A DNA stretch of 64,000 nt, from NCBI RefSeq assembly GCF_014284235.1, contig NZ_JACOGD010000005.1, positions 186,001-250,000 on the forward strand. Direction: 5' to 3'. The notes beneath the pieces were generated by a model. It worked only from the letters and a program-made list of their open reading frames with translations. It made no database searches and was not told the origin of the DNA. This DNA is from Cognatundibacterium curvum (GTDB taxonomy: Bacteria; Pseudomonadota; Gammaproteobacteria; Burkholderiales; Burkholderiaceae_D). Made by a program: the position numbers and the translations under genes. Shown piece after piece: positions 1 through 64,000 of the stretch (positions are counted from its first letter, which is position 1; the number at the start of each line of letters is the position of its first letter).

Positions 1-93
1 TGCTGCCGGTCCTGCGCTGACCAGCGTGAATGCGATCAATAAAACGCAACTACTCAGTATCTGTAAATGACGCCTGGAATACGAAAAACTCAT
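1..93 (-). CDS. Exported protein of unknown function, N-terminal fragment cut by window edge
   Basis: Thirty-one codons are open on the minus strand from an ATG at 93 to the window edge. They read as a classic signal peptide: a basic start (MSFSYSRRHLQ), a hydrophobic core (CVLLIAFTLVSA), then small residues around Ala-Gly-Pro-Ala-Ala. A GAGG ribosome binding site lies six bases before this ATG. An in-frame ATG four codons upstream (105) lacks such a site, so 93 is preferred. The mature protein is outside the window, so no function can be given. It is divergent from the patatin gene. Confidence 0.55.
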   Translation of the reverse strand, partial: MSFSYSRRHLQILSSCVLLIAFTLVSAGPAA

Positions 94-465
94 GGACTGC
101 CTCATATGATTTGATTGTTCATGCAAAATCGCGCGGTGATTTATTTCACTACCACTGACGTGTTTTCCTATAGCGTTAGCAAGCATGTCGGATGCTGAGT
201 CTGTGCATGCGTAACGGTGTTGATTGTATAACTTATCTGTAAGGTAATGATCAAAATTATTGCATTTTTATATTGAAGAAGTGCTTAGTTTGAATTCGTT
301 CAGCCGTGGACTTAACGCAATCCCAGTGCCACGGTCTGCTAGTTATGATGATCAGTGTAAGCTGGGTTATGATCGGATTTCTGGCGCGCCGGATGAAGAT
401 AACTTTCCATCTGATGTTGCCTCAATGCGCCTTAATCTGAGTGATGAAGACTCCGGGAAGATGGT
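94..465. other. Intergenic region between divergent genes; no gene recognised
   Basis: About 370 bases separate the exported-protein start from the patatin start, so both promoters should be here. A frame open from 260 to 490 starts at TTG, has no ribosome binding site and overlaps the patatin start. I do not regard it as a gene. No convincing operator or hairpin was seen. Confidence 0.5.
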
Positions 466-1560
466 ATGTCACAACAAAAAACAGTATTGATACTGCAGGG
501 GGGCGGAGCCTTAGGCGCCTATCAGGCAGGGGTTTTTCAGACTTTGCATGAACAAGGAACAGACCTGGATTGGGTGATAGGAACTTCTATCGGTGCGATC
601 AACAGTGCTTTGATCGCAGGCAACCCACCGGAACAGCGGCTCGCGCAATTACAGGCATTTTGGAACAGCCTGGCCCCGGATGCTTTGCACAGAGAGCAGT
701 TCTGGCCCTGGAGCGGGATGCTGAAAAATCTCAGTACCATGGGTATTTTGCTCAATGGCGTGAATGGCTTTTTCAAGCCACGACCCGGTGCAGCCTGGGA
801 TATGCAGCGCACCGTTCCCTTGTCTGAAGCTGGCTTTTATGACACTTCAGAGTTGAAAACGACACTGCATCAGTATGTCGATTTTGAATACCTCAACCAG
901 GGACATATGCGGCTCAGCATCTGTGCGGTGGATCTGGATGATGGGCAAAGTGTGGTGTTTGATAATACGAAACAAGTCATCACTGCCGAACACATTATGG
1001 CTAGCGGTGCCTTGCCGCCTGGCTTCCCGCCTGTGCTGATTGATGGTCGTGCCTATTGGGATGGCGGGGTGTATTCGAATTCGCCGCTGAGTATTTTTCT
1101 TGAAGAGGAAGAAAACGAAGATGCCCTGTGCTTTATGGTGGACTTGTGGGACCCGACTGAAAGCAGGCCAGCCTCGATTGCAGAGGTGATGACGCGCTAT
1201 AAAAACATACAGTATGCCAGCCGCTCACGGGAATTATTGATGATGCATCAGAAAATGCAGAATATGCAGCGTGCAATTCGTACGCTTACTAAGCATTTAC
1301 CCGCGTCGGCACGCCAGGATAAGCAATTGCAGCCGCTGATGAAAATGGGCTGCGATCATACGGTGAATGTGGTGCATCTGATTATGAAGGCGCTGCCGGA
1401 TGAACATTATTTTAAAGACGTAGACTTTAGTGCCAGTACCATCCAGACCCGCTGGCAGGCAGGTGTGCATGACTGTGAGCGTGCATTGCGGCACAAGTCC
1501 TGGCTACAGCCTTTACCGCCCCATGCCGGACTGGTCATACACGAGCTGCCTCAGGAATAA
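466..1560 (+). CDS. Patatin-like phospholipase, DUF3734-type
   Basis: A 364-residue protein with the patatin catalytic layout: a glycine-rich oxyanion loop (GGGALGAY, residues 12-19), the nucleophile elbow GTSIG with Ser41, and the dyad aspartate in DGG (Asp199). Patatins use a Ser-Asp dyad to release fatty acids from lipids. The long C-terminal part after residue 220 fits the DUF3734 extension found in Burkholderiales patatins, which are sometimes linked to polyhydroxybutyrate turnover; that role is only a family-level guess. There is no signal peptide. The ATG at 466 follows a GGAAG-like site. The gene ends at a shared terminator facing rpoH. Confidence 0.85.
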   Translation: MSQQKTVLILQGGGALGAYQAGVFQTLHEQGTDLDWVIGTSIGAINSALIAGNPPEQRLAQLQAFWNSLAPDALHREQFWPWSGMLKNLSTMGILLNGVNGFFKPRPGAAWDMQRTVPLSEAGFYDTSELKTTLHQYVDFEYLNQGHMRLSICAVDLDDGQSVVFDNTKQVITAEHIMASGALPPGFPPVLIDGRAYWDGGVYSNSPLSIFLEEEENEDALCFMVDLWDPTESRPASIAEVMTRYKNIQYASRSRELLMMHQKMQNMQRAIRTLTKHLPASARQDKQLQPLMKMGCDHTVNVVHLIMKALPDEHYFKDVDFSASTIQTRWQAGVHDCERALRHKSWLQPLPPHAGLVIHELPQE

Positions 1561-1603
1561 AGTACAAAGCAGGTCTGCCAGCAGCGAAATGTACAGCATA
1601 CAA

Positions 1604-1629
1604 AAAAGGCACTCATCAGAGTGCCTTTT
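1604..1629. terminator. Bidirectional intrinsic terminator between patatin gene and rpoH
   Basis: A perfect 10-bp stem (AAAAGGCACT / AGTGCCTTTT) with a 6-base loop lies between the convergent patatin and rpoH genes. Read on the minus strand the stem is followed by six T residues, so it mainly ends rpoH transcription. On the plus strand the T run is part of the stem. Confidence 0.8.
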
Positions 1630-1667
1630 AGCATGAAAGGAGCAGTAAGCAACTTAGTGAAAACTGC

Positions 1668-2558
1668 TTAATTAAAGCTGCTGAGGGCACCCTTCATTTT
1701 TTTCAGTGCCGCACTTTCGATCTGGCGGATACGTTCTGCAGATACGCCATATTCATCGGCCAGTTCATGCAAGGTGGCGCCGGAGCCATCGTCGTTTTTC
1801 AACCAGCGCGATTCGATAATATGACGTGAACGCGGGTCCAGTTTGGCCAATGCTGATTCCAGTCCTTCGCTTTGCAATCTGTCGTACTGACGGGTTTCCA
1901 GTACGCGCGTCGGTTCTTCAGACTCGGTTTTCAGATAGGCGATAGGTGCAAATTTGTCGTCATCATCATCGCCAGGTGCATCCAGTGCAATATCGTGGCC
2001 GGACAAACGCATTTCCATCTCGATCACTTCCTCGCGTTTGACGTCCAGCGATTTAGCCAGCGCATCGATTTGCTTAGGCGACATCGCTTCCAGGCCTTCT
2101 TTATGGCTGCGCAGATTAAAGAACAGCTTGCGCTGTGCTTTAGTGGTGGCCACTTTGACCAGACGCCAGTTTTTCAGAATGTATTCATGCATCTCGGCTT
2201 TGATCCAGTGCATCGCATAAGACACCAGACGCACACCCTGATCGGGATCGAAACGTTTGACGGCTTTCATCAGGCCGATATTGCCTTCCTGAATCAGGTC
2301 AGCATGCGGCAATCCATAGCCCAGATAGCCACGGGCAATAGAAACCACCAGGCGTAAGTGAGACAACACCAGTTGCTGCGCTGCAGCCAGATCATTCTGG
2401 TTACGCAAACGCGTTGCGAGGTCGATTTCTTCTTCGTGGGTCAGCATAGGCAGCCTGTTAACAGCAGAGATATAGGCGTCAATATTACCGAGCGTGCCAC
2501 TGAAACCCAGTGTCAGCGCGTGGCTGTCAGTTGCCGGGATAAGTTGTGTCGATGTCAT
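1668..2558 (-). CDS. rpoH: RNA polymerase sigma-32 (heat shock) factor
   Basis: A 296-residue sigma-70 family protein of the RpoH class. Region 2 contains DLIQEGNIGLMKAVKRFDPDQGVRLVSYAMHWIKAEMHEYIL, given here only by its start and end at about residues 86-130. The RpoH box QRKLFFNLR is at residues 142-150, the feature that distinguishes RpoH from other sigma factors. Region 4 ends with an HTH (EYGVSAERIRQIESAALKKM). RpoH directs transcription of chaperone and protease genes after heat stress. A strong GAGGAGG site precedes the start. The gene follows ftsX, a conserved arrangement, but has its own promoter carrying a CIRCE operator. Confidence 0.97.
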   Translation of the reverse strand: MTSTQLIPATDSHALTLGFSGTLGNIDAYISAVNRLPMLTHEEEIDLATRLRNQNDLAAAQQLVLSHLRLVVSIARGYLGYGLPHADLIQEGNIGLMKAVKRFDPDQGVRLVSYAMHWIKAEMHEYILKNWRLVKVATTKAQRKLFFNLRSHKEGLEAMSPKQIDALAKSLDVKREEVIEMEMRLSGHDIALDAPGDDDDDKFAPIAYLKTESEEPTRVLETRQYDRLQSEGLESALAKLDPRSRHIIESRWLKNDDGSGATLHELADEYGVSAERIRQIESAALKKMKGALSSFN

Positions 2559-2621
2559 TACTATTGTTCCTCCTCATTGCTGCCTGAGTCCAAGCACTCA
2601 GATCAAACAGGTCAAGTACCT

Positions 2622-2630
2622 ATATTAGCA
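2622..2630 (-). promoter_or_regulatory. Predicted extended -10 promoter of rpoH
   Basis: On the minus strand the bases TGCTAATAT match an extended -10 element (TGn followed by TAATAT). They overlap the distal CIRCE arm, so a repressor bound there would block polymerase. The predicted transcript starts near 2615, about 57 bases before the rpoH start codon. A matching -35 is weak, as expected for an extended -10 promoter. The start point is inferred. Confidence 0.55.
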
Positions 2631-2651
2631 CTCTCTGACAAAGAGTGCTAA
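2625..2651. promoter_or_regulatory. CIRCE operator (HrcA binding site) upstream of rpoH
   Basis: A perfect CIRCE consensus, TTAGCACTC, nine bases, GAGTGCTAA, lies 67-93 bases upstream of the rpoH start codon. CIRCE is the operator of the heat-inactivated repressor HrcA, usually found at groESL and dnaK. Its place over the predicted -10 implies that HrcA represses rpoH itself, layering one heat-shock circuit on another. Confidence 0.93.
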
Positions 2652-2820
2652 CAATCTGAAAAAATGCTTCAAGGCAATTAATTTTTGCCTGCATGAGCGA
2701 TTTTCCAGACACAGTCAGTACTGCTTAGTGCAGACACAATAGACTAAGAAAAAGGTGAAAAGTTGCATTGCAATAGAAAATTACAATGGAGAGTTGTTGT
2801 TCTGAGGAATACAAAGAGGG

Positions 2821-2850
2821 ATGCCGGGCTGTGTTGGTGCAGCCCGGCAT
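2821..2850 (-). terminator. Hairpin downstream of ftsX
   Basis: An 11-bp perfect stem (ATGCCGGGCTG / CAGCCCGGCAT) with an 8-base loop begins seven bases after the ftsX stop codon. On the minus strand the following bases are only moderately T-rich (CCCTCTTTG), so it may be a weak terminator or an mRNA-stabilising 3' end. Confidence 0.6.
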
Positions 2851-2856
2851 ACGAAC

Positions 2857-3771
2857 TCAGCTGGCGCGTGCGAGTTGCCTGCGTACTGACAGATAAGCGC
2901 CGATCAGGCCCAGACAGACACTGGCACCGAGCAAGGCCAGGCTGGGTAACAGGCCGAGCGGCAGCAGTCGGAATTCTGAGGCATACAGCTTGGCAAATTC
3001 TGCGATGGCCTGATTCAGCGGCTGCAGACTGGCTGCAATCACGCCCAGCGCAATCGCGCCTGCCAGTATGCCCAGAAAGGCACCCGTGTAGTAATAAGGC
3101 CGGTGAATAAAGGTATTGGTGGCACCCAGCAGTCGTGTCACGGAAATTTCAGCCTGATGAGAAATGACTTGCAAGCGGGTTGCATTAAACACCACTACGA
3201 CCACCACTACGCCGAGTGTAATCGCCATAAACAGCAAGCCCATCTGGAAAATCTGCACCAGCGCCGCCAGTCGTTTGACCCAGGCGGAGTCTACCTGCAC
3301 CACGTCCACATCCGGCAGTGTGCGCAGTTGTTCCACTAATTTTTCCAGCTTATCGGTATCCTGATTTGATAAAGACAGTACATAGGCATCTGGCAGCGGA
3401 TTGCCGCCCAGCGTGGACAGGACTTCGGCGATGCTGGAGGCATCCTGCATCGCGGCCAGCGCTTTTTCTTTGGGGGTGAAACTGAGTTTAGCGCTGATGT
3501 TCTGGTCTTTCAGCAGCTTTTTGATCGGTATGGACAGGGCAGTCGCGCTGCTACGTTGCGTATCTGGCGTCAGGAAAATACTGATTTCCGGTTCTATCGA
3601 CAGTTGTGCTGACACCGGGCGTATATTTTCTATCAGGGTCAGACCGGCAATCGGCAAGGCCAGCGCGATTGCAACCACCAACACATTAAATAAAAAATTC
3701 CCAGGAGCGGCACGTAAATGGGTCAGTGCGCTTTTGATCGCAAACAGATGTTCTCTCAACCAGATGGTCAT
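2857..3771 (-). CDS. ftsX: Cell division protein FtsX (ABC transporter-like permease)
   Basis: A 304-residue FtsX. It has one N-terminal membrane segment (about residues 26-49), a periplasmic domain of about 125 residues, and three C-terminal membrane segments (about 178-200, 232-251 and 270-297) in an FtsX-type permease fold. With FtsE it forms a complex at the septum that uses ATP hydrolysis to control periplasmic cell-wall hydrolases; it does not transport a substrate. The gene lies 23 bases after ftsE in the same transcript (ftsY-ftsE-ftsX), and a stem-loop follows its stop. Confidence 0.95.
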   Translation of the reverse strand: MTIWLREHLFAIKSALTHLRAAPGNFLFNVLVVAIALALPIAGLTLIENIRPVSAQLSIEPEISIFLTPDTQRSSATALSIPIKKLLKDQNISAKLSFTPKEKALAAMQDASSIAEVLSTLGGNPLPDAYVLSLSNQDTDKLEKLVEQLRTLPDVDVVQVDSAWVKRLAALVQIFQMGLLFMAITLGVVVVVVVFNATRLQVISHQAEISVTRLLGATNTFIHRPYYYTGAFLGILAGAIALGVIAASLQPLNQAIAEFAKLYASEFRLLPLGLLPSLALLGASVCLGLIGAYLSVRRQLARAS

Positions 3772-3794
3772 GTCATTTCCTTGCAGGCTAAGGT

Positions 3795-4469
3795 TCAGGC
3801 GGCGACAGCGGCTTGCCAGGAGTCGGCTACCTGTCCGTGACGCAGGTAAATCACGCGGCTGGCCTGATCCAGAAATTGTTCATCATGGCTGGAAATCACG
3901 CAGGTCACACCGGCACTCTGAAAAATCTTGAGCGCGCTGAGTACCTTATTCGCATTATCGCGGTCCAGGAAAGCGGTTGGTTCATCGGCCAGAATAATTT
4001 TGGGCCGGTTCACAATCGCACGCGCAATCGCCACCCGCTGTTGTTCGCCGCCCGACAATTCCATAGGCATGGCCTGTGCCTTATCTGGCAGGCCGACCTT
4101 GTCGAGCGCAATGCGTGCGCGTGATTCGGCTTCGCTGGCGGAGGCGCCGGTCACAATCAGCGGTAACATCACATTGGCCAGCACATGGCGGTCAGACAGC
4201 AGTTTCTGATCCTGCAGTATAAGCCCCAGCTTGCGCCGCAGATAGGGCAGACTGCCTGCTTTGAGTTTGCTGATGTCCTGGCCATTAACGATCACACGGC
4301 CACTGCTGGGTTTTTCTATACCAGCGATCATTTTCAATAAAGTCGATTTCCCCGCACCGGAAGCACCGGCCAGAAAAATCAGCTCTCCATCGGGGATAGA
4401 GAGCGACACATCGCGCAGCGCATAGGCATCGCGGGAATACTGCTTACTGACATTATCAAATTCGATCAT
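3795..4469 (-). CDS. ftsE: Cell division ATP-binding protein FtsE
   Basis: A 224-residue ABC ATPase with Walker A GASGAGKST (about residues 34-42), signature LSGGEQQRVAIARA, Walker B ILADEPTAFLD and the switch histidine in SSHDEQ. Length and motifs match FtsE, the cytoplasmic ATPase partner of FtsX at the division septum. The usual ADEPTGNLD is ADEPTAFLD here, a minor variation. It lies between ftsY (12-base gap) and ftsX. Confidence 0.95.
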   Translation of the reverse strand: MIEFDNVSKQYSRDAYALRDVSLSIPDGELIFLAGASGAGKSTLLKMIAGIEKPSSGRVIVNGQDISKLKAGSLPYLRRKLGLILQDQKLLSDRHVLANVMLPLIVTGASASEAESRARIALDKVGLPDKAQAMPMELSGGEQQRVAIARAIVNRPKIILADEPTAFLDRDNANKVLSALKIFQSAGVTCVISSHDEQFLDQASRVIYLRHGQVADSWQAAVAA

Positions 4470-4481
4470 GGTAGCTCGCTT

Positions 4482-5612
4482 TTAATTGAGCAGGGCGTCA
4501 ACAAATTCCTGGGCATTGAAAGGCTGCAAATCCTCTATCTGTTCACCGATGCCGATGAAATAGACCGGTATCGGGCGAGTTTTAGCAATCGCTGCCAGCA
4601 CACCGCCTTTGGCTGTGCCATCGAGTTTGGTGATCACCAGTCCGGTGAGTTGCAGTGCATCGTCAAATGCCTTGACCTGGGCCAGCGCATTCTGGCCAGT
4701 ATTGCCATCGATGATTAACAGCACTTCCTGAGGTGCGCCATCCATACCCTTGGCAATCACGCGCTTAATCTTTTTCAGCTCTTCCATCAGATGCAGCTGA
4801 GTCGGCAAACGGCCTGCGGTATCCACCATCACCACATCGGTACCGCGCGCTTTGGCTGAAGCAACCGCGTCAAAAGCGACCGCGGCCGGATCACCGGATT
4901 CCTGAGCAATCACGGTCACGTCATTACGTTCGCCCCAAATCGTCAGCTGTTCACGCGCCGCAGCACGGAAAGTATCGCCTGCCGCCAGTACTACCGATTG
5001 CTGGTGGGTCTGCATATGTTTCGCCAGCTTGCCTATGGTGGTGGTTTTACCCGCACCATTGACGCCCGCGATCATCATGACCAGAGGCTGATACTGGCCC
5101 AGCACTAAGGGCTTTTGCAGTGGTGTCAGCAAATCGATCAGTAAGGTTTTGAGCGCAGCTTTGACCTGTACTGCTTCTGTCAGCTTTTCTTCTTTGACTT
5201 TCTTTTTCAGTGCATCGAGCAAAAACAGGGTTGCTTCCACGCCTGCGTCTGAAGTCAGCAAGGCCGCTTCCAGCTCATCGTATAAGTCATCGTCGATGCG
5301 CGCACCGATGAACAGCGTGGTCAGATTGGACGAGGTTTTAGCAAGTCCTGCTTTCAGGCGGCTCAGCCAGGAGCGCTTTTGTTCCGGCGCAGGCGCGGGT
5401 GCTGCGACGATTTCTGCGGGCTGCGCTGCGCTAGCCGGTACTTCTTGCACGTCCTGGGCTGGCGGTGTGGCCACTGCAGGCGTAACAGACGCAGGGGCCG
5501 GGCTAGTGGTCAAGGGGGCGGCTGGCGCTGGCGCCGGTGCTGCCGGAGCACTGGCTGGCTGTTCCGGCACGGGCGCCGGTTCTTTGGGTTTTCGTTTGAA
5601 AAAGCTAAACAT
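4482..5612 (-). CDS. ftsY: Signal recognition particle receptor FtsY
   Basis: The SRP receptor GTPase that docks ribosome-SRP complexes at the membrane. From the preferred ATG at 5612 (MFSFFKRKPKEP) it is 376 residues. An acidic, Pro/Ala-rich A region (to about residue 85) precedes the N and G domains with P-loop GVNGAGKTTTIGKLAKH, DTAGR, and the guanine motif TKLDGTAKGG. A GTG at 5651 would add 13 residues, but the MFSFFK start is typical of betaproteobacterial FtsY. Neither start has a strong ribosome site. It leads the ftsY-ftsE-ftsX transcript and is divergent from rsmD. Confidence 0.96.
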   Translation of the reverse strand: MFSFFKRKPKEPAPVPEQPASAPAAPAPAPAAPLTTSPAPASVTPAVATPPAQDVQEVPASAAQPAEIVAAPAPAPEQKRSWLSRLKAGLAKTSSNLTTLFIGARIDDDLYDELEAALLTSDAGVEATLFLLDALKKKVKEEKLTEAVQVKAALKTLLIDLLTPLQKPLVLGQYQPLVMMIAGVNGAGKTTTIGKLAKHMQTHQQSVVLAAGDTFRAAAREQLTIWGERNDVTVIAQESGDPAAVAFDAVASAKARGTDVVMVDTAGRLPTQLHLMEELKKIKRVIAKGMDGAPQEVLLIIDGNTGQNALAQVKAFDDALQLTGLVITKLDGTAKGGVLAAIAKTRPIPVYFIGIGEQIEDLQPFNAQEFVDALLN

Positions 5613-5714
5613 CGGGGATGAATTTGTCGAGTGCGGGAAGGTATACCTCACTTCCCTGGATTAGAATGCTGCCATTCTAACAGACAGCGCTGGGTAAAAT
5701 GACTTACCCATGTC

Positions 5715-6383
5715 ATGCAAACAATGAAAACAACTGGCAAAAAAAATGTCGCGCCCAAACGAGCCACTCATCAGATACGCATCATAGGCGGTCAGTGGAA
5801 GCGCAGTGTGCTGAACGTGATTGAGGCGGAGGGCTTGCGTCCTACCCCCGACCGTGTGCGTGAAACGGCGTTTAACTGGCTCAATCACTTGTTTGATGCC
5901 TACTGGGCACAACGTCAGTGTCTGGATCTGTTTGCGGGCAGCGGTGCACTCGGTTTCGAAGCTGCCAGTCGTGGTGCGCAGAGCGTGACGATGGTGGAAA
6001 ACCATACTCAGGCCTACCAGCAGTTAGCTGAGGTCAAAAGTAAGCTGGGTGCTGAGCAATGCCAGTTACTGCGCAGTGATGCGCAAAAAGCAACAGCACA
6101 ACTGATCACTCAGGGAAAACAGTATGATTTGATTTTCCTGGACCCGCCGTTTGGCAAAGACTGGCTGCATAAAATGTTGCCATTTTGCCTAACACTACTG
6201 CAGCCTAAGGGCGTATTGTATGTTGAGGCGGAATTTGCACTGAATCCCGAAGCGGATGATGTCCACATGCAGGAATTGTTGCGAGGTTGGCAGGTGTTGC
6301 GGGCCGATAAGGCAGGAAGTGTGTATTTTCACCTTCTGCAGCGCAGCAATTTGGCGCATGAGGCGCACGAAATTGAGGCATAA
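5715..6383 (+). CDS. rsmD: 16S rRNA (guanine-N2)-methyltransferase RsmD
   Basis: A 222-residue class I methyltransferase. The N-terminal IRIIGGQWKR and LRPTPDRVRETAFNWL motifs and the SAM loop LDLFAGSGALGFEA are RsmD signatures, as is the catalytic LDPPFGK. RsmD methylates G966 of 16S rRNA in the 30S subunit. Two in-frame ATGs (5715 and 5724) are close together. The gene is divergent from ftsY across about 100 bases and is followed by coaD, a common order in Burkholderiales. Confidence 0.95.
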   Translation: MQTMKTTGKKNVAPKRATHQIRIIGGQWKRSVLNVIEAEGLRPTPDRVRETAFNWLNHLFDAYWAQRQCLDLFAGSGALGFEAASRGAQSVTMVENHTQAYQQLAEVKSKLGAEQCQLLRSDAQKATAQLITQGKQYDLIFLDPPFGKDWLHKMLPFCLTLLQPKGVLYVEAEFALNPEADDVHMQELLRGWQVLRADKAGSVYFHLLQRSNLAHEAHEIEA

Positions 6384-6536
6384 TGCCGTTTCAAATTGTT
6401 TAGGACTGTCGCACAGGCGCCCCAGCGACCTTATGGTTCCTTGCCGTACAAATGTACTGTCTGCGTGACCATAGCTTACCGGCAAAATGTTGTGTCAGTC
6501 CTATTGTTAAGTCTTGGTGCAAACCCTGTACGATAA

Positions 6537-7363
<827 letters not shown>

Positions 7364-7401
7364 CTAACTTCGTATATACAGCAGCGCTTCCTGCGCTGTG
7401 C

Positions 7402-8529
7402 TTACTGATAGCAGACGCGGTTACGGCCACCATGTTTGGCTGCATATAAAGCGTGGTCAGCACGCGCCAGCATCTCGCGAGCAACATGGTTAGCATCGCC
7501 GAAATTCTCTTGTAATCCGACCACCGTGAGGCCGATGGAAATACTGGTCTTGCACTGTCCGCCATCAGTCAGTGCAAACGGGCTGGATGCGATACTGCGC
7601 CGTATGCGTTCGGCCACCAGCGCAGCATCGTGCAGGCTGGTATTGATGAGCAAGACCACAAACTCTTCGCCGCCAAAACGTCCCAGCGTATCACTGAGCC
7701 GCAGCTCGGCCTTGATGCGGCGCGCTACTTCACACAGCACATCATCACCACCCTGATGACCGCACTGGTCATTGATGTTTTTGAAGTAGTCGATATCCAG
7801 ATACATGCAGGCGATGCTGTAATTCTGGCGTCTGGCACGTGCAATTTCTTCCAGCATGCGCTGTTCCACATAGCGCCGGTTGCTGACCTGAGTCAGCGGG
7901 TCGGTCAGGCCGATATAGACCAGACGCTCATTATTGAGCACGTTTTCCAGACAGATCGCAATGATGGAACCCAGGCGTTCAATAAAGTCGGTCGCCATAC
8001 TGTGTTGAAAACGATCTGCCTGCAGGCTGCCCAGATTCAGATAACCGATCAGCTTATTTTGACGCAGCAGCGGTATCACAGCCACGCTGCGTGGCTTTTT
8101 GTGACAGCAGCGGAACAGGCGTGCATGGTGCAGGTCTTGATAAGGCCCCAGTACAGGCTTGAGTAAAGGCAGGCTGTGGATCTGTAATTCTTTACTGTGG
8201 CGTATGAAATGCAGATGCGGAAATGAAGACAGATCGATACGCAGATCCGCCAGCATTTTTTGCAGGTCTGTGCGCGCATCGAGTAAGATCAGCGTCACCA
8301 TATCAAGCTCGGATGTAATCGCGAGCGCACTGAAAATATGACTGATCAGTTCTTCAAAATGGCTGGCACCAATGATCTTCAGATCGAAGTGCTGATGCCG
8401 CTCCATGATGTTCTGATTGCGGTGCGCCTGCTCCAGGATATCTTGCAGACGTGTACGCAGCAGGAGATTTTCCTGACGCATTTGCTCGAGCTGATGCTGG
8501 ATATGGGCCGGATGCAGAGTGTGGTTCAT
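7402..8529 (-). CDS. Diguanylate cyclase with DUF484/GAF-like sensor domain
   Basis: A 375-residue cytoplasmic GGDEF protein. A short coiled coil (about residues 8-45) precedes a DUF484- or GAF-like sensory domain (about 50-205, with PLLRQNKLIGYLNLGS). The GGDEF domain begins at LTDPLTQVSNRRY. The active site is GGEEF (286-290), so cyclic di-GMP synthesis is expected. The inhibitory I-site RxxD (Arg277-Asp280) is intact at the normal spacing, so product feedback is likely. No membrane segment is visible; the ligand of the sensor domain is unknown. It lies 23 bases after the MOSC gene on the same strand. Confidence 0.9.
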   Translation of the reverse strand: MNHTLHPAHIQHQLEQMRQENLLLRTRLQDILEQAHRNQNIMERHQHFDLKIIGASHFEELISHIFSALAITSELDMVTLILLDARTDLQKMLADLRIDLSSFPHLHFIRHSKELQIHSLPLLKPVLGPYQDLHHARLFRCCHKKPRSVAVIPLLRQNKLIGYLNLGSLQADRFQHSMATDFIERLGSIIAICLENVLNNERLVYIGLTDPLTQVSNRRYVEQRMLEEIARARRQNYSIACMYLDIDYFKNINDQCGHQGGDDVLCEVARRIKAELRLSDTLGRFGGEEFVVLLINTSLHDAALVAERIRRSIASSPFALTDGGQCKTSISIGLTVVGLQENFGDANHVAREMLARADHALYAAKHGGRNRVCYQ

Positions 8530-8552
8530 GGTGATCTGATGGCTTCCCGGTC

Positions 8553-9398
8553 TCAGAATGCGATTTCTATGTCCAGCAGCGCACCGACTTGCAGTGTCTT
8601 GCCCAGCCCTTGTGCCACCACCAGATTCACACCAAAGGTAGTTTCACCGTCGACCTTGGGATTGGACCGATAGCTTTGCAGTATATCGACCGGATTCCAT
8701 CCGGCTACCCCGCTGGCCTGATCGACCGCTGGCATAGGGCAGCGCGTGCAGGGTTTGACAGCACGTAATTCCACGCCATCACTGAAAACAAAATGCGCTG
8801 CATAATCTTCTTCAAACGCAGGACTGTCTGCGATCACCAGATTGGGCCGGAAGCGATTGATGGGAACGGCTGCATGGCCTTGCGCGACAGCGCGCTGATT
8901 CAGATCGTCCAGCGAGGATTGTGCCGCCAGCAGAAAAGGATAGCCGTCGGCGAACAGCGTGCGCACGCCAGGCTCACCGGTCCATTTGAGGCTGGCTGTA
9001 CGTTGCGCGTGTGGCGCAACTTTCACCAGGCGGCAGTCCAATCCCAGCGCAGCAGAAAACCATGCAGCTATCGTATCGCCCGCATCCAGCGCAGGCAGCG
9101 TATCGTCCCATACCGTCACCGCTAATTCACGCTGCCAGACGATGTCAGGTGGCAGCAGTACATCTGGCTGGCCGCTCCAGCTGACGCGCAGCACGCCATC
9201 CTCGATCTGGGTGCGCAGGCGCGCCATCTGTGGCTGGCTGCGTTGTGTCAGGAACTGACCATCAGGCGTGACCAGCATCCATTCACGGTCACGTACACCC
9301 TGATACTCCAGTCCGCTCTCACCGATGACTGCACTGCTCAGGCTGATACCGGCACAGGATTTAATCGGGTAGAGATTGAGCTCGCTGAGATAGGGCAT
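8553..9398 (-). CDS. MOSC domain protein, YcbX-like
   Basis: A 281-residue protein with an N-terminal MOSC beta-barrel domain (LNLYPIKSCAGISL) and a MOSC domain whose conserved cysteines are in KPCTRCPMPAVD. MOSC proteins bind molybdenum cofactor or transfer its sulfur; YcbX-type members detoxify N-hydroxylated bases. Unlike E. coli YcbX there is no C-terminal 2Fe-2S ferredoxin domain, so it resembles the short form and would need a separate electron donor. The nearby ferredoxin at 7109 is a possible partner, but that is speculation. Confidence 0.88.
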   Translation of the reverse strand: MPYLSELNLYPIKSCAGISLSSAVIGESGLEYQGVRDREWMLVTPDGQFLTQRSQPQMARLRTQIEDGVLRVSWSGQPDVLLPPDIVWQRELAVTVWDDTLPALDAGDTIAAWFSAALGLDCRLVKVAPHAQRTASLKWTGEPGVRTLFADGYPFLLAAQSSLDDLNQRAVAQGHAAVPINRFRPNLVIADSPAFEEDYAAHFVFSDGVELRAVKPCTRCPMPAVDQASGVAGWNPVDILQSYRSNPKVDGETTFGVNLVVAQGLGKTLQVGALLDIEIAF

Positions 9399-9561
9399 GC
9401 GGATTCCGGCAAAAGAAAATACTGAAGCAGATATTGTAGAACGGTTGTGTTCAGTCAGTGTTACACTTTTTCTGCACCTTGCTTTTTTATGTCATCTTGC
9501 AACGACAAACGCTCTGCTTCGTTCACTTCGTGGGCGCAACACAGCGACAGCCTGAGCGCAG

Positions 9562-10560
9562 TCAGGCCGGCTCAGCAGTGCGGAATTGCTGGCGGTAAGA
9601 AGACGGTGAAATCTGTAATTCCCGCGCGAAGTAACGCCGCATCATCAGCGCCGAGCCAAAGCCGCTTTGCAGTGCGATCTGTTCTATGCCCAGCTCACTG
9701 CTTTCCAATGCGCGCTGTGCATGGTTCAGCCGCTGATACAGCAGCCATTTGCCGGGGCTGCTGCCGGTTTGCTGCTGAAAATGGCGGGTGAAGCTGCGCC
9801 GGCTCATACAGGCACGCGATGCCAGTTCATCGACAGACGGCGTTTCACACAAGTGCGCCAGCATCCAGTCCATCACCTGCGTCAGCCGCTGGTCGCTGGC
9901 GGACTCCGGCAGTGGCCGCTCTATGTACTGCGCCTGACCACCTTGCCGGTGCGGTGCCACCACCAGTTTGCGTGCTACTTGTGCCGCCGCTTCGGGGCCG
10001 CATTGTGTGCGCAGAATATGCAGGCAGCAGTCAATCGCCGCTGCGGTGCCTGCCGAAGTCATCACGTCAGCATGCGCGACATACAGCACATCCGGCGCCA
10101 GAATCACCTCTGGAAAACGCAGCGCAAATTCGTTCGCTGCAGCCCAATGTGTGGTTGCGGTGCGCCCTTGCAGTAAGCCGCATTGTGCCAGTACGAATGC
10201 GCCCAGACACAGGCCGACCATCATTGCTCCAGCCGCATGGGCTTTCCTCAGTTGTGTCAGTAATTCGGGTGAGGCAGGGCGCAGATCCTGGTGCCAGGAC
10301 GGAATGATCACGATATTGGCCTCACGCAGCGTGCGATAACCATAGCGCGGCTCTATGTAAAAACCAGCGCTGCTGCGCAGTTTGCGGCTGCCACGCCGGG
10401 TTTCTGCAGCACAGACTCTGACTTCAAATGCAGCTTGTTCAGCGGTCTGGACTGACTCGCCAAACACCAGGCTGGGGACCGATAAATGAAACGGGCTGAT
10501 GCCATCAAAGGCAAGCACCGCAACCTGTACTGGCGTAGAAGAAAGGGCAGATGTCGTCAT
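9562..10560 (-). CDS. GlxA family transcriptional regulator (DJ-1/PfpI plus AraC HTH)
   Basis: About 332 residues from ATG 10560. The N-terminal half is a DJ-1/PfpI-like amidase fold (VQVAVLAFDGISPFHLSVP to the nucleophile elbow VGLCLGAFVLAQCGLL). The C-terminal 100 residues are an AraC double HTH (DELASRACMSRRSFTRHFQQ and IEQIALQSGFGSALMMRRYF). Starts at 10617 (ATG) or 10629 (GTG) would add up to 23 residues; 10560 matches the family start but has only a weak ribosome site. The gene is divergent from an isochorismatase-like hydrolase, which it probably controls. Confidence 0.9.
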   Translation of the reverse strand: MTTSALSSTPVQVAVLAFDGISPFHLSVPSLVFGESVQTAEQAAFEVRVCAAETRRGSRKLRSSAGFYIEPRYGYRTLREANIVIIPSWHQDLRPASPELLTQLRKAHAAGAMMVGLCLGAFVLAQCGLLQGRTATTHWAAANEFALRFPEVILAPDVLYVAHADVMTSAGTAAAIDCCLHILRTQCGPEAAAQVARKLVVAPHRQGGQAQYIERPLPESASDQRLTQVMDWMLAHLCETPSVDELASRACMSRRSFTRHFQQQTGSSPGKWLLYQRLNHAQRALESSELGIEQIALQSGFGSALMMRRYFARELQISPSSYRQQFRTAEPA

Positions 10561-10706
10561 GGCCTGATTGTATCGGTAAATGGCAATCGGGTCACTCTGC
10601 AGATGCAGCGAATTCATCCACAATCCCACTCCATGCAGTTCAACTCTGCTGCCCGTCCTGAATCTGACTGTACTAAACAGCCTTGACCAAACCGAAAGGA
10701 AATCCT

Positions 10707-11351
10707 ATGTCCACATTGAACCAGACTGCAGCGGCACCGCGTCGCGCCCTGATAGTGATCGACGTCCAGAATGAATATTTCAGCGGCCAGATGCGTATCA
10801 GCTACCCCGATCCACAAACCTCCCTGCAACAGATAGGCCGCGCCATGGACGCCGCCCATCAGGCTGGCATACCAGTCTTCGTGATTCAGCATTCGGCACC
10901 GGAAAATTCACCCATATTCGCACGCGGTTCTGCCAGCTGGACTTTGCATGAAGAAGTCGCACGCCGTCCATCGACCGCACAGATAGAAAAGACAATGGCG
11001 AGTTCATTCACCGGAACCACGCTGGACGCACAATTGCAGGCCTTGCAGATCGATACCCTGAGCATCGTTGGCTATATGACGCATAACTGCAATGCCAGCA
11101 CTATATTTGAAGCGGCCCATCGCGGCTATCAGGTCGAAATCTTAAGCGATGCCAGTGGTTCTCTGCCTTACCGCAATGCGGCTGGTGCTGCCAGCGCAGA
11201 AGAAATCCACCGCGTCTTTCAGGTGGTATTCCATTCCAATTTCGCGAGTTCTTGCAGCACGGATCAGTGGTTAGCCGCACTTGCTCAACAAGTCTCGCTC
11301 AGCCACAGCAATGTGTATGTATCGCATCAGGATGCGCTTAGCAAACCGTAA
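10707..11351 (+). CDS. Isochorismatase family cysteine hydrolase
   Basis: A 214-residue cysteine hydrolase with the family triad: Asp in IVIDVQNEYF, Lys in EKTMASSFTGT, and Cys in GYMTHNCNASTIFEAAHRG. Such enzymes hydrolyse amides or enol ethers (nicotinamidase, isochorismatase, oxamate-type hydrolases); the substrate cannot be read here. The AAAGGA site before ATG 10707 decides the start. It is probably unrelated to the siderophore EntB, which is encoded 41 kb away and has a carrier domain. It is divergent from the GlxA regulator and ends at a strong terminator. Confidence 0.85.
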   Translation: MSTLNQTAAAPRRALIVIDVQNEYFSGQMRISYPDPQTSLQQIGRAMDAAHQAGIPVFVIQHSAPENSPIFARGSASWTLHEEVARRPSTAQIEKTMASSFTGTTLDAQLQALQIDTLSIVGYMTHNCNASTIFEAAHRGYQVEILSDASGSLPYRNAAGAASAEEIHRVFQVVFHSNFASSCSTDQWLAALAQQVSLSHSNVYVSHQDALSKP

Positions 11352-11377
11352 GCAAGCCCTAAGCGCTGATGCCAATA

Positions 11378-11410
11378 AAAAAGCGGAGCGTGGTATGGGC
11401 TCCGCTTTTT
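11378..11410 (+). terminator. Intrinsic terminator of the isochorismatase-like gene
   Basis: A 12-bp perfect stem (AAAAAGCGGAGC / GCTCCGCTTTTT) with a 9-base loop lies 27 bases after the stop codon. The five Ts close the stem, as in many bidirectional terminators. Confidence 0.85.
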
Positions 11411-12044
11411 AGCGTACAGTCAGGTCTTACCAGATAGGATTTTAGGTATTAGCTTTTAGTTATTGAGTAATTAATGTGACTTTAAAGTAGTAAATAATTG
11501 GATTTGTATATCTGTATCCATTTCTATGTTTATTTCTTCGAAGCTTGTGACACATTCATGTTCGGTGAAGGAGTAGTTTGTGTTTCATCGTAGATTTTAT
11601 CTGGCGTTTTCTTTTAAAAATTTTCGCAGAAACGAGTAGCTGTTTTTCATGAAAAGAGCGGGGAACGGGATTGCTGAAATTTTGGGTGAGTGCGTATTTG
11701 CAATCTAGGTACCGTCAATTTTCACAAAAAAAAACCAGAAATTCTCTACTGCAAACAGCAGCTAGTTTTCAGCATCGCTTGCCACAATTTGTTGCGTGAA
11801 AATTCCCTCATAGGATGCCATTCAATAGTGGTTGTGCGCCATGCTATTGAGTCCGGTTTAAATGTATTGTTACGCACCAAATTGATTGGTCTGATACACC
11901 CCGACCAATAATTTTCCAGACTCGGCACATAGCTGAGGGTCAAAAATAGTCAAAAAAGCGGCAGGGCTAATCTTCTAAGAATCACTCATTCACGGTGTGT
12001 TTCTCGATAGTTTGGACGGAAAGATTGCCTGGTAATGGTTCAGG
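11411..12044. other. AT-rich gene-poor stretch, nothing recognised
   Basis: About 630 bases with AT-rich composition unlike the flanking core genes. Frames of 73 (11690-11911, plus) and 65 codons (11746-11943, minus) overlap each other, lack ribosome sites and resemble no family I know. I see no hairpin terminator and no clear insertion-sequence end. It may be the remnant of transferred DNA together with the HTH gene that follows. Confidence 0.4.
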
Positions 12045-12605
12045 TTACTCAGATACGATGCGCTTGAAATAGTGGAAAGGAAACCAAGTGCCAACATAGA
12101 TCCAGCCTTCAGTCTCCATTTGGGTCCGTTTGCTCGTTATTTTGAATGAATACAATCGGCAATGTTCCCATATTTTATTGGAGGCCATGACTGTGAGAAA
12201 TAATGGGCCAAAACCAATTAGGTGATAGCCGTTTTTTTCTTCCACCTTGAGAATATCCATCTCATTTAAAGCGGTAGCCCCAGAAATGCGTTTAGTATTA
12301 TCCGCAGGCAACTCAGGAAAGTCTTCGGGGGCAAAACGCTGCTGTGCCGCTTGACGAGTAATACCCATGACTGAGCCAATTTCCGACCACGGAATGTCTG
12401 ATCGACGAGCCTGGAGTACTGCAGTGCGTTGTAGTTTTCCGCAAAGTTCAACCGATTCGCTGGTGGCATCAACCAAACGGAGCAAAAAAGCGGGATCAGT
12501 TTCCGAACTCTTTGATAGACCCGCGTGTTTCAGGATAGCCTTTTCTATGTCATTACGTAAACCAGTATGGCCGAGGGACTCGCCAACACTGTGGGTGGGT
12601 TTCAT
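12045..12605 (-). CDS. Small HTH protein, putative autoregulator, function unknown
   Basis: A 186-residue protein I do not recognise by family. It has a clear helix-turn-helix at about residues 74-95 (IPWSEIGSVMGITRQAAQQRF), of the kind found in sigma region 4 or small repressors. The C-terminal half (about 105-186) is rich in aromatics (ENGYHLIGFGPLFL, GWIYVGTWFPFHYF) and may be a ligand or partner domain. ATG 12605 sits seven bases after AAGGAG; a second ATG at 12608 is directly upstream. The promoter region carries two perfect inverted repeats, so autoregulation is likely. The gene is isolated in an AT-rich patch. Confidence 0.7.
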   Translation of the reverse strand: MKPTHSVGESLGHTGLRNDIEKAILKHAGLSKSSETDPAFLLRLVDATSESVELCGKLQRTAVLQARRSDIPWSEIGSVMGITRQAAQQRFAPEDFPELPADNTKRISGATALNEMDILKVEEKNGYHLIGFGPLFLTVMASNKIWEHCRLYSFKITSKRTQMETEGWIYVGTWFPFHYFKRIVSE

Positions 12606-12625
12606 CATTTTCTCCTTAAATTGGC

Positions 12626-12642
12626 GTCAATAAAGTATTGAC
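12626..12642. promoter_or_regulatory. Operator-like inverted repeat 1 before the HTH gene
   Basis: A perfect inverted repeat GTCAATA-AAG-TATTGAC. It lies just downstream of the predicted start point, so a bound protein would block elongation or the initiating complex. A further half-site (GTCAAGA) follows at 12645-12651, and TTGACTAGTCAA at 12638-12649 is itself palindromic. Confidence 0.75.
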
Positions 12643-12648
12643 TAGTCA

Positions 12649-12677
12649 AGAGTAGATTGATGACTTTGATTTGTCAA
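12649..12677 (-). promoter_or_regulatory. Predicted sigma-70 promoter of the HTH gene
   Basis: On the minus strand TTGACA (12677-12672) and TACTCT (12654-12649) are separated by 17 bases. The -35 box is a perfect consensus and lies inside inverted repeat 2; the -10 is a partial match. The start point would fall near 12642, inside inverted repeat 1. Confidence 0.5.
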
Positions 12678-12689
12678 TAGTTTATTGAC
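12673..12689. promoter_or_regulatory. Operator-like inverted repeat 2 before the HTH gene
   Basis: A perfect inverted repeat GTCAATA-GTT-TATTGAC, with the same arms and spacing as the copy at 12626 and 47 bases from it centre to centre. It overlaps the predicted -35. Two sites about 4.5 helical turns apart suggest cooperative or looping repression. Confidence 0.75.
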
Positions 12690-12881
12690 GTTGAAAACTG
12701 AGGTGTGCATGGCAGCACTAAGGTTAAGTTCAGAGAAAGTTTTTAAGTTGTGGTTTTGTAGAATACTTTTGCGTAGAAGATCTACGAAACCGCGACTTAA
12801 AAACGGTCCGATGCAAAGCCTAGTTCGGATGTACGTTAAAAGTGAAGTAACTTGTAAATGAAATGAAACGTCACCGGCAAC
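12690..12881. other. Intergenic region between HTH promoter and ychF terminator
   Basis: Nothing further was recognised here. A minus-strand frame across 12642-12899 runs through both operators and the terminator and is judged spurious. Confidence 0.4.
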
Positions 12882-12911
12882 AAAAAAGCCGCGAATCATC
12901 GCGGCTTTTTT
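12882..12911. terminator. Intrinsic terminator downstream of ychF
   Basis: A 13-bp perfect stem (AAAAAAGCCGCGA / TCGCGGCTTTTTT) with a 4-base loop. It has T runs in both directions, and ychF transcription on the minus strand runs into it 63 bases after the stop codon. Confidence 0.9.
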
Positions 12912-12974
12912 GCATCCAGGTCTATTCAGATTTTTCGTAACTTCATAAAACCGATTGAAACCTGCTTAGCAGGT

Positions 12975-14066
12975 TTATACATTGAACAGGAAGTTCAGTA
13001 CGTCACCGTCTTTGACGATGTACTCTTTACCTTCAGCGCGCATTTTGCCTGCTTCTTTGGCACCGGCTTCGCCTTTGAACTGGATGTAGTCATCAAATGC
13101 GATGGTTTGGGCGCGGATGAAGCCGCGTTCGAAGTCGGTGTGGATCACGCCGGCTGCCTGTGGTGCAGTGTCACCAACGTGGATAGTCCAGGCGCGTACT
13201 TCTTTGACGCCGGCGGTGAAGTAAGTTTGCAGACCCAATAATTTGAAACCAGCGCGGATCAGGCGATCCAGGCCTGGCTCTTCCATGCCCATATCGGCCA
13301 GGAAGTCGGCTTTATCGGCATCATCCAGGTCAGCGATTTCCGCTTCTATCGCTGCGCAGATAGAGACGATAGGCGCGTTCTGGGATTTAGCGTATTCGGT
13401 CAGCTGGTCCAGCAAAGGATTATTAGTGAAGCCGTCGTCTGCCACATTGGCGACATACATCGCTGGTTTAGCAGTGATCAGGCACAGTGGCTTGAGCAAG
13501 GCCATTTCTTCGGCATCCAGACCCAGTGCGCGTACTGGCTTGGCATCGTTCAGCGCCGGCATGAGGCGCTCTAACAAGGCAACCAGCTTGGCGGCGTCTT
13601 TGTCGCCGGAGCGGGCTTTTTTGTTTTCGCGATGGATCGCTTTTTCCACGCTGCCCATGTCGGCCAATGCCAGTTCGGTCTGTATCACTTCGATGTCATC
13701 GAGCGGGCTGACTTTACCGGCGACGTGGATCACGTTCGGGTCTTCAAAGCAGCGTACTACGTTGACGATCGCATCGGTTTCGCGGATGTGTGCCAGGAAC
13801 TGATTGCCCAGGCCTTCACCTTTGGATGCACCGGCCACCAGACCTGCGATGTCAACGAACTCCACGATGGCGTTCTGGACGCGCTCAGGTTTCACGATCT
13901 CAGACAGCTGTTTCAGGCGTGGATCAGGAACTTCCACCACACCGACGTTAGGCTCAATGGTGCAGAAAGGGTAGTTTTCTGCCGGGATGCCCGCTTTAGT
14001 CAGTGCATTGAATAAGGTGGATTTGCCGACGTTAGGCAGGCCGACGATGCCGCATTTGAGACTCAT
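12975..14066 (-). CDS. ychF: Redox-regulated ribosome-binding ATPase YchF
   Basis: A 363-residue Obg-like P-loop protein. G1 is GLPNVGKS at residues 9-16, G3 is in [21 protein letters not shown], and the usual NKxD is replaced by NVAD (in [11 protein letters not shown]), consistent with the ATP preference of the YchF/OLA1 group. The C-terminal TGS-like domain ends in [17 protein letters not shown], the family hallmark. YchF binds ribosomes and is implicated in stress and translation-fidelity control. It lies 23 bases after the MATE gene on the same strand. In many proteobacteria it follows pth; here pth is 7.6 kb away. Confidence 0.96.
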
Positions 14067-14089
14067 GATATTTTGCCAGTAAGATGGAA

Positions 14090-15490
14090 TTAACCCGCTA
14101 TTTTACCGGAATTAGCCGTCAATCTGATCCTGCCTTGACTGATCCTGTGCAAATAAGCGAGTAACAGGATGCCAGCCACGGTCAGACCGGATACCAGACC
14201 TATCCAGAAACCTGCTGCCGCCATCGGCGTTTGTGGTCGCCAAGGCAACCAGTCTGGTGCTATCCCCAGACCTAACAGGCAGCCGATAGGCAGCGCAAAG
14301 CCGTAAAAGGCCATCAGGTGGATCAGCATAGGGGTGCGTGTGATTTTGTAACCCCGGATTGCACAGGACGTGGTGACCTGGGCGGCATCCGATAACTGGA
14401 ATATCGCTGCGAATAACAATAAGTCCGCAGTCAGACGCTGTACCGCCGGGTCCGAGGTGTAAGCGGCAGCGATCAGGTCACGGAATATCGTGATCAGGCT
14501 GGCCGACAGTACAGAAAAAATCACCCCCAGACTGACGCCGACCCAGGAAACAAATCGTGCGCGCTCTGCATCGCCTTCCCCCAGACTTTGTCCGACCCGG
14601 GTGGTGAGGGCGATGCCTATGCTCATCGGCACCATAAACACCAGCGAAGAGAAATTCAATGCGATCTGGTTGGATGAGACTTCGATCACACCAAAGCGCG
14701 CGATCAGCAGGCCGACTGCAGAAAATGCCGAGACTTCAGCAAAATAAGTCACGCCTATCGGCAGACCCAGCTTCAGCATGGAGCGGATTTCCGGCCAGTG
14801 TGGCGCTTCTGACTGATGGAAAGGATAGGTCTCCCGATACACCGGCGAACGCCGCATCCACCACAGCATCGCTCCCAGCATCAGCCAGATACCCAGTCCG
14901 GTCGCCAGTGCACAGCCGCTGGCGCCCAGTTGAGGCAAGCCAAAGCGGCCATAGATGAACAGCCAGTTAATGATGATATTGAATACCAGTCCGGCGACTG
15001 CGATCAGCATCACGGGTTTGGTTTGATTCAGGCTGGTGGTATAGCCATACAGCGCACGGTATATCGCGAATGCTGGCATGCCTATGCTGATGATATGCAC
15101 AAAGCGCGCGGCTTTTTCCTGTACCTGTGGCTCCAGCATCAGATAGTCAAACACCAGGGTGGACGCATTCAGTAACACGCAACCGGCCAGGCCTATGCCC
15201 ATCCCCATCCACATCGACTGCCGAACCACATGCGGCACGCGCTGGGTTTGCCCGGCGCCGACTTCATGTGACACCACAGCATTGACCGCCATCATCACAC
15301 CCATCGCGGTCACCAGCACGATAGTCCAGAGTGAGGTGCCAAGCGATACCGCAGCCAGTTCTTCGGCACTGAAGTGGCCGGTCATGGCGACGTCCGCCAC
15401 GCCCATGCCTACGGTGGCGAGTTGTCCTATTAATACTGGCCAGGCTAAATGCCATAGTGCGGCGGCTTCGGTGCGGATGCGGGTTTTCAT
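14090..15490 (-). CDS. MATE family multidrug efflux transporter, NorM-like
   Basis: A 466-residue integral membrane protein with twelve hydrophobic segments in two halves. Family marks are [23 protein letters not shown] in its first segment (residues 14-36) and the inner repeat [16 protein letters not shown] near residue 240. MATE pumps of the NorM type export cationic drugs using sodium or proton gradients; the substrate is unknown. It precedes ychF by 23 bases and follows the sgrR-like gene by about 100 bases on the same strand. Confidence 0.9.
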
Positions 15491-15590
15491 GACGAGACTA
15501 GTGAAATGCTATTACAGCTGGACCCGCATCTTACCTTATCTGAGCGTATGCACTCAAATGGTGCTGTCCGCTAAAGCTGTCTGAGCTGCG

Positions 15591-17303
15591 CTACATTGCT
15601 GGCATATGCTGAGCTTCTGGTGTGTCCTTCAGCCACAGTTCGCAGAACGACACAAAGCCCAGCGGCGTCATGCGCACTCCGGCTACATGTGGTGCCACGC
15701 TGACGAAATGATTTTCGTGGGACACCGGTATCAGCCATCCGTCTTCGACTAATTGCTGACCGATACGCGCGTAGGCAGGCATTCTGCTGGCGCTGTCAGG
15801 CTCAGCCTGTATGTGCCGCAATTGCTGATCGATTTGCTGCCATACCGCTTCCGGCATCCAGCGCCGGTACAGGGTGTCGGCGCTAAACCATTCAAAGCAG
15901 CCAAAGTCCTGATCATCGTGCATGATTTCTCTGGCGAGATATAAGTCGCATTCCTGCATCCAGTCGCGGCTCATCTGTTCCTTGAAGTTGACAGTGCGCC
16001 ATTCGACTTCCAGTCCGGCAGCCTGTAGCCTGGCTTGTATCAATGCACCGAGGTGCAGAATTTCATTCGATTGTCCGGTCACAAAACGCAGCTTGCTGCC
16101 ACGCCGGAAAGCAGGGCATTCGCCCGCACGCGCGACGCGGTGGGTCCAGCCCGGCAGTAAGCCCGCTGCCGGTTTGCGCGCCGGGTCATCGGATGGAAAC
16201 AGAGTTTCCGGTGCCAGCCAGTCGGCCCAGGCCAGCCTTTGTTGTGTGCTGCGGAACAGAGGATGGGCGGGATTGCAGATCAGATGCGTACAGCCGGACT
16301 CTGCAATCATGGTGCTTTGCTGTTTTCTGGCGTTTGCCGGATCATAGCCGAACTGTAAATCGAAGCCTGCCTGTTCCGCACTGGGCTGCATCACCCACAG
16401 ATCGATTTCATCCAGCAAAGCGCCTTCGCGATAATACGATTTAAACGCCTGCAGACTGAGCTGGTAGGGATTATTGCGTATCACTTTAAACGCACCGCAG
16501 CCAACCGGAAACTGCGCGAAATTGCGCGCACGCTGGCGTGGCACGATAGAGGACATAGCGGTCGCCAGACAATGCGGCCATAAGTAGTCGCTGTGCTGTA
16601 AGTAAAAGCTGATACGTTGATTTGGTCCCAGCTCTATGCGCTTAATATGACGGTACAGGTTTTGATAAATTGAATACTGATCGCGCAGTCGTAAGAACGT
16701 CGCTTTCACGTCTTCCGGTCCCAGTTCACTGCCATCATGAAAACTCAGTCCGGGGCGTAACCAGAAGTGCCAGACGCGCGCCTCATCTTCGCTTTCCCAG
16801 TGATGCGCAAGTACCGGACGCAGGCTACGCTGCTGATGATCAAAGGTCAGCAGCCTTGAAAAAATCTGACGGATCAGATGCGCTTCCAGTCTTCCGTATG
16901 CATGTAAAGGATCGAGGCTGGCAATGGGCCGGTACAGCGGCATGCGTAACAGCTGTTGCTTACCATCGGATAAGCCCAGATAGGCGGGTAAGCGGCTCGC
17001 CAGTTGCTTGCGCTGCGCGCGCCCCAGACTCGCAAAAGCCTGTTCCAGATCGCCGCGTGCGAGCAAGCCCGATAAGTGATCCAGGGCCAGTGCGTCCGGC
17101 GTTTTCAATAGCTGCAATTGCGAATGATGGCCACGTCCGCGTGCCGCTGTCCACTGCAGCCAGCCTTGCTCCTGCATTTTGGCCAGCAGATGACGCATAT
17201 TCCTTTCGCTGCAATGCATGGCCTCTGCCAGCGCAGGCAAACCGGGTTGCTGCCTGCCTTGCATGAGTTCATAGAGCTTGGTGTATTGGTCGCGCAGTTT
17301 CAT
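15591..17303 (-). CDS. sgrR: SgrR-type transcriptional regulator (HTH plus solute-binding domain)
   Basis: A 570-residue protein with the SgrR layout. An N-terminal DNA-binding domain (about residues 5-110, LPALAEAMHCSERNMRHLLAKMQEQGWLQW at 23-52) is fused to a family 5 oligopeptide/solute-binding domain (about 160-560), with no signal peptide. In E. coli SgrR senses glucose-phosphate stress and activates the small RNA SgrS and the exporter SetA. Here the divergent gene is an MFS exporter, matching the SgrR-SetA logic, but no SgrS-like RNA was recognised. The inducer is unknown. Confidence 0.85.
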   Translation of the reverse strand: MKLRDQYTKLYELMQGRQQPGLPALAEAMHCSERNMRHLLAKMQEQGWLQWTAARGRGHHSQLQLLKTPDALALDHLSGLLARGDLEQAFASLGRAQRKQLASRLPAYLGLSDGKQQLLRMPLYRPIASLDPLHAYGRLEAHLIRQIFSRLLTFDHQQRSLRPVLAHHWESEDEARVWHFWLRPGLSFHDGSELGPEDVKATFLRLRDQYSIYQNLYRHIKRIELGPNQRISFYLQHSDYLWPHCLATAMSSIVPRQRARNFAQFPVGCGAFKVIRNNPYQLSLQAFKSYYREGALLDEIDLWVMQPSAEQAGFDLQFGYDPANARKQQSTMIAESGCTHLICNPAHPLFRSTQQRLAWADWLAPETLFPSDDPARKPAAGLLPGWTHRVARAGECPAFRRGSKLRFVTGQSNEILHLGALIQARLQAAGLEVEWRTVNFKEQMSRDWMQECDLYLAREIMHDDQDFGCFEWFSADTLYRRWMPEAVWQQIDQQLRHIQAEPDSASRMPAYARIGQQLVEDGWLIPVSHENHFVSVAPHVAGVRMTPLGFVSFCELWLKDTPEAQHMPAM

Positions 17304-17516
17304 ACTTAGGGGCCAGTGAGCATAGACTTATATTCCATCATTGAGACTGAATTATGCAAGCTTAAAACAATCAGAAAAGCGGAAATAAAAATATTTTCTT
17401 CTTCCATTTTTTTTGTCTGCTTTTATACGGATACTGATTCCATTCCTGCCGCGAGCCTGGTTGGCGCCGGAGCTGCGCAGCAGTTCAATGTATATTTTTC
17501 GCTATTGGGGTCAGCC

Positions 17517-18896
17517 ATGAAATCAGCCAGCTCTGTCATTCGTAACCGCCCGAGTCGTTTGCTTCGTCTTGTGCCGGGCATGCGTTCAGGTCTGCAGCAT
17601 GATGCATCGGCGTTTCCTGCACCGGTGCGGCGTTTGCTGGCCAGCTCCTTCATCTTCGTCATCGGGCGCGCATTTGCATTGCCGGTGATGGTGCTGTTTT
17701 TGACCCGGCAATTCGGGCTGAGCCAGCATGCGATAGGCTGGATACTGGGCGGCAGTATGCTGGTCGCAACAGCGTCCGGTGTGTTTTCCGGTTATCTGGC
17801 TGATCGTATGCCTAAACCACGTTTAATGGCCTGGGCTTGTGTGCTGGTGGCGCTGAGTTCGGTGTTACTCAGTCTGGCCGCCTATGCCTGGCTGGCCTTC
17901 CTGATGCTGGCGCTGATTGAATCTGCGCTGGTACTACGCAGTATTGCTCTGAAATCTATGCTGGCAGATTATTTGTCGCCAGCTGAGCGTGCGCGCGCTT
18001 TTTCGATGAATTATTTGTTGATCAATCTGGCATTCGCACTCGGCCCTTTGTTTGGTACCTGGCTGTTTGGCTGGAATATGGCAGCCCCCTTATGGATAGC
18101 CGCCGGCTTTGCTTTGCTGGCGTCCTGGCTGGTTCAGAATCTGGCGGTGGCTGTGCCAGCAGACGCGGCATTGCAAAGGTCTGCGGCTGTCACACCGGCG
18201 CGCTTTAGTGACACCTTGCGGGATTTGCGGCAAGACCGGCGCTTGCTGTTATTCACGATTGCCAGCATGCTGACTTCCTTTGTATTCGGACGTTTTATTA
18301 CTGGTTATCTGTCGCAGTATCTGATTAGCAGCCGGGGTGTGCCGGCGGCGGCTGAACTACTGCCAGCGATGCTGATGGTGAATACCATCGGTGTAGTCGG
18401 CCTGCAGTATCTGATCGGCAAACGCATACAGGCACAAAGCTTCCTGCGCTGGATCAGTTTGGGAATAGCGATGTACATCCTGGGGCTGGCGGGCTTTATG
18501 TTTGCGGATCAGCGCTGGCAGTGGATGCTGGCGACGGCCTTGTTTACTGTGGGTGAAGTGATTGTGATTCCCTGTGAATTCCTGTGTATCGATATGATCG
18601 CACCGCCTGCACAGCGTGGCAGCTATTACGGCGTACAAAGTCTGGCAACGCTGGGGACCGCACTGAATCCCGTCGTCAGCGGATATTTGCTCACCCATTT
18701 TTCTGCGCATAGCATGTTTATGGCCCTGATCAGCGCTGCGCTGGCAGGTCTGCTGTGTTATGTGCTGGGGATGCGTGCACAGTCACGTTGTGCTGCTAAG
18801 CCAGCAGCGGCCAGCGAAACACTGAGCTCAGCCCGTCCTCGCGCGGCACAGCGCATGGCCGGTACTGCTGTGCGTACCCTGCGTGGCTTTTTTTGA
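17517..18896 (+). CDS. MFS transporter, likely efflux, divergent from SgrR-type regulator
   Basis: A 459-residue major facilitator with twelve membrane segments after a basic 45-residue cytoplasmic N-terminus. The loop 2-3 motif is YLADRMPKPRLMAWA, close to the GXLaDRxGrkr signature. The frame is open from 17316, but ATG 17517 has a GGGG site eight bases ahead and the upstream codons look non-coding. Divergence from an SgrR-type regulator suggests a sugar or drug exporter under its control. The C-terminal 45 residues are Ala/Arg-rich and probably disordered. Confidence 0.87.
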   Translation: MKSASSVIRNRPSRLLRLVPGMRSGLQHDASAFPAPVRRLLASSFIFVIGRAFALPVMVLFLTRQFGLSQHAIGWILGGSMLVATASGVFSGYLADRMPKPRLMAWACVLVALSSVLLSLAAYAWLAFLMLALIESALVLRSIALKSMLADYLSPAERARAFSMNYLLINLAFALGPLFGTWLFGWNMAAPLWIAAGFALLASWLVQNLAVAVPADAALQRSAAVTPARFSDTLRDLRQDRRLLLFTIASMLTSFVFGRFITGYLSQYLISSRGVPAAAELLPAMLMVNTIGVVGLQYLIGKRIQAQSFLRWISLGIAMYILGLAGFMFADQRWQWMLATALFTVGEVIVIPCEFLCIDMIAPPAQRGSYYGVQSLATLGTALNPVVSGYLLTHFSAHSMFMALISAALAGLLCYVLGMRAQSRCAAKPAAASETLSSARPRAAQRMAGTAVRTLRGFF

Positions 18897-18957
18897 CGGT
18901 CAGCATCTACGGTAAAAAAATATCAAAATTACCCTTGCTAGCTGAACTATCTTCTAC

Positions 18958-18992
18958 TAAAGTGATATCACTTTGATTTCAATGGTGAAATC
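18958..18992. promoter_or_regulatory. Palindrome pair in the SPFH operon promoter
   Basis: The perfect 16-bp palindrome AAAGTGATATCACTTT (18959-18974) is followed directly by an inverted repeat GATTTCA-ATGG-TGAAATC (18975-18992). A possible promoter TTGCTA, 17 bases, TAAAGT places its -10 over the first palindrome. The operon ends with a ribbon-helix-helix gene, whose protein is the obvious candidate to bind here. Binding is inferred. Confidence 0.6.
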
Positions 18993-19006
18993 ATTCAGGA
19001 GGTAAA

Positions 19007-19918
19007 ATGAAAACTGAACAACAAGTTATTGCACGCAATGTCACGCAGGAACGTCAGTTGCAGTCATCCGATGGTTATTTGATGGTTGGTCTTGCTGTAC
19101 TGCTGATTGCAGGGGGCGTATACAGTTTTGTGAGTATGCCTTTCGGTACCGGGATTGCTGGCGTATTTGCGCGGGTTATACCTGTCGCGCTGGGTGCGTT
19201 TTTATTTGCCGGGCTGTATATGCTGCAGCCGAACGAGGCAGCGCTGCTGTCCTTATTTGGTAAATACAAGGGAACTGATCGCAGCGAAGGACTGCGCTGG
19301 GTGAATCCGCTGTACAGCAAGCGCAAGCTCAGTCTGCGTGCACGCACACTCAACACCGCACCGCTGAAGGTCAATGATAAACGCGGTAATCCGGTGGAGA
19401 TCGGTGCAGCCATCGTCTGGCGGGTACGTGACAGTGCGCTGGCGATTTTTAATGTGGATGATTTCGAACGCTATGTGAATGTGCAGGCTGAAGCCGCTTT
19501 GCGCCACATCGCTTCTTTGTATGCGTATGACGATGGTGAGGATTTAGCGGAAGGTGAAACCACCTTGCGCGCCGGGATGGAAGTGGTTGCCAGTGCGATG
19601 CGTGCTGAGTTACAAAGCCGTTTCGCAGCAGCCGGGATCGATGTGGAAGATGCCAAACTGACCCATCTCGCCTATGCCGCAGAAATCGCACAAGTCATGT
19701 TGCGCCGTCAGCAGGCCGAAGCAATTATCAGTGCGCGTAAAAAAATCGTCCATGGCGCGGTCAGTATGGTGGAAGCCGCTTTGCAGGGCTTGTCTGAGCG
19801 TCAGATCGTGGAACTCGACGATGAGCGCAAAGCAGCGATGGTCAGCAATTTGCTGGTGGTGCTGTGCTCGGATAAAGAAACCCAGCCCGTGATCAATACC
19901 GGGACTTTGTATAATTGA
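19007..19918 (+). CDS. SPFH/Band 7 domain membrane protein
   Basis: A 303-residue protein with two membrane segments near the N-terminus (about residues 25-44 and 52-72) and an SPFH/Band 7 domain (about 73-230, beginning QPNEAALLSLFGKYKGTDRSEGLRWVNP). A helical region rich in Ala and Glu follows. SPFH proteins form membrane scaffolds; this subgroup commonly precedes a small ribbon-helix-helix gene. A strong AGGAGG site precedes the start. The role of these operons is not established. Confidence 0.88.
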   Translation: MKTEQQVIARNVTQERQLQSSDGYLMVGLAVLLIAGGVYSFVSMPFGTGIAGVFARVIPVALGAFLFAGLYMLQPNEAALLSLFGKYKGTDRSEGLRWVNPLYSKRKLSLRARTLNTAPLKVNDKRGNPVEIGAAIVWRVRDSALAIFNVDDFERYVNVQAEAALRHIASLYAYDDGEDLAEGETTLRAGMEVVASAMRAELQSRFAAAGIDVEDAKLTHLAYAAEIAQVMLRRQQAEAIISARKKIVHGAVSMVEAALQGLSERQIVELDDERKAAMVSNLLVVLCSDKETQPVINTGTLYN

Positions 19919-19998
19919 TAGATAGGCCGGTGCGGACGCTCAGCTCTGCTCCGGCTTCTGTTTTTGTAACTGCCGTTTTTCTGATAAGCGAGCGCTTT

Positions 19999-20280
19999 AT
20001 GCCTGCCGTCCTGGCCAGACTGTGTCTGTTTTTATTACTGAGTTGTGCTGTGGAGTTGTTCATGGATGAGCCTGGCCTGGGCTTTACCGGTTTGCACATG
20101 GTGACAACGGGAGCCGTTATTCAAGTGTTGATGCCTGCAGCGGGCATGCCTGATCCTGCATCCTGGCTGGCACGCTTTGGCAATGGTGCACAGCTATGGA
20201 AACGTGCGCGTCAGCTCATGCCGCGCTGGCATGCTGATCTGGGCCAGCCCCAGTCATTCACTTATATGTCTCAGGGATAG
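19999..20280 (+). CDS. Small putative membrane-anchored protein of the SPFH operon
   Basis: About 93 residues from ATG 19999, beginning MPAVLARLCLFLLLSCAVEL, a likely membrane anchor or signal sequence. No family was recognised. The frame is open upstream to a TTG at 19915 that overlaps the SPFH stop; ATG 19999 is preferred because it opens on the hydrophobic segment, though its ribosome site is weak. It ends three bases before the RHH gene, so the three are probably translated from one message. Confidence 0.5.
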   Translation: MPAVLARLCLFLLLSCAVELFMDEPGLGFTGLHMVTTGAVIQVLMPAAGMPDPASWLARFGNGAQLWKRARQLMPRWHADLGQPQSFTYMSQG

Positions 20281-20282
20281 CG

Positions 20283-20522
20283 ATGGCCAGTCCAGGTAAA
20301 AAATCCTTCCCGTTGCGTATAGATCCAGCCCTGTGGATTGAGATAGAAAGGCTGGCTGCGCAGGAATTACGCAGCGCGAATGCACAGGTCGAGTACATGT
20401 TGCGTCAGTCCTTGCAGCAACGCGGACTGGCACGCAGCAAGCCCCTTGCACAATCGCGTCAGGCGGATGTGACGGATGCGGCTGACGCAGACTTAGCAGA
20501 TAAAGCGGATAAAAAATCCTGA
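20283..20522 (+). CDS. Arc-family ribbon-helix-helix DNA-binding protein
   Basis: A 79-residue protein whose first 48 residues form an Arc/MetJ-type ribbon-helix-helix: a beta strand (KKSFPLRID) and two helices (PALWIEIERLAAQELRS and NAQVEYMLRQSLQQRG). The remaining tail is acidic and low in complexity (ADAADADLADKADKKS-like). Such dimers bind palindromic operators. It is the third gene of the SPFH operon and is a likely autorepressor through the palindromes at 18959-18992. No toxin partner is seen. Confidence 0.82.
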   Translation: MASPGKKSFPLRIDPALWIEIERLAAQELRSANAQVEYMLRQSLQQRGLARSKPLAQSRQADVTDAADADLADKADKKS

Positions 20523-20531
20523 ACAGCGCGC

Positions 20532-21629
20532 TCAGAACAAGCGTACGGAGCGCATATCCGGCCGTGCGATGAAGGCTGCCAGATCATCACGCATACGCTG
20601 GCTCTCGGTCATCGCCAGCCGCCACTGGCTGATACGTTGCGCATGCTGCAGACCATAATAGGCAAAGTCTTTGCGATCCGGCAGTTTGGCGCGAGGCAGA
20701 CTGCGTATGAAATCGCGTGAAGGTGCCACCATCACCACATTGTCCAGCCAGGGCGCAAAATGGCCACGTGCGGCGCGTCGCCATGGCAACGCCTTATCCA
20801 GCCAGCCCGGTATGATCTGATCACTGAAATGCGGATACAACACCAGTTCGCTGCGCGTGTTGCTCAGCAGACGCGAGTAGGGAAACGCCAGGTGATAATC
20901 GATGATGCCACCATCCCAATAGTAACCAGCCGGTGCCTGCGCGACAGCGCGGACTTCCTGCATGATCAGCGGCAGTGTGCCGGAAGCCAGTAATGCGCTT
21001 TGCAGATTGGTGCTGCTGAGTGCACAAAACTGGCTGCTGAACGCGTCAAATGGCGTTTTCAGCCAGTGCAGCGCATCGCGGCTATCACTCATCACCACCC
21101 GTTCCAGATGTTTCGCCAGATGTTCACGGCCGCGCAGATTCGCCAGTGCTGCCGCGACAAAGCCAGCCTTCGCCGCTTTCATATTGGCCGGTGCGCTGAG
21201 GCCGCGCTGACCACGATTGATCAGGATATGCAAACGCTGGTAAGGGTGTTGCAGTATTTCCTGTTCATAGCCGCCGATGAAGCGCTGTAGCATGCCTTGA
21301 ATCTCAGTCGTGACATATTCGGCACTGGGTTTGTCCGGATAAGTCTGTTCGCAATACAAATCTCCAAGGCGTGCAAAGGCAGCAGCCGGATCTGCGCAGG
21401 CCGCAGCAGCCATACGCCAGGAGCCTATCGACGCGCCGATCAGGCTGCGTTCACGCGGTGCAGCGGCCAGCCAGTCACCAAACAGCCATTGATCCATCGC
21501 CTGCAAAATCAGGCCTTTGGGACCGCCAGCCGCAGCCGGAATCACTGCGATATCAGCTGCTTGCAGGCCATGCTGCCGGATGTGGCGATAAGCAGTTTGG
21601 CCGGCAAAAATCTGGATAGAAGAGGACAT
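20532..21629 (-). CDS. Patatin-like phospholipase family protein
   Basis: A 365-residue cytoplasmic protein with a patatin-type active site. An oxyanion glycine loop AAAGGPKG is at about residues 32-39, the nucleophile elbow GASIGSW at about 64-70, and DGG follows YYWDGGIIDYH near residue 245. The GGPKG loop sets it apart from the DUF3734 patatin at 466. The lipid substrate is unknown. It converges on the RHH gene with a 9-base gap and lies 28 bases downstream of pth on the same strand. Confidence 0.82.
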   Translation of the reverse strand: MSSSIQIFAGQTAYRHIRQHGLQAADIAVIPAAAGGPKGLILQAMDQWLFGDWLAAAPRERSLIGASIGSWRMAAAACADPAAAFARLGDLYCEQTYPDKPSAEYVTTEIQGMLQRFIGGYEQEILQHPYQRLHILINRGQRGLSAPANMKAAKAGFVAAALANLRGREHLAKHLERVVMSDSRDALHWLKTPFDAFSSQFCALSSTNLQSALLASGTLPLIMQEVRAVAQAPAGYYWDGGIIDYHLAFPYSRLLSNTRSELVLYPHFSDQIIPGWLDKALPWRRAARGHFAPWLDNVVMVAPSRDFIRSLPRAKLPDRKDFAYYGLQHAQRISQWRLAMTESQRMRDDLAAFIARPDMRSVRLF

Positions 21630-21657
21630 GAGGACTCCGCTGGTGCTTAATTGATGC

Positions 21658-22233
21658 CTACTTTGCGCTGGTATGCAAACGCGTCATCGCTTCTGCGAAT
21701 TCGCCATCGACCATCAGCGGCAATACATCCATACTTTTCGCAATCGCTTCATCGATCAGCGGCTGTTCTTCCTTGCGTGGACGGTGCAATACAAAATCGG
21801 CCACGCCCTGATTCAGATTCAGCGTGCGCGGATGACCGATGCCGATACGCAGCCGCCAGTAATCCTGAGTGCCGAGCGCGGCGGTGATGTCTTTGAGTCC
21901 GTTATGGCCGCCGGACGAGCCGCCTTTTTTGAGCTTGGCGACACCGGGCAGCATGTCCAGCTCATCATGCACCACCAGAATCTGATCCGGGGTGATTTTA
22001 TAAAAGCGACAGATTGCACCGACCGACTGGCCCGAACGATTCATAAAAGTCTGGGGTTGCAGCAGCCAGACTTCCTGACCCGCGATACGGGTTTTCCCAA
22101 CCAGCGCATTAAAATTTTTGTCGCGCTGCAGGCTGACCGGAAACTGATCCAGCAGCCAGAAGCCTGCGTTGTGACGGGTTTGTTCATACTCGGGCCCCGG
22201 ATTACCAAGGCCGACGATCAGACGGATAGACAT
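21658..22233 (-). CDS. pth: Peptidyl-tRNA hydrolase
   Basis: A 191-residue Pth that releases tRNA from stalled peptidyl-tRNA. The catalytic region [18 protein letters not shown] contains Asn11 and His21; [16 protein letters not shown] holds the catalytic aspartate, and [13 protein letters not shown] is the second signature. It lies 24 bases after uvrA on the same strand. The usual neighbour rplY (L25) is absent. Confidence 0.97.
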
Positions 22234-22257
22234 ACAAATTTAAGATAAATATAAAGC

Positions 22258-25200
22258 TTATTTTTTGTGTTTATTTAGCAGTGGCAGCAGGTATTTACCC
22301 GTCACGCTGTCGGGGTTGGCCGCCACTTGTTCCGGTGTACCGGTAGCGATAATTCTGCCGCCACCCGCACCGCCTTCCGGTCCCAGATCAATCAGCCAGT
22401 CGGCGGTCTTGATCACATCCAGATTGTGTTCGATGATGACCAGCGTATTGCCCTGATCACGCAGGCGGTGTATGACTTTGAGCAGCAGCGCAATATCGTG
22501 GAAATGCAGACCGGTGGTCGGCTCATCCAGGATGTACAAGGTGCGGCCGGTATCACGCTTCGATAATTCCAGCGACAGCTTCACCCTTTGTGCTTCACCA
22601 CCTGACAGCGTGGTGGCGCTCTGACCCAGGCGGATATAGCCAAGGCCGACATCCAGCAAGGTCTGCAGCTTACGTGCGATCACCGGCACCGGTTTGAAGA
22701 ATTCGTGCGCATCCTCGACCGTCATTTCCAGCACTTCGTGGATATTCTTGCCCTTGTACTGGACTTCCAGGGTTTCGCGGTTATAGCGTTTGCCATGGCA
22801 GACATCGCAGGGAACGTAGACATCCGGCAGGAAGTGCATTTCGACTTTAATCACGCCATCGCCCTGACAGGCTTCGCAGCGGCCACCTTTCACGTTGAAC
22901 GAGAAGCGGCCAGCGCTGTAGCCACGTTCTTTAGCGGTCGGTACCGTAGAAAACAAATCGCGGATAGGCGTGAATAAACCGGTATAGGTGGCTGGGTTAG
23001 AGCGCGGTGTGCGGCCTATCGGTGCCTGATCGACAGAAATCACTTTATCAAAATGCTCGAGTCCGCTCACATGATCAAACGCAGCAGGCTCGGTCTGTGA
23101 GCCATACAAATGGCGGGCCGCCACATGGTAGAGCGTGTCATTCACCAGCGTGGATTTACCCGAGCCGGATACGCCGGTCACGCAAGTCAGCAAGCCGACC
23201 GGCAGCGTCATATCCTGATTTTTCAGATTATTGCCACGCGCACCCGCAATCAGCAATTGCTTATCGGGATCGGCGGCGGTACGTTGCTTCGGTACGCTGA
23301 TTTCCAGCTCGCCGCTCAGATACTTCGCCGTCAGCGAACGCGGGTTTTGCATAATGTCATCCAGCGCACCCTGGGCAATCACTTCACCACCATGCACGCC
23401 AGCGCCTATGCCCATATCGACCACGAAGTCGGCGCAGCGTATCGCATCTTCGTCATGCTCCACCACCAGCACGCTGTTGCCGATATCGCGCAAATGCTTG
23501 AGCGTGTCGATCAGACGGTCGTTGTCACGCTGATGCAGACCGATAGATGGTTCATCCAGCACATACATCACGCCGGTCAGGCCCGAGCCGATTTGCGAAG
23601 CGAGGCGGATACGCTGTGCTTCACCACCCGACAACGTATCTGCACTGCGTTCCAGCGACAGATAATCGAGTCCCACGTTGTTCAGGAAAGTCAGGCGTGC
23701 CGTGATTTCCTTGATGATGCGGTCGGCAATATCGCGTTTTGCGCCATGCAATTGCAGATGCTCGAAGAAATGCAGGGTTGCGCGCAGCGGCATTGCGCTG
23801 ATATCAAATATCGCTTTTTCCTGCTCGCCACTGCCCACCTTCACATAGCGTGCCTCTATGCGCAAACGTGCGCCATCGCAGGATGGGCAGGTTTTTTCAT
23901 TAATGAATTTCGCCAGCTCTTCTTTGACCGCCATCGAATCGGTTTCGCGGTAGCGGCGCTGCAGATTCGTGACCACACCTTCAAAGCTGTGTTCCTTAAC
24001 GACGGTACGGCCTTTTTCATTGATGTAGGTGAACGGGATTTGCTGCTTACCCGAGCCATACAGAATGACTTGCTGTGCAGATTCCGGCAATTGCTCAAAG
24101 GGCGTGTCGATATCGAATTCATAGAATGCCGCCAGATTCGACAGCATCTGGAAGTAAAACTGATTGCGGCGATCCCAGCCTTTGACGGCACCACTGGCCA
24201 GCGACAAATTAGGAAAGGCGACGATACGTTTTGGGTCAAAGAATTCGATATGACCGAGTCCGTCACATTCGGGGCAGGCACCCATAGGGTTATTGAACGA
24301 GAACAGACGTGGCTCCAGCTCCTGCAGCGAATAGCCGCATACCGGACAGGCAAATTTATTTGAAAACAGTTGTTCATGGCCGCTGTCCATATTCACCACC
24401 AGCGCACGGCCATTCGCAATGCGCAGACAGGTTTCAAAGGATTCCGCCAGCCGCTGCTTGATATCCTCTCGTACTTTGACGCGATCGACCACGACGTCGA
24501 TGGTATGCTTTTCAGTCTTTTTCAGTTTAGGCAAATCATCTGCTTCAACGATGCGCGCTTCCTGGGTACCGCTCTGCACGCGGAAGCGTACGAAGCCCTG
24601 AGCCTGCATCTGTTCAAACAGATCCACATGTTCGCCTTTGCGGTTAGACACGACCGGCGCCAGTATCATCAGCTTGCTGTCTTCCGGCATGGCCAGTACC
24701 GCATCCACCATTTGCGATACCGATTGTGCGGCCAGCGGGTTTTCCGGATGATCCGGGCAATACGGCGTACCTACCCGTGCGTACAGCAGACGCAGATAAT
24801 CATGAATTTCAGTGACAGTGCCGACGGTAGAGCGCGGATTATGCGAGGTCGCCTTCTGTTCGATAGAAATCGCTGGTGACAGGCCTTCAATCAGATCCAC
24901 ATCCGGTTTTTCCATCAGTTGCAGGAACTGACGCGCATAGGCCGATAAAGATTCGACATAGCGGCGCTGTCCTTCCGCATACAAGGTATCAAAGGCCAGC
25001 GAGGATTTGCCTGAGCCGGACAAACCGGTGATCACCACCAGCTTATTGCGCGGCAGGTCCAGATTGATGTTTTTCAGATTATGCGTACGTGCGCCTCTGA
25101 CGCGGATCAACTCGCGTTTTTGCATACGTGCTATATCATCGGCGTCGAATTCGATTTCGGCGGGTTTTGGTGCTTTTGCGGCTTTTGATCGTGTCGTCAT
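22258..25200 (-). CDS. uvrA: Excinuclease ABC subunit A
   Basis: A 980-residue UvrA, the damage-recognition ATPase of nucleotide excision repair. It has two ABC modules: the first P-loop GLSGSGKSS is at residues 59-67, and the second is in [13 protein letters not shown]. Both have LSGGEAQR signatures. The first zinc site is [21 protein letters not shown] in part (Cys pair near 280) and the second is in [18 protein letters not shown] with [10 protein letters not shown]. An N-terminal extension of about 30 residues is basic then acidic. Divergence from an MFS gene followed by ssb is common in betaproteobacteria. Confidence 0.98.
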
Positions 25201-25274
25201 GGTATCAACTGAATTTTGGCGGAGGCAAGCAACCTGCTACTATAACGGGTTTTTCAAATTTACCGCGGGCCAGA

Positions 25275-25500
25275 GCCTGTAAACATTTAAATTGCGAGAT
25301 GCGTTCAAGCCAAAACGTGGGCTGACAAGGCACACAACGCAGTCCAGCGCGCGTTTTGGCTTGAACCCGGAGGGAAAGAGGTAAAACAGCCGCATGGCGT
25401 TGTTGCATCCCGCTGACAGTGATCACACTGCTGCGCGGGCTGCGCCTGGCCCTGCAACTGTTTTCCCCCTTTCGCACACGTAATTTAAATATTTACAGGC
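25275..25500. repeat. Long-range 22-bp inverted repeat pair enclosing 182 bases
   Basis: The left arm (25275-25296, starting GCCTGTAAACATTTAAATT) and the right arm (25479-25500, ending AATTTAAATATTTACAGGC) are reverse complements with only two mismatches, both transitions. Similarity weakens but continues a few bases inward. The arrangement resembles the ends of a small non-autonomous element, or paired binding sites. I see no target-site duplication. Confidence 0.6.
25303..25366. repeat. Inner 15-bp perfect inverted repeat
   Basis: GTTCAAGCCAAAACG (25303-25317) and its exact reverse complement (25352-25366) flank a 34-base loop. It is nested inside the outer repeat pair. It could form a long hairpin in the 5' region of the uvrA transcript. 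Confidence 0.65.
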
Positions 25501-25548
25501 CCTAGTCCCTGCTTTCCGCATTTTAGGCCACACACCAGCGTTATTCAT

Positions 25549-26790
25549 ATGACTATTGCAACAGATTTCGACCACGCCAGGCAGCCAGAGGCGGAACCAG
25601 CGGGCATGAGTCGCACTGAGCTGCGCGCCAGTGCCTCACTGGCATCCGTGTTCGCTTTGCGCATGCTGGGTTTGTTCATGCTGTCGCCGGTATTTGCGAT
25701 TTATGCCAAGAGCCTGAGCGGCGGCAATAATGCACTGATGGTTGGGCTGGCGCTGGGTATGTTCAGCCTGGTACAGGCGTTTTGCCAGATTCCTTTTGGC
25801 ATGGCTTCTGACCGTTTTGGCCGTAAGCCTGTGATCGTGACGGGGCTGATCCTGTTTATCGTGGGCGCTATTATTTGTGCTGCCTCGACCAGCCTCAGCG
25901 GCATCATGCTGGGACGCGGCATACAAGGGCTGGGCGCGATCTCGGCCGCCATTACCGCCATGATTGCGGATACCACACGCGAAGAGCACCGCACCAAGGC
26001 GATGGCCATGGTGGGCGGCTCCATCGGCCTGACCTTTGCACTGGCCATGGTGATTTCTCCGGTGCTGTTTGAGAGCATAGGCATGCCCGGCATGTTTGCC
26101 ATGATCGCGGTAATGGGTGTGGCAGCCATCGCTGTGGTGTTGCGTGTGACGCCAGATGCGCCGCCCCAGCAGCACGTGCCGGTACCGTTTTCGGTGGTAC
26201 TCAGGAACAAAGAATTAATGCGCCTGAATCTGGGCGTGTTTGTATTGCATTTTGCGCAGATGGCGATGTTTGTAGTGGTGCCGGGCGCGCTGGTGCAGGT
26301 GGCAGGTATGCCGGTCGCGAGTCACTGGAAAATCTATCTGCCAGTGATGCTAGTCTCGTTTGTTGCCATGTTGCCCGCTATTTTTGTGGGCGAAAAATAT
26401 GGAAAAATGAAGCAGGTGTTTATTGGTGCCATCGCTTTATTACTGGTGGTGCAAATCGGCTTCTGGCAATTACTGCAGCAACCGCTGGCGCTGGTCGCCT
26501 TGCTGTTCGCGTTTTTTATGGCCTTTAACACACTGGAAGCCAGTCAGCCTTCGCTGGTGTCACGCATCGCACCACCCGCCGCCAAAGGCGCAGCGCTGGG
26601 CGTGTATAACACCTTGCAGGCCTTCGGCATTGCCTGTGGCGCCGCAGCCGGTGGCTGGCTGACCCAGTTTGCAGGTGGTGCAGCAATCTTCGCGCTCTGT
26701 GCGGTATTGACGCTTATCTGGCTTATAATCGCAGTCAACATGCCGGAAGTAGCGCGCCGTGCAGGCAAGAACAAGCCCGAAGCAGTTTGA
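25549..26790 (+). CDS. MFS transporter, YajR-like subgroup
   Basis: A 413-residue major facilitator with twelve membrane segments. The loop 2-3 signature is GMASDRFGRKPVIVTGL, and the segment 5 region has GGSIGLTFALAMVISPVLFE. Similar proteins form a conserved uvrA / MFS / ssb neighbourhood in Burkholderiales. It lacks the extra C-terminal domain of YajR. The substrate is unknown. ATG 25549 is the first start; a second in-frame ATG at about residue 20 (MSRTELRASA) would also keep all membrane segments. Confidence 0.88.
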   Translation: MTIATDFDHARQPEAEPAGMSRTELRASASLASVFALRMLGLFMLSPVFAIYAKSLSGGNNALMVGLALGMFSLVQAFCQIPFGMASDRFGRKPVIVTGLILFIVGAIICAASTSLSGIMLGRGIQGLGAISAAITAMIADTTREEHRTKAMAMVGGSIGLTFALAMVISPVLFESIGMPGMFAMIAVMGVAAIAVVLRVTPDAPPQQHVPVPFSVVLRNKELMRLNLGVFVLHFAQMAMFVVVPGALVQVAGMPVASHWKIYLPVMLVSFVAMLPAIFVGEKYGKMKQVFIGAIALLLVVQIGFWQLLQQPLALVALLFAFFMAFNTLEASQPSLVSRIAPPAAKGAALGVYNTLQAFGIACGAAAGGWLTQFAGGAAIFALCAVLTLIWLIIAVNMPEVARRAGKNKPEAV

Positions 26791-26865
26791 TCGCTATCGA
26801 TACAACTGGAAATAGACGGCACAATTCGGGAAAATACAGGAAGTAATAGGAAATCAGGAGAAAAT

Positions 26866-27357
26866 ATGGCATCTGTGAATAAAGTGATTATCGTCGGCAA
26901 TTTGGGCCGCGATCCGGAAACCCGTTATATGCCTAACGGTGATGCCATGACCAGCATTACTGTGGCGACCACTGATACGTGGAAAGACAAAGCGACAGGC
27001 GAAAAGAAAGAACAGACCGAATGGCACCGCATTACCTTTTTCGGTAAGCTGGCTGAAATCGCTGGCCAATACCTCAAAAAAGGTTCCCAGGTCTACGTCG
27101 AGGGCTCCCTGCGTACCCGCAAATACACCGATAAAGACGGTGTGGAAAAGTATGCAACTGACATCAAAGCAGATTCCATGCAGATGTTAGGCAGCCGCCA
27201 GGGTATGGGCGGCGGCATGGGTGGCGGCGCAGGCATGGACGACGGCTACGGCGCACCGGCCCCAGCCCAACGCCCGGCAGCCCCGGCCCAACGCCCAGCC
27301 CCGGTATCCCGCCCAGCCCCGAATTTCTCGGATATGGATGACGATATTCCGTTTTAA
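26866..27357 (+). CDS. ssb: Single-stranded DNA-binding protein
   Basis: A 163-residue SSB. The OB-fold (residues 1-110) begins [25 protein letters not shown] in its first 25 residues. A Gly/Met-rich then Pro/Ala-rich linker ([20 protein letters not shown]) leads to the acidic interaction tip [11 protein letters not shown] coats single-stranded DNA and recruits repair and replication proteins through this tip. The start follows a GGAG site. It lies 75 bases after the MFS gene and ends at a strong terminator. Confidence 0.98.
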
Positions 27358-27392
27358 AAAGCGCCATAGTATTTTTTGTTAATTTTCACTCT

Positions 27393-27419
27393 AAAGCCCT
27401 GATTTTTCAGGGCTTTTTT
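27393..27419 (+). terminator. Intrinsic terminator of ssb
   Basis: A 10-bp perfect stem (AAAGCCCTGA / TCAGGGCTTT) with a TTTT loop, followed by further Ts. It lies 36 bases after the ssb stop and marks the edge of the AT-rich accessory patch. Confidence 0.9.
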
Positions 27420-27462
27420 GTTTTCTTGGAAAAATAAATGTTAAATTTTATTTAAAAGACAT

Positions 27463-27750
27463 TTGCTAAATGAATACCTTGGTGAAGGTAAAATTTTTGT
27501 TTTAGAAGGAGTTTATTTATTTGGTTTTGCTCAAGTCAGATCCCTGAGTTCAACACTAGCTAGCTTTCTTTCGTTTCGTGCTGTAACGGTAGCCTTTTGT
27601 GTATTGTGGATACGCTTGGATGACCTTGATATTGGATTTGGTTTTAGTATTGCAAGCCAATTTAAAATTGATTTAATGATAGATGGCTCATCAGCTATTT
27701 GTTTTAATATTTTTGCTTTAGCAATGATATTTTTTTTGGATGTTGGGTAA
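27463..27750 (+). CDS. Possible small membrane protein, unknown
   Basis: An open frame of 95 codons from a TTG at 27463, with at least two hydrophobic stretches (LASFLSFRAVTVAFCVLWI and AICFNIFALAMIFFLDVG). The codon use is AT-rich, like the next gene, and unlike ssb. There is no good ribosome site at the TTG and no internal ATG before the second hydrophobic stretch, so the start is unsure and it may be a truncated gene. It ends 14 bases before the next start, which suggests co-transcription. Confidence 0.4.
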   Translation: MLNEYLGEGKIFVLEGVYLFGFAQVRSLSSTLASFLSFRAVTVAFCVLWIRLDDLDIGFGFSIASQFKIDLMIDGSSAICFNIFALAMIFFLDVG

Positions 27751-27764
27751 CTTATGAGAGAGAA

Positions 27765-28232
27765 ATGAAAATTTCAGACAATATTCCCCATGGCTCATTT
27801 TTATGGCAAGTTAGGATTGTCAGAGTTTTTTCTGGATTATTTTTAATCGCCGCTATTGTTAATCAGAAATATTTCGTGGATTTAATCGCATTTTCTGCTA
27901 TTTCTTTATTTGTTTCGTTTGTGATGTTAGCGCGTAAATCGAATTTTCTTTTAGAGCTTTATGATTGCAAGGAATTTTTGAGGCTTAAGCTAGATCACGA
28001 GGAAATTACGGTTAATTTTTCAGAGATGGAGAAAGTGGAAATTCGAGATGGAAAGGACGGATTGGATTGGATTATTGTTTATTTAAAATTTGAAGGTCCA
28101 TTCGGTAAAGTTATTCAATGTTATCCAAATATGACTAATATTCCATTGGCTCGCCTTGATATTTGGGCTTCGGAAATGAATGAAAGGATTTCAAAATCTG
28201 CGCTTATAGTGAATGTTGATCGCAGTTTTTGA
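27765..28232 (+). CDS. Two-segment membrane protein of unknown function
   Basis: A 155-residue protein with a membrane hairpin near the N-terminus (about residues 18-60, two segments) and a soluble C-terminal domain. That domain alternates hydrophobic strands (EEITVNFSEMEKVEIRD, GLDWIIVYLKFEG) in a way that resembles the bacterial PH-like fold. GAGAGAGAA before the ATG is a good ribosome site. No family was recognised. The gene is markedly AT-rich and next to an insertion-sequence remnant, so recent transfer is plausible. Confidence 0.65.
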   Translation: MKISDNIPHGSFLWQVRIVRVFSGLFLIAAIVNQKYFVDLIAFSAISLFVSFVMLARKSNFLLELYDCKEFLRLKLDHEEITVNFSEMEKVEIRDGKDGLDWIIVYLKFEGPFGKVIQCYPNMTNIPLARLDIWASEMNERISKSALIVNVDRSF

Positions 28233-28284
28233 TGTACCAAACAAGGGAAGTTTGAGGCGCACTGTTAATAGTGGATGCCTAGTT

Positions 28285-28420
28285 TCAAATTGCCATCACT
28301 TGTTTGCTAAAGGTCTCAGCGAACCGTGCTGGGATACATAACCAAGACGCGAATGGCGTCACTGGCGGTTATAGAAGATTTTTATGTAATCCTTGATCGA
28401 TGATTTCGGATTGGCACGCG
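28285..28420 (-). pseudogene. Decayed C-terminus of an IS3-family transposase
   Basis: On the minus strand the frame reads SSIKDYIKIFYNRQ, a stop, then RHSRLGYVS; after a one-base deletion it continues PARFAETFSKQVMAI and a stop. DYIxxFYNxxRRHSxLGYxSPxxF is the hallmark of the rve integrase C-terminus in IS3-family transposases. The stop replaces the first arginine of RRHS (TGA for CGA). The rest of the element is gone, and I could not define its ends. It is evidence of past mobile-element activity in this patch. Confidence 0.8.
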
Positions 28421-28779
28421 TGATGTTCCTCTGATGGCGATTCTGCTGTGCATCATAATTAAGAGCTGGAGACAGGAATCTGCTTAGTCCGGGCTAGGCT
28501 TACTGGTCGAACATTCAAAAAAGTGAAGACGACTTTTGATGTTGATGTTTATTGTTTTGCGTCGCAAGCCTTGAATGCGAAAAAGTAGTTTTTCTTTATT
28601 GTAAATAACAAATTACATTTGTATTTTGAAAATACAACTTCACTACACTTAGCAAGAAATCATATAATTAAATCATTTCTTAGAGGTGATTTTCGAACTT
28701 GGCTAGCATTAGCAGAGTGTTGAAATTTCGTCGTTTTTTGTCAGCAGTTCAATTCTCGCTTCCCTAAATTTTATTAAAA
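28421..28779. other. AT-rich intergenic region upstream of the S41 protease
   Basis: About 360 bases without a supported gene. It contains a perfect 19-bp palindrome (TTGTATTTT-G-AAAATACAA, 28619-28637) and an inverted repeat AAGAAAT, 14 bases, ATTTCTT (28654-28681). These may be an operator or hairpins in the promoter or leader of the protease gene. Confidence 0.5.
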
Positions 28780-30489
28780 ATGATGACTCGTTCAAGCCGC
28801 ACATTTACCAGGTTGGCAGGAATATTTATATTCTCAAAGCTCACATTATTTTCTTATGCTGGTGCGTACGCTCAGGAGCCTCAACAAGCTGCTGTGCAAT
28901 GGGCAATCAGTGCAACAGAAAATGAGCTTCTGGGGTTGAAAGCACTGCGTGGCAATGATCCAGTCACGGCATTAAAGTATTTTGAAAAAACGTATGAGAT
29001 CGATCCCTCTATGGGGAGTGCGGCTTTTTATGCGGCGCTATCGTCGGCCAAGTCAGGCCATGTTGATACTGCGTTTTCATGGCTGGAAAAAGCACTGCAG
29101 GCCAAATACACCGGTGTGAATAAAATCAAAAACAGTAAAGACCTTGATGTATTACATGGGGATAAGCGCTGGAATCCGTTGTTGCTGCAGTTCGAAGCTA
29201 TCGTCAAAGCAGATGCTGATTTTTGGGATGGCAGTACCTGGAAAACACCTTACAAAACAGTGCTGACTGAAGATGAGCGTATCGCAGGACTATCCAGGGT
29301 ATGGTCTGAAGTTAAATACAATTTTGTGTTTGTAGACAAATTGGTCTCTCTGGATTGGGACGGTGTTTATTTTCGATACTTACCAAAAATTCGTGCTGCG
29401 ACATCTAATGACGAGTACTACAAACTTCTTGCAGAGATGGTCGCTTTGTTGGGAGATGGACATACCAACGTCTATCCATCGCAAGAAGATTATGAGAAAT
29501 ATTATACAAAGCCCTTAATTTATACCGAGCTCATGGAAGGACGGGTCATACTCAGATGGGTGGGTGACCCAGCGATGTTAAAAGAAGGCATAGCCAGAGG
29601 TGACGAGGTAATTTCGGTTAACGGTATCCCGGTACGGGAGTACATGGAGAAAAGTTTAGGCCATCTTATTTCTGCAGGTACAACGCAAGATAAAAACGTC
29701 AGATTGTACCAATATCAGTTTTTGAGCGGCCCCATTGATGAAAAGCTTGTGCTGGTATGCAGGGATAAAAATGGCGTTGAAAAATCAGTCAAAATTGGAC
29801 GCGTGACTAATAAAGAAAGAAATGAAATTCTTACATGGTCACAATATGATTTTCAGATGATTGAAGGCAATATTGCGCTCGTAAAATTAAATAGCTTTGC
29901 CGACATGGAGATTGCTAAATTTTTTCTGAGCGATTTTGAGAAAATAGCGAAGGCTAAAGCACTCATTCTTGATGTTCGTGAAAACGGTGGTGGTAATGCA
30001 AATGTGGGCTTCGAAATTTTGAGGACTTTGACACCCGAGGCATTTCCGACTTCGCGTGCAAGCGTTCGTCATTACCGGTCCGCATCGCGCATCCAATATG
30101 GATTGAATACAGAATTCACCTATCCAACTTATCGAATTTCACCGAGTAAACAATATCAGTTTGCGGGGCCTGTCATTGTCTTGACAGCTGCACAAACCTT
30201 TTCTGCAGCCGAAGATTTTGTCGTCGCTTTCAAAAATATGAAGCGTGGCTTAGTCGTTGGTGGTTATACCGCCGGCAGTACGGGGCAGCCGCTCTCATTC
30301 GATTTACCAGGAGGTGGATCAGCGCGGGTATGCAGCAAGAAAGATACTTTCCCAGATGGAGTCGAATTTGTAGGAAAAGGAGTAGCTCCAGATATCGAGG
30401 TATATCGGATGGTGAAAGACTTCAGAACTAAGCGGGACACCGTGTTACAGGCTGCTATCGCAGAATTGACGCGACCAGCAGGAAAGTAA
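28780..30489 (+). CDS. Secreted TPR and PDZ-containing S41 family peptidase
   Basis: A 569-residue protein. Residues 1-32 form a signal peptide (hydrophobic core then AYA-QE). A TPR-like helical region spans about 38-130 (ALRGNDPVTALKYFEKTYEIDP). A PDZ-like stretch lies near 250-300 (GIARGDEVISVNGIPVREYM). The S41 tail-specific protease domain (about 350-560) has LDVRENGGGNANVG and the nucleophile region TAAQTFSAAEDF with Ser475. It probably cleaves periplasmic or external proteins; the substrate is unknown. Two ATGs (28780, 28783) have weak ribosome sites. It is isolated and AT-rich at its 5' side. Confidence 0.82.
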   Translation: MMTRSSRTFTRLAGIFIFSKLTLFSYAGAYAQEPQQAAVQWAISATENELLGLKALRGNDPVTALKYFEKTYEIDPSMGSAAFYAALSSAKSGHVDTAFSWLEKALQAKYTGVNKIKNSKDLDVLHGDKRWNPLLLQFEAIVKADADFWDGSTWKTPYKTVLTEDERIAGLSRVWSEVKYNFVFVDKLVSLDWDGVYFRYLPKIRAATSNDEYYKLLAEMVALLGDGHTNVYPSQEDYEKYYTKPLIYTELMEGRVILRWVGDPAMLKEGIARGDEVISVNGIPVREYMEKSLGHLISAGTTQDKNVRLYQYQFLSGPIDEKLVLVCRDKNGVEKSVKIGRVTNKERNEILTWSQYDFQMIEGNIALVKLNSFADMEIAKFFLSDFEKIAKAKALILDVRENGGGNANVGFEILRTLTPEAFPTSRASVRHYRSASRIQYGLNTEFTYPTYRISPSKQYQFAGPVIVLTAAQTFSAAEDFVVAFKNMKRGLVVGGYTAGSTGQPLSFDLPGGGSARVCSKKDTFPDGVEFVGKGVAPDIEVYRMVKDFRTKRDTVLQAAIAELTRPAGK

Positions 30490-30580
30490 TTCGATTTGCT
30501 TGCTGAGATAAGTATCAACACCAGTCTGTAGAACAGTACAAGCTTGCGCATTTTCCATTCACCAAGCAGGAAAAAAGCGC

Positions 30581-30848
30581 CTGAAAATGAAAAAAATCAA
30601 CATTAACGAAGTCTGTGTTTGCCGCCGTTTTTGCCTTGTTTGGTAATGTGGCGTGGGCAGCGCAAAACGTGGCGGTATGTGCAAATAGCGAAGATACGGT
30701 GGAGCTCACGGCGTGCATGAATGGGCAGCTTGAGTTGAAGATTGCGAAGTTTCAGAAATATTTTCTGGCTGCGCAGAAGCAGGACAGTGTGGTCTGGGGC
30801 AGCGCGCGCTTTCTATTTTTCCGCCTTTCGCAGCCAGTTGTTGGCTAA
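30581..30848 (+). pseudogene. Truncated, frameshifted copy of the LprI/DUF1311 gene
   Basis: Bases 30581-30805 match 45698-45921 with about four substitutions and one inserted A, so this is a recent 5' duplicate of the gene at 45704. The extra A in the run after ATG 30587 shifts the frame and destroys the signal peptide. After GGCAGCGC the match is lost, and the frame continues GSARFLFFRLSQPVVG to a stop at 30848. GSARF also occurs further down the intact protein, so an internal deletion followed by divergence is possible. The segment lies just left of the WGR-DUF4132 gene. Confidence 0.88.
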
Positions 30849-30983
30849 TTGCTTAGTTAATTGGGCGTCATTGCCAATAAAACTGATCGATAATGCAGCC
30901 GACATCATCGTAAATACGCATGATCCCCAGGCTAAACCGATCGCCCCAAGATGTTTCCATAATGGAAGGATAAAATGCGTCAT
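30813..30983 (-). pseudogene. Possible remnant of a small membrane-protein gene
   Basis: A 56-codon minus-strand frame (MTHFILPLWKHLGAIGLAW...) with two hydrophobic stretches, ending within eight bases of the duplicated LprI segment. It begins inside the start of the WGR gene. Its abrupt end at the repeat junction suggests a gene cut by the same rearrangement, but the frame could also be chance. Confidence 0.2.
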
Positions 30984-33900
30984 TTTGAATACACTGATAC
31001 CGTTTCCGCCAAGTTTTGGCAAGTTGAACAGGAGCAGGCGAATCTACATATCTGCTGGGGACGTATTGGTACCAAAGGCCAGAGCCAGACGAAGAGTTTT
31101 AATGATGCAGCAAAGGCGACTGCTGCGATGCTGAAACTGGTGGCAGAGAAGACTGGCAAGGGCTACCAGGAAGTGGTACTTGAAGGCACTACGAGTGTTA
31201 CTGATGCTCAGAACGTCGCTGCTGTGACATCTTCACTTGTAAAGAGCGTGTCGATGCCTAAACCGATGCCGAAACCGGTGGCGAGCGCACCCGATACAAC
31301 AAAAAAAGAAATAGCTAGCGCGACTAGGTCCGATCAGGGCGCGATTATTATTCCCGAAGTTGTAGCAGAAACCGTAGATGAAGAAATAGAACGCGCCTTT
31401 ATCGAAATTTGTGGCCAAATTTCCAGGGGTAGTTTGGTGGAGCCGCCGGGTGGTTTGACCGTTGCCAAAATCCGTCGATTGCAAAATATTAGCGAGATTG
31501 CTGCTAACGAGGTGTATAAACAGCTGAGCAGAATTGGCTTGATATATTCCTACAATGGGAAGTTTCGTCATGATGCGCAATCGTTCGCAGTCAGACTTCT
31601 TCCCGTATTGTTTTCGCGCACCGTTTGCGCATTGACGAAATCGCCATCATCGTCCGCAATTGATGCGCTTGATGCCTCACAACGTGATGCGATTGCGCCC
31701 TGGTTCAGAAATGGCGAACCTCTGTATATCAGTGCTAGCGTTGGTTTTGGTATCCATACCCATGCACTAGCCACGCGGCGCTTTCCGCGCCGGATCAATA
31801 AAGTCGAGCCGCTGCAAGCATGGTTGGAATTGCGCGACTTGATTTCATTGGATGTTAATCCAGACTTCGCTTCAACCGATAGCAGTTTGCGAGAGGTTTT
31901 TCAAGCCGCATACAAGACTTTGGAGAGCCTTGAACTAAACGGCAACATGCAGACTGACGTTATTCTCCTTGTCCTTTGTTTGAATCAGCAGGGCTTCAGT
32001 AAGAAAAGAGTTGGCACTTTATTTGTGAACTATCTGGTCGCACGCCATGGTTTGCTATACGTGGTCGATGCTTTGCTGGAGGCCGAGAAAATCGAAGTGG
32101 TGCAAGATAAAAGCTGTTTGCACTTGAGCACGGAAGTTAGCACGCTTTTGAACAACCGCTACGGCACTCTGAGCGACGGCGAATGGACTCTACGCGAGCA
32201 TCTCGCTGCTGCGCCGCAGCCAGAGTACGAGGCATGCATTGCCAAAATACGGGCTGGCTTGCCTCAGGTGCCTGCTCTACGTCAACCTATTCTGGCCTTA
32301 CTCTTACCGGATGTACCTGAAATCAGCAACGAATTAGTCCATAGCTTATGCGCCCCCGATGCCATGTCCCCGCACACGGTGCATTGGTTGCAGGCGACCG
32401 CGACGGATCCTGTTGCATTGGCCTTAGCTGCTAAGGTGAAGAATGAGGGGATTTTCTGGGATCGCCCCGATTTGGTCAACACGATCTTATTAGAGCATGG
32501 TGTTGATGCTGTCTTATGGTTGGCGCCGGGCGCAACGCACGACGAAGCCGGTGAAGCGCTCACTTGCATAGGCACACCGGATGCGGTAGCGGCCCTGGCA
32601 CGTGTCGCCAGTAGTTCTAAGCATGCCTTAGCGCGTTTACATTTGGTGGTGAAACGTTGGCCGGCTGCTGCCATGTTCGCGCTCACCCGCCTGCTCAGTA
32701 GCAACAGTAAGGATCAGAGTTTGCTTAGCCCCACCCTCATCCAACTATTGCGTGAGCATCCCGAATTGCCAGATCAATTGCGCCCCTGGATGGAGCCAGC
32801 GAGTCTTGTGCTAATCGATAAAATGCTAACTAGGTTGGCAGCACCAGTGGACATTGCTGAGGCTGGCGATTTACCTGAAGTCATGGTTAGCGTGCCATGG
32901 TTACAAGCGAAAAAAAAGCTGCGGCCGACTCTGCAACTCATGCCCATTGAAATAATGCCAGTAGAGCAGTGGGATGCCGGAAAAAGAGAGCAAATGATGC
33001 GTACATCCAGTAACACCTCAGCGTGGTACTGGGAAAGCTTACAAAAAGCTGAGGCGGATCCCGATGTCATGATAGTAGAAATTTGTCGTTTACGGTATCA
33101 AACAGCTTCCGAGCATGCGTCTGAGCGCCAGCGCGCCAGTGCAGCCATTAAGGACGGAAACGTCGCGGAATTTATCGATGCGATGCGCGCTATCATCGTG
33201 GCGCTAAAAAAAGACGATCCGAAATTATCCTATTTTTCGTATTTTGATGCGCTACCTTTTTCCCGCTTGCCGCCTGAGCTGGGTATCCCATGTTGGAATG
33301 CGATAGCCGGCGAGTTTCCCTGGACGCATATGGATGCGATTGCTGGCGCTTGGGGCTTGGCTGCCCTGCCTGGCCTGGCAGTGAATATCAACAAAGAGCC
33401 TAGTAACTATATCGATCTGTCACAGTATTTCGGGGCGGTCGAACTGGCAGCAATTGCAGCACGTGTTTTTGCTAAACTTAAAACCTTACGCGGATGGGGA
33501 CGCTATTGGTTACGTAAGTTTCCTGAACACGCAATTGCTGGGCTTATTCCACCTGCGCTGGGAAAAGCGGGAGAAGCACGTGACAATGCAGCACTAGCCT
33601 TACGCTGGCTGGCTCGGAATGGTCATGCGCAATTACTCGATCAGATCGCTGCACGCTACGAACAAGCTGAAGTCCTCACAGCCTTGCATGCAATGCTCAA
33701 TGAAAATCCTTTGGAACGCTATCCGAACAAACGCGCCAGCTTGCCCGATTTTTGGAATCCGAGCGGCTGGTGCCGACCATTGCTGCATAACGGCAAGGCC
33801 TTGTCGGACGAAGCGCTCGATGTATTGGGCACCATGATGACTTTCCCCACAAACGATGAAGTGTATGCCGGCCTGCATCAAGTCAAGACGGCATGCACAA

Positions 33901-35249
33901 CGCAGAGTCTGGCCGACTTTGCATGGGATTGTTTCTCTGCCTGGCTAAATGCAGGGGCTCCAGCCAAGGAAGGCTGGGTGCTCACTAGCCTGGGTGTACT
34001 GGGCAACGATGAGGTGGCGCGCAAGCTGACGCCTTATATTCGTTCCTGGCCGGGCGAAGGGGCGCATGCGCGGGCGGTCACTGCTTTGGACGTCCTTGCC
34101 GATATTGGAACGGATGTCGCTTTGATGCTGTTGAACGGTATCGCCAAGAAAATTAAATATAAACCTTTGCAAGACAAAGCTACTAAGAAAATTCAGGATA
34201 TCGCAGAAGCCCGAGGTCTGACGCCCGAGGAATTGGAGGATAGACTCGCACCAGATCTGGGGTTGAGCGAACAAGGTAGTTTAGTGCTCGATTTTGGGAA
34301 ACGTGCATTTCAAGTCGGATTTGATGAAAGCTTAAAACCCTATGTACGTGAGTGGCTCGATAACAAGGCTGGTGCACGTTTGCCCGACCTTCCAAAACCA
34401 AAACAGACAGACGATGAAGCGCTCGCCAAAGAAGCGACCGAGCGTTACAAATCTTTGAAAAAGGATGTCCGCACGATTGCCAGTCAACAGCTATTACGTT
34501 TGGAAGTGGCGATGTGTACTCGTCGTCGCTGGAGTGCTGAGGTGTTCGCGTTATTTCTTGCAACACATCCGCTAGTGCGGCATTTAGTGCGCCGTCTGGT
34601 GTGGGGTGTGTATCTGATGAGCACTGAACAGAGTGGCGATGGTGAAGACCAGGAAATAAGCGTAGCGAGTTACGGTGGTCAATTGCAGAGCTGCTTCCGA
34701 GTTTCGGAGGATGGTAGTTACACTACGGCGCAGGACGACATTTTCGATCTGCCCGTTGGCCCCCAATACAAAATCGGACTGCCACATGCTTTGGAATTGT
34801 CAGCAAGCGAAGCGGCTGAGTTCGCTCAGTTACTGACGGATTACGAATTGCTGCAACCTTTCCCGCAGCTTGGACGTGACACTTATACCCTGACGGAAGA
34901 AGAGCAATCCAAGAGCAATCTTGACCGTTGGAAGGGCATCAAAGTAGCGAGTAGAAAAGTACATGGCCTCAGCGCTAAAGGTTGGTATCGTACCGATGGT
35001 GATGGCGGTGTTATTTCGGATTTTAGTAAAGCGGCAGGTGACGGGCGCATTCTTGAGCTGTATTTTGAGCCCGGTATTTATGTCGGTGATGTAGACGAAT
35101 CCCCTGAGCAAACTTTGGGTGAACTGCGGCTCTACAATCCATCAGATTCATTAAATCAGGATGCTGACGCTTCCAAATTTATTTTTTCCTCGGTTGATAA
35201 TATTTTGGTCAGCGAACTAATTCGCGACTTGGAGCGCCTACGAAAATGA
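30975..35249 (+). CDS. WGR domain and DUF4132 protein, MolR/YehI-like
   Basis: A 1424-residue cytoplasmic protein. An N-terminal WGR domain (residues 1-70, WGR at 28-30) is a nucleic-acid or NAD-related module also found in PARPs. A possible winged-helix segment spans about 140-205. A long helical, HEAT-like middle follows. The C-terminal DUF4132 domain (about 1135-1320) starts LPKPKQTDDEALAKEA and includes MCTRRRWSAEVFALFLATHPLV. E. coli MolR and YehI have related architecture; no molecular function is established. GGAAGGATAAA is the ribosome site. It overlaps the AAA gene by four bases (ATGA), so translation is coupled. Confidence 0.85.
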   Translation: MRHFEYTDTVSAKFWQVEQEQANLHICWGRIGTKGQSQTKSFNDAAKATAAMLKLVAEKTGKGYQEVVLEGTTSVTDAQNVAAVTSSLVKSVSMPKPMPKPVASAPDTTKKEIASATRSDQGAIIIPEVVAETVDEEIERAFIEICGQISRGSLVEPPGGLTVAKIRRLQNISEIAANEVYKQLSRIGLIYSYNGKFRHDAQSFAVRLLPVLFSRTVCALTKSPSSSAIDALDASQRDAIAPWFRNGEPLYISASVGFGIHTHALATRRFPRRINKVEPLQAWLELRDLISLDVNPDFASTDSSLREVFQAAYKTLESLELNGNMQTDVILLVLCLNQQGFSKKRVGTLFVNYLVARHGLLYVVDALLEAEKIEVVQDKSCLHLSTEVSTLLNNRYGTLSDGEWTLREHLAAAPQPEYEACIAKIRAGLPQVPALRQPILALLLPDVPEISNELVHSLCAPDAMSPHTVHWLQATATDPVALALAAKVKNEGIFWDRPDLVNTILLEHGVDAVLWLAPGATHDEAGEALTCIGTPDAVAALARVASSSKHALARLHLVVKRWPAAAMFALTRLLSSNSKDQSLLSPTLIQLLREHPELPDQLRPWMEPASLVLIDKMLTRLAAPVDIAEAGDLPEVMVSVPWLQAKKKLRPTLQLMPIEIMPVEQWDAGKREQMMRTSSNTSAWYWESLQKAEADPDVMIVEICRLRYQTASEHASERQRASAAIKDGNVAEFIDAMRAIIVALKKDDPKLSYFSYFDALPFSRLPPELGIPCWNAIAGEFPWTHMDAIAGAWGLAALPGLAVNINKEPSNYIDLSQYFGAVELAAIAARVFAKLKTLRGWGRYWLRKFPEHAIAGLIPPALGKAGEARDNAALALRWLARNGHAQLLDQIAARYEQAEVLTALHAMLNENPLERYPNKRASLPDFWNPSGWCRPLLHNGKALSDEALDVLGTMMTFPTNDEVYAGLHQVKTACTTQSLADFAWDCFSAWLNAGAPAKEGWVLTSLGVLGNDEVARKLTPYIRSWPGEGAHARAVTALDVLADIGTDVALMLLNGIAKKIKYKPLQDKATKKIQDIAEARGLTPEELEDRLAPDLGLSEQGSLVLDFGKRAFQVGFDESLKPYVREWLDNKAGARLPDLPKPKQTDDEALAKEATERYKSLKKDVRTIASQQLLRLEVAMCTRRRWSAEVFALFLATHPLVRHLVRRLVWGVYLMSTEQSGDGEDQEISVASYGGQLQSCFRVSEDGSYTTAQDDIFDLPVGPQYKIGLPHALELSASEAAEFAQLLTDYELLQPFPQLGRDTYTLTEEEQSKSNLDRWKGIKVASRKVHGLSAKGWYRTDGDGGVISDFSKAAGDGRILELYFEPGIYVGDVDESPEQTLGELRLYNPSDSLNQDADASKFIFSSVDNILVSELIRDLERLRK

Positions 35250-36376
35250 GTACTTCCAGCACCAAAAACAAAATAGTAAAAACTGGTCATTCAAATTTGC
35301 AACGCCCTCCTGCGGAAATCTTGTACGCGGCGCAATTAGCCCAACTGCAAGCACAGGATATGGATATCAAACCGCCCGGTTGGGCACTGAGTATGAAAGC
35401 TGCCCGAAGTTTTATATTGGGAGATCCTTCGTTGAATATTCCAGCCAAGATCGTGGCATCCGCTTCCAGTATAGAGCGGATGTTAGTGACCCTGGCGACT
35501 GGCCGTGGTTTGATGTTGGTCGGCGAACCAGGTACCGCCAAATCTTTGCTGTCGGAATTGCTAGCCTGTGCGTTGTCGGGCATATCCACCTTGACCATAC
35601 AAGGTGGTGCCGCGATTACCGAAGATCGAATTAAGTATGGCTGGAATTACGCGCTGCTCATTAACGAAGGGCCTTCTCCGCGTGCACTGGTGCCCGCGCC
35701 GCTTTTCCTCGGTATGCAGCAAGGGAAAATAGTACGTTTTGAGGAAATCACGCGCGCACCACTGGAGGTACAAGACTGCTTGTTAGGGATGTTGTCTGAC
35801 CGTGTCATGGCTATCCCTGAACTCAGCGATGAGCATGGGATGTTATATGCGCGTGAGGGCTTCAATATTATCGCCACCGCGAATACGCGGGATCGTGGTG
35901 TCAACGAAATGAGTGCGGCGTTGAAGCGCAGGTTTGATTTTGAGACGGTATTTCCTATTTTGGATTTTGAACGCGAACTGCAACTGGTGGCTGATAGTGC
36001 GGCGCGGCTACTGGAGCGTAGCGGCATTCCTAAAACGATTCCACCTCAGGTATTGGAATTATTGGTAAGCACCTTTCGAGACTTACGTGGAGTCACTGAC
36101 GGTAAATCTGTGCCGGGCGAGGCAATGGATAGGCTCAATGCGGTCATGTCCACTGCTGAGGCAGTGAACGTGGCACATGCAGTGGGAGTGCGCGCATGGT
36201 TTCTCGAACAACGCGAGGGAAATCCAGCTGATGTCGTCGACTGTATTGCCGGCACAGTTGTGAAAGATAACGCTGATGATCATGCCAAATTACGCCGTTA
36301 TTTTGAGCAAAGGGTAGCGAAACGCACTGAGGCACACTGGCGTGCCTTTTACGAAGCGCGCCACCGCCTGCCATGA
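35246..36376 (+). CDS. MoxR-type AAA+ ATPase, YehL-like
   Basis: A 376-residue AAA+ ATPase. Walker A is GEPGTAKS (residues 93-100). The Walker B region is RFEEITRAPLEVQDCLLGML (about 162-181), and sensor 1 is IIATANTRDRGVNEMSAALKRRFD in part (near 210). MoxR ATPases are remodelling chaperones that act with VWA-domain partners, and the YehL group is one of the recognised MoxR branches. Here the VWA partner is two genes downstream. The start overlaps the upstream stop, so the pair is translationally coupled. Confidence 0.92.
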   Translation: MSTSSTKNKIVKTGHSNLQRPPAEILYAAQLAQLQAQDMDIKPPGWALSMKAARSFILGDPSLNIPAKIVASASSIERMLVTLATGRGLMLVGEPGTAKSLLSELLACALSGISTLTIQGGAAITEDRIKYGWNYALLINEGPSPRALVPAPLFLGMQQGKIVRFEEITRAPLEVQDCLLGMLSDRVMAIPELSDEHGMLYAREGFNIIATANTRDRGVNEMSAALKRRFDFETVFPILDFERELQLVADSAARLLERSGIPKTIPPQVLELLVSTFRDLRGVTDGKSVPGEAMDRLNAVMSTAEAVNVAHAVGVRAWFLEQREGNPADVVDCIAGTVVKDNADDHAKLRRYFEQRVAKRTEAHWRAFYEARHRLP

Positions 36377-36431
36377 GATGCGCGATGCGATTGATTAAGT
36401 TATTGTTTGAGATATTGTTTAGCGTTACCAC

Positions 36432-38969
36432 ATGAATGCCGAACCGCATATTATCGGAGTGCGTCATCACAGCCCAGCCTGCGCACGCTTGGTGGCCGCC
36501 CGCATACGCGCCCTCAAACCGGCTTTTGTTTTGATAGAAGGTCCTGCCGATTTCAATCACCGGCTTGATGAACTGGCGTTACCGCACCGATTGCCAGTCG
36601 CGATTTATAGCTATGTGTCTGGTCGTTTGGAACACCATGATGGTGTAGATGAACCAGAGTACCCGGTAAGCCAAACCGAAGTGCATCATGGATCCTGGAC
36701 ACCCTTCGCGGAGCACTCGCCCGAGTGGCAAGCTTTAAGTGTTGGGCGCGCTGTTGGAGCAGCACTTCGTTTTATCGATTTGCCTGCATGGCATGCATCC
36801 TTTTCCAATAAAGCCAACCGTTATGCGGATGAAGATGGTGAGCGTCAGGAGCAACGTGCTGATGGGTATTTGCGCGGGCTGGCGACACGCCTTTGTATAG
36901 AGTCGTCTGATGCTTTATGGGATCAGTTATTTGAGGATGAAACGGATTTAGTCACACTGGCCGAAAACCTCCGCACGCATTTTTTTCACTTGCGCAATCA
37001 AGATCCGGGATCCATCGGTAATCAGGCGCGTGAAGCAAAGATGGCCGATTGGATCGCTTGGGCGATGGCGCAAGATTTGGGTCCCGTGTTGGTCGTATGT
37101 GGTGGTTACCATGCGCCAGCCCTGGATAGTTTATGGTACGCCCGAGTTTCGCAATTTGCGAAGAATGGTGAGGAACCCGTAACGCCCTCCCCACAAATTT
37201 ATGCACCCACCACTTGCGTAGCCCCAGATGATGCGGCAAGCGGATTGAACGGGTTAAGAAGTTTATTAAATCACGAGCCAGGCCTGCGCTACGGTTCATT
37301 TTTGGTTCCCTATACATTTAAGCGCTTGGATGCCTTTGCCGGTTATGCTTCTGGCATGCCTTCACCAGCCTACTACCAATCGGTATGGAACTATGGAAAT
37401 GATGGTGCCGGCCGCCAGATGTTGAAAGAGGTATTGACGCGTCTGCGGGGGAAAAAACTCCCTGCGTCTACTGCCGATCTGATGGCGATGCAAGTGCGTG
37501 CGCATGGTCTGGCACGATTGCGTGGACATCGCCAGCCTTTGCGCAGTGATTGGTTAGATGCCTTGGCGGGTGCCTTGTTGAAAGATGCGCTGGACGCGCC
37601 TCTTCCCTGGAGCTATCGTGGTCCACTTCGCCCGGGTACCGATCCCATCTTAGTGGAAACCATGGATGTGCTCGCTGGTGATCAAGCCGGTAAATTGGCC
37701 GCTGCGACCCCACAGCCCCCGCTCGTCGCGGCGCTCTGGTTGGAGCTGGAAGCAGCTGGCCTGGTCATAAGCTCACAGCCAATAAATGTCACATTAGATT
37801 TGCTAACACCGATGGGGCGCTTGCGAAGCCAGCTGTTACATCGGGCGAGTCTGTTGGAGTTGCCAGGTTTTATCCGTCGGAGCGGACCGAAACTGGCGCT
37901 ATCTGGGGAATGCAAAGAGTTATGGATACTCAATCGACCGCCTGAGCAAATCGCTGCATTAATTGAGGCCGGTGCCTGGGGGGCTACGCTACTTGATGCG
38001 GCGCGGGCCAAATTAGAAGATACATTACGCCGTGCGAACGGCCGTATTATTAATTTAGCTGACGGACTCAATCGCGCTGCGTTTGCCGGTTTGTCGGGAC
38101 TCAGCCAAGCTGTCATGGCAGACTTGCAAATAGCCGTCGCTCAGGAGCCGCAATTTGAATCCTTGGCGCCAGCCTTAGGGATGTTGTTGACCCTGCTACG
38201 CCATGGTCAAGCGCTAGGCATGGCGGGCGCCCCTGTGTTGCAAGTCATGATCGAAGCGGGTGTGGATCGCGCGCTGTGGCTATTAGAGCCGCCAGCTGCC
38301 GTTCCTTTGGCATCGATGACAGCGCATCTTCAGGGTTTTAGCGCACTACGCCAAATCGCTGCGGATGTGTTGAGTATGCAGCACCCCGGGTATTCGCTTG
38401 CTGACGGACAGGAACAGACTGGTAATAGCCAAGCATTAGCGTTAGAGATTCCGCGTATGTTCGCGGTGTTTCAGCGAAAAGCGTCGTGTGGCAATTCGGC
38501 AGCAGTGAGTCGCGGGGCGGCCTTGGGTGCCATGATCAGTTTACACGCACATTTAGCCCCAGAAACATCAGACCATACGACGATACGGGACGAGGCATTG
38601 ACTGTGATGACTAGCTTGCCAGCAGAAAAATTAGGCGACGCTGTCTGCGGCTTGCTCGCCTTAGCTCGTGAGCAGGTAATGCATGACCCTCAATTCGTCG
38701 CAGGCATCGATGCCTGTATACAAGGCTTAGACGACCATGATTTTTTGATTGCCCTACCGGCCTTGCGTGGTGCGTTTGCCTGGTTACCAACGCGAGAACG
38801 TGGCAATCTGGCAGAGCACGTACTTGGTTTGTACCAGGGGCAGCATTTGTCGCGCCGCTATTTGACGGATCACGTTAGCACATGGACGCAGCAAGCGATT
38901 GCTGAACACCAATTGGCAGAAAAGCAGGCTATCGCGCGCCTGGCTGAGTGGGGAATCGCATGGAAATGA
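36432..38969 (+). CDS. DUF5682 family protein, YehM-like
   Basis: An 845-residue protein with no signal peptide or membrane segment. The N-terminus has IIGVRHHSPACARLV and the strand FVLIEGPADFNHRLDELAL, resembling the ChaN/EreA/TraB-like group in which a His-rich motif and an acidic strand form a putative active site; catalysis is unproven. A conserved GPVLVVCGGYHAPAL stretch lies near residue 220. The C-terminal half is helical. E. coli YehM is the counterpart next to YehL. Fifty-five bases separate it from the AAA gene. Confidence 0.82.
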   Translation: MNAEPHIIGVRHHSPACARLVAARIRALKPAFVLIEGPADFNHRLDELALPHRLPVAIYSYVSGRLEHHDGVDEPEYPVSQTEVHHGSWTPFAEHSPEWQALSVGRAVGAALRFIDLPAWHASFSNKANRYADEDGERQEQRADGYLRGLATRLCIESSDALWDQLFEDETDLVTLAENLRTHFFHLRNQDPGSIGNQAREAKMADWIAWAMAQDLGPVLVVCGGYHAPALDSLWYARVSQFAKNGEEPVTPSPQIYAPTTCVAPDDAASGLNGLRSLLNHEPGLRYGSFLVPYTFKRLDAFAGYASGMPSPAYYQSVWNYGNDGAGRQMLKEVLTRLRGKKLPASTADLMAMQVRAHGLARLRGHRQPLRSDWLDALAGALLKDALDAPLPWSYRGPLRPGTDPILVETMDVLAGDQAGKLAAATPQPPLVAALWLELEAAGLVISSQPINVTLDLLTPMGRLRSQLLHRASLLELPGFIRRSGPKLALSGECKELWILNRPPEQIAALIEAGAWGATLLDAARAKLEDTLRRANGRIINLADGLNRAAFAGLSGLSQAVMADLQIAVAQEPQFESLAPALGMLLTLLRHGQALGMAGAPVLQVMIEAGVDRALWLLEPPAAVPLASMTAHLQGFSALRQIAADVLSMQHPGYSLADGQEQTGNSQALALEIPRMFAVFQRKASCGNSAAVSRGAALGAMISLHAHLAPETSDHTTIRDEALTVMTSLPAEKLGDAVCGLLALAREQVMHDPQFVAGIDACIQGLDDHDFLIALPALRGAFAWLPTRERGNLAEHVLGLYQGQHLSRRYLTDHVSTWTQQAIAEHQLAEKQAIARLAEWGIAWK

Positions 38970-39039
38970 AGTTTCATCTCAAATTGCCGCATCAGGGAAT
39001 TCATGAAGCTGGTGGCCAGGCTATGATCCGGAAAAGAAG

Positions 39040-40164
39040 ATGACACTACAGATACCTTCTCAATTGGAACGCTGGCGCTTGATGTTGGGTGAAGCTGCGG
39101 CAGGTGCCTGTGGTAGCCTCAGCGATCAGGCTTTGGCAGCTGATGCCGCGCTTGAGTGGTTGTATGGTCGCGACCCACAACGTGTTGAGCGTGATGAGCG
39201 TGGCGCCGGTCTCGGTGTTTCAGAATTGAGCACACCAGACTGGATTAATAGTATTCACAGCTTGTTTCCCAAAGAAGTTATTGAACGTCTTGAGCAAGAT
39301 GCGGTAGAACGTTTCGGTATCGATGAAGTCGTGACGAATCTGGAGGTGCTGGAACGTATAGAACCATCCGAAGCCTTGCTGCGTGCGGTGTTACAGACCA
39401 AGCACTTGATGAACCCGCAGGTACTCGCAGCAGCACGAAAACTCGTGGCCGAGGTGGTGCGTCGTATTATGGAGAAATTGCAAACCGAAGTGCGTCAGGC
39501 GTTTAGTGGTAGCCGTGATCGCAGGCGGCGCAGTCAAATGAAAGTCGCCAGTAATTTCGATTTTAAAAAAACGGTAGCGGAGAATTTGCATCGTTGGCAT
39601 CCGCAACGCCAGCGTCTGTATCTGGAGCGTCCCGTGTTTATGAGTCGCAGCCAGCGTCATGTACAAGCCTGGGATGTGATCTTATTGATCGATCAAAGTG
39701 GCTCTATGGTCGATTCGGTCATACATAGCGCGGTGATGGCGGCGTGCCTGTGGAACATACCCGGCATGCGAACACGCCTGGTCGCGTTTGACACCGCGGT
39801 GGTCGAACTGACTTCGGATATTGCAGATCCTGTCGAGCTATTGATGAAGGTACAGTTAGGCGGCGGCACTGATATTGCCAAAGCGGTAGCGTATGCGCAG
39901 GGTCTAATTCAAAATCCCAGTCGTAGCGTGGTCGTCTTAGTGAGCGATTTCTGTGAAGGCGGCAGCGAATACGAATTGGTTCGTCGCGTAAAAACATTAG
40001 TGCAAGGTGGCACCAGGGTGCTGGGCTTAGCAGCTCTCGATAGTCAAGCCAATCCCGCCTATGACAGGGCAATGGCAGAGCGTTTAGTCAATGCTGGTGC
40101 GCAGGTAGGGGCAATGACCCCTGGTGAATTAGCCACCTGGCTTGCAGAGAAATTACGCACATGA
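39040..40164 (+). CDS. VWA domain protein, CoxE/YehP-like
   Basis: A 374-residue protein. A helical N-terminal region (1-205) precedes a von Willebrand factor A domain with an intact metal-ion-dependent adhesion site: DQSGS (Asp218, Ser220, Ser222), Thr277 in GGGTDIAKA, and Asp in VVLVSDFCEGG. VWA proteins with intact sites bind Mg and partner with MoxR ATPases to recognise clients. The GGAAAAGAAG site before ATG 39040 sets the start. It is followed seven bases later by the SWIM gene. YehP is the E. coli counterpart. Confidence 0.9.
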   Translation: MTLQIPSQLERWRLMLGEAAAGACGSLSDQALAADAALEWLYGRDPQRVERDERGAGLGVSELSTPDWINSIHSLFPKEVIERLEQDAVERFGIDEVVTNLEVLERIEPSEALLRAVLQTKHLMNPQVLAAARKLVAEVVRRIMEKLQTEVRQAFSGSRDRRRRSQMKVASNFDFKKTVAENLHRWHPQRQRLYLERPVFMSRSQRHVQAWDVILLIDQSGSMVDSVIHSAVMAACLWNIPGMRTRLVAFDTAVVELTSDIADPVELLMKVQLGGGTDIAKAVAYAQGLIQNPSRSVVVLVSDFCEGGSEYELVRRVKTLVQGGTRVLGLAALDSQANPAYDRAMAERLVNAGAQVGAMTPGELATWLAEKLRT

Positions 40165-40171
40165 GATTACA

Positions 40172-42226
40172 ATGAATTTACGTCAGGATCTACTTGAGTT
40201 AAGGCCCGAGGCGCTGACGGCACTGGCCAATCCTGGCTTTGTTAAACGCGGCCAAAAAGATGTCGCAGCCGGACAACTTCCAAACTTAAGCCAAGATGTT
40301 GATGGCACGGTGCATGCTCTGTTTGAAGATGGTATACGAACCCAGATCGGACTCAGTGAGTCTTTGCGTGACGCCGCCTGTACCTGTATCGCCAGCGGTA
40401 TGTGCCGACATCGTGTCACCTTGGTATTGGCTTATCAGGCATTGTATGGGAACGCAGCCGGCAAACCTGCGCACGCAGAAGTGGCTGAGGACGACTGGAG
40501 CCCGGCGCAATTCGATGATGAGGCCGTTGCCGCCGTATTTTCACCGACGGTAATTGAACAAGCGCGCAAACTCGCGTTGACCCGTCCACTTGCCACAGTA
40601 ATTTCCGGATCTGCCAGCGCCCCCAAAGTACTTGGCGTCAGTCTGGCTATGAGCAACGTTCGTTTTTTTTCACGTAGTAATCTGGCGCATGCGCGTTGCG
40701 ACTGTCAGCAAGGAGTAGGCTGTGTCCATGTGGTGTTGGCGATCTGGGCTTGTCGACTGGCGCAGCAATTACAAACTGATGGCGCTGATCGTGTTGAAAG
40801 TGCTGAGGTCAACCTGGAAATTACGCCGTTTGGCCAAATTGAGTTGCAAGTGCAATTAGCTGGCACTATGCAAACTCCAGCCGATATTGCATTAGTGACG
40901 CAGCTGCATGCATGGTTAAGTTTGATATGGAACGAAGGATCAGCGCAGCCGTTATTGGGTCTTGAAGCGCATTATGCGAGCTTACAGGCAGATTTGGCGC
41001 AGCGGGGCTGGACGTGGGTAATGGCGGAACTGGAATCAGTTTGGCACATGTTGCAAGCACAAGAACGGCGCTCCAATCGCTTCGATAGCGTCGATTTGCT
41101 CAACTCGTTAGCAGAACTCTGGGGGCGCTTGCAGGCAGCAAGCCGTGCTGGCAGCGTGATTAATCCGCGGCTACCGGCAAGCCAGATACTAGGGATAGGC
41201 CAGAAAGGTGAAGTAACACTCGATTTGCTGCGCTTGATTTCGCTGGGTACTGAGCTTTGGCGCGACGATGTAAGCGAAGGAGCAAGCCTGGTATTTGCCG
41301 ATCCCGACACGCAATCTGTCTTGGTACTTGAGCGTTCCTGGCCGCGTCTCACTGATGCTTCGAATAGTCCTGACAGTTTGCTAAACCGTCGGCTTTCAGG
41401 ACAGTCTCTCAAATCATTGGCGAGCAGCCAATTAGTCACAAAAGCGGCCAAACGGCGTGCCAATGCCACTCTCGAATTAGGCGGAAATGCCCGTCAAACC
41501 AGCGTATTTCCGCTCTCTCCCGCGTCATGGAATGACCTGCAGCCGCCACTTCGCTTTACACAGTTGAATGACTTGCTTCAATTTCTAGCGAATCGCCCGC
41601 CATCTTGTCTGCGGCCAGGTCAAGTTGGTAGCCATTGGCAGGTCTTGTCATTGACCGAGATGACTCTGCTAAATTGGGCTTGGGATGCCGCAAAGCAAAC
41701 CCTGTTTGCACGTTGGGAGAGCTTTGATCACATCACGCTATGCTGGCATCTTCCCTACCAACACTTAACACCCGGTGCGGTCGATACGCTGGCACGAGCG
41801 CTCAGCGGCGAGTGGGGAAGTGTACTCAGTATCGCTGGCCCAGTTTGGTTGGAATCTGGTGGCGTAGGGATCCGACCCATGAGTGTAATGACACAACAGC
41901 GCGCTATCGTGCTTGCCTTTGAGGCCGGTGCACCGCAAAAAATGGCCTTGCAAGAAGTACCGCTTCCTGGAAATGCGAGGCAGTTGCTTTTACGCGAGAC
42001 ACAGAATTTACTGGGTCAACACTTGCGCCAGGGATTGCGCCACGCAGCGCAACCACAGCGCAAACGTTGGTATGCGCAGGCTAAGCAGGTCGGCGATGCT
42101 GGTTATCCGGAGGCTGCCGCCTTGATGAATACAATTTTCACTGATGACCTATCGTGCAGAAACACCCGCAATATCGAAGCATTGGCTGCGCTCAGCTTAT
42201 TGCTGGGTGAACTGCTGATTTGGTAA
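40172..42226 (+). CDS. SWIM zinc-finger protein with two SWIM motifs, YehQ-like
   Basis: A 684-residue protein from ATG 40172 (MNLRQDLLELRPEALTAL); a start ten codons upstream would overlap the VWA gene and is less likely. It has two CxC-xn-CxH motifs: Cys70, Cys72, Cys78, His80 and Cys176, Cys178, Cys184, His186. SWIM fingers bind DNA or proteins. The rest (200-684) is helical with no recognised fold. It is the last plus-strand gene of the cluster and converges on the second DUF4132 gene. Confidence 0.85.
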   Translation: MNLRQDLLELRPEALTALANPGFVKRGQKDVAAGQLPNLSQDVDGTVHALFEDGIRTQIGLSESLRDAACTCIASGMCRHRVTLVLAYQALYGNAAGKPAHAEVAEDDWSPAQFDDEAVAAVFSPTVIEQARKLALTRPLATVISGSASAPKVLGVSLAMSNVRFFSRSNLAHARCDCQQGVGCVHVVLAIWACRLAQQLQTDGADRVESAEVNLEITPFGQIELQVQLAGTMQTPADIALVTQLHAWLSLIWNEGSAQPLLGLEAHYASLQADLAQRGWTWVMAELESVWHMLQAQERRSNRFDSVDLLNSLAELWGRLQAASRAGSVINPRLPASQILGIGQKGEVTLDLLRLISLGTELWRDDVSEGASLVFADPDTQSVLVLERSWPRLTDASNSPDSLLNRRLSGQSLKSLASSQLVTKAAKRRANATLELGGNARQTSVFPLSPASWNDLQPPLRFTQLNDLLQFLANRPPSCLRPGQVGSHWQVLSLTEMTLLNWAWDAAKQTLFARWESFDHITLCWHLPYQHLTPGAVDTLARALSGEWGSVLSIAGPVWLESGGVGIRPMSVMTQQRAIVLAFEAGAPQKMALQEVPLPGNARQLLLRETQNLLGQHLRQGLRHAAQPQRKRWYAQAKQVGDAGYPEAAALMNTIFTDDLSCRNTRNIEALAALSLLLGELLIW

Positions 42227-42445
42227 TTCGTACCGCGATCGGTTATGAGAAGAAATCATTAAACAAACCACGCCAACAGATGCAGTTTGAGCTGCACCTT
42301 ACTCAGAGTGATGTTTTCGATCTGTGTTAATTGCTGCTCCTTGCTCTTCAAGCATATACACCGAATCGGTACAACTTTTCACTCTCCTTTGGCATTGTTG
42401 ATTGCCTTAGCTGTTGTTCAGGTCAGAGTGTCCGGTTTGCAGTCA

Positions 42446-45322
42446 TCATGCGACGAACCAGGTCATGAAGTGGAGGTCCCTTTGGATTTCGCTATAGGAA
42501 ATTGCGTCCAGCTGCGCCATTTTTTGCTGTGGATTACTCAAGCCTATCCGTCGAATTTGCATCACTTCTTTGCCATCAGCTGGAGTGCCAACGAACCACT
42601 CGCCTTCGAACTGACAAACCATGCTCGACTCATCGATAAGCTGTTTGCTTAAGCTATCAATGATGCCATCCTCACCGACGCTGCGCTTCCAACCGCGTTG
42701 TTCCAAGCCAAGCAGGCTGGCTATCCTGACACTGCGCCCTACCCATTCAGATAATTCACTTTTCGCCGCGTCTTTTTGATCGAGCAGATAGCTTTCCCGT
42801 GTCAGTTGAATGAAGGGCGGTAGAATTTGGTAATCGCTCAACCGTTGTCCAAAAGCTGATCTTGCATGTGACGTCAGTTCCAGCGTATGCGCAATCCCCA
42901 TGCTACAGTTTTCAGGCAATTGATAATCATCGTCTTCGCTGTCGCTTAAGCTAAAATCTTCTGCTACCCGGCAAGCGGCAATTAGCTGATTTTCCTCGTT
43001 ATACACGCCCCAGATTAGCCCTTGGGCCACATGTTGAAGCAATGGATGGCGCACAAATAAAGTCATGAATTCTTCGGTGCTCCAACGTCTTTGTGCACAC
43101 ATGGCAGCCTCCAGGCGTTGCAGCTGATGGCTGGCGATACTCTTGAGTTGTTTCTTTAAATCTTTGTACAGTGCGGCTGCTTCTTTCGATAATGCGGGGT
43201 CGTCTTTCGAATTAGGTTTTGGTAAATCTTTGAGTATTTTTCCATCCCCATCCTTAATATTAGGCATCAGGCGCTGATCTACACTTAGCGAAAACTGTCT
43301 GGTGCCAAAATCAAGATTAAGCTTACCATTCCTGTCCAGGCCTAAATCTGGCACGGTGCGATCTGCCAACTGTTCCAGACTCAAGCCACGCTGCTCGCCG
43401 ACACCACGCAACAGATCCGCAGCACGCCCTTTCAAATCATTAAAACGGGTTTGCTGGCTCAGGGTATGCAAGTACATCAAGGCTACATCGCTACCGATTT
43501 GCGCTAACATATTCATCGCGTCATAGGCACGAATTCGGCTCAATGCTGCACGCCACTGACGCAGTGCGATGTAGAGTTGACGTGCCGTTTCATCATTACC
43601 TAGCACGCCCTGGGCATCGAAGATCCAGCGGTCCTTGGGAGGATTGCCATTGTCTTGCCACCATTTGAATAAGGCTTGGCCGAAACGGGCAAATGATTCT
43701 GGCGTGATGCTTTCCAGTAGTGTGCTCAGTCCGGCATAGGGTTCATCGGTTTTACTTAGCATCAAACACATCACAACATCTGGCAAGGAAGTGGTGGGGA
43801 TAGCATGTCCACTATCTTTCAAAATTAAACGTGGCAGGCCAGCGAGATGAAGGTTTTTCGGCGCAGCAGGAAGTTTTTCTGGAAGTATCTCTTCAGGTGC
43901 CACGGATAATAAACTTGTGAGCGCATCAACCGTGGCGGTACCATAACGGTTCGCCTGTGAAATCATGCTTTCACCATGTCCATTTGCGCAAAGCCAACGC
44001 AAGGCGTATTGGGCTGTTTCTCGCGACGTGACATCGGCGCCAAATGCAAACGGCAACAGACCACGTGCCGCAGTTGCCGGATAACGCGAGAGCCAGACGC
44101 GCGCCGAGGGTTTTGCCCACTTGTTTTTAACTAACAAGCATGCCATAGCTAAGGCCAGATCATCAGACTCGACTTCAAGGAACTGCGGTAATTGACGGGT
44201 CGATTGCATGGTGCCTGCCACCCGCCCTATTGGTGAAATAAACCTGTCCTCAAAATGATTCAGTAAGGAATACCACGAATCACCCCAGCTTGACAAAACA
44301 TACTCGAAAATATTGCGTACCTTTGCGTACCGAAACACCTTGTCCGCAACCGGTTTGGGTAAAACAAATAAGGCTGAAAAGCAAGTCAAATCGTGGAGTC
44401 CATAGGGGGGGTAGGCGAAATCATCTGAGCTCGCGCTAGCTCCAGTCAATAGTCGTTCCAGTGCATCTGGTTTGCCCCCTAAGGCAAACAGCGCCTTGTG
44501 CGCAAGCGACCAGTTGTGGCACCCCTCAGGATTGTGACGAGCAAGAAAAGCAGGCATTTTCTTTTCGAGTTCCTCGACTATCTGAGTCGCTTCATCCGCT
44601 AAACGATGTCGAGCAAGTTCAGAATAGTGCGGAGAAAAAACTTGCATCTTATCGTGCAGTGGATCAAGTGCTAATTGCGCTACTTTTGGTAATGCACGCC
44701 TATTGCGCCAATAGGGATTGCGGAGAATTTCAGGCAATTCCTCGAGCGTAGCCTCTGACATCGCTTCTGGTTCTAAAAGGCGTTGCAGTGTTTTTAATTG
44801 TGTCTCGTCACACTTCGCTTGCAGTGGTGCCAGCCAGTCTGGATGCGTTAGGATTAATTCCACCACCAAGTTTGCTGTTGCCTGATGGCGCGTAGGATGA
44901 GTCGAAATTAATTTTGCCAAGATGAAGAGCGGCCATTGTGCAACCTGCTTAAGCAGAGCCCCTTTAATTGCCGGCAACTTGGAGTAGGGCAGCAAGGCAT
45001 CCGTTACGCGTTCGTCATGGACTTGAAGTAACAGATCCAGGCCCAATTCGGAGATGTACTTTTTTTCCAAGACTGATTTGAGAACGGAATCCAAAGCGTC
45101 TAGGCCATGCCATTGCAGCAAGCGGGCTTGCACAGGCGTCCAATCGTAGTAAGCAAGCATTTCAGTTTGCAACACCGCGCAGTTTTGGATGTAGCTAGCA
45201 TCCTCGTTTAAAAGTGTTGAGGGAATTCCGGTCAGCGGCTTCTGACATAAGTCGATCATGCTGGGAGACCAATGTATCGCGCTATCTGGCACCGCATTCA
45301 GGTTTTCGACTTTTTTTGCCAT
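42446..45322 (-). CDS. Second DUF4132 protein, without WGR domain
   Basis: A 958-residue protein (ATG 45322; a GTG at 45331 adds three residues). Its C-terminal third is clearly paralogous to the protein at 30975: both share a KPxxxDDxAL(A/S)KEA segment, the MC(A/T)xRRWS motif and HPL(L/V). The N-terminal two-thirds are helical and repeat-like, without WGR. It is convergent with the SWIM gene, so it needs its own promoter in 45323-45703. Two DUF4132 paralogues with one AAA/VWA module suggests distinct clients or subunits; this is inference. Confidence 0.83.
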   Translation of the reverse strand: MAKKVENLNAVPDSAIHWSPSMIDLCQKPLTGIPSTLLNEDASYIQNCAVLQTEMLAYYDWTPVQARLLQWHGLDALDSVLKSVLEKKYISELGLDLLLQVHDERVTDALLPYSKLPAIKGALLKQVAQWPLFILAKLISTHPTRHQATANLVVELILTHPDWLAPLQAKCDETQLKTLQRLLEPEAMSEATLEELPEILRNPYWRNRRALPKVAQLALDPLHDKMQVFSPHYSELARHRLADEATQIVEELEKKMPAFLARHNPEGCHNWSLAHKALFALGGKPDALERLLTGASASSDDFAYPPYGLHDLTCFSALFVLPKPVADKVFRYAKVRNIFEYVLSSWGDSWYSLLNHFEDRFISPIGRVAGTMQSTRQLPQFLEVESDDLALAMACLLVKNKWAKPSARVWLSRYPATAARGLLPFAFGADVTSRETAQYALRWLCANGHGESMISQANRYGTATVDALTSLLSVAPEEILPEKLPAAPKNLHLAGLPRLILKDSGHAIPTTSLPDVVMCLMLSKTDEPYAGLSTLLESITPESFARFGQALFKWWQDNGNPPKDRWIFDAQGVLGNDETARQLYIALRQWRAALSRIRAYDAMNMLAQIGSDVALMYLHTLSQQTRFNDLKGRAADLLRGVGEQRGLSLEQLADRTVPDLGLDRNGKLNLDFGTRQFSLSVDQRLMPNIKDGDGKILKDLPKPNSKDDPALSKEAAALYKDLKKQLKSIASHQLQRLEAAMCAQRRWSTEEFMTLFVRHPLLQHVAQGLIWGVYNEENQLIAACRVAEDFSLSDSEDDDYQLPENCSMGIAHTLELTSHARSAFGQRLSDYQILPPFIQLTRESYLLDQKDAAKSELSEWVGRSVRIASLLGLEQRGWKRSVGEDGIIDSLSKQLIDESSMVCQFEGEWFVGTPADGKEVMQIRRIGLSNPQQKMAQLDAISYSEIQRDLHFMTWFVA

Positions 45323-45703
45323 TGAACACACTCTCTTTTGTTTATCACGTCATGAATTTATTTTTTACTTCGGATGGAAGTATAAAAGCCGCCGTTAGCA
45401 ATATTATCACAATGACATGAGTAGAAAAAACGAAGGTACTCTATGAGCAAGCACTTATTTGAGACGGCGACAGGGGGGAGCTCCCGTAAAAGCAAGCCAT
45501 ACATAGCCAGAGTCGCTGCGTAAAGAAACTATTTTTGTGTTGATTGATAATATTGAAAATATTTTGTGTTAAGTTGCATTGTTGGTATATTTATATGATC
45601 TAATATTAACTCATGGAAAAAGAAATGCATTCCATCCATGTGCAAATCGCTCTCAGAAAATTGAGTTTCAAAATAACTTCAACCACAAATTTCCTCTCTG
45701 AAA
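45323..45703. other. AT-rich intergenic region between DUF4132 and LprI-like genes
   Basis: About 380 bases that hold the divergent promoters. It contains the palindrome GGGAGCTCCC (45476-45485) and a short open frame listed separately. Apart from the repeat that begins at 45698, nothing in it matches the left flank of the cluster. Confidence 0.5.
45443..45523 (+). CDS. Possible 26-residue small peptide
   Basis: ATG 45443 follows AAGG at six bases and opens 26 codons: MSKHLFETATGGSSRKSKPY then IARVAA and a stop. It is basic at the C-terminal half and has a Gly-Gly in the middle. No family was recognised. A frame this short can occur by chance; the ribosome site is the only support. Confidence 0.22.
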   Translation: MSKHLFETATGGSSRKSKPYIARVAA

Positions 45704-46132
45704 ATGAAAAAATCAACATTAACGATGTCTGTGTTTGCCGCCGTTTTTGCCTTGTTTGGTAATGTGGCGTGGGCAGCGCAAAACGTGGCGGTATGTGCGA
45801 ATAGCAAAGATACGGTGGAGCTCACAGCGTGCATGAATGGGCAGCTTGAGTTGAAGATTGCGAAGTTTCAGAAATATTTTCTGGCTGCGCAGAAGCAGGA
45901 CAGTGTGGTCTGGGGCAGCGCTAAAGAATTAATCAAAACTCAGGAAGCCTGGGAAAAGTATCTGCGTCAGCATTGTGATTCTCTGTATAGCCGCGAGCAG
46001 GGCAGTGCGCGTTTTTATGAGACTGCTGCCTGTCAGTTGCGAATGTACGATGATCGCATCCATGAAATCTGGATGTCCCATCTGACTTATCGCGATGCCA
46101 CACCGCCGCTACTGCCTGATCCTCAACAATAA
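45704..46132 (+). CDS. LprI/DUF1311 family periplasmic protein
   Basis: A 142-residue protein with a signal peptide (MKKSTLTMSVFAAVFALFGN then VAWA-AQ). The mature part has the DUF1311 pattern: Cys in VAVCAN, Cys in LTACMNGQLE, then TQEAWEKYLRQHC and a final Cys in AACQLRMYDDRI. LprI from Mycobacterium inhibits lysozyme; whether this one does is unknown. Its first 224 bases are duplicated at 30581-30805. It lies between the DUF4132 gene and the siderophore PPTase. Confidence 0.82.
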   Translation: MKKSTLTMSVFAAVFALFGNVAWAAQNVAVCANSKDTVELTACMNGQLELKIAKFQKYFLAAQKQDSVVWGSAKELIKTQEAWEKYLRQHCDSLYSREQGSARFYETAACQLRMYDDRIHEIWMSHLTYRDATPPLLPDPQQ

Positions 46133-46198
46133 AGTCCGTGCCATTGTGCTTGAGATGGCGCGTGAAAAATGAGCCGACCCTGGTGTGCCTGACGCAGG

Positions 46199-46990
46199 CT
46201 AAGCGGACTGCATGGCTGTGTCCTGAAGCGCTTTGGGATCGCTGAACTTATAGCGTTCACTCAGTTTACCAAGCTCACCAAGCTCATTGAGCTCTCCAAG
46301 TTCAATCAGCCTGATGCGCGTGGCTGTAGAGTGGGCAGGGAGTGCGATGGCGACGTGGTGCGCATCCCGTATGCGATGCATGACTTGCCAATGCTGTTCC
46401 TGCAGGCTGCAGCTGTAAGTCTGATCGCCTATGCGCTTCAGTCGCAAGCTGTTGAGGGGAAGGGACAGGCCGAATCCTGCACACTTGCTGACGGCCTCCT
46501 TCATGCTCCAGAGCGCGATGAAGCGGGTCGCTGTGGAACCTTCCTGCCATGCCAGATCATCGTGAGGATGCGCGACAGACGGCAGCAGGCTTAGATAATC
46601 TAGCGGCTTGCTTTGCTCAACATCGATGCCGACTGCATGCGTATGACAGAAGGCGAGGGCGACCCAATCGCCGCTATGCGAGATATTGAACTGTAAGTTC
46701 TCCCCGCTCAGACCGGGCTTGCCGTTGGAATTTGTTTGAAATTTCAGCTGTGCGGGGGCTTTGTTGAGCAGCTTAGCCAGGATCTCGCGTTTCAGACTAT
46801 GTGCGAGTAAGTGCCTTTGTTTGTCCGCCGCAAACACATAGGCATGATAGCGGGTTTGCTCTGCCTCATCTAAGTAGGCCAGCTTCATCTGTGCTGCCAA
46901 CTGACGTCTGGCCAGCACCACGAGAACTTCATCTTTGCCGATGTGCAGTTTGCCAGGCAGCTGTCGCATTGCGAAGGCGGTGACTGGCAT
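46199..46990 (-). CDS. Sfp-type 4'-phosphopantetheinyl transferase of the siderophore locus
   Basis: A 263-residue Sfp/EntD-class enzyme that loads the phosphopantetheine arm on carrier domains of EntB and the NRPS. Family motifs are FNISHSGDWVALAF, the Mg-binding VGIDVEQSK, and WSMKEAVSKCAG. ATG 46990 follows GGGAGGATAAGAAT and is preferred over an upstream frame extension. Near the C-terminus is a short repetitive stretch (ELGELNELGELGKLSE). It is divergent from the TonB receptor across the Fur box, so both should respond to iron. Confidence 0.93.
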   Translation of the reverse strand: MPVTAFAMRQLPGKLHIGKDEVLVVLARRQLAAQMKLAYLDEAEQTRYHAYVFAADKQRHLLAHSLKREILAKLLNKAPAQLKFQTNSNGKPGLSGENLQFNISHSGDWVALAFCHTHAVGIDVEQSKPLDYLSLLPSVAHPHDDLAWQEGSTATRFIALWSMKEAVSKCAGFGLSLPLNSLRLKRIGDQTYSCSLQEQHWQVMHRIRDAHHVAIALPAHSTATRIRLIELGELNELGELGKLSERYKFSDPKALQDTAMQSA

Positions 46991-47084
46991 ATTCTTATCC
47001 TCCCTCTGTTTCATGCTTAAAGCACGCATGCGGTTGACCTTGTTTCTGGGAACAATTAATTATTTCACAAAGTATTTGCAAACA

Positions 47085-47107
47085 CAAATGAGAATCAGTA
47101 TCATTTG
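47085..47107. promoter_or_regulatory. Fur box between PPTase and TonB receptor genes
   Basis: A near-palindrome with arms CAAATGAgAAT and GTATCATTTG around CA matches the Fur consensus of inverted GATAAT-type repeats. It lies 34 bases upstream of the receptor start codon and about 95 bases upstream of the PPTase start. Iron-bound Fur at this site should repress both directions. Confidence 0.85.
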
Positions 47108-47140
47108 CGTTTATTGATCTTATTGTTACCGAGGAAAGAA

Positions 47141-49081
47141 ATGTCATTTGCAAAGAAAATCCTGGCCCTGGCAATTGCAAGTATAGGGACGCAATCCGCG
47201 CTGGCAGTTGAGGCTGCAGATTCAGCAGACGGTTCTGTGGTGGTGGTCACGGCGACCTTGCGTGCCCATACCATAGCGGCGGCGCCAGCATTTACCACCG
47301 TCGTGACCGAGGATGATATTGCCAAGTCACCGGTGAACAGTCTGGCTGACCTGTTACGTGAAACGGTGGGCGTGAATAACATGACCGACGGCACTGGCCG
47401 CGATGAAATTCAGATCCGTGGCCTGGGTGGCAAATACACGCTGATGCTGCTCAATGGCAGACGGGTTTCTTCTTCCGGTGTGTTGTGGCGTGGCGGTGAT
47501 TTCGATTTCAGTTCTATTCCTTTGAACAGCATCAAGCGCGTGGAAATTGTGCGTGGTCCTATGGCTGCGCTGTACGGCTCGGATGCGATCGGTGGTGTGG
47601 TCAACATCATTACCAAAGAACCGGGCAAGCAATGGATAGGCAGTGTCAGCAGCGAATACCGTCGCATCGCCTCGGGTACAAATGGGGATCAGTATCGTCT
47701 TGGTGCTTCCACCTCTGGTGCCATCAATGACAAGCTGAGCCTGTCCATCAGTGGCGAAATGTATGATCGTCAGCCTTGGTTTTCTGATGCCGATCCAATT
47801 CACGCACCACGTCTTGAGCAAAAACGTTCGCAGAATCTGATGACGACCGCCACCTGGAAATTGTCGGAAACGCAGACCCTGGATATCGACTTTGGCTACA
47901 ACAAAGACAAACGTCCGTATGGCATGTACTACTACGCCTATTTCCCGCAATGGAACTATGAAGCTAAGGATTACCGTGAGCAGGAAATCACCCGCAATAC
48001 CTACGGTCTGAACCACAAGGCCAGTTGGGACTGGGGTACGACCACGGCCTATGTCAGTCGTGAATCTGCCAGCATTGATGATTTCAATTCACGCTATAAC
48101 AAGCCGCAGCAACGATTCATCAAAGAAGAAAATACTTACGCCAAGCTGTATGCCAATACCAATTTTGGCATCAATGCGATGACCGTCGGTTTTGATTTCC
48201 GCGATCAGAAAATTTCTGACATGGTCTATAAAAGCGGTGGTGTCAGTACCCGTACTTCTGCCTTGTTTGCCGAAGATGAAATCAATTTGCTCAAGGGCCT
48301 GAACCTGACACTGGGCGGACGTTTTGATAAGAACGATGCGTTTGGCAATCACTTCTCACCTAAGACTTACCTGACCTATCAGGCCAACGATGCAGTCACG
48401 GTCAAAGGCGGTATCACCAAAGGTTTTAAAGCACCGGATGCGTATCAAATCACGAAAGAATACAGCGTGGTCAGTTGTGGCGGTAAATGCTTCCTGGCCG
48501 GTAATCCAAACTTGTCGCCGGAAAAAAGCACCAACTATGAAATCGGTGTGGAAGTGCATCAGAAAGCCTGGAACTTCACCGCTGTCGTGTTTAAAAATGA
48601 ACTCGATAACATGATCGTCTCTCTCTATGATGCCGCTGGTCCTTCGCGCAAATGGGCGAATGTGGCCAAAGCCAAGACCCGTGGGCTGGAATTGCAGGCG
48701 GATGTGGAGCTGGGTTCCGGTGTGTCGGTGGCGGGCAATCTGACGCATCTGAAGGCGGAATACATCGATGAAAACGGCAAGCTCAGCAAGCTCGATAATC
48801 GTCCGGAAAACATGCTCAACGTCAGCCTGAATTGGAAAGCGACGGATAATCTGCAAACCACGCTGGCTGCCAATTACGTGGGTAAGCAATACTTCGAGGG
48901 CAATGACTTGCCAGCTTATACGCGCTATGACGCGACCTTCGCCGCTAAGCTCAACAAGAACACGACCTTGCGTTTTGGTGTGAAAAATCTGACTAATGTC
49001 AGCCTGGAAGAGAAAAACAAAAACTTCCAGACCTTTGAACTGGGCCGCAATTACTACGTCAGCGCGACCTATGCATTCTAA
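47141..49081 (+). CDS. TonB-dependent siderophore receptor
   Basis: A 646-residue outer-membrane receptor. The signal peptide is MSFAKKILALAIASIGTQSALA in its first 22 residues. A TonB box-like VVVVTAT follows, then a plug domain (about 45-155: SLADLLRETVGVNNM, RGPMAALYGSDAIGGVVNI) and a 22-strand barrel ending in the terminal Phe of YYVSATYAF. It resembles the FepA/CirA class that binds catecholates. GAGGAAAGAA before ATG 47141 decides the start; the upstream frame extension runs through the Fur box. It is probably the first gene of the siderophore operon. Confidence 0.93.
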   Translation: MSFAKKILALAIASIGTQSALAVEAADSADGSVVVVTATLRAHTIAAAPAFTTVVTEDDIAKSPVNSLADLLRETVGVNNMTDGTGRDEIQIRGLGGKYTLMLLNGRRVSSSGVLWRGGDFDFSSIPLNSIKRVEIVRGPMAALYGSDAIGGVVNIITKEPGKQWIGSVSSEYRRIASGTNGDQYRLGASTSGAINDKLSLSISGEMYDRQPWFSDADPIHAPRLEQKRSQNLMTTATWKLSETQTLDIDFGYNKDKRPYGMYYYAYFPQWNYEAKDYREQEITRNTYGLNHKASWDWGTTTAYVSRESASIDDFNSRYNKPQQRFIKEENTYAKLYANTNFGINAMTVGFDFRDQKISDMVYKSGGVSTRTSALFAEDEINLLKGLNLTLGGRFDKNDAFGNHFSPKTYLTYQANDAVTVKGGITKGFKAPDAYQITKEYSVVSCGGKCFLAGNPNLSPEKSTNYEIGVEVHQKAWNFTAVVFKNELDNMIVSLYDAAGPSRKWANVAKAKTRGLELQADVELGSGVSVAGNLTHLKAEYIDENGKLSKLDNRPENMLNVSLNWKATDNLQTTLAANYVGKQYFEGNDLPAYTRYDATFAAKLNKNTTLRFGVKNLTNVSLEEKNKNFQTFELGRNYYVSATYAF

Positions 49082-49393
49082 AAACGTATAAGCCAGCGGT
49101 GGCGGTGTGCTGCACATGCGCGCGCTGCCACCGCCTTAGCCACATCAAGTCATCATCGTCAACATCGTAACAAGTGGTCAGGACATGGAGCAATTCACTC
49201 CACAGTCCTGACTGCCAATAATTTGCTAACTCCATCACACACCAACAGCCACAGGCTGAAGGCGACTGAGGAGCAGGACTATCCCGCAAAACGCGGAGCG
49301 AGCCAGCGTAGCGCCAGCCAATGAAATGCTTAGATTTTCAGTGTGAGCACTGAGAGCGTAGCGATATTTTTTAAGGCTAGTGAGGATATGAGC
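49082..49393. other. Intergenic region between receptor and entC, with two hairpins
   Basis: About 310 bases. A stem GCGGTGGC / GCCACCGC (49096-49134) and a longer hairpin GTCAGGAC-A-TGGAG / CTCCA-CA-GTCCTGAC (49177-49212) occur before the entC start. Neither is followed by a T run, so they look like processing or stability elements and not strong terminators. I saw no second Fur box. Confidence 0.55.
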
Positions 49394-50665
49394 ATGCTTG
49401 CATTTCCATCCGGCGCACGCAAAGACGAACACGGCGCCAATACAGAATCAGCGGTATTTCAATTCATGTCAGCGCATCGCTGTGTGCGCGCGACTGGCGT
49501 AGCAGAATGGATCACCATGCCAGCCCGGGCTGAGGGGCGTGAACCCGCGCAGTTTCAGGCTCATGTCCAGGCCGCACTGGAACGTGCCCGTAGCAGGGGT
49601 ATAGCACATCCCATCGTGATCGGTGCGCTTCCATTTGATCTGAGGCAGCCTGTCAGTCTGGCCATTCCACAGACGGTTGAATTTTTTAAACGTCAGGATC
49701 AGCCTGCTGTTGCACAGTCAACGCAGACAAATTTGCCGCAAGCGACTTACGCACGCAGCGTGCCGGAAGAAATCCGCTTCCGGCAAGGCGTGCAACAGGC
49801 GATTGCAAACTTTCATTTCAGCGATATCCGTAAAGTGGTGCTGTCACGCCTGCTCGAAGTCGGACTGGCGGAGAATATCGATCCGGCTCAGCTCTTTGCG
49901 CGTTTGTTAGCGCAAAATCCGGTCGGCTATCAATTCCGTATGCGCACAGCGAACGGCGCTGAACTGATCGGTGCGAGTCCGGAACTACTGCTCAGGAAGC
50001 ATGCGGGCCGTATTTATTCCAATCCGCTGGCGGGCTCGGCACGGCGTCAGGCCACGCCCGCGCTGGATCAACAAGTCAGCCAGGATTTGCTGCACTCAGA
50101 CAAAGACTTGTATGAGCACAGCCTGGTCATCGAAGACCTGCAGCGCGTTATGCAAACTCTGTGCAGTGAGCTGACGGTGCCAGCGACACCATCCTTAATC
50201 AGCACCGCGTCGATGTGGCATTTGTCGACAGCAATTGAAGGCATTCCGGCCGATCCCGCCATGTCAGTGCTGGAACTCGCCTGTCAGCTACATCCTACGC
50301 CCGCCCTGTGTGGCTATCCAACCCAGCTGGCACGCAAACTGATCAGCCTGGTTGAACCGTTTGAACGTGGTTTGTTTGGCGGCATGGTGGGTTGGTGTGA
50401 TGCTGAGGGCGAGGGCGAGTGGGCGGTCAGCATACGTTGTGGACTGGTGCAGGAAAAGCAGGTGCAGTTATTTGCCGGTGCCGGCATCGTGGCCGCATCC
50501 TGTCCTGAATCTGAATGGGCAGAAACGCAGGCGAAATTGCAAACCATGCTCAATGCTTTAGGCATAGACATACAGCCGGCAGAAAAGCACAGCGCAGCAC
50601 AACAACAAACTCAGCAACAAACTCAGCAACAGCAGCCGCAAGCGGCGGATGAGGTGCTGGTATGA
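49394..50665 (+). CDS. entC: Isochorismate synthase
   Basis: A 423-residue chorismate-binding enzyme that converts chorismate to isochorismate, the first step of DHB synthesis. It has [43 protein letters not shown] in part, and the C-terminal [21 protein letters not shown] region. ATG 49394 is eight bases after GAGG; ATG 49388 is only two bases from it. A Gln-rich tail (about 14 Gln) comes from two exact 12-base repeats at 50603-50626. Its stop overlaps the entE start by four bases. Confidence 0.93.
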
Positions 50666-52329
50666 GTGCAGAGATTTCCCGCAAACCGCTGCTTCCTTTC
50701 AGCCGCTGGCCCAGTGATCTGGCCAGACATTATCGGCAACAGGCTTACTGGCTGGACCTGCCATTGACCGACATCCTGCAGCGTCAGGCGGCGTCACAGC
50801 CTGAGCATATCGCCGTCATTTGCGGTGAGCGCCAATATAGCTATCGTCAACTCAACGATGATGCGGAACGACTTGCACGTGTCCTGCATCAACGCGGACT
50901 TGGCCCCGGCGATACCGCCCTGGTGCAATTACCCAATGTGGCAGAGTTTTACATCGTCTTTTTTGCGCTGCTCAAGGCAGGCATTGCACCGGTCAATGCC
51001 TTATTCAGCCATCAGCGACTTGAGCTTTCTTCTTATGCCAGTCAATTACAACCCAGCTTGCTGATTGCCTCAGCGCGGCATCAGTTGTTTACCGATGCTG
51101 GATTCAGCAATGAACTGCGGACCGAGATACCGGCATTGCGCAATATCGTGATACTGGGCGCGACGGACTATGCGGAAGATTTAGCCGACCTGATCAGTCA
51201 GCAGAGTGACACCGTTAACGCCATGCAGACGACGCCTGCGGATGAAGTTGCATTTTTCCAGCTATCAGGTGGCAGCACTGGTACGCCTAAGCTGATACCG
51301 CGTACTCACAATGACTACTATTACAGTGTGCGGCGCAGTGCCGAAATCTGCGCACTCAGCCCTGCCACACGCTATCTGTGCGCGCTGCCAGCCGGGCACA
51401 ATTATTTGCTCAGTTCGCCCGGCAGTCTGGGGGTGTTCTATGTCGGAGGTACTGTGGTACTGGCATTGGACCCGGAGCCAGTGCGCTGCTTCGCGCTGAT
51501 CGCACAGCATCAGGTCAACATGGCAGCACTGGTGCCATCCGCAGTGATTTTATGGCTGCAGGCCGCAGCGGGCAGGCAACAGCAATTGCGGTCTTTGCGC
51601 TTACTGCAAGTCGGTGGCGCCAGCTTTGCAGAAGCCCTGGCCAGACGTGTTCCGGCTGAACTGGGCTGTCAGCTGCAACAGGTGTTTGGCATGGCAGAAG
51701 GCTTGGTGAATTACACCAGACTGGATGACAGCGAAGACAAAATTTTTACCAGCCAGGGCCGTCCTATGTGCCCGGATGACGAAGTGTTGGTGGTGGATCA
51801 GGATGGCGTAGCGGTGGCTGATGGCGAAACAGGGCTGTTGCTGACGCGTGGCCCCTACACCTTCCGTGGCTACTATCAGGCACCCGAACACAATCTGCAA
51901 GTCATCAATGCCAATGGCTTTTATGCGTCCGGTGATCTGGTGCAAAAAACGGCGGACGGCTATTTGCGCGTGGTTGGCCGCGTCAAGGATCAGATTAATC
52001 GTGGCGGTGAAAAAATCGCTGCTGAAGAAATCGAGAATTTACTACTGAAGCATCCCGCAATTGTGCAAGCCGCTTTGATCTCGATTCCGGATGCTGCACT
52101 CGGTGAAAAAAGCTGCGCCTGCATCGTGGTCAGCGACAGCACGCTGCGTGCCGTCAGTTTGCGCCAGTATCTGCGCGAGCAAGGCGTGGCCGATTTCAAA
52201 TTGCCTGACCGTTTTCAAATTCTTGAACGTTTGCCGCTGACGGCGGTAGGAAAGACCGATAAACAAAGCCTGCGTGCGCATCTGCACGCAGGATTAGCAC
52301 AGGGCAAAGCCCTTGCCGCCCAGGTCTGA
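50662..52329 (+). CDS. entE: 2,3-Dihydroxybenzoate-AMP ligase
   Basis: A 555-residue adenylating enzyme that activates DHB and transfers it to the EntB carrier domain. The P-loop-like motif is [19 protein letters not shown], the core is [11 protein letters not shown], and the hinge region is [19 protein letters not shown]. The aryl-acid specificity region [17 protein letters not shown] fits the DHB/salicylate group. It is coupled to entC by an ATGA overlap. Confidence 0.95.
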
Positions 52330-52361
52330 ACTGAACTGAATTTATACCCAAAGAGCTAGCC

Positions 52362-53252
52362 ATGTCGATTCCAGTGATACCGTTTTACACCCTGCCATCT
52401 GCCCATGATTTACCTGCAAACCGTGTGCAGTGGAAACCAGATGCCACGCGGGCAGTTTTGCTGATCCATGATATGCAGGAATATTTTCTGCGCTTTTATG
52501 GCACAGATAATCCACTGGTACATGAACTGATTGCGAATATCAGCGCCATCCGGCGTTGGGCCAAAGCGGCGGGTATTCCTGTCGTGTACACCGCTCAGCC
52601 TGCAGAACAAAATCCACTAGACCGCGCGCTGCTGAATGATATGTGGGGACCTGGCCTGACGAAGGCTGATCCGGCCCTGAAAGCGGTGGTCGCTGCGCTC
52701 CAGCCTGAGGCTGACGATACCGTCCTGGTCAAGTGGCGCTATAGCGCATTTCAACGCTCATCCCTGCAGCAACTGATGCAGGAGTGGCAGCGTGACCAGT
52801 TACTGATCGTCGGCGTGTATGCACACATCGGCTGTATGACGACTGCGCTCGATGCATTCATGCGTGATATCCAGCCCTTTATGATCAGCGACGGCGTGGC
52901 CGATTTCACAGAACAGGAACATCACATGGCATTGAGTTATGTGGCGGGCCGATGTGGTGCTGTGCTCAGCATGGCGCAGCTACTGGACACCTCTGTGTCA
53001 ACAGCCTCGCCTGCGCACCCTGTGATGAATCGCGAACAGCTCAGACAACTCTTGCTCAGCTATATCGATGAAGGCGAAAGTGAATTCGCGGATGATGACA
53101 ATCTGATGGACTACGGTCTGGACTCAGTGCAGGTGATGAGTCTGGTGGCGGAATGGGAGAAATATGGCATCAAGGTGACATTTGAAGAGTTAGCCAGAAA
53201 GCCTAGCCTGAACGCATGGTGGACGCTTTACTCGCAAAAGCAGGCAGCGTGA
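52362..53252 (+). CDS. entB: Bifunctional isochorismatase / aryl carrier protein
   Basis: A 296-residue EntB. The isochorismatase domain (1-210) has [11 protein letters not shown], the [10 protein letters not shown] lysine and [16 protein letters not shown]. The aryl carrier domain (about 215-290) has the phosphopantetheine site [10 protein letters not shown] with Ser255. It hydrolyses isochorismate to dihydro-DHB and then carries DHB for the NRPS. The gene lies 32 bases after entE. Confidence 0.96.
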
Positions 53253-53262
53253 GGAGCTTACT

Positions 53263-54096
53263 ATGATGCGTGCAACGCCGGAGCAGGTGGCCAAGGCTCC
53301 GCTTCCCAAGCAGGCACCGCCGCCGCGTCTGCAGTTTGAGGGCCAGCAAGTCTGGGTCACCGGTGCCGGGCGGGGTATAGGCTATCAGATCGCCATGACC
53401 TTCCGTCAGCTGGGTGCGAGGGTGGTCGGTCTGGATCGTCATTTCGAAAGTGAACTGGGTACACAGGAGGGCAAGCGTTATCCGTTTAAAACAGTGGTGC
53501 TGGATATTACGGATCGCGTCGAGGTCGCGCGTGTCTGTCAACAGCTATTGCTGGAAATGCCGCGTCTGGATGTACTGGTCAATGCCGCTGGCATCTTGCG
53601 TCTGGGCTTGCTGGAAACCCTGACGCTGGATGACTGGAAGAGCAGTTTCGATATCAATGTCAGCGGTGTGTTTTATCTGCTGTCTCAACTCATGCCGCAA
53701 TTTAAGCAGCAAGCGTCCGGTTGTATTGTGAACCTCGCTTCCAATGCTGCCCATGTGCCGCGTATGAATATGAGTGCCTATTGTGCGTCCAAATCCGCCC
53801 TGGTCAGCCTCAGTCATTGCGTTGCGCTGGAGCTGGCTGAATATGGAGTGCGCTGCAATCTGGTCTCTCCCGGATCGACCGACACGCCCATGCTGCGCGC
53901 CATGCTGCCCAGCGAAGCGAGTATGCAGCGAACCATAGAGGGTTTGCCTGAGCAATACAAGCTGGGCATTCCTTTAAAAAAAATTGCGACCCCCAGAGAA
54001 ATCGCCAACACCGTGGTTTTCCTTGCCTCCGATCTGGCCAGTCATATCACCATGCAGGATCTGGTGGTGGATGGCGGTGCGACGCTGGCTGCGTGA
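53263..54096 (+). CDS. entA: 2,3-Dihydro-2,3-dihydroxybenzoate dehydrogenase
   Basis: A 277-residue short-chain dehydrogenase. The NAD loop is [13 protein letters not shown], followed by [11 protein letters not shown] and the YCASK catalytic pair. It oxidises dihydro-DHB to DHB. The protein has about 25 extra N-terminal residues rich in Pro and Lys compared with E. coli EntA. It begins ten bases after entB. Confidence 0.94.
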
Positions 54097-54195
54097 TGCA
54101 GGAACAGATGACTCAGTGAATTGCGAGCAGCTGGTTCTGGCGCTTTATCACCCGTGCCGTATTGGATAACAAATTTTCGTTTTAGTACCTGGATC

Positions 54196-54474
54196 ATGAA
54201 ACTACTCTTTTTACTCCTCACCGTGACGGCTTGTGCGCTACTGTATCTGAGCCATCGTCATCAGGCATGGTTAGCGCAACCTTTGCCGCCGACACCCTGG
54301 CGCTATGCAGGCATTGCTCTGTTATTGCTGGCACCCGTGGTGGGTGCGCAGGCTTATAGCACCGCTGCCTCGGTGTTTGCCTGGCTGGTCATCAGTATGC
54401 TGACACTCAGCTTGCTGCCATTTTTTTCTCTGATTTTTTTACTGTTTGCGAAGAAGGCTGAACATGGATGCTAA
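54196..54474 (+). CDS. DUF3325 family small membrane protein
   Basis: A 92-residue protein with three hydrophobic segments. Its N-terminal LLYLSHRHQAWL matches the conserved His region of DUF3325 proteins that occur in iron-uptake loci beside PepSY proteins. It may assist reduction or transport of iron; the mechanism is unknown. The frame is open upstream to 54121, but ATG 54196 opens directly on the membrane segment. It overlaps the next gene by 11 bases. Confidence 0.75.
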   Translation: MKLLFLLLTVTACALLYLSHRHQAWLAQPLPPTPWRYAGIALLLLAPVVGAQAYSTAASVFAWLVISMLTLSLLPFFSLIFLLFAKKAEHGC

Positions 54475-54805
54475 TGCCAGCCCGGCTGCAGTCAAGCCGC
54501 AAAAAAAGCCCGCTATCCATCCTGACTGGTGGAGCAAAACCTTAGCTGGTGCAGTGTTGGGGCTGACACTGGCATTCGCTGTCTGCGGGTTGTTTGCCTG
54601 GTGGGGGCCAGGCGGTATCAGCGCACCGAACAAGGTTCAGTTCGTGATGTGGATGATCACGCCGCTATGGCTGGTGATCTTTAGTCTGGTCTATCTGTTT
54701 CGCACGGGTATGCTGGCCGTACTTTGGCTGCTGGCGGCCAATCTGCTTGCTTACCTGTTGTTGTGGATCTCCCGTGGAATGCCTGTTCTCTTGTCTTTAT
54801 CATGA
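54464..54805 (+). CDS. Small membrane protein of the iron-uptake module, DUF3649-like position
   Basis: A 113-residue protein with three hydrophobic segments (about residues 30-52, 62-82 and 86-106) after a basic N-terminus (VKPQKKPAIHPDWWSKTL). No exact family is asserted, but its place between DUF3325 and PepSY genes is that of DUF3649-type iron-uptake proteins. ATG 54464 follows GAAGG. It overlaps the PepSY gene by four bases. Confidence 0.65.
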   Translation: MDANASPAAVKPQKKPAIHPDWWSKTLAGAVLGLTLAFAVCGLFAWWGPGGISAPNKVQFVMWMITPLWLVIFSLVYLFRTGMLAVLWLLAANLLAYLLLWISRGMPVLLSLS

Positions 54806-56439
54806 AAATTCGTAGCGATATTCTTCGTATCTATCAGTCCTTACATACCTGGGTCGGTATCACGACCGGTATGTTGTTATTCATCGGTTTTTTTGCCGGT
54901 GCCCTGACCATGTTCAAGCAACCACTGGATCGCTGGATCAGCCCGCCAGCCAGCCATGGCGCGTCCGCGCCGGTTGCGATGAATCCTGCCCAACTGGATG
55001 AACTGGTGCGCGCTATGCTGCAACAGCGTCCGGAAGCACGTCAGGAATTTACTTTGCATCTGACGCAGCAGGAAAACATCGCTGCGCCACTGAGCTGGAC
55101 TGGCAGCGAAAGCGGGCATGAGCTGGATTTGTCCGCGCAACGCTGGCTGGGCACGCTGAATGAAGTGGGGCAATTCACTGCGCGTGCCGAAACACCTTCG
55201 CTGCTGGCCGAGCTGATCGATATGCTGCATCGTACTGCCGGTATCCCCGGAACACTGGGCGATGAGTATCTGGGTACCTATCTGATGGGTATCGCCGGTG
55301 CCATGTATTTTCTGGCGCTGGTGTCAGGTGTGATCTTGTTATTGCCTACCCTGGTCAAGGATTTTTTTGCGCTGCGACCCGGCAAAAACCGCAAGCGCTT
55401 CTGGCTGGATGCCCACAACATCATAGGCATACTCAGCCTGCCGTTTCATGTACTGATCAGTATCACGGTCGTGGTCTTTGCTTTTCATGATTTGTTTTAC
55501 GGCAGTCTGTCGCGCGTGGTGTATGGCGATACGCCGATGTTTACCCGGCCAGCTGTCCATACCAGTGAGACGCACAATGTCGCGAACATGTTGCCGGTCA
55601 GCGCATTGATAGAAAAGCTGCAGCAGGCAGCACCGGATGCCCGTCTGCAGGAAATCCTGTTCATGGGGCTGGAGGGGCCACGCCCTGTGGCGCGCGCCGC
55701 CCTGCTGAGTCCTGAATATTTGGTACAGGGGCCGCAGGCCGCCTATGTACTGATACAGCCTTACACTGGACAAGTGATCGATACCAGCATGTTACCGGGT
55801 CAGGGCAATGTCTGGAGTGCGCTGACTATTCCATTCTTTTCCCTGCATTTCGGCAGCTTCGGTGGTGACCTGATGCGCTGGGTGTACTTTGTGTTTGGTC
55901 TCAGCGGTGCGTTTCTGTTCTATTCCGGAAATTTGCTGTGGGTGGAAAAACGTCGCAAAAACCAACAAGCTAAGCAGCAATCTAACCAGCAAGCGAATCA
56001 GCCTGCTGTGATCCAGTCGCGCGCTACACGATGGATGGCTGCGGCAACGGTAGGTGTGTGCCTGGGCGCGATAGCAGCTGTGTGTTTCACCATGGTTGCC
56101 GGCAAGCTGATGCATGCCTGGGTCAGCCATATCAACCATGCTTATCTGGCCGTGTATTACAGCGTTTTTGTGGCGGCACTGAGTTGGGGATTCTGGCGCG
56201 GTGCGGCGCGTGCAGCGGTGGATTTGCTGGCTGTGTGCAGCATCGCCGCGCTGGCGATACCGCTGACCAGCCTGATGGCATGGCTGCTGCCCGGTTCCGG
56301 CGTGTGGATGCATCTGAGTCTGGCCAGCCTCAGCGTTGATCTGGTCGGTTTTGTGGCTGCGCTGATGTTTGCCTGGGCATGCTGGCTGACTGCGCGTCGT
56401 GTGCGACATGGCCCCAAAGACAGCGTGTGGGCAGCATGA
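54802..56439 (+). CDS. PepSY-associated TM helix protein, probable ferri-siderophore reductase
   Basis: A 545-residue membrane protein. The PepSY_TM signature opens it: IYQSLHTWVGITTGMLLFIGF with a conserved His, and further membrane segments near 195-215, 230-260 and 370-390, then four to five more after 410. Conserved histidines in LHTWVG and DAHNIIGILSLPFHV suggest haem or iron binding. Such proteins in siderophore operons (PiuB/FsrB-like) reduce ferric siderophores in the membrane. A Gln/Asn-rich linker (QQAKQQSNQQANQ) is present. Coupled to neighbours on both sides. Confidence 0.83.
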   Translation: MKIRSDILRIYQSLHTWVGITTGMLLFIGFFAGALTMFKQPLDRWISPPASHGASAPVAMNPAQLDELVRAMLQQRPEARQEFTLHLTQQENIAAPLSWTGSESGHELDLSAQRWLGTLNEVGQFTARAETPSLLAELIDMLHRTAGIPGTLGDEYLGTYLMGIAGAMYFLALVSGVILLLPTLVKDFFALRPGKNRKRFWLDAHNIIGILSLPFHVLISITVVVFAFHDLFYGSLSRVVYGDTPMFTRPAVHTSETHNVANMLPVSALIEKLQQAAPDARLQEILFMGLEGPRPVARAALLSPEYLVQGPQAAYVLIQPYTGQVIDTSMLPGQGNVWSALTIPFFSLHFGSFGGDLMRWVYFVFGLSGAFLFYSGNLLWVEKRRKNQQAKQQSNQQANQPAVIQSRATRWMAAATVGVCLGAIAAVCFTMVAGKLMHAWVSHINHAYLAVYYSVFVAALSWGFWRGAARAAVDLLAVCSIAALAIPLTSLMAWLLPGSGVWMHLSLASLSVDLVGFVAALMFAWACWLTARRVRHGPKDSVWAA

Positions 56440-57722
56440 GGCCGATATCACCAGCGCTGCCCAGACATCCTCTGCTGCAGCGCGCCGATCTGGGCAGTCC
56501 GGCCTGGTGGCAGGCGGTGCAGCAGACCGGTACGCCTTTGATTCAGTCTATGGATGAAGCGAGCGATCAAGTCATTTTTTTGTGGCGAGATCCGCAGGGT
56601 GGGCCACAAAACTCTGCATGCCAGCAGGTCTACATCGACGTGTATTCGCATACGCCACATCCGCTGCAACAGCTGAGTTCCTTGCAGCGCATAGGGCAGA
56701 GCGATGTCTGGTGCTGGCAGACGGTGCTGCCTAAGGACTGGTGTGGCAGTTATTTTCTGCTACCTGCAGAAAAGCAGCATCTGCCGCCATCGGGTGCAAC
56801 ACGCGCGCAAATGCGGCAATGGTGGACAGAGCTGATGGTGGCGCGGGCACAGTCTGACAGCTTGAATCCGCTACCCACACATAGCAATGGCTCGGGCGTC
56901 TCCTTGTCCCGTCTAAGTTTGTCACAGGCAGTCAAGCATGCTGTCTGGCAGCAGCTTGAATCTGGTTTAGAAACCGATTCACGAAATAGCCCGGCACTGC
57001 GCGGACAATTGCAAACTTTACGCTGGAACAGCAGTCGCCTGCACACCGATCGCAATGTCTGGCTGTACCGCACGCAAGGGAAAAACGCAGACACAGTCGA
57101 CAGCAATTTGCCGCTGGTGTTGTTACTGGATGGTCAGTACTGGGCGCAGCACATGCCCCTGTTTCCGGCTTTGGATGAATTGAGTGCGCGCGGCGATTTG
57201 CCTGCTGCGGTCTATCTGTTCATCGATGCGATGAACCACACCCAGCGTGCCAGCGATCTGACTTGTAATGCGGATTTTTGGCTCGCTGTGCAGCAAGAGT
57301 TACTGCCGCAAGCCTGTGCCTTACAAGCCTTCAGCGCTGATCCCCGGCGTAGCCTGGTGGCTGGCCAAAGTTACGGCGGACTGGCTGCCATGTATGCCGC
57401 CTGGCATTGGCCACAACGCTTTGGTCTGGTGCTAAGCCAATCCGGTTCGTTTTGGTGGCCAGATGCCAATGAGACTGGTGATCAGGGCTGGCTGACCCGG
57501 CAAGTCCGCAGCGGCTCAGTACCTCCCGGCAGCTTGCGCGTCTGGATGGAAGTCGGTTGCTATGAGACCGACATGACTGGCGTCAATCAAGCCATGTGTG
57601 CTGCTCTGAAGTCAGCCGGACATCCGATTTCTTATCGCGAATTTCGCGGTGGTCATGACTGGATATGCTGGCGCAATGGCTTACTGAGCGGGCTTTGCGA
57701 TTTGCTGTCAGCGCTGGCCTGA
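56436..57722 (+). CDS. fes: Enterochelin esterase, Fes-type
   Basis: A 428-residue esterase. An N-terminal DUF3327-like domain (1-170) precedes an alpha/beta hydrolase domain with GQSYGG (Ser312) and the catalytic His407 in GGHDWICWR. Fes releases iron by cleaving ester bonds of ferric enterobactin-like trilactones in the cytoplasm, so the siderophore here probably contains Ser ester links. Start ATG 56436 overlaps the PepSY stop. Confidence 0.9.
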   Translation: MRPISPALPRHPLLQRADLGSPAWWQAVQQTGTPLIQSMDEASDQVIFLWRDPQGGPQNSACQQVYIDVYSHTPHPLQQLSSLQRIGQSDVWCWQTVLPKDWCGSYFLLPAEKQHLPPSGATRAQMRQWWTELMVARAQSDSLNPLPTHSNGSGVSLSRLSLSQAVKHAVWQQLESGLETDSRNSPALRGQLQTLRWNSSRLHTDRNVWLYRTQGKNADTVDSNLPLVLLLDGQYWAQHMPLFPALDELSARGDLPAAVYLFIDAMNHTQRASDLTCNADFWLAVQQELLPQACALQAFSADPRRSLVAGQSYGGLAAMYAAWHWPQRFGLVLSQSGSFWWPDANETGDQGWLTRQVRSGSVPPGSLRVWMEVGCYETDMTGVNQAMCAALKSAGHPISYREFRGGHDWICWRNGLLSGLCDLLSALA

Positions 57723-57782
57723 ACGCTCACACATTTCATTCTATTTTTTTGCGACATTCAATCAGGGAAGCGATATTTCATC

Positions 57783-58019
57783 ATGAGTCACGACAACTAC
57801 CTCAATCCTTTCGACGACGAACAATTGCAATTCAGTGTGCTGGTCAATGTGCGCAAAGAATACAGTTTATGGCCAGTGTTTGCGGCACAGCCTGTTGGTT
57901 GGGAATGTGCATTCGGCCCTGCCTCTCGCAAGGAATGTCTGGACTACATAACGCTGCACTGGACCAGCATTAATCCTTTCATTAATCCTTTCATTAATCC
58001 TTTCAATAACGCAGCCTGA
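57783..58019 (+). CDS. MbtH family NRPS accessory protein
   Basis: A 78-residue MbtH protein: [24 protein letters not shown], then PVGW and CLDYITLHW, all family signatures. MbtH proteins bind adenylation domains and keep them active. The C-terminus ends in three INPF units encoded by an exact 12-base triplication. It sits 10 bases ahead of the NRPS gene, its expected partner. Confidence 0.95.
57969..58004 (+). repeat. Three exact 12-base tandem repeats at the 3' end of the mbtH gene
   Basis: The unit ATTAATCCTTTC occurs three times in a row without mismatch, encoding Ile-Asn-Pro-Phe each time. The frame is preserved, so copy changes alter only tail length. Slippage is the likely origin. Confidence 0.95.
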
Positions 58020-58029
58020 GGAGCGCAGC

Positions 58030-61000
58030 ATGCAACAGCTATCCGCACTTCCTGAGCTGCAGATTTCCAATGACAGCCAGTTCCGGGATGTGCCCTTAAC
58101 CGGCACCCAGCAAGGTATCTGGCTGGCCGATCAGGTATCTGAGCATAAAAATCTTTATGTGATATCGCATTACATCGCGCTGGATGCAGCCGTGCAGATC
58201 AATGTCTTGCAACAGGCGATACGGCAGGGGCTGGCTGAAGCCGATACCGTCACGGCGGTCTATACTGTCTCAGAGGCGCAGTCTACATCCGATGTGCAGT
58301 TACCGCTGCAACGCATACGGCAAGCGCTAACTGCAGACGATATCTCTGTGCCGGAAGTCTATGATTTTCGCAGTCTGAGCGACAGTAAGGCACAGGCTTT
58401 GCAATGGATGTGGACCGATACCCAGGCCGGGCTGATTGCAGACGGGACGCAGCCTTTGTACCGGCAAGCGCTGTTCATGGTGAGCGATGGCGCTAAGTCC
58501 GAAGTGCTGTGGTATCAGCGCTACCATCACATCATGCTGGATGGGTATAGTTTTACTGCGCTGACACGCCGTATTGCAGCGATTTACAGTGCGCTGCTCA
58601 GCGCGAACCCTGACGCGCTACCAGCTTCGCCCTTCATCGCGGTGGATGCCGTCATCGCAGAACACGCGGCTTATCAGCAATCAGCGCAATTCGAAACAGA
58701 CCGCGCATTCTGGCAAGCATACTGCAGCGATTTGCCGGTACCGCTGAGTCTGTCCCGTCATCCTGGCGCTATGCAAGGTACTGCGGATCTGGTGCTGCAT
58801 CAGATCCGGCTACCAGCACCGGTGCTGACTGCCTTACAGAGGCTAATCGCCAGTCTGCATGCCAGACTGACGCTGGCGGATCTCTTATATGGCCTGCTGG
58901 CGGTGTATCTGTATCGTATGACCGGACAGGCGCAGCAAAGCATAGGTGTGCCATGGATGCGGCGTATGGGTTCGGTCGCGATAGATGCTGTCGCACCGGT
59001 AGTCAATGTGCTGCCCTTAAAGCTGCAAATGCATGCGGCGATGAGCTGGCTGGATGTGGCGGCGCAAGTCAGACAGGCGATGGCGCAAGTGCGTAAGCAT
59101 CAGCGTTACGATGCAGAGCGCATACAGCGTGATTTGGGATGGGTCGGTTCAGCACAAAAGCTGTATGGCGCGCTGATCAATTACAAGATGTTTGACTACA
59201 GGCTGGACTTTGCCGGTCTGACTGGTGTTACCCATCATCTCGCAACCGGGCCGATAGATGATATTGAGTTTGGCATCGTCATGCACCAAGAGCAGCTGAC
59301 ACTGGAATTACGTGCCGACAGCGCGCGCTATCAGCATCAGGAATTATGTGACCATGCGAACCGCATACTTCAGTTGCTGGAAAACTGTCTGCAAGCACCG
59401 GATAGCGCACTTGCCCGTATCAGCTTGCTGACTGCCCAAGACCAGTCGAATCTGGCAGTGTACGCGCAAGGTCCAGTCATTGCGCATCCCGCAGATACGG
59501 CAAATACGGCAGAGCCGGAAGCCTCAGCGCAGCTGTGCAGTATCGCAGAAATTTTCTTCCGCCAGGCAGCGCAAACACCGCAAGCCATCGCATTGATTTG
59601 CGGCGATCAGCGTCTGACTTTTTCCGAACTGGCGATGCAGGTGGCGCGCCTGACACGCTTGTTGCAACAGCATGGTGCTGGCCGTGGCAAGGCGGTGGCC
59701 GTAGCGCTACCCCGTTGTGCCGATGCGCTGATTGCCATGCTGGCTGTGTTGTCTTCCGGTGCCAGCTACTTGCCGCTGGACCTGGATTATCCATCCGAAC
59801 GCATTGCGCTGATGTGTGAAGATGCTTGTCCTTTGCTGGTGCTGAGCCAGTGTGCGGTGGCGACGGAATTACCTGCCGCTATTCCACGTCTTGATATGGA
59901 TAGTGCTGCGCTGCGCGCTTCGCTGGCCGCGCTGCCCGGCCATGCCGTCTGCTTCAGCCGCGACAGCAGACTTGCTGCGGACGATGTCGCCTATGTTATT
60001 TTTACCTCAGGCAGTACCGGCAGACCCAAGGGCGTGATGAATACGCACGGGGCTTTGCTGAATTTGTTTCTGTCCCATCAGTCCAGTGTGTATCAGCCAG
60101 CGATGGATGCGGTGCGGCGTACCAGCCCGGGCCGGATGCTGCGCGCGGCGCATACGCATTCGTTTTCTTTCGACTCGTCCTGGCTGCAGATATTCTGGCT
60201 CTTGCATGGACAAGAGCTGATCGTGTTCGATGAAGAAGTCAGGCGGGATGCGTATCAACTGGTGCAGGAAGTCGATCGCTGGCAGATAGACGCGATGGAT
60301 TTGCCGCCGTCCTTTCTGGCGCAAATGCTGAACAATGGTTTGATGGCGGAAGGGCGTCACGCGCTGACGCTGATACTGATCGGTGGTGAAGCGGCACCTG
60401 CTGCTTTGTGGCAGCAATTGCGTGCTTTCCCACATTTGCAGGCGCATAACATGTATGGACCCACCGAATACACGGTAGATACCTTGCGCGCACCGCTCGC
60501 TGCGAGTGCATCGCAGGTCATCGGACGGCCGATAGGCAATACCACGGTGCATGTGCTGGATGCCTGCCTGCAGCCGGTGCCGCTGGGCGTGGTCGGTGAA
60601 TTGTATGTGTCCGGACAGGGGCTGGCGCAGGGCTATCTTGCACGCGCTGACTTAAGCGCGACCCGCTTCGTTGCCAATCCATTTATTCAGCCCGAAGTGG
60701 GGACGGCAAATACAGGTGCGCGTATGTACCGCAGCGGCGATCTGGTACGCTGGAATGAAGCCGGGTATCTGGAGTTCATAGGCCGCGTCGATGATCAGAT
60801 TAAGGTACGCGGCTATCGGGTGGAAATCGGTGAAGTGGAAAATGCCTTGTCGCTGTTGCCCGGTGTGGAAAGCGCAGTGGTGCTTGCAGAGTCCCTCAAT
60901 CATAGCCATCGTCTGATTGCGTATTGTGTGGTGCCTGATACTGACATGGCTGAACATGCTCAACATAGCGCAGACCGGGATGCGATCCGCAGTCAGATCA

Positions 61001-64000
61001 GCCAGAAACTGCTAAGTGAGCTGCGCAGCACTTTACCTGATTATATGGTGCCATCTGCTCTCGTCGTGCTGCCTGAATTTCCGCGCAATGTCAGCGGCAA
61101 AGTCGACAGAAAGCGGCTGCCTTCGCCAAACGCACACATGCACTTGCTCAGCAGCGACAGCGCTGCCAGTAGCGAGCAGGAAAAGCTGCTTTGCCAATTG
61201 ATGGCTAAGGTGTTGAAATTACCGCACACCGGTGTCGATGACGATTTCTTTGCCTTAGGGGGCGACAGTATTTCCGCCATTATCCTGTGCTCAGAACTGC
61301 GTCAGGCCGGTTTTGAACTACGCCCCAGTGCAGTGTTTTCACAACGAACTCCACGTCAGATGGCAGATAAACTGGGCGCTGTGCGTAGCAGGCAAGCTGT
61401 TCCTGAACTGACCCGGAATGCCTGGGCTTTACCGGCTCAGCAACTGGCGGATTTACAGCAGCGTTATGGCGGTTTTGCCGATGCAGTCCCTGTGTTACCG
61501 CTGCAAAAAGGGATGCTGTTCCATGCCCAGATGGGGGATCAGGCCAGTAGCTATAACGCCTACACACGGCTGCATTTCACAGGTGTGATGGATGGCGCCC
61601 GTTTGCATCGTGCACTGAACGCCACCTTGTCGCGCTATCCGCAGTTATGCGGCCTGTTTGATATGGAAACGGGTGATGAACCGGTATTCCTGCTTCCAGA
61701 GGAAGGGACAGCAGCAGCCAGCAACTGGCCCTGGCAGGAAATAGATTTGTCTGGGATCAGTGAAACGGAGCAGATGCTGCAACTGAGCGCAATAGAGCAG
61801 CAGCTGTTGCAGCGCCATCATTCCGGCCCGGAGTTTGGCGGCCTGATACAAGCGGCATTGGTACATCTGCATGCCAGTCAACATGTGCTGATACTGGTGA
61901 TACATCATCTGGTGATCGATGGCTGGTCTACACCGCTATTACTGCGCGATGTGTTTGAGGCCTATCGCCATCAACTGCCACAACTGCCTGCATTGCCGAC
62001 CAGTTATGCATCACTGATGCGGCAACTGACGCAACGCGATATGCAGGCCAGCTGGGCAAAGTGGCGCGCCAGTTTGCAGCAAGTCCAGCCCACGCTCTTG
62101 TTTGAACATGTGAAGCCGCAGGCGCAGGTCGATGAGTGCCTGGTCCGGCTGCCTGCAGAGTTGACACAGCAATTGATGATGGAGCTCAGACAGCGTGGAC
62201 TGACTCTGAATGTGCTGATGCAAGGTATCTGGGCTATGGTGTTGAGCAGTCTGGCCGGACGCGATGAAGTGGTGTTTGGCAGCCCGGTAGCAGGGCGCAG
62301 CGCGTCCATCCACGGCATAGACGAACAGGTCGGTTTATTCCTGAATACCTTGCCAGTCAGGGTGACTTTACAAGCCCATCGTTCTCTGTGGGAGCAATTG
62401 CCAGCCATGCAGCAACAGCATAGTGAGCTGATGGAGCATGATGGCCTGGGACTGGCGGAAATCCTGCGCATCGCCGCTGAAGCCGGAGCGGGCGGCAGTG
62501 GTATTCCTCATACCGGAAACCGGAATTTGTTTGATACTTTGCTGGTAGTGGAAAACTACCCTGATCATGCTTATCTCGCACAAGAGCTGGATGGGTGTGA
62601 GGGCAATAGTCTGACAGTCAGCGAGATTCACAATCGTGGCTACAGCCATTATCCGCTGGCGCTGCTGGTGATTCCCGGTGAGGAGTTACAACTGCTGGTA
62701 GAAAACCGGGGCGCGTTAAAAGATAGCGCTGCCCTGGCGCAGCGTGTGCTTATGCTGCTGCGTAGCTTGTTGGCGCAGCCGGATTTGCCGCTATCGCGCT
62801 TTAGCTTACAAACGGCACAGGAAATCGCCTGGCTACAACAGATCAATGCCACACAACATGCGCTGGCACCGGCGACGCTGCGCAGTGCGCTGGCGGCGCA
62901 AGCCTTGCGTTCGCCGCAGGCGATTGCGCTGGTTGATGCGCAGCATCAGTTGTCCTATGCAGAAACGCGGTATCAGGTCATGAACCTGGCCTGGGACATA
63001 TTGCGCACCGGTGTGCAACCCGGTGATATTGTCGCTATCGCTTTGCCGCGCTCGGTACAACTGAGCATCGCTATCATGGCGGTGATTGAAGCCGGAGCCG
63101 CTTACCTGCCACTGGATACCGGCTATCCAGATGAGCGTCTGGCCTATATGCTCGACAACGCATCGGCCCGGCTGCTGATCACAGACGGCGCATGCCATCC
63201 GCGTTTCGCGACGATGAAGTATGCAGCCCAGATACTGGTGTTTGATCAGCTCGCGGCCATCACGGAGCCATCTGCACTTCCAGCCATCGAACTGGCGCTG
63301 ACACCCGCGCATCCGGCTTACCTCATTTATACCTCAGGCACCACGGGAAAACCCAAAGGCGTACTGGTATCGCACCACGCCATCATCAACCGGCTGGAGT
63401 GGATGCAGCACGCTTATCAGCTCAGTACAGACGATGTAGTGTTGCAAAAGACACCCTGCAGTTTTGACGTGTCAGTCTGGGAGTTTTTCTGGCCGCTGAT
63501 GGTCGGTGCGCGCTTAGTGATGGCGGCGCCGGATGCGCATCGTGACCCGGCCATGCTGCTGCGTAGCATAGAACAGCATGGCGTCACTTGTATGCATTTT
63601 GTACCCTCTATGCTGGCCATGTTTGTGCGTGCCGTTCAGGAAATGCGTGGCCTGGATCAGCAGCAAAAAGCAATATGCAGTAGTTTGCGGCTAGTGTTCT
63701 GCAGCGGCGAAGCGCTCAGCAAGAGCCTGGCGCAGGAATTTGCGGGCTGCTTCAAGGCAGGCTTACATAATTTGTATGGCCCGACCGAAGCCGCAGTGGA
63801 TGTGACTTACCGGCCTGCCTGTGGTGATCTGGGTGAGGGTGGGGCAGGCGTGCCTATCGGACGGCCAGTCTGGAATACGCAATTACGCGTGCTGGATCAG
63901 TATCTGCGTCCGGTGCCGCCTGGCAGTCAGGGCGAACTGTATTTATGTGGCGCTCAGCTGGCCATGGGCTACCTGGGGCGGGCCGATCTGAGCGCCAGCC
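58030..64000 (+). CDS. Non-ribosomal peptide synthetase, dimodular or longer, C-A-PCP-C-A (3' end outside window)
   Basis: At least 1990 residues, open to the window end. ATG 58030 follows GAGGAG at six bases. Order: EntF-like condensation domain (20-440; HHIMLDG, His166-Gly172), adenylation domain 1 (about 510-1000; [10 protein letters not shown] near 659; pocket starts at Asp715), carrier domain (Ser1080 in [12 protein letters not shown]), condensation domain 2 (HHLVIDG, His1292-Gly1298), adenylation domain 2 ([10 protein letters not shown]; pocket starts at Asp1813). A2 pocket residues read DVWHFSLVD, the serine code of EntF. A1 reads D-S-L-D-L-G-M-V-D, which I cannot assign; two extra Asp suggest a cationic residue. 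No epimerisation domain lies between modules. Confidence 0.95.

Follow-up and report, generated by a model that had tools for sequence, protein, structure and literature searches.

A cluster of six genes in Cognatundibacterium curvum, at positions 30975-45322 of the window (the whole stretch of 64,000 nucleotides analysed), joins a MoxR AAA+ ATPase and its VWA partner to a DUF5682 protein whose N-terminal domain looks like hydrolases of the TIKI/TraB/ChaN/Ere superfamily, and such clusters are widespread across bacteria, E. coli among them. With a likelihood that we put a little short of even, the cluster encodes a single ATP-driven MoxR-VWA motor acting with a TIKI-like hydrolase, for which HEAT, WGR and SWIM proteins would serve as sensors or adaptors.

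Gene organization, insertion and the E. coli counterpart

All six genes are real and intact, with reading frames open across their coordinates. The first-pass annotation had described a WGR-DUF4132/MoxR/DUF5682/VWA/SWIM/DUF4132 set, and its reading frames, overlap, gaps and convergent paralogue were all confirmed by Pfam and ORF checks. The genes and the features of the insertion carrying them are as follows.

27425-45480: insert of approximately 18 kb carrying the cluster, delimited by its absence from the sister genome G309
30591-30805: left copy of a 215-bp direct repeat (98%), a truncated 5' part of an LprI-like gene
30975-35249, + strand: P0001, 1424 aa, WGR, HEAT-like region and DUF4132, MolR/YehI-like (ORF, Pfam and E. 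coli comparison)
35246-36376, + strand: P0002, 376 aa, YehL-type MoxR AAA+ ATPase (Pfam AAA_5)
36432-38969, + strand: P0003, 845 aa, DUF5682 protein, YehM (Pfam DUF5682)
39040-40164, + strand: P0004, 374 aa, CoxE-type VWA protein, YehP (Pfam VWA_CoxE)
40172-42226, + strand: P0005, SWIM zinc-finger protein, YehQ (Pfam SWIM, two stretches)
42446-45322, - strand: P0006, convergent DUF4132 protein lacking WGR, the second of the cluster (Pfam DUF4132)
45707-45921: right copy of the 215-bp repeat, within a native LprI-like gene (45704-46132)

P0001 and P0002 share a 4-base ATGA overlap, and gaps of 55 and 70 bases separate P0002 from P0003 and P0003 from P0004, respectively. The P0005 frame opens at TTG 40142 and has an ATG at 40172, to which the gap of 7 bases after P0004 is counted. 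P0006 starts at ATG 45322, with GTG 45331 as a possible alternative, and is 37% identical to P0001 over 601 aa. The insert has a GC content of 0.494 compared with 0.536 (10001-27424) and 0.546 (45481-64000) on either side, and in the sister species, which lacks the cluster, a HEPN/RES-RES gene occupies the same site. Judged from these sequence features, the cluster arrived in this genome by DNA insertion.

The MoxR, DUF5682, VWA_CoxE and SWIM genes are adjacent in the order yehL-yehM-yehP-yehQ, and their products are 72.9%, 44.1%, 66.2% and 35.6% identical to YehL, YehM, YehP and YehQ, respectively. P0001 matches YehI (31%) and, piecewise, the upstream yehF and yehH pseudogene, into which the WGR-DUF4132 gene of MG1655 is broken. 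The counterpart named in the annotation, yehI-yehL-yehM-yehP-yehQ, is correct by these identities, and the yehF/yehH-yehI-yehL-yehM-yehP-yehQ locus has five protein families and their order in common with the window. The second DUF4132 gene is convergent at the far end in the window whereas it is in tandem in E. coli, and unlike the E. coli locus the window cluster lacks yehK and sits in an insert. The locus is near-core in E. coli, being present in 5155 of 5426 genomes, and a growth defect linked to lepA-molR1 has been reported.

Conservation and subtypes across bacteria

Conservation was followed in a comparison set of 80 related loci, for which the scan used two patterns, one containing RHH. 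DUF5682 was immediately preceded by the MoxR gene in 75 of 77 testable loci and immediately followed by the VWA gene in 73 of 76 (of 80 in each case), and at 13 places found by Pfam, the window's own excluded, MoxR adjoined DUF5682 in 13 and VWA in 11. The MoxR, DUF5682, VWA and SWIM proteins co-diverge, with Mantel r values of 0.94-0.98 for all six pairs and none of 500 permutations reaching r. Gene order, Mantel correlations and protein identities bear out the earlier proposal of a MoxR-VWA system inherited as a unit with an E. coli counterpart; across the 80 loci the genes did co-occur and the Walker and MIDAS motifs were not degenerate, either of which findings would have spoken against it had it been otherwise.

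Walker A, the Walker B region and the MIDAS are all intact in the window cluster. In P0002, Walker A reads GEPGTAKS (aa 93-100), in which Ala replaces the final Gly, as is usual in MoxR proteins, and its G, P, G, T, A and K are invariant in 78/78 rows, as are glutamates 166/167 and arginines 228/229. The P0004 MIDAS (DQSGS...T...D; D218, S220, S222, T277 and D303) is kept at all five residues in 77/77 VWA rows, so that the motifs annotated as intact are retained in every aligned relative. P0004 has its best Pfam match in VWA_CoxE (E 4.3e-59), a domain that extends to aa 368 of 374; since the protein ends approximately where this domain ends, P0004 carries no C-terminal effector domain. The double-SWIM assignment holds for P0005, in which two stretches are present, but extends poorly to relatives: each Cys/His of the first finger is kept in 61/63 rows and the second finger in only 22/63. 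The WGR domain of P0001 matches the solved chain 2ra8 (E 1e-9), and the presence of WGR and SWIM domains suggests that the cluster may contact nucleic acid.

Two mutually exclusive subtypes were observed. Type I loci encode HEAT-like DUF4132 proteins, some with WGR, whilst type II loci keep MoxR-DUF5682-VWA together with DUF5691 and a different SWIM protein. DUF4132 was present in 0/7 full-context type II loci compared with 54/59 other loci, WGR was found in 19/66 full-context loci, and DUF4132 copy number varies between loci, also within E. coli. The suggestion that the large DUF4132 protein is the client of the ATPase was not borne out: because type II retains the core with DUF5691 in place of DUF4132, the latter is not an obligate client, and because MoxR-DUF5682-VWA persists there without DUF4132, DUF5682 is the constant partner. 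For the two families no more than a HEAT-like character is claimed in common, homology between DUF5691 and DUF4132 having been dropped as a candidate (profile versus one sequence, E 0.3). Of the neighbours outside the core, those that recurred beside the 80 loci belonged to LysR and transporter families or, in 12 loci, to a response-regulator cluster.

The N-terminal domain of DUF5682

The resemblance of DUF5682 to TIKI/TraB/ChaN/Ere-superfamily hydrolases, which the first-pass annotation had not seen, concerns the N-terminal part of P0003, the C-terminal part being mostly helical.

P0003, approximately aa 1-312: TIKI-superfamily-like N-terminal domain with H12/H13, E36, D116, R200, E201 and H227

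All seven residues are present in 48/48 DUF5682 sequences and in 13/13 of the Pfam-only set, although for H12/H13 the way in which the 80 loci were selected itself favours conservation to some extent, as RHH occurs in one scan pattern; E36, R200 and H227 are absent from both patterns. The conserved His, Glu, Arg and His stand at the catalytic places of the superfamily, in a motif order parallel to it, and the two catalytic His, Glu and basic residue that characterize TIKI proteins are conserved in the domain. Ere and RRSP are described as having a His-Glu-Arg-His pattern with an H-E spacing of 28 and an R-H spacing of 28-29; in DUF5682 the H12-E36 spacing is 24 in all rows and the R200-H227 spacing is 26-28 in 34/48 rows (range 23-39). 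No second Glu, as expected from the 2His/2Glu motif (E-x-H or E-x-x-H), was found. DUF5682 differs from the superfamily in having no Glu three residues ahead of the first His, the equivalent of EreC E47; position 9 holds G, P or A, with R11 there. ChaN and TraB members are said to carry GxxH in place of the second-Glu motif. DUF5682 differs further in its much greater length (845 aa), its helical C-terminal part and its fixed MoxR-VWA partners. As described, the superfamily also includes non-hydrolases, with ChaN binding haem and PMT lacking the motif.

Profile comparison by hhalign gave scores of 28.8 for DUF5682 against ChaN and 25.5 against TraB, neither of them reached by any of 80 column shuffles, compared with 32.3 for the known ChaN-TraB pair. 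Probabilities were low (3.6% for ChaN and 2.6% for TraB), and the intended control, the DUF5682 C-terminal part against MoxR, gave E 0.0049, better than either. Pfam matches of single members were not significant for ChaN (5/48, best E 0.029), TraB (3/48, 0.047) or Ere (1/48, 0.15), and unrelated families scored equally well or better (e.g. HrpJ 0.013, CTE_SPB4 0.016). In a confident model of DUF5682 (pLDDT 87.9), H12/H13, E36 and H227 lie at strands or immediately behind them and R200 belongs to a helix, a strand/helix order that would fit a parallel beta-sheet core. Foldseek with both whole models returned nothing at E <= 0.001, and for the whole DUF5682 chain the best 50 matches listed were helical, with no TIKI-fold chain among them; when solved structures were searched with a DUF5682 profile, the matches were helical and at chance level (best E 0.0056). 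The terms DUF5682 and DUF5691 were found in no paper of the open-access literature searched, and the hydrolase-like character of DUF5682, labelled 'unknown function', was previously unrecognised.

Possible function of the cluster

In the machine favoured here, the motor would consist of a ring of the MoxR AAA+ ATPase P0002 together with the VWA protein P0004, and it would act on P0003, the DUF5682 protein, or feed or gate it. The N-terminal domain of P0003 would be a TIKI/TraB/ChaN/Ere member keeping His-Glu-Arg-His and might hydrolyse a peptide or ester bond. The HEAT-like proteins (DUF4132, some with WGR, or DUF5691 in type II) and the SWIM protein would recognise what triggers the machine or what it acts on, plausibly nucleic acid or a nucleic-acid-bound protein. 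NorQ-NorD, CoxD-CoxE and RavA-ViaA also combine a MoxR ring with a MIDAS-bearing VWA partner; these have one known target enzyme whereas the cluster has DUF5682, SWIM and HEAT-like proteins as fixed partners. The pair might instead act without hydrolysis as a NorQ-NorD/CoxD-CoxE-type metal inserter or site remodeller, perhaps at the two-histidine site of DUF5682. The VWA_CoxE match of P0004 is consistent with this, as are the reported dependence of NorQD FeB insertion on both ATPase and MIDAS (PMC9976466) and the molybdate-related naming of molR that a reference title indicates. However, no cofactor enzyme recurred beside the 80 loci, and an invariant Glu and Arg with two His fit hydrolysis better than plain metal binding, making a chaperone of this kind rather unlikely.

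Three-part systems of MoxR, a CoxE-related vWA and a third partner (VMAP, iSTAND and others), to which the cluster is alike in composition, are proposed to be conflict systems (PMC7159879), and the cluster could similarly be a MoxR-vWA threshold switch with the TIKI-like domain as effector and phage or plasmid nucleic acid as trigger. The insertion is cargo-like, with the HEPN/RES-RES gene at the same site in the sister, a mobilizable Iodobacter plasmid carries the gene set next to a type I restriction system, and the variable DUF4132 copy number is in keeping with such a role. Against it, PADLOC gave no match for 5/6 proteins, P0002 only touching PDC-M37B at E 0.0053, the cluster is near-core in E. 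coli, and the flanking genes are mostly ordinary; 104 proteins that flank 28 loci gave no sign of the suggested defence-island enrichment, a comparison with no matched control. Carriage by phages or plasmids was dropped, with DUF5682 in only 1 phage record and 34 plasmid records, some chromosome-sized. The cluster showed no Pfam match at E up to 0.1 to the third components of VMAP, iSTAND and beta-propeller systems, bpMoxR scored 16.4 bits, below its cut-off of 27, and the presence of the cluster in E. coli means that it is not, unlike the three-part systems, restricted to multicellular bacteria. A conflict role is accordingly improbable, and to about the same degree we doubt a DNA-damage machine, with the operon belonging to an SOS or equivalent response and broken DNA ends bound through WGR. 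WGR occurs in a minority of full-context loci, no LexA box was found upstream of P0001, and LexA-type boxes were not enriched upstream of genes of the 80 loci (gamma/beta, 1 found versus 1.07 expected; Gram-positive, 4 versus 2.19; alpha, 2 versus 3.54), so that general SOS control was dropped. The sole sign of DNA-damage control seen was a LexA-like box upstream of molR in E. coli, and the data argue only faintly for a defence or a DNA-damage role. DUF4132 was found by Pfam in 6/111 Deinococcota genomes; a link to the Deinococcus DdrO regulon was dropped, five DUF4132 regions there lacking MoxR, DUF5682 and VWA, and an RDRM at 14/15 positions. In 3/5 of these regions the gene found by Pfam escaped the DUF4132 profile made for this analysis, so that the DUF4132 genes there are divergent.

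A fuller version of the motor-hydrolase reading is correspondingly more tentative than its core: a TIKI-fold hydrolase bearing a MoxR-lid-like docking segment, which would lie at aa 345-388 of P0003, would be coupled to the MoxR-VWA motor and switched on by a SWIM adaptor and HEAT-like sensors that read nucleic-acid state, the sensors being interchangeable between DUF4132, whether it has WGR or not, and DUF5691. This would constitute a widespread, undescribed class of ATP-driven machine, resembling an ATP-dependent protease but with no relation to Clp, Lon, FtsH or the proteasome. If YehM/DUF5682 is indeed a TIKI-type hydrolase worked by such a motor, the ATP-dependent hydrolases would gain a class that occurs in many bacterial phyla. 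Precedent for pairing a MoxR-vWA motor with a hydrolase comes from jumbo phages, in which a metallopeptidase is fused to the vWA protein; the passage that describes it mentions no HEAT, WGR or SWIM partners (PMC7824862). For the near-core E. coli locus, a concrete biochemical hypothesis is that YehM/DUF5682 is a TIKI-type hydrolase worked by the MoxR-VWA motor, with H12, E36, R200 and H227 (window numbering) as its key residues.

The six genes and their conservation as a unit

All six open reading frames are present and intact, with the spacing that the first-pass annotation had given, and Pfam searches assigned the domains shown in brackets.

30975-35249, + strand: P0001, WGR-DUF4132 protein (WGR and DUF4132)
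35246-36376, + strand: P0002, YehL-type MoxR AAA+ protein (AAA_5)
36432-38969, + strand: P0003, YehM counterpart (DUF5682)
39040-40164, + strand: P0004, VWA protein, YehP counterpart (VWA_CoxE)
40172-42226, + strand: P0005, YehQ counterpart (SWIM, two stretches)
42446-45322, - strand: P0006, second DUF4132 protein (DUF4132)

The E. coli yeh counterpart named in that annotation is correct: the MG1655 order is yehI-yehK-yehL-yehM-yehP-yehQ, and P0002-P0005 are 72.9%, 44.1%, 66.2% and 35.6% identical to YehL, YehM, YehP and YehQ, respectively (blastp). P0001 matches YehI (31%) and, piecewise, yehF and the yehH pseudogene directly upstream (blastp), so MG1655, too, carries a pair of DUF4132 relatives, of which one is broken. 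A tandem array of three DUF4132 genes is present in one E. coli isolate (NZ_OZ501674, L175:1-6814), and DUF4132 copy number thus differs within E. coli.

A Pfam search found DUF5682 in 13/299 genomes of the window's phylum, the window's own counted; besides the window's own place, a YehL-type MoxR gene adjoined it in 13/13 Pfam-matched places and a VWA gene in 11/13, the remaining two showing none within the short stretch covered. A species-level scan (one genome each) yielded at least 563 relatives, the best 80 of which were taken as loci, a top-scoring share whose proportions fit the nearer relatives best. Among these best 80 of at least 563, MoxR lies immediately upstream of DUF5682 in 75 of the 77 loci that extend far enough (exceptions L057 and L069) and VWA immediately downstream in 73/76 (exceptions L069 and, with VWA farther downstream, L054 and L091), whilst of the 66 full-context loci 57 have a window-type SWIM gene following, seven a different SWIM gene preceding and two (L057 and L069) neither. 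DUF4132 is present in 54 of these 66 loci (34 with a single copy, 12 with two and 8 with three) and immediately precedes MoxR in 46, and WGR is present in 19. MoxR, DUF5682, VWA and SWIM co-diverge, with Mantel r of 0.94-0.98 for all six pairs and 0/500 permutations as high (62-78 loci per pair, window and E. coli included). According to record titles the relatives come from Proteobacteria, Actinobacteria, Planctomycetes, Verrucomicrobia, Myxococcota, Lachnospiraceae, Bacteroidia and others. The core architecture is thereby well supported.

Two layouts and the working residues of MoxR, VWA and SWIM

Eight of the best 80 loci (of at least 563) are laid out as SWIM (approximately 457 aa)-DUF5691-MoxR-DUF5682-VWA, DUF5691 being detected in 8/8 (weakest E 8.7e-05) by a profile built on five of those same loci. 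DUF4132 was found in 0/7 full-context loci of this layout versus 54/59 others, and DUF4132 is therefore not the obligate client of the ATPase; the first-pass proposal that the ATPase remodels the large DUF4132 proteins was not supported. Designed HEAT-like repeat proteins in the Protein Data Bank match the DUF4132 profile (E 1.8e-19), and one DUF5691 protein reached Pfam HEAT at E 0.0031, below the curated cut-off. Given the exclusive layouts and these HEAT matches, one HEAT-like slot seems to be occupied by either DUF4132 or DUF5691. What stays constant is MoxR, DUF5682 and VWA, together with a SWIM protein of some kind.

The Walker A residues G, P, G, T, A and K, glutamates 166/167 and arginines 228/229 are unvarying across 78 MoxR rows, as are five MIDAS residues across 77 VWA rows; the Walker and MIDAS degeneracy in relatives that the first-pass annotation had named as counter-evidence was thus not seen. 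In SWIM proteins each first-finger ligand is retained in 61/63 rows and the second-finger ligands in 22/63 (63 rows out of 70 matched frames, the others dropped for coverage). By sequence, the best solved relatives of P0002 are midasin AAA domains (best E 2.4e-10).

The DUF5682 N-terminal domain and a reading of the cluster

Ten residues (R11, H12, H13, E36, D116, R200, E201, M204, G224 and H227 of P0003) are invariant in 48/48 DUF5682 sequences, comprising the window protein and 47 non-redundant members from 75 usable relatives, and in 13/13 of a Pfam-based set that includes the window and E. coli proteins; RHH formed part of one of two scan patterns, so that H12/H13 conservation in the larger set is partly built in, and E36, R200 and H227 were absent from both. 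These residues nearly match the TIKI superfamily pattern as set out in PMC7979712 and PMC6254334, where the active residues are E47, H50, E78, R261 and H289 in EreC and E3900, H3902, E3930, R4001 and H4030 in RRSP. Measured against those published residues, H-to-E spacing is 24 in DUF5682 versus 28 in EreC and RRSP, R-to-H spacing is 26-28 in 34/48 rows (23-39 overall) versus 28 in EreC and 29 in RRSP, and the first glutamate (EreC E47) is without counterpart. The AlphaFold model of DUF5682 is confident (pLDDT 87.9) and places H12/H13 after strand 6-10, E36 within strand 32-38, R200 within helix 195-214 and H227 after strand 219-224.

With hhalign the N-terminal profile scored 28.8 against ChaN and 25.5 against TraB, 0/80 column shuffles being as high for either, at low absolute probabilities (2.6-3.6%); the accepted pair ChaN-TraB scored 32.3, and a control against MoxR scored 20.8, matched by 4/80 shuffles. 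The aligned segment takes in the helix that carries the Arg and the end of the strand with GxxH. Single-member Pfam scans gave non-significant matches to ChaN ('Tiki superfamily'; 5/48, best E 0.029), TraB (3/48, best E 0.047) and erythromycin esterase (1/48, E 0.15), and unrelated families were touched equally strongly by single members of the same 48. Solved chains compared with the DUF5682 profile gave nothing beyond chance-level helical rows, and the Foldseek matches listed for the whole model were helical proteins alone. We consider it likely that the N-terminal domain belongs to the TIKI superfamily, and somewhat probable that its putative catalysis is kept, both estimates being slightly lowered by the missing first glutamate and the low absolute profile probabilities.

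A comparison intended as a control revealed a weak resemblance between P0003 residues ~345-388 and the C-terminal part of P0002 (aa 304-344; hhalign 27.3, 0/80 shuffles). The blastp E value was 0.12, and Pfam AAA_lid_2 was reached by 2/48 DUF5682 members (best E 0.091). Judged from sequence, these residues may form a docking segment, or the likeness may have arisen by chance.

The best-supported reading of the cluster is a MoxR-VWA motor that would be coupled to DUF5682 as a putative TIKI-like hydrolase, with the HEAT-like, WGR and SWIM proteins as presumptive recognition parts. Hydrolysis, a trigger and a target of this machine are what we infer. Its working mode would be akin to that of MoxR-vWA three-part systems, and since its third component differs the cluster lies outside those described.

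Arrival in this genome and genomic surroundings

In the sister-species genome lacking the cluster (G309), matches to window 20534-27424 (95.6-95.8%) and 45481-54115 (93.4%) lie only approximately 1.3 kb apart, indicating an insert at approximately 27425-45480. This insert has a GC content of 0.494 versus 0.536 and 0.546 in the flanks and, besides the six genes, contains an S41 peptidase gene and a 155-aa ORF that matches no Pfam family. Its left part (27765-30489), holding the ORF and the S41-type peptidase with a TPR-like start, has a GC content of 0.41. At the matching site G309 carries a gene with a HEPN/RES N-terminal and a RES domain (L119:9412-10536), so that differing cargo may enter between ssb and the LprI-like gene. 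A 215-bp direct repeat (98%; 30591-30805 and 45707-45921) brackets the six genes and consists of the 5' part of the LprI-like gene, with a truncated copy on the left and the native gene on the right; the G309 copy shares 87.6% identity with the left repeat, which makes it probable that the duplication took place in this lineage. DUF5682 matches occur in 5/35 same-genus genomes at 28-38% identity, and in two of these five (G300 and G324) MoxR, DUF5682 and VWA match the window's, with P0001, P0005 and P0006 unmatched.

Among 104 flanking proteins from 28 loci (flanks alone counted), no Pfam family recurred in more than three, and 50 PADLOC families had matches, each of the 25 families listed matching one or two members. 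The yehL-yehQ stretch is near-core in E. coli, 5155/5426 genomes having at least 80% of it, and the molR region is less widespread (3989/5426). A LexA-like box lies upstream of E. coli molR; across the best 80 of at least 563 loci LexA-type boxes were not enriched. Published hints come from reports that mitomycin C induces a Deinococcus DUF4132 protein and a WGR protein (PMC8533742), that E. coli lepA-molR1 double mutants have a doubling time of 33 minutes versus 22 for the molR single mutant (PMC4245954), and that resistance transposons have inserted at the molR/DUF4132 region of E. coli (PMC9334617, PMC7406970).

The mobilizable plasmid pl1 of Iodobacter fluviatilis (L176:4330-17578) carries two DUF4132 genes with MoxR-DUF5682-VWA-SWIM, neighboured by a type I restriction system and transposases. 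Window 46199-64000 holds a probable siderophore cluster encoding a phosphopantetheinyl transferase, a TonB-dependent receptor, chorismate-binding and AMP-binding enzymes, a PepSY protein and a non-ribosomal peptide synthetase, the gene for the last running past the window end.
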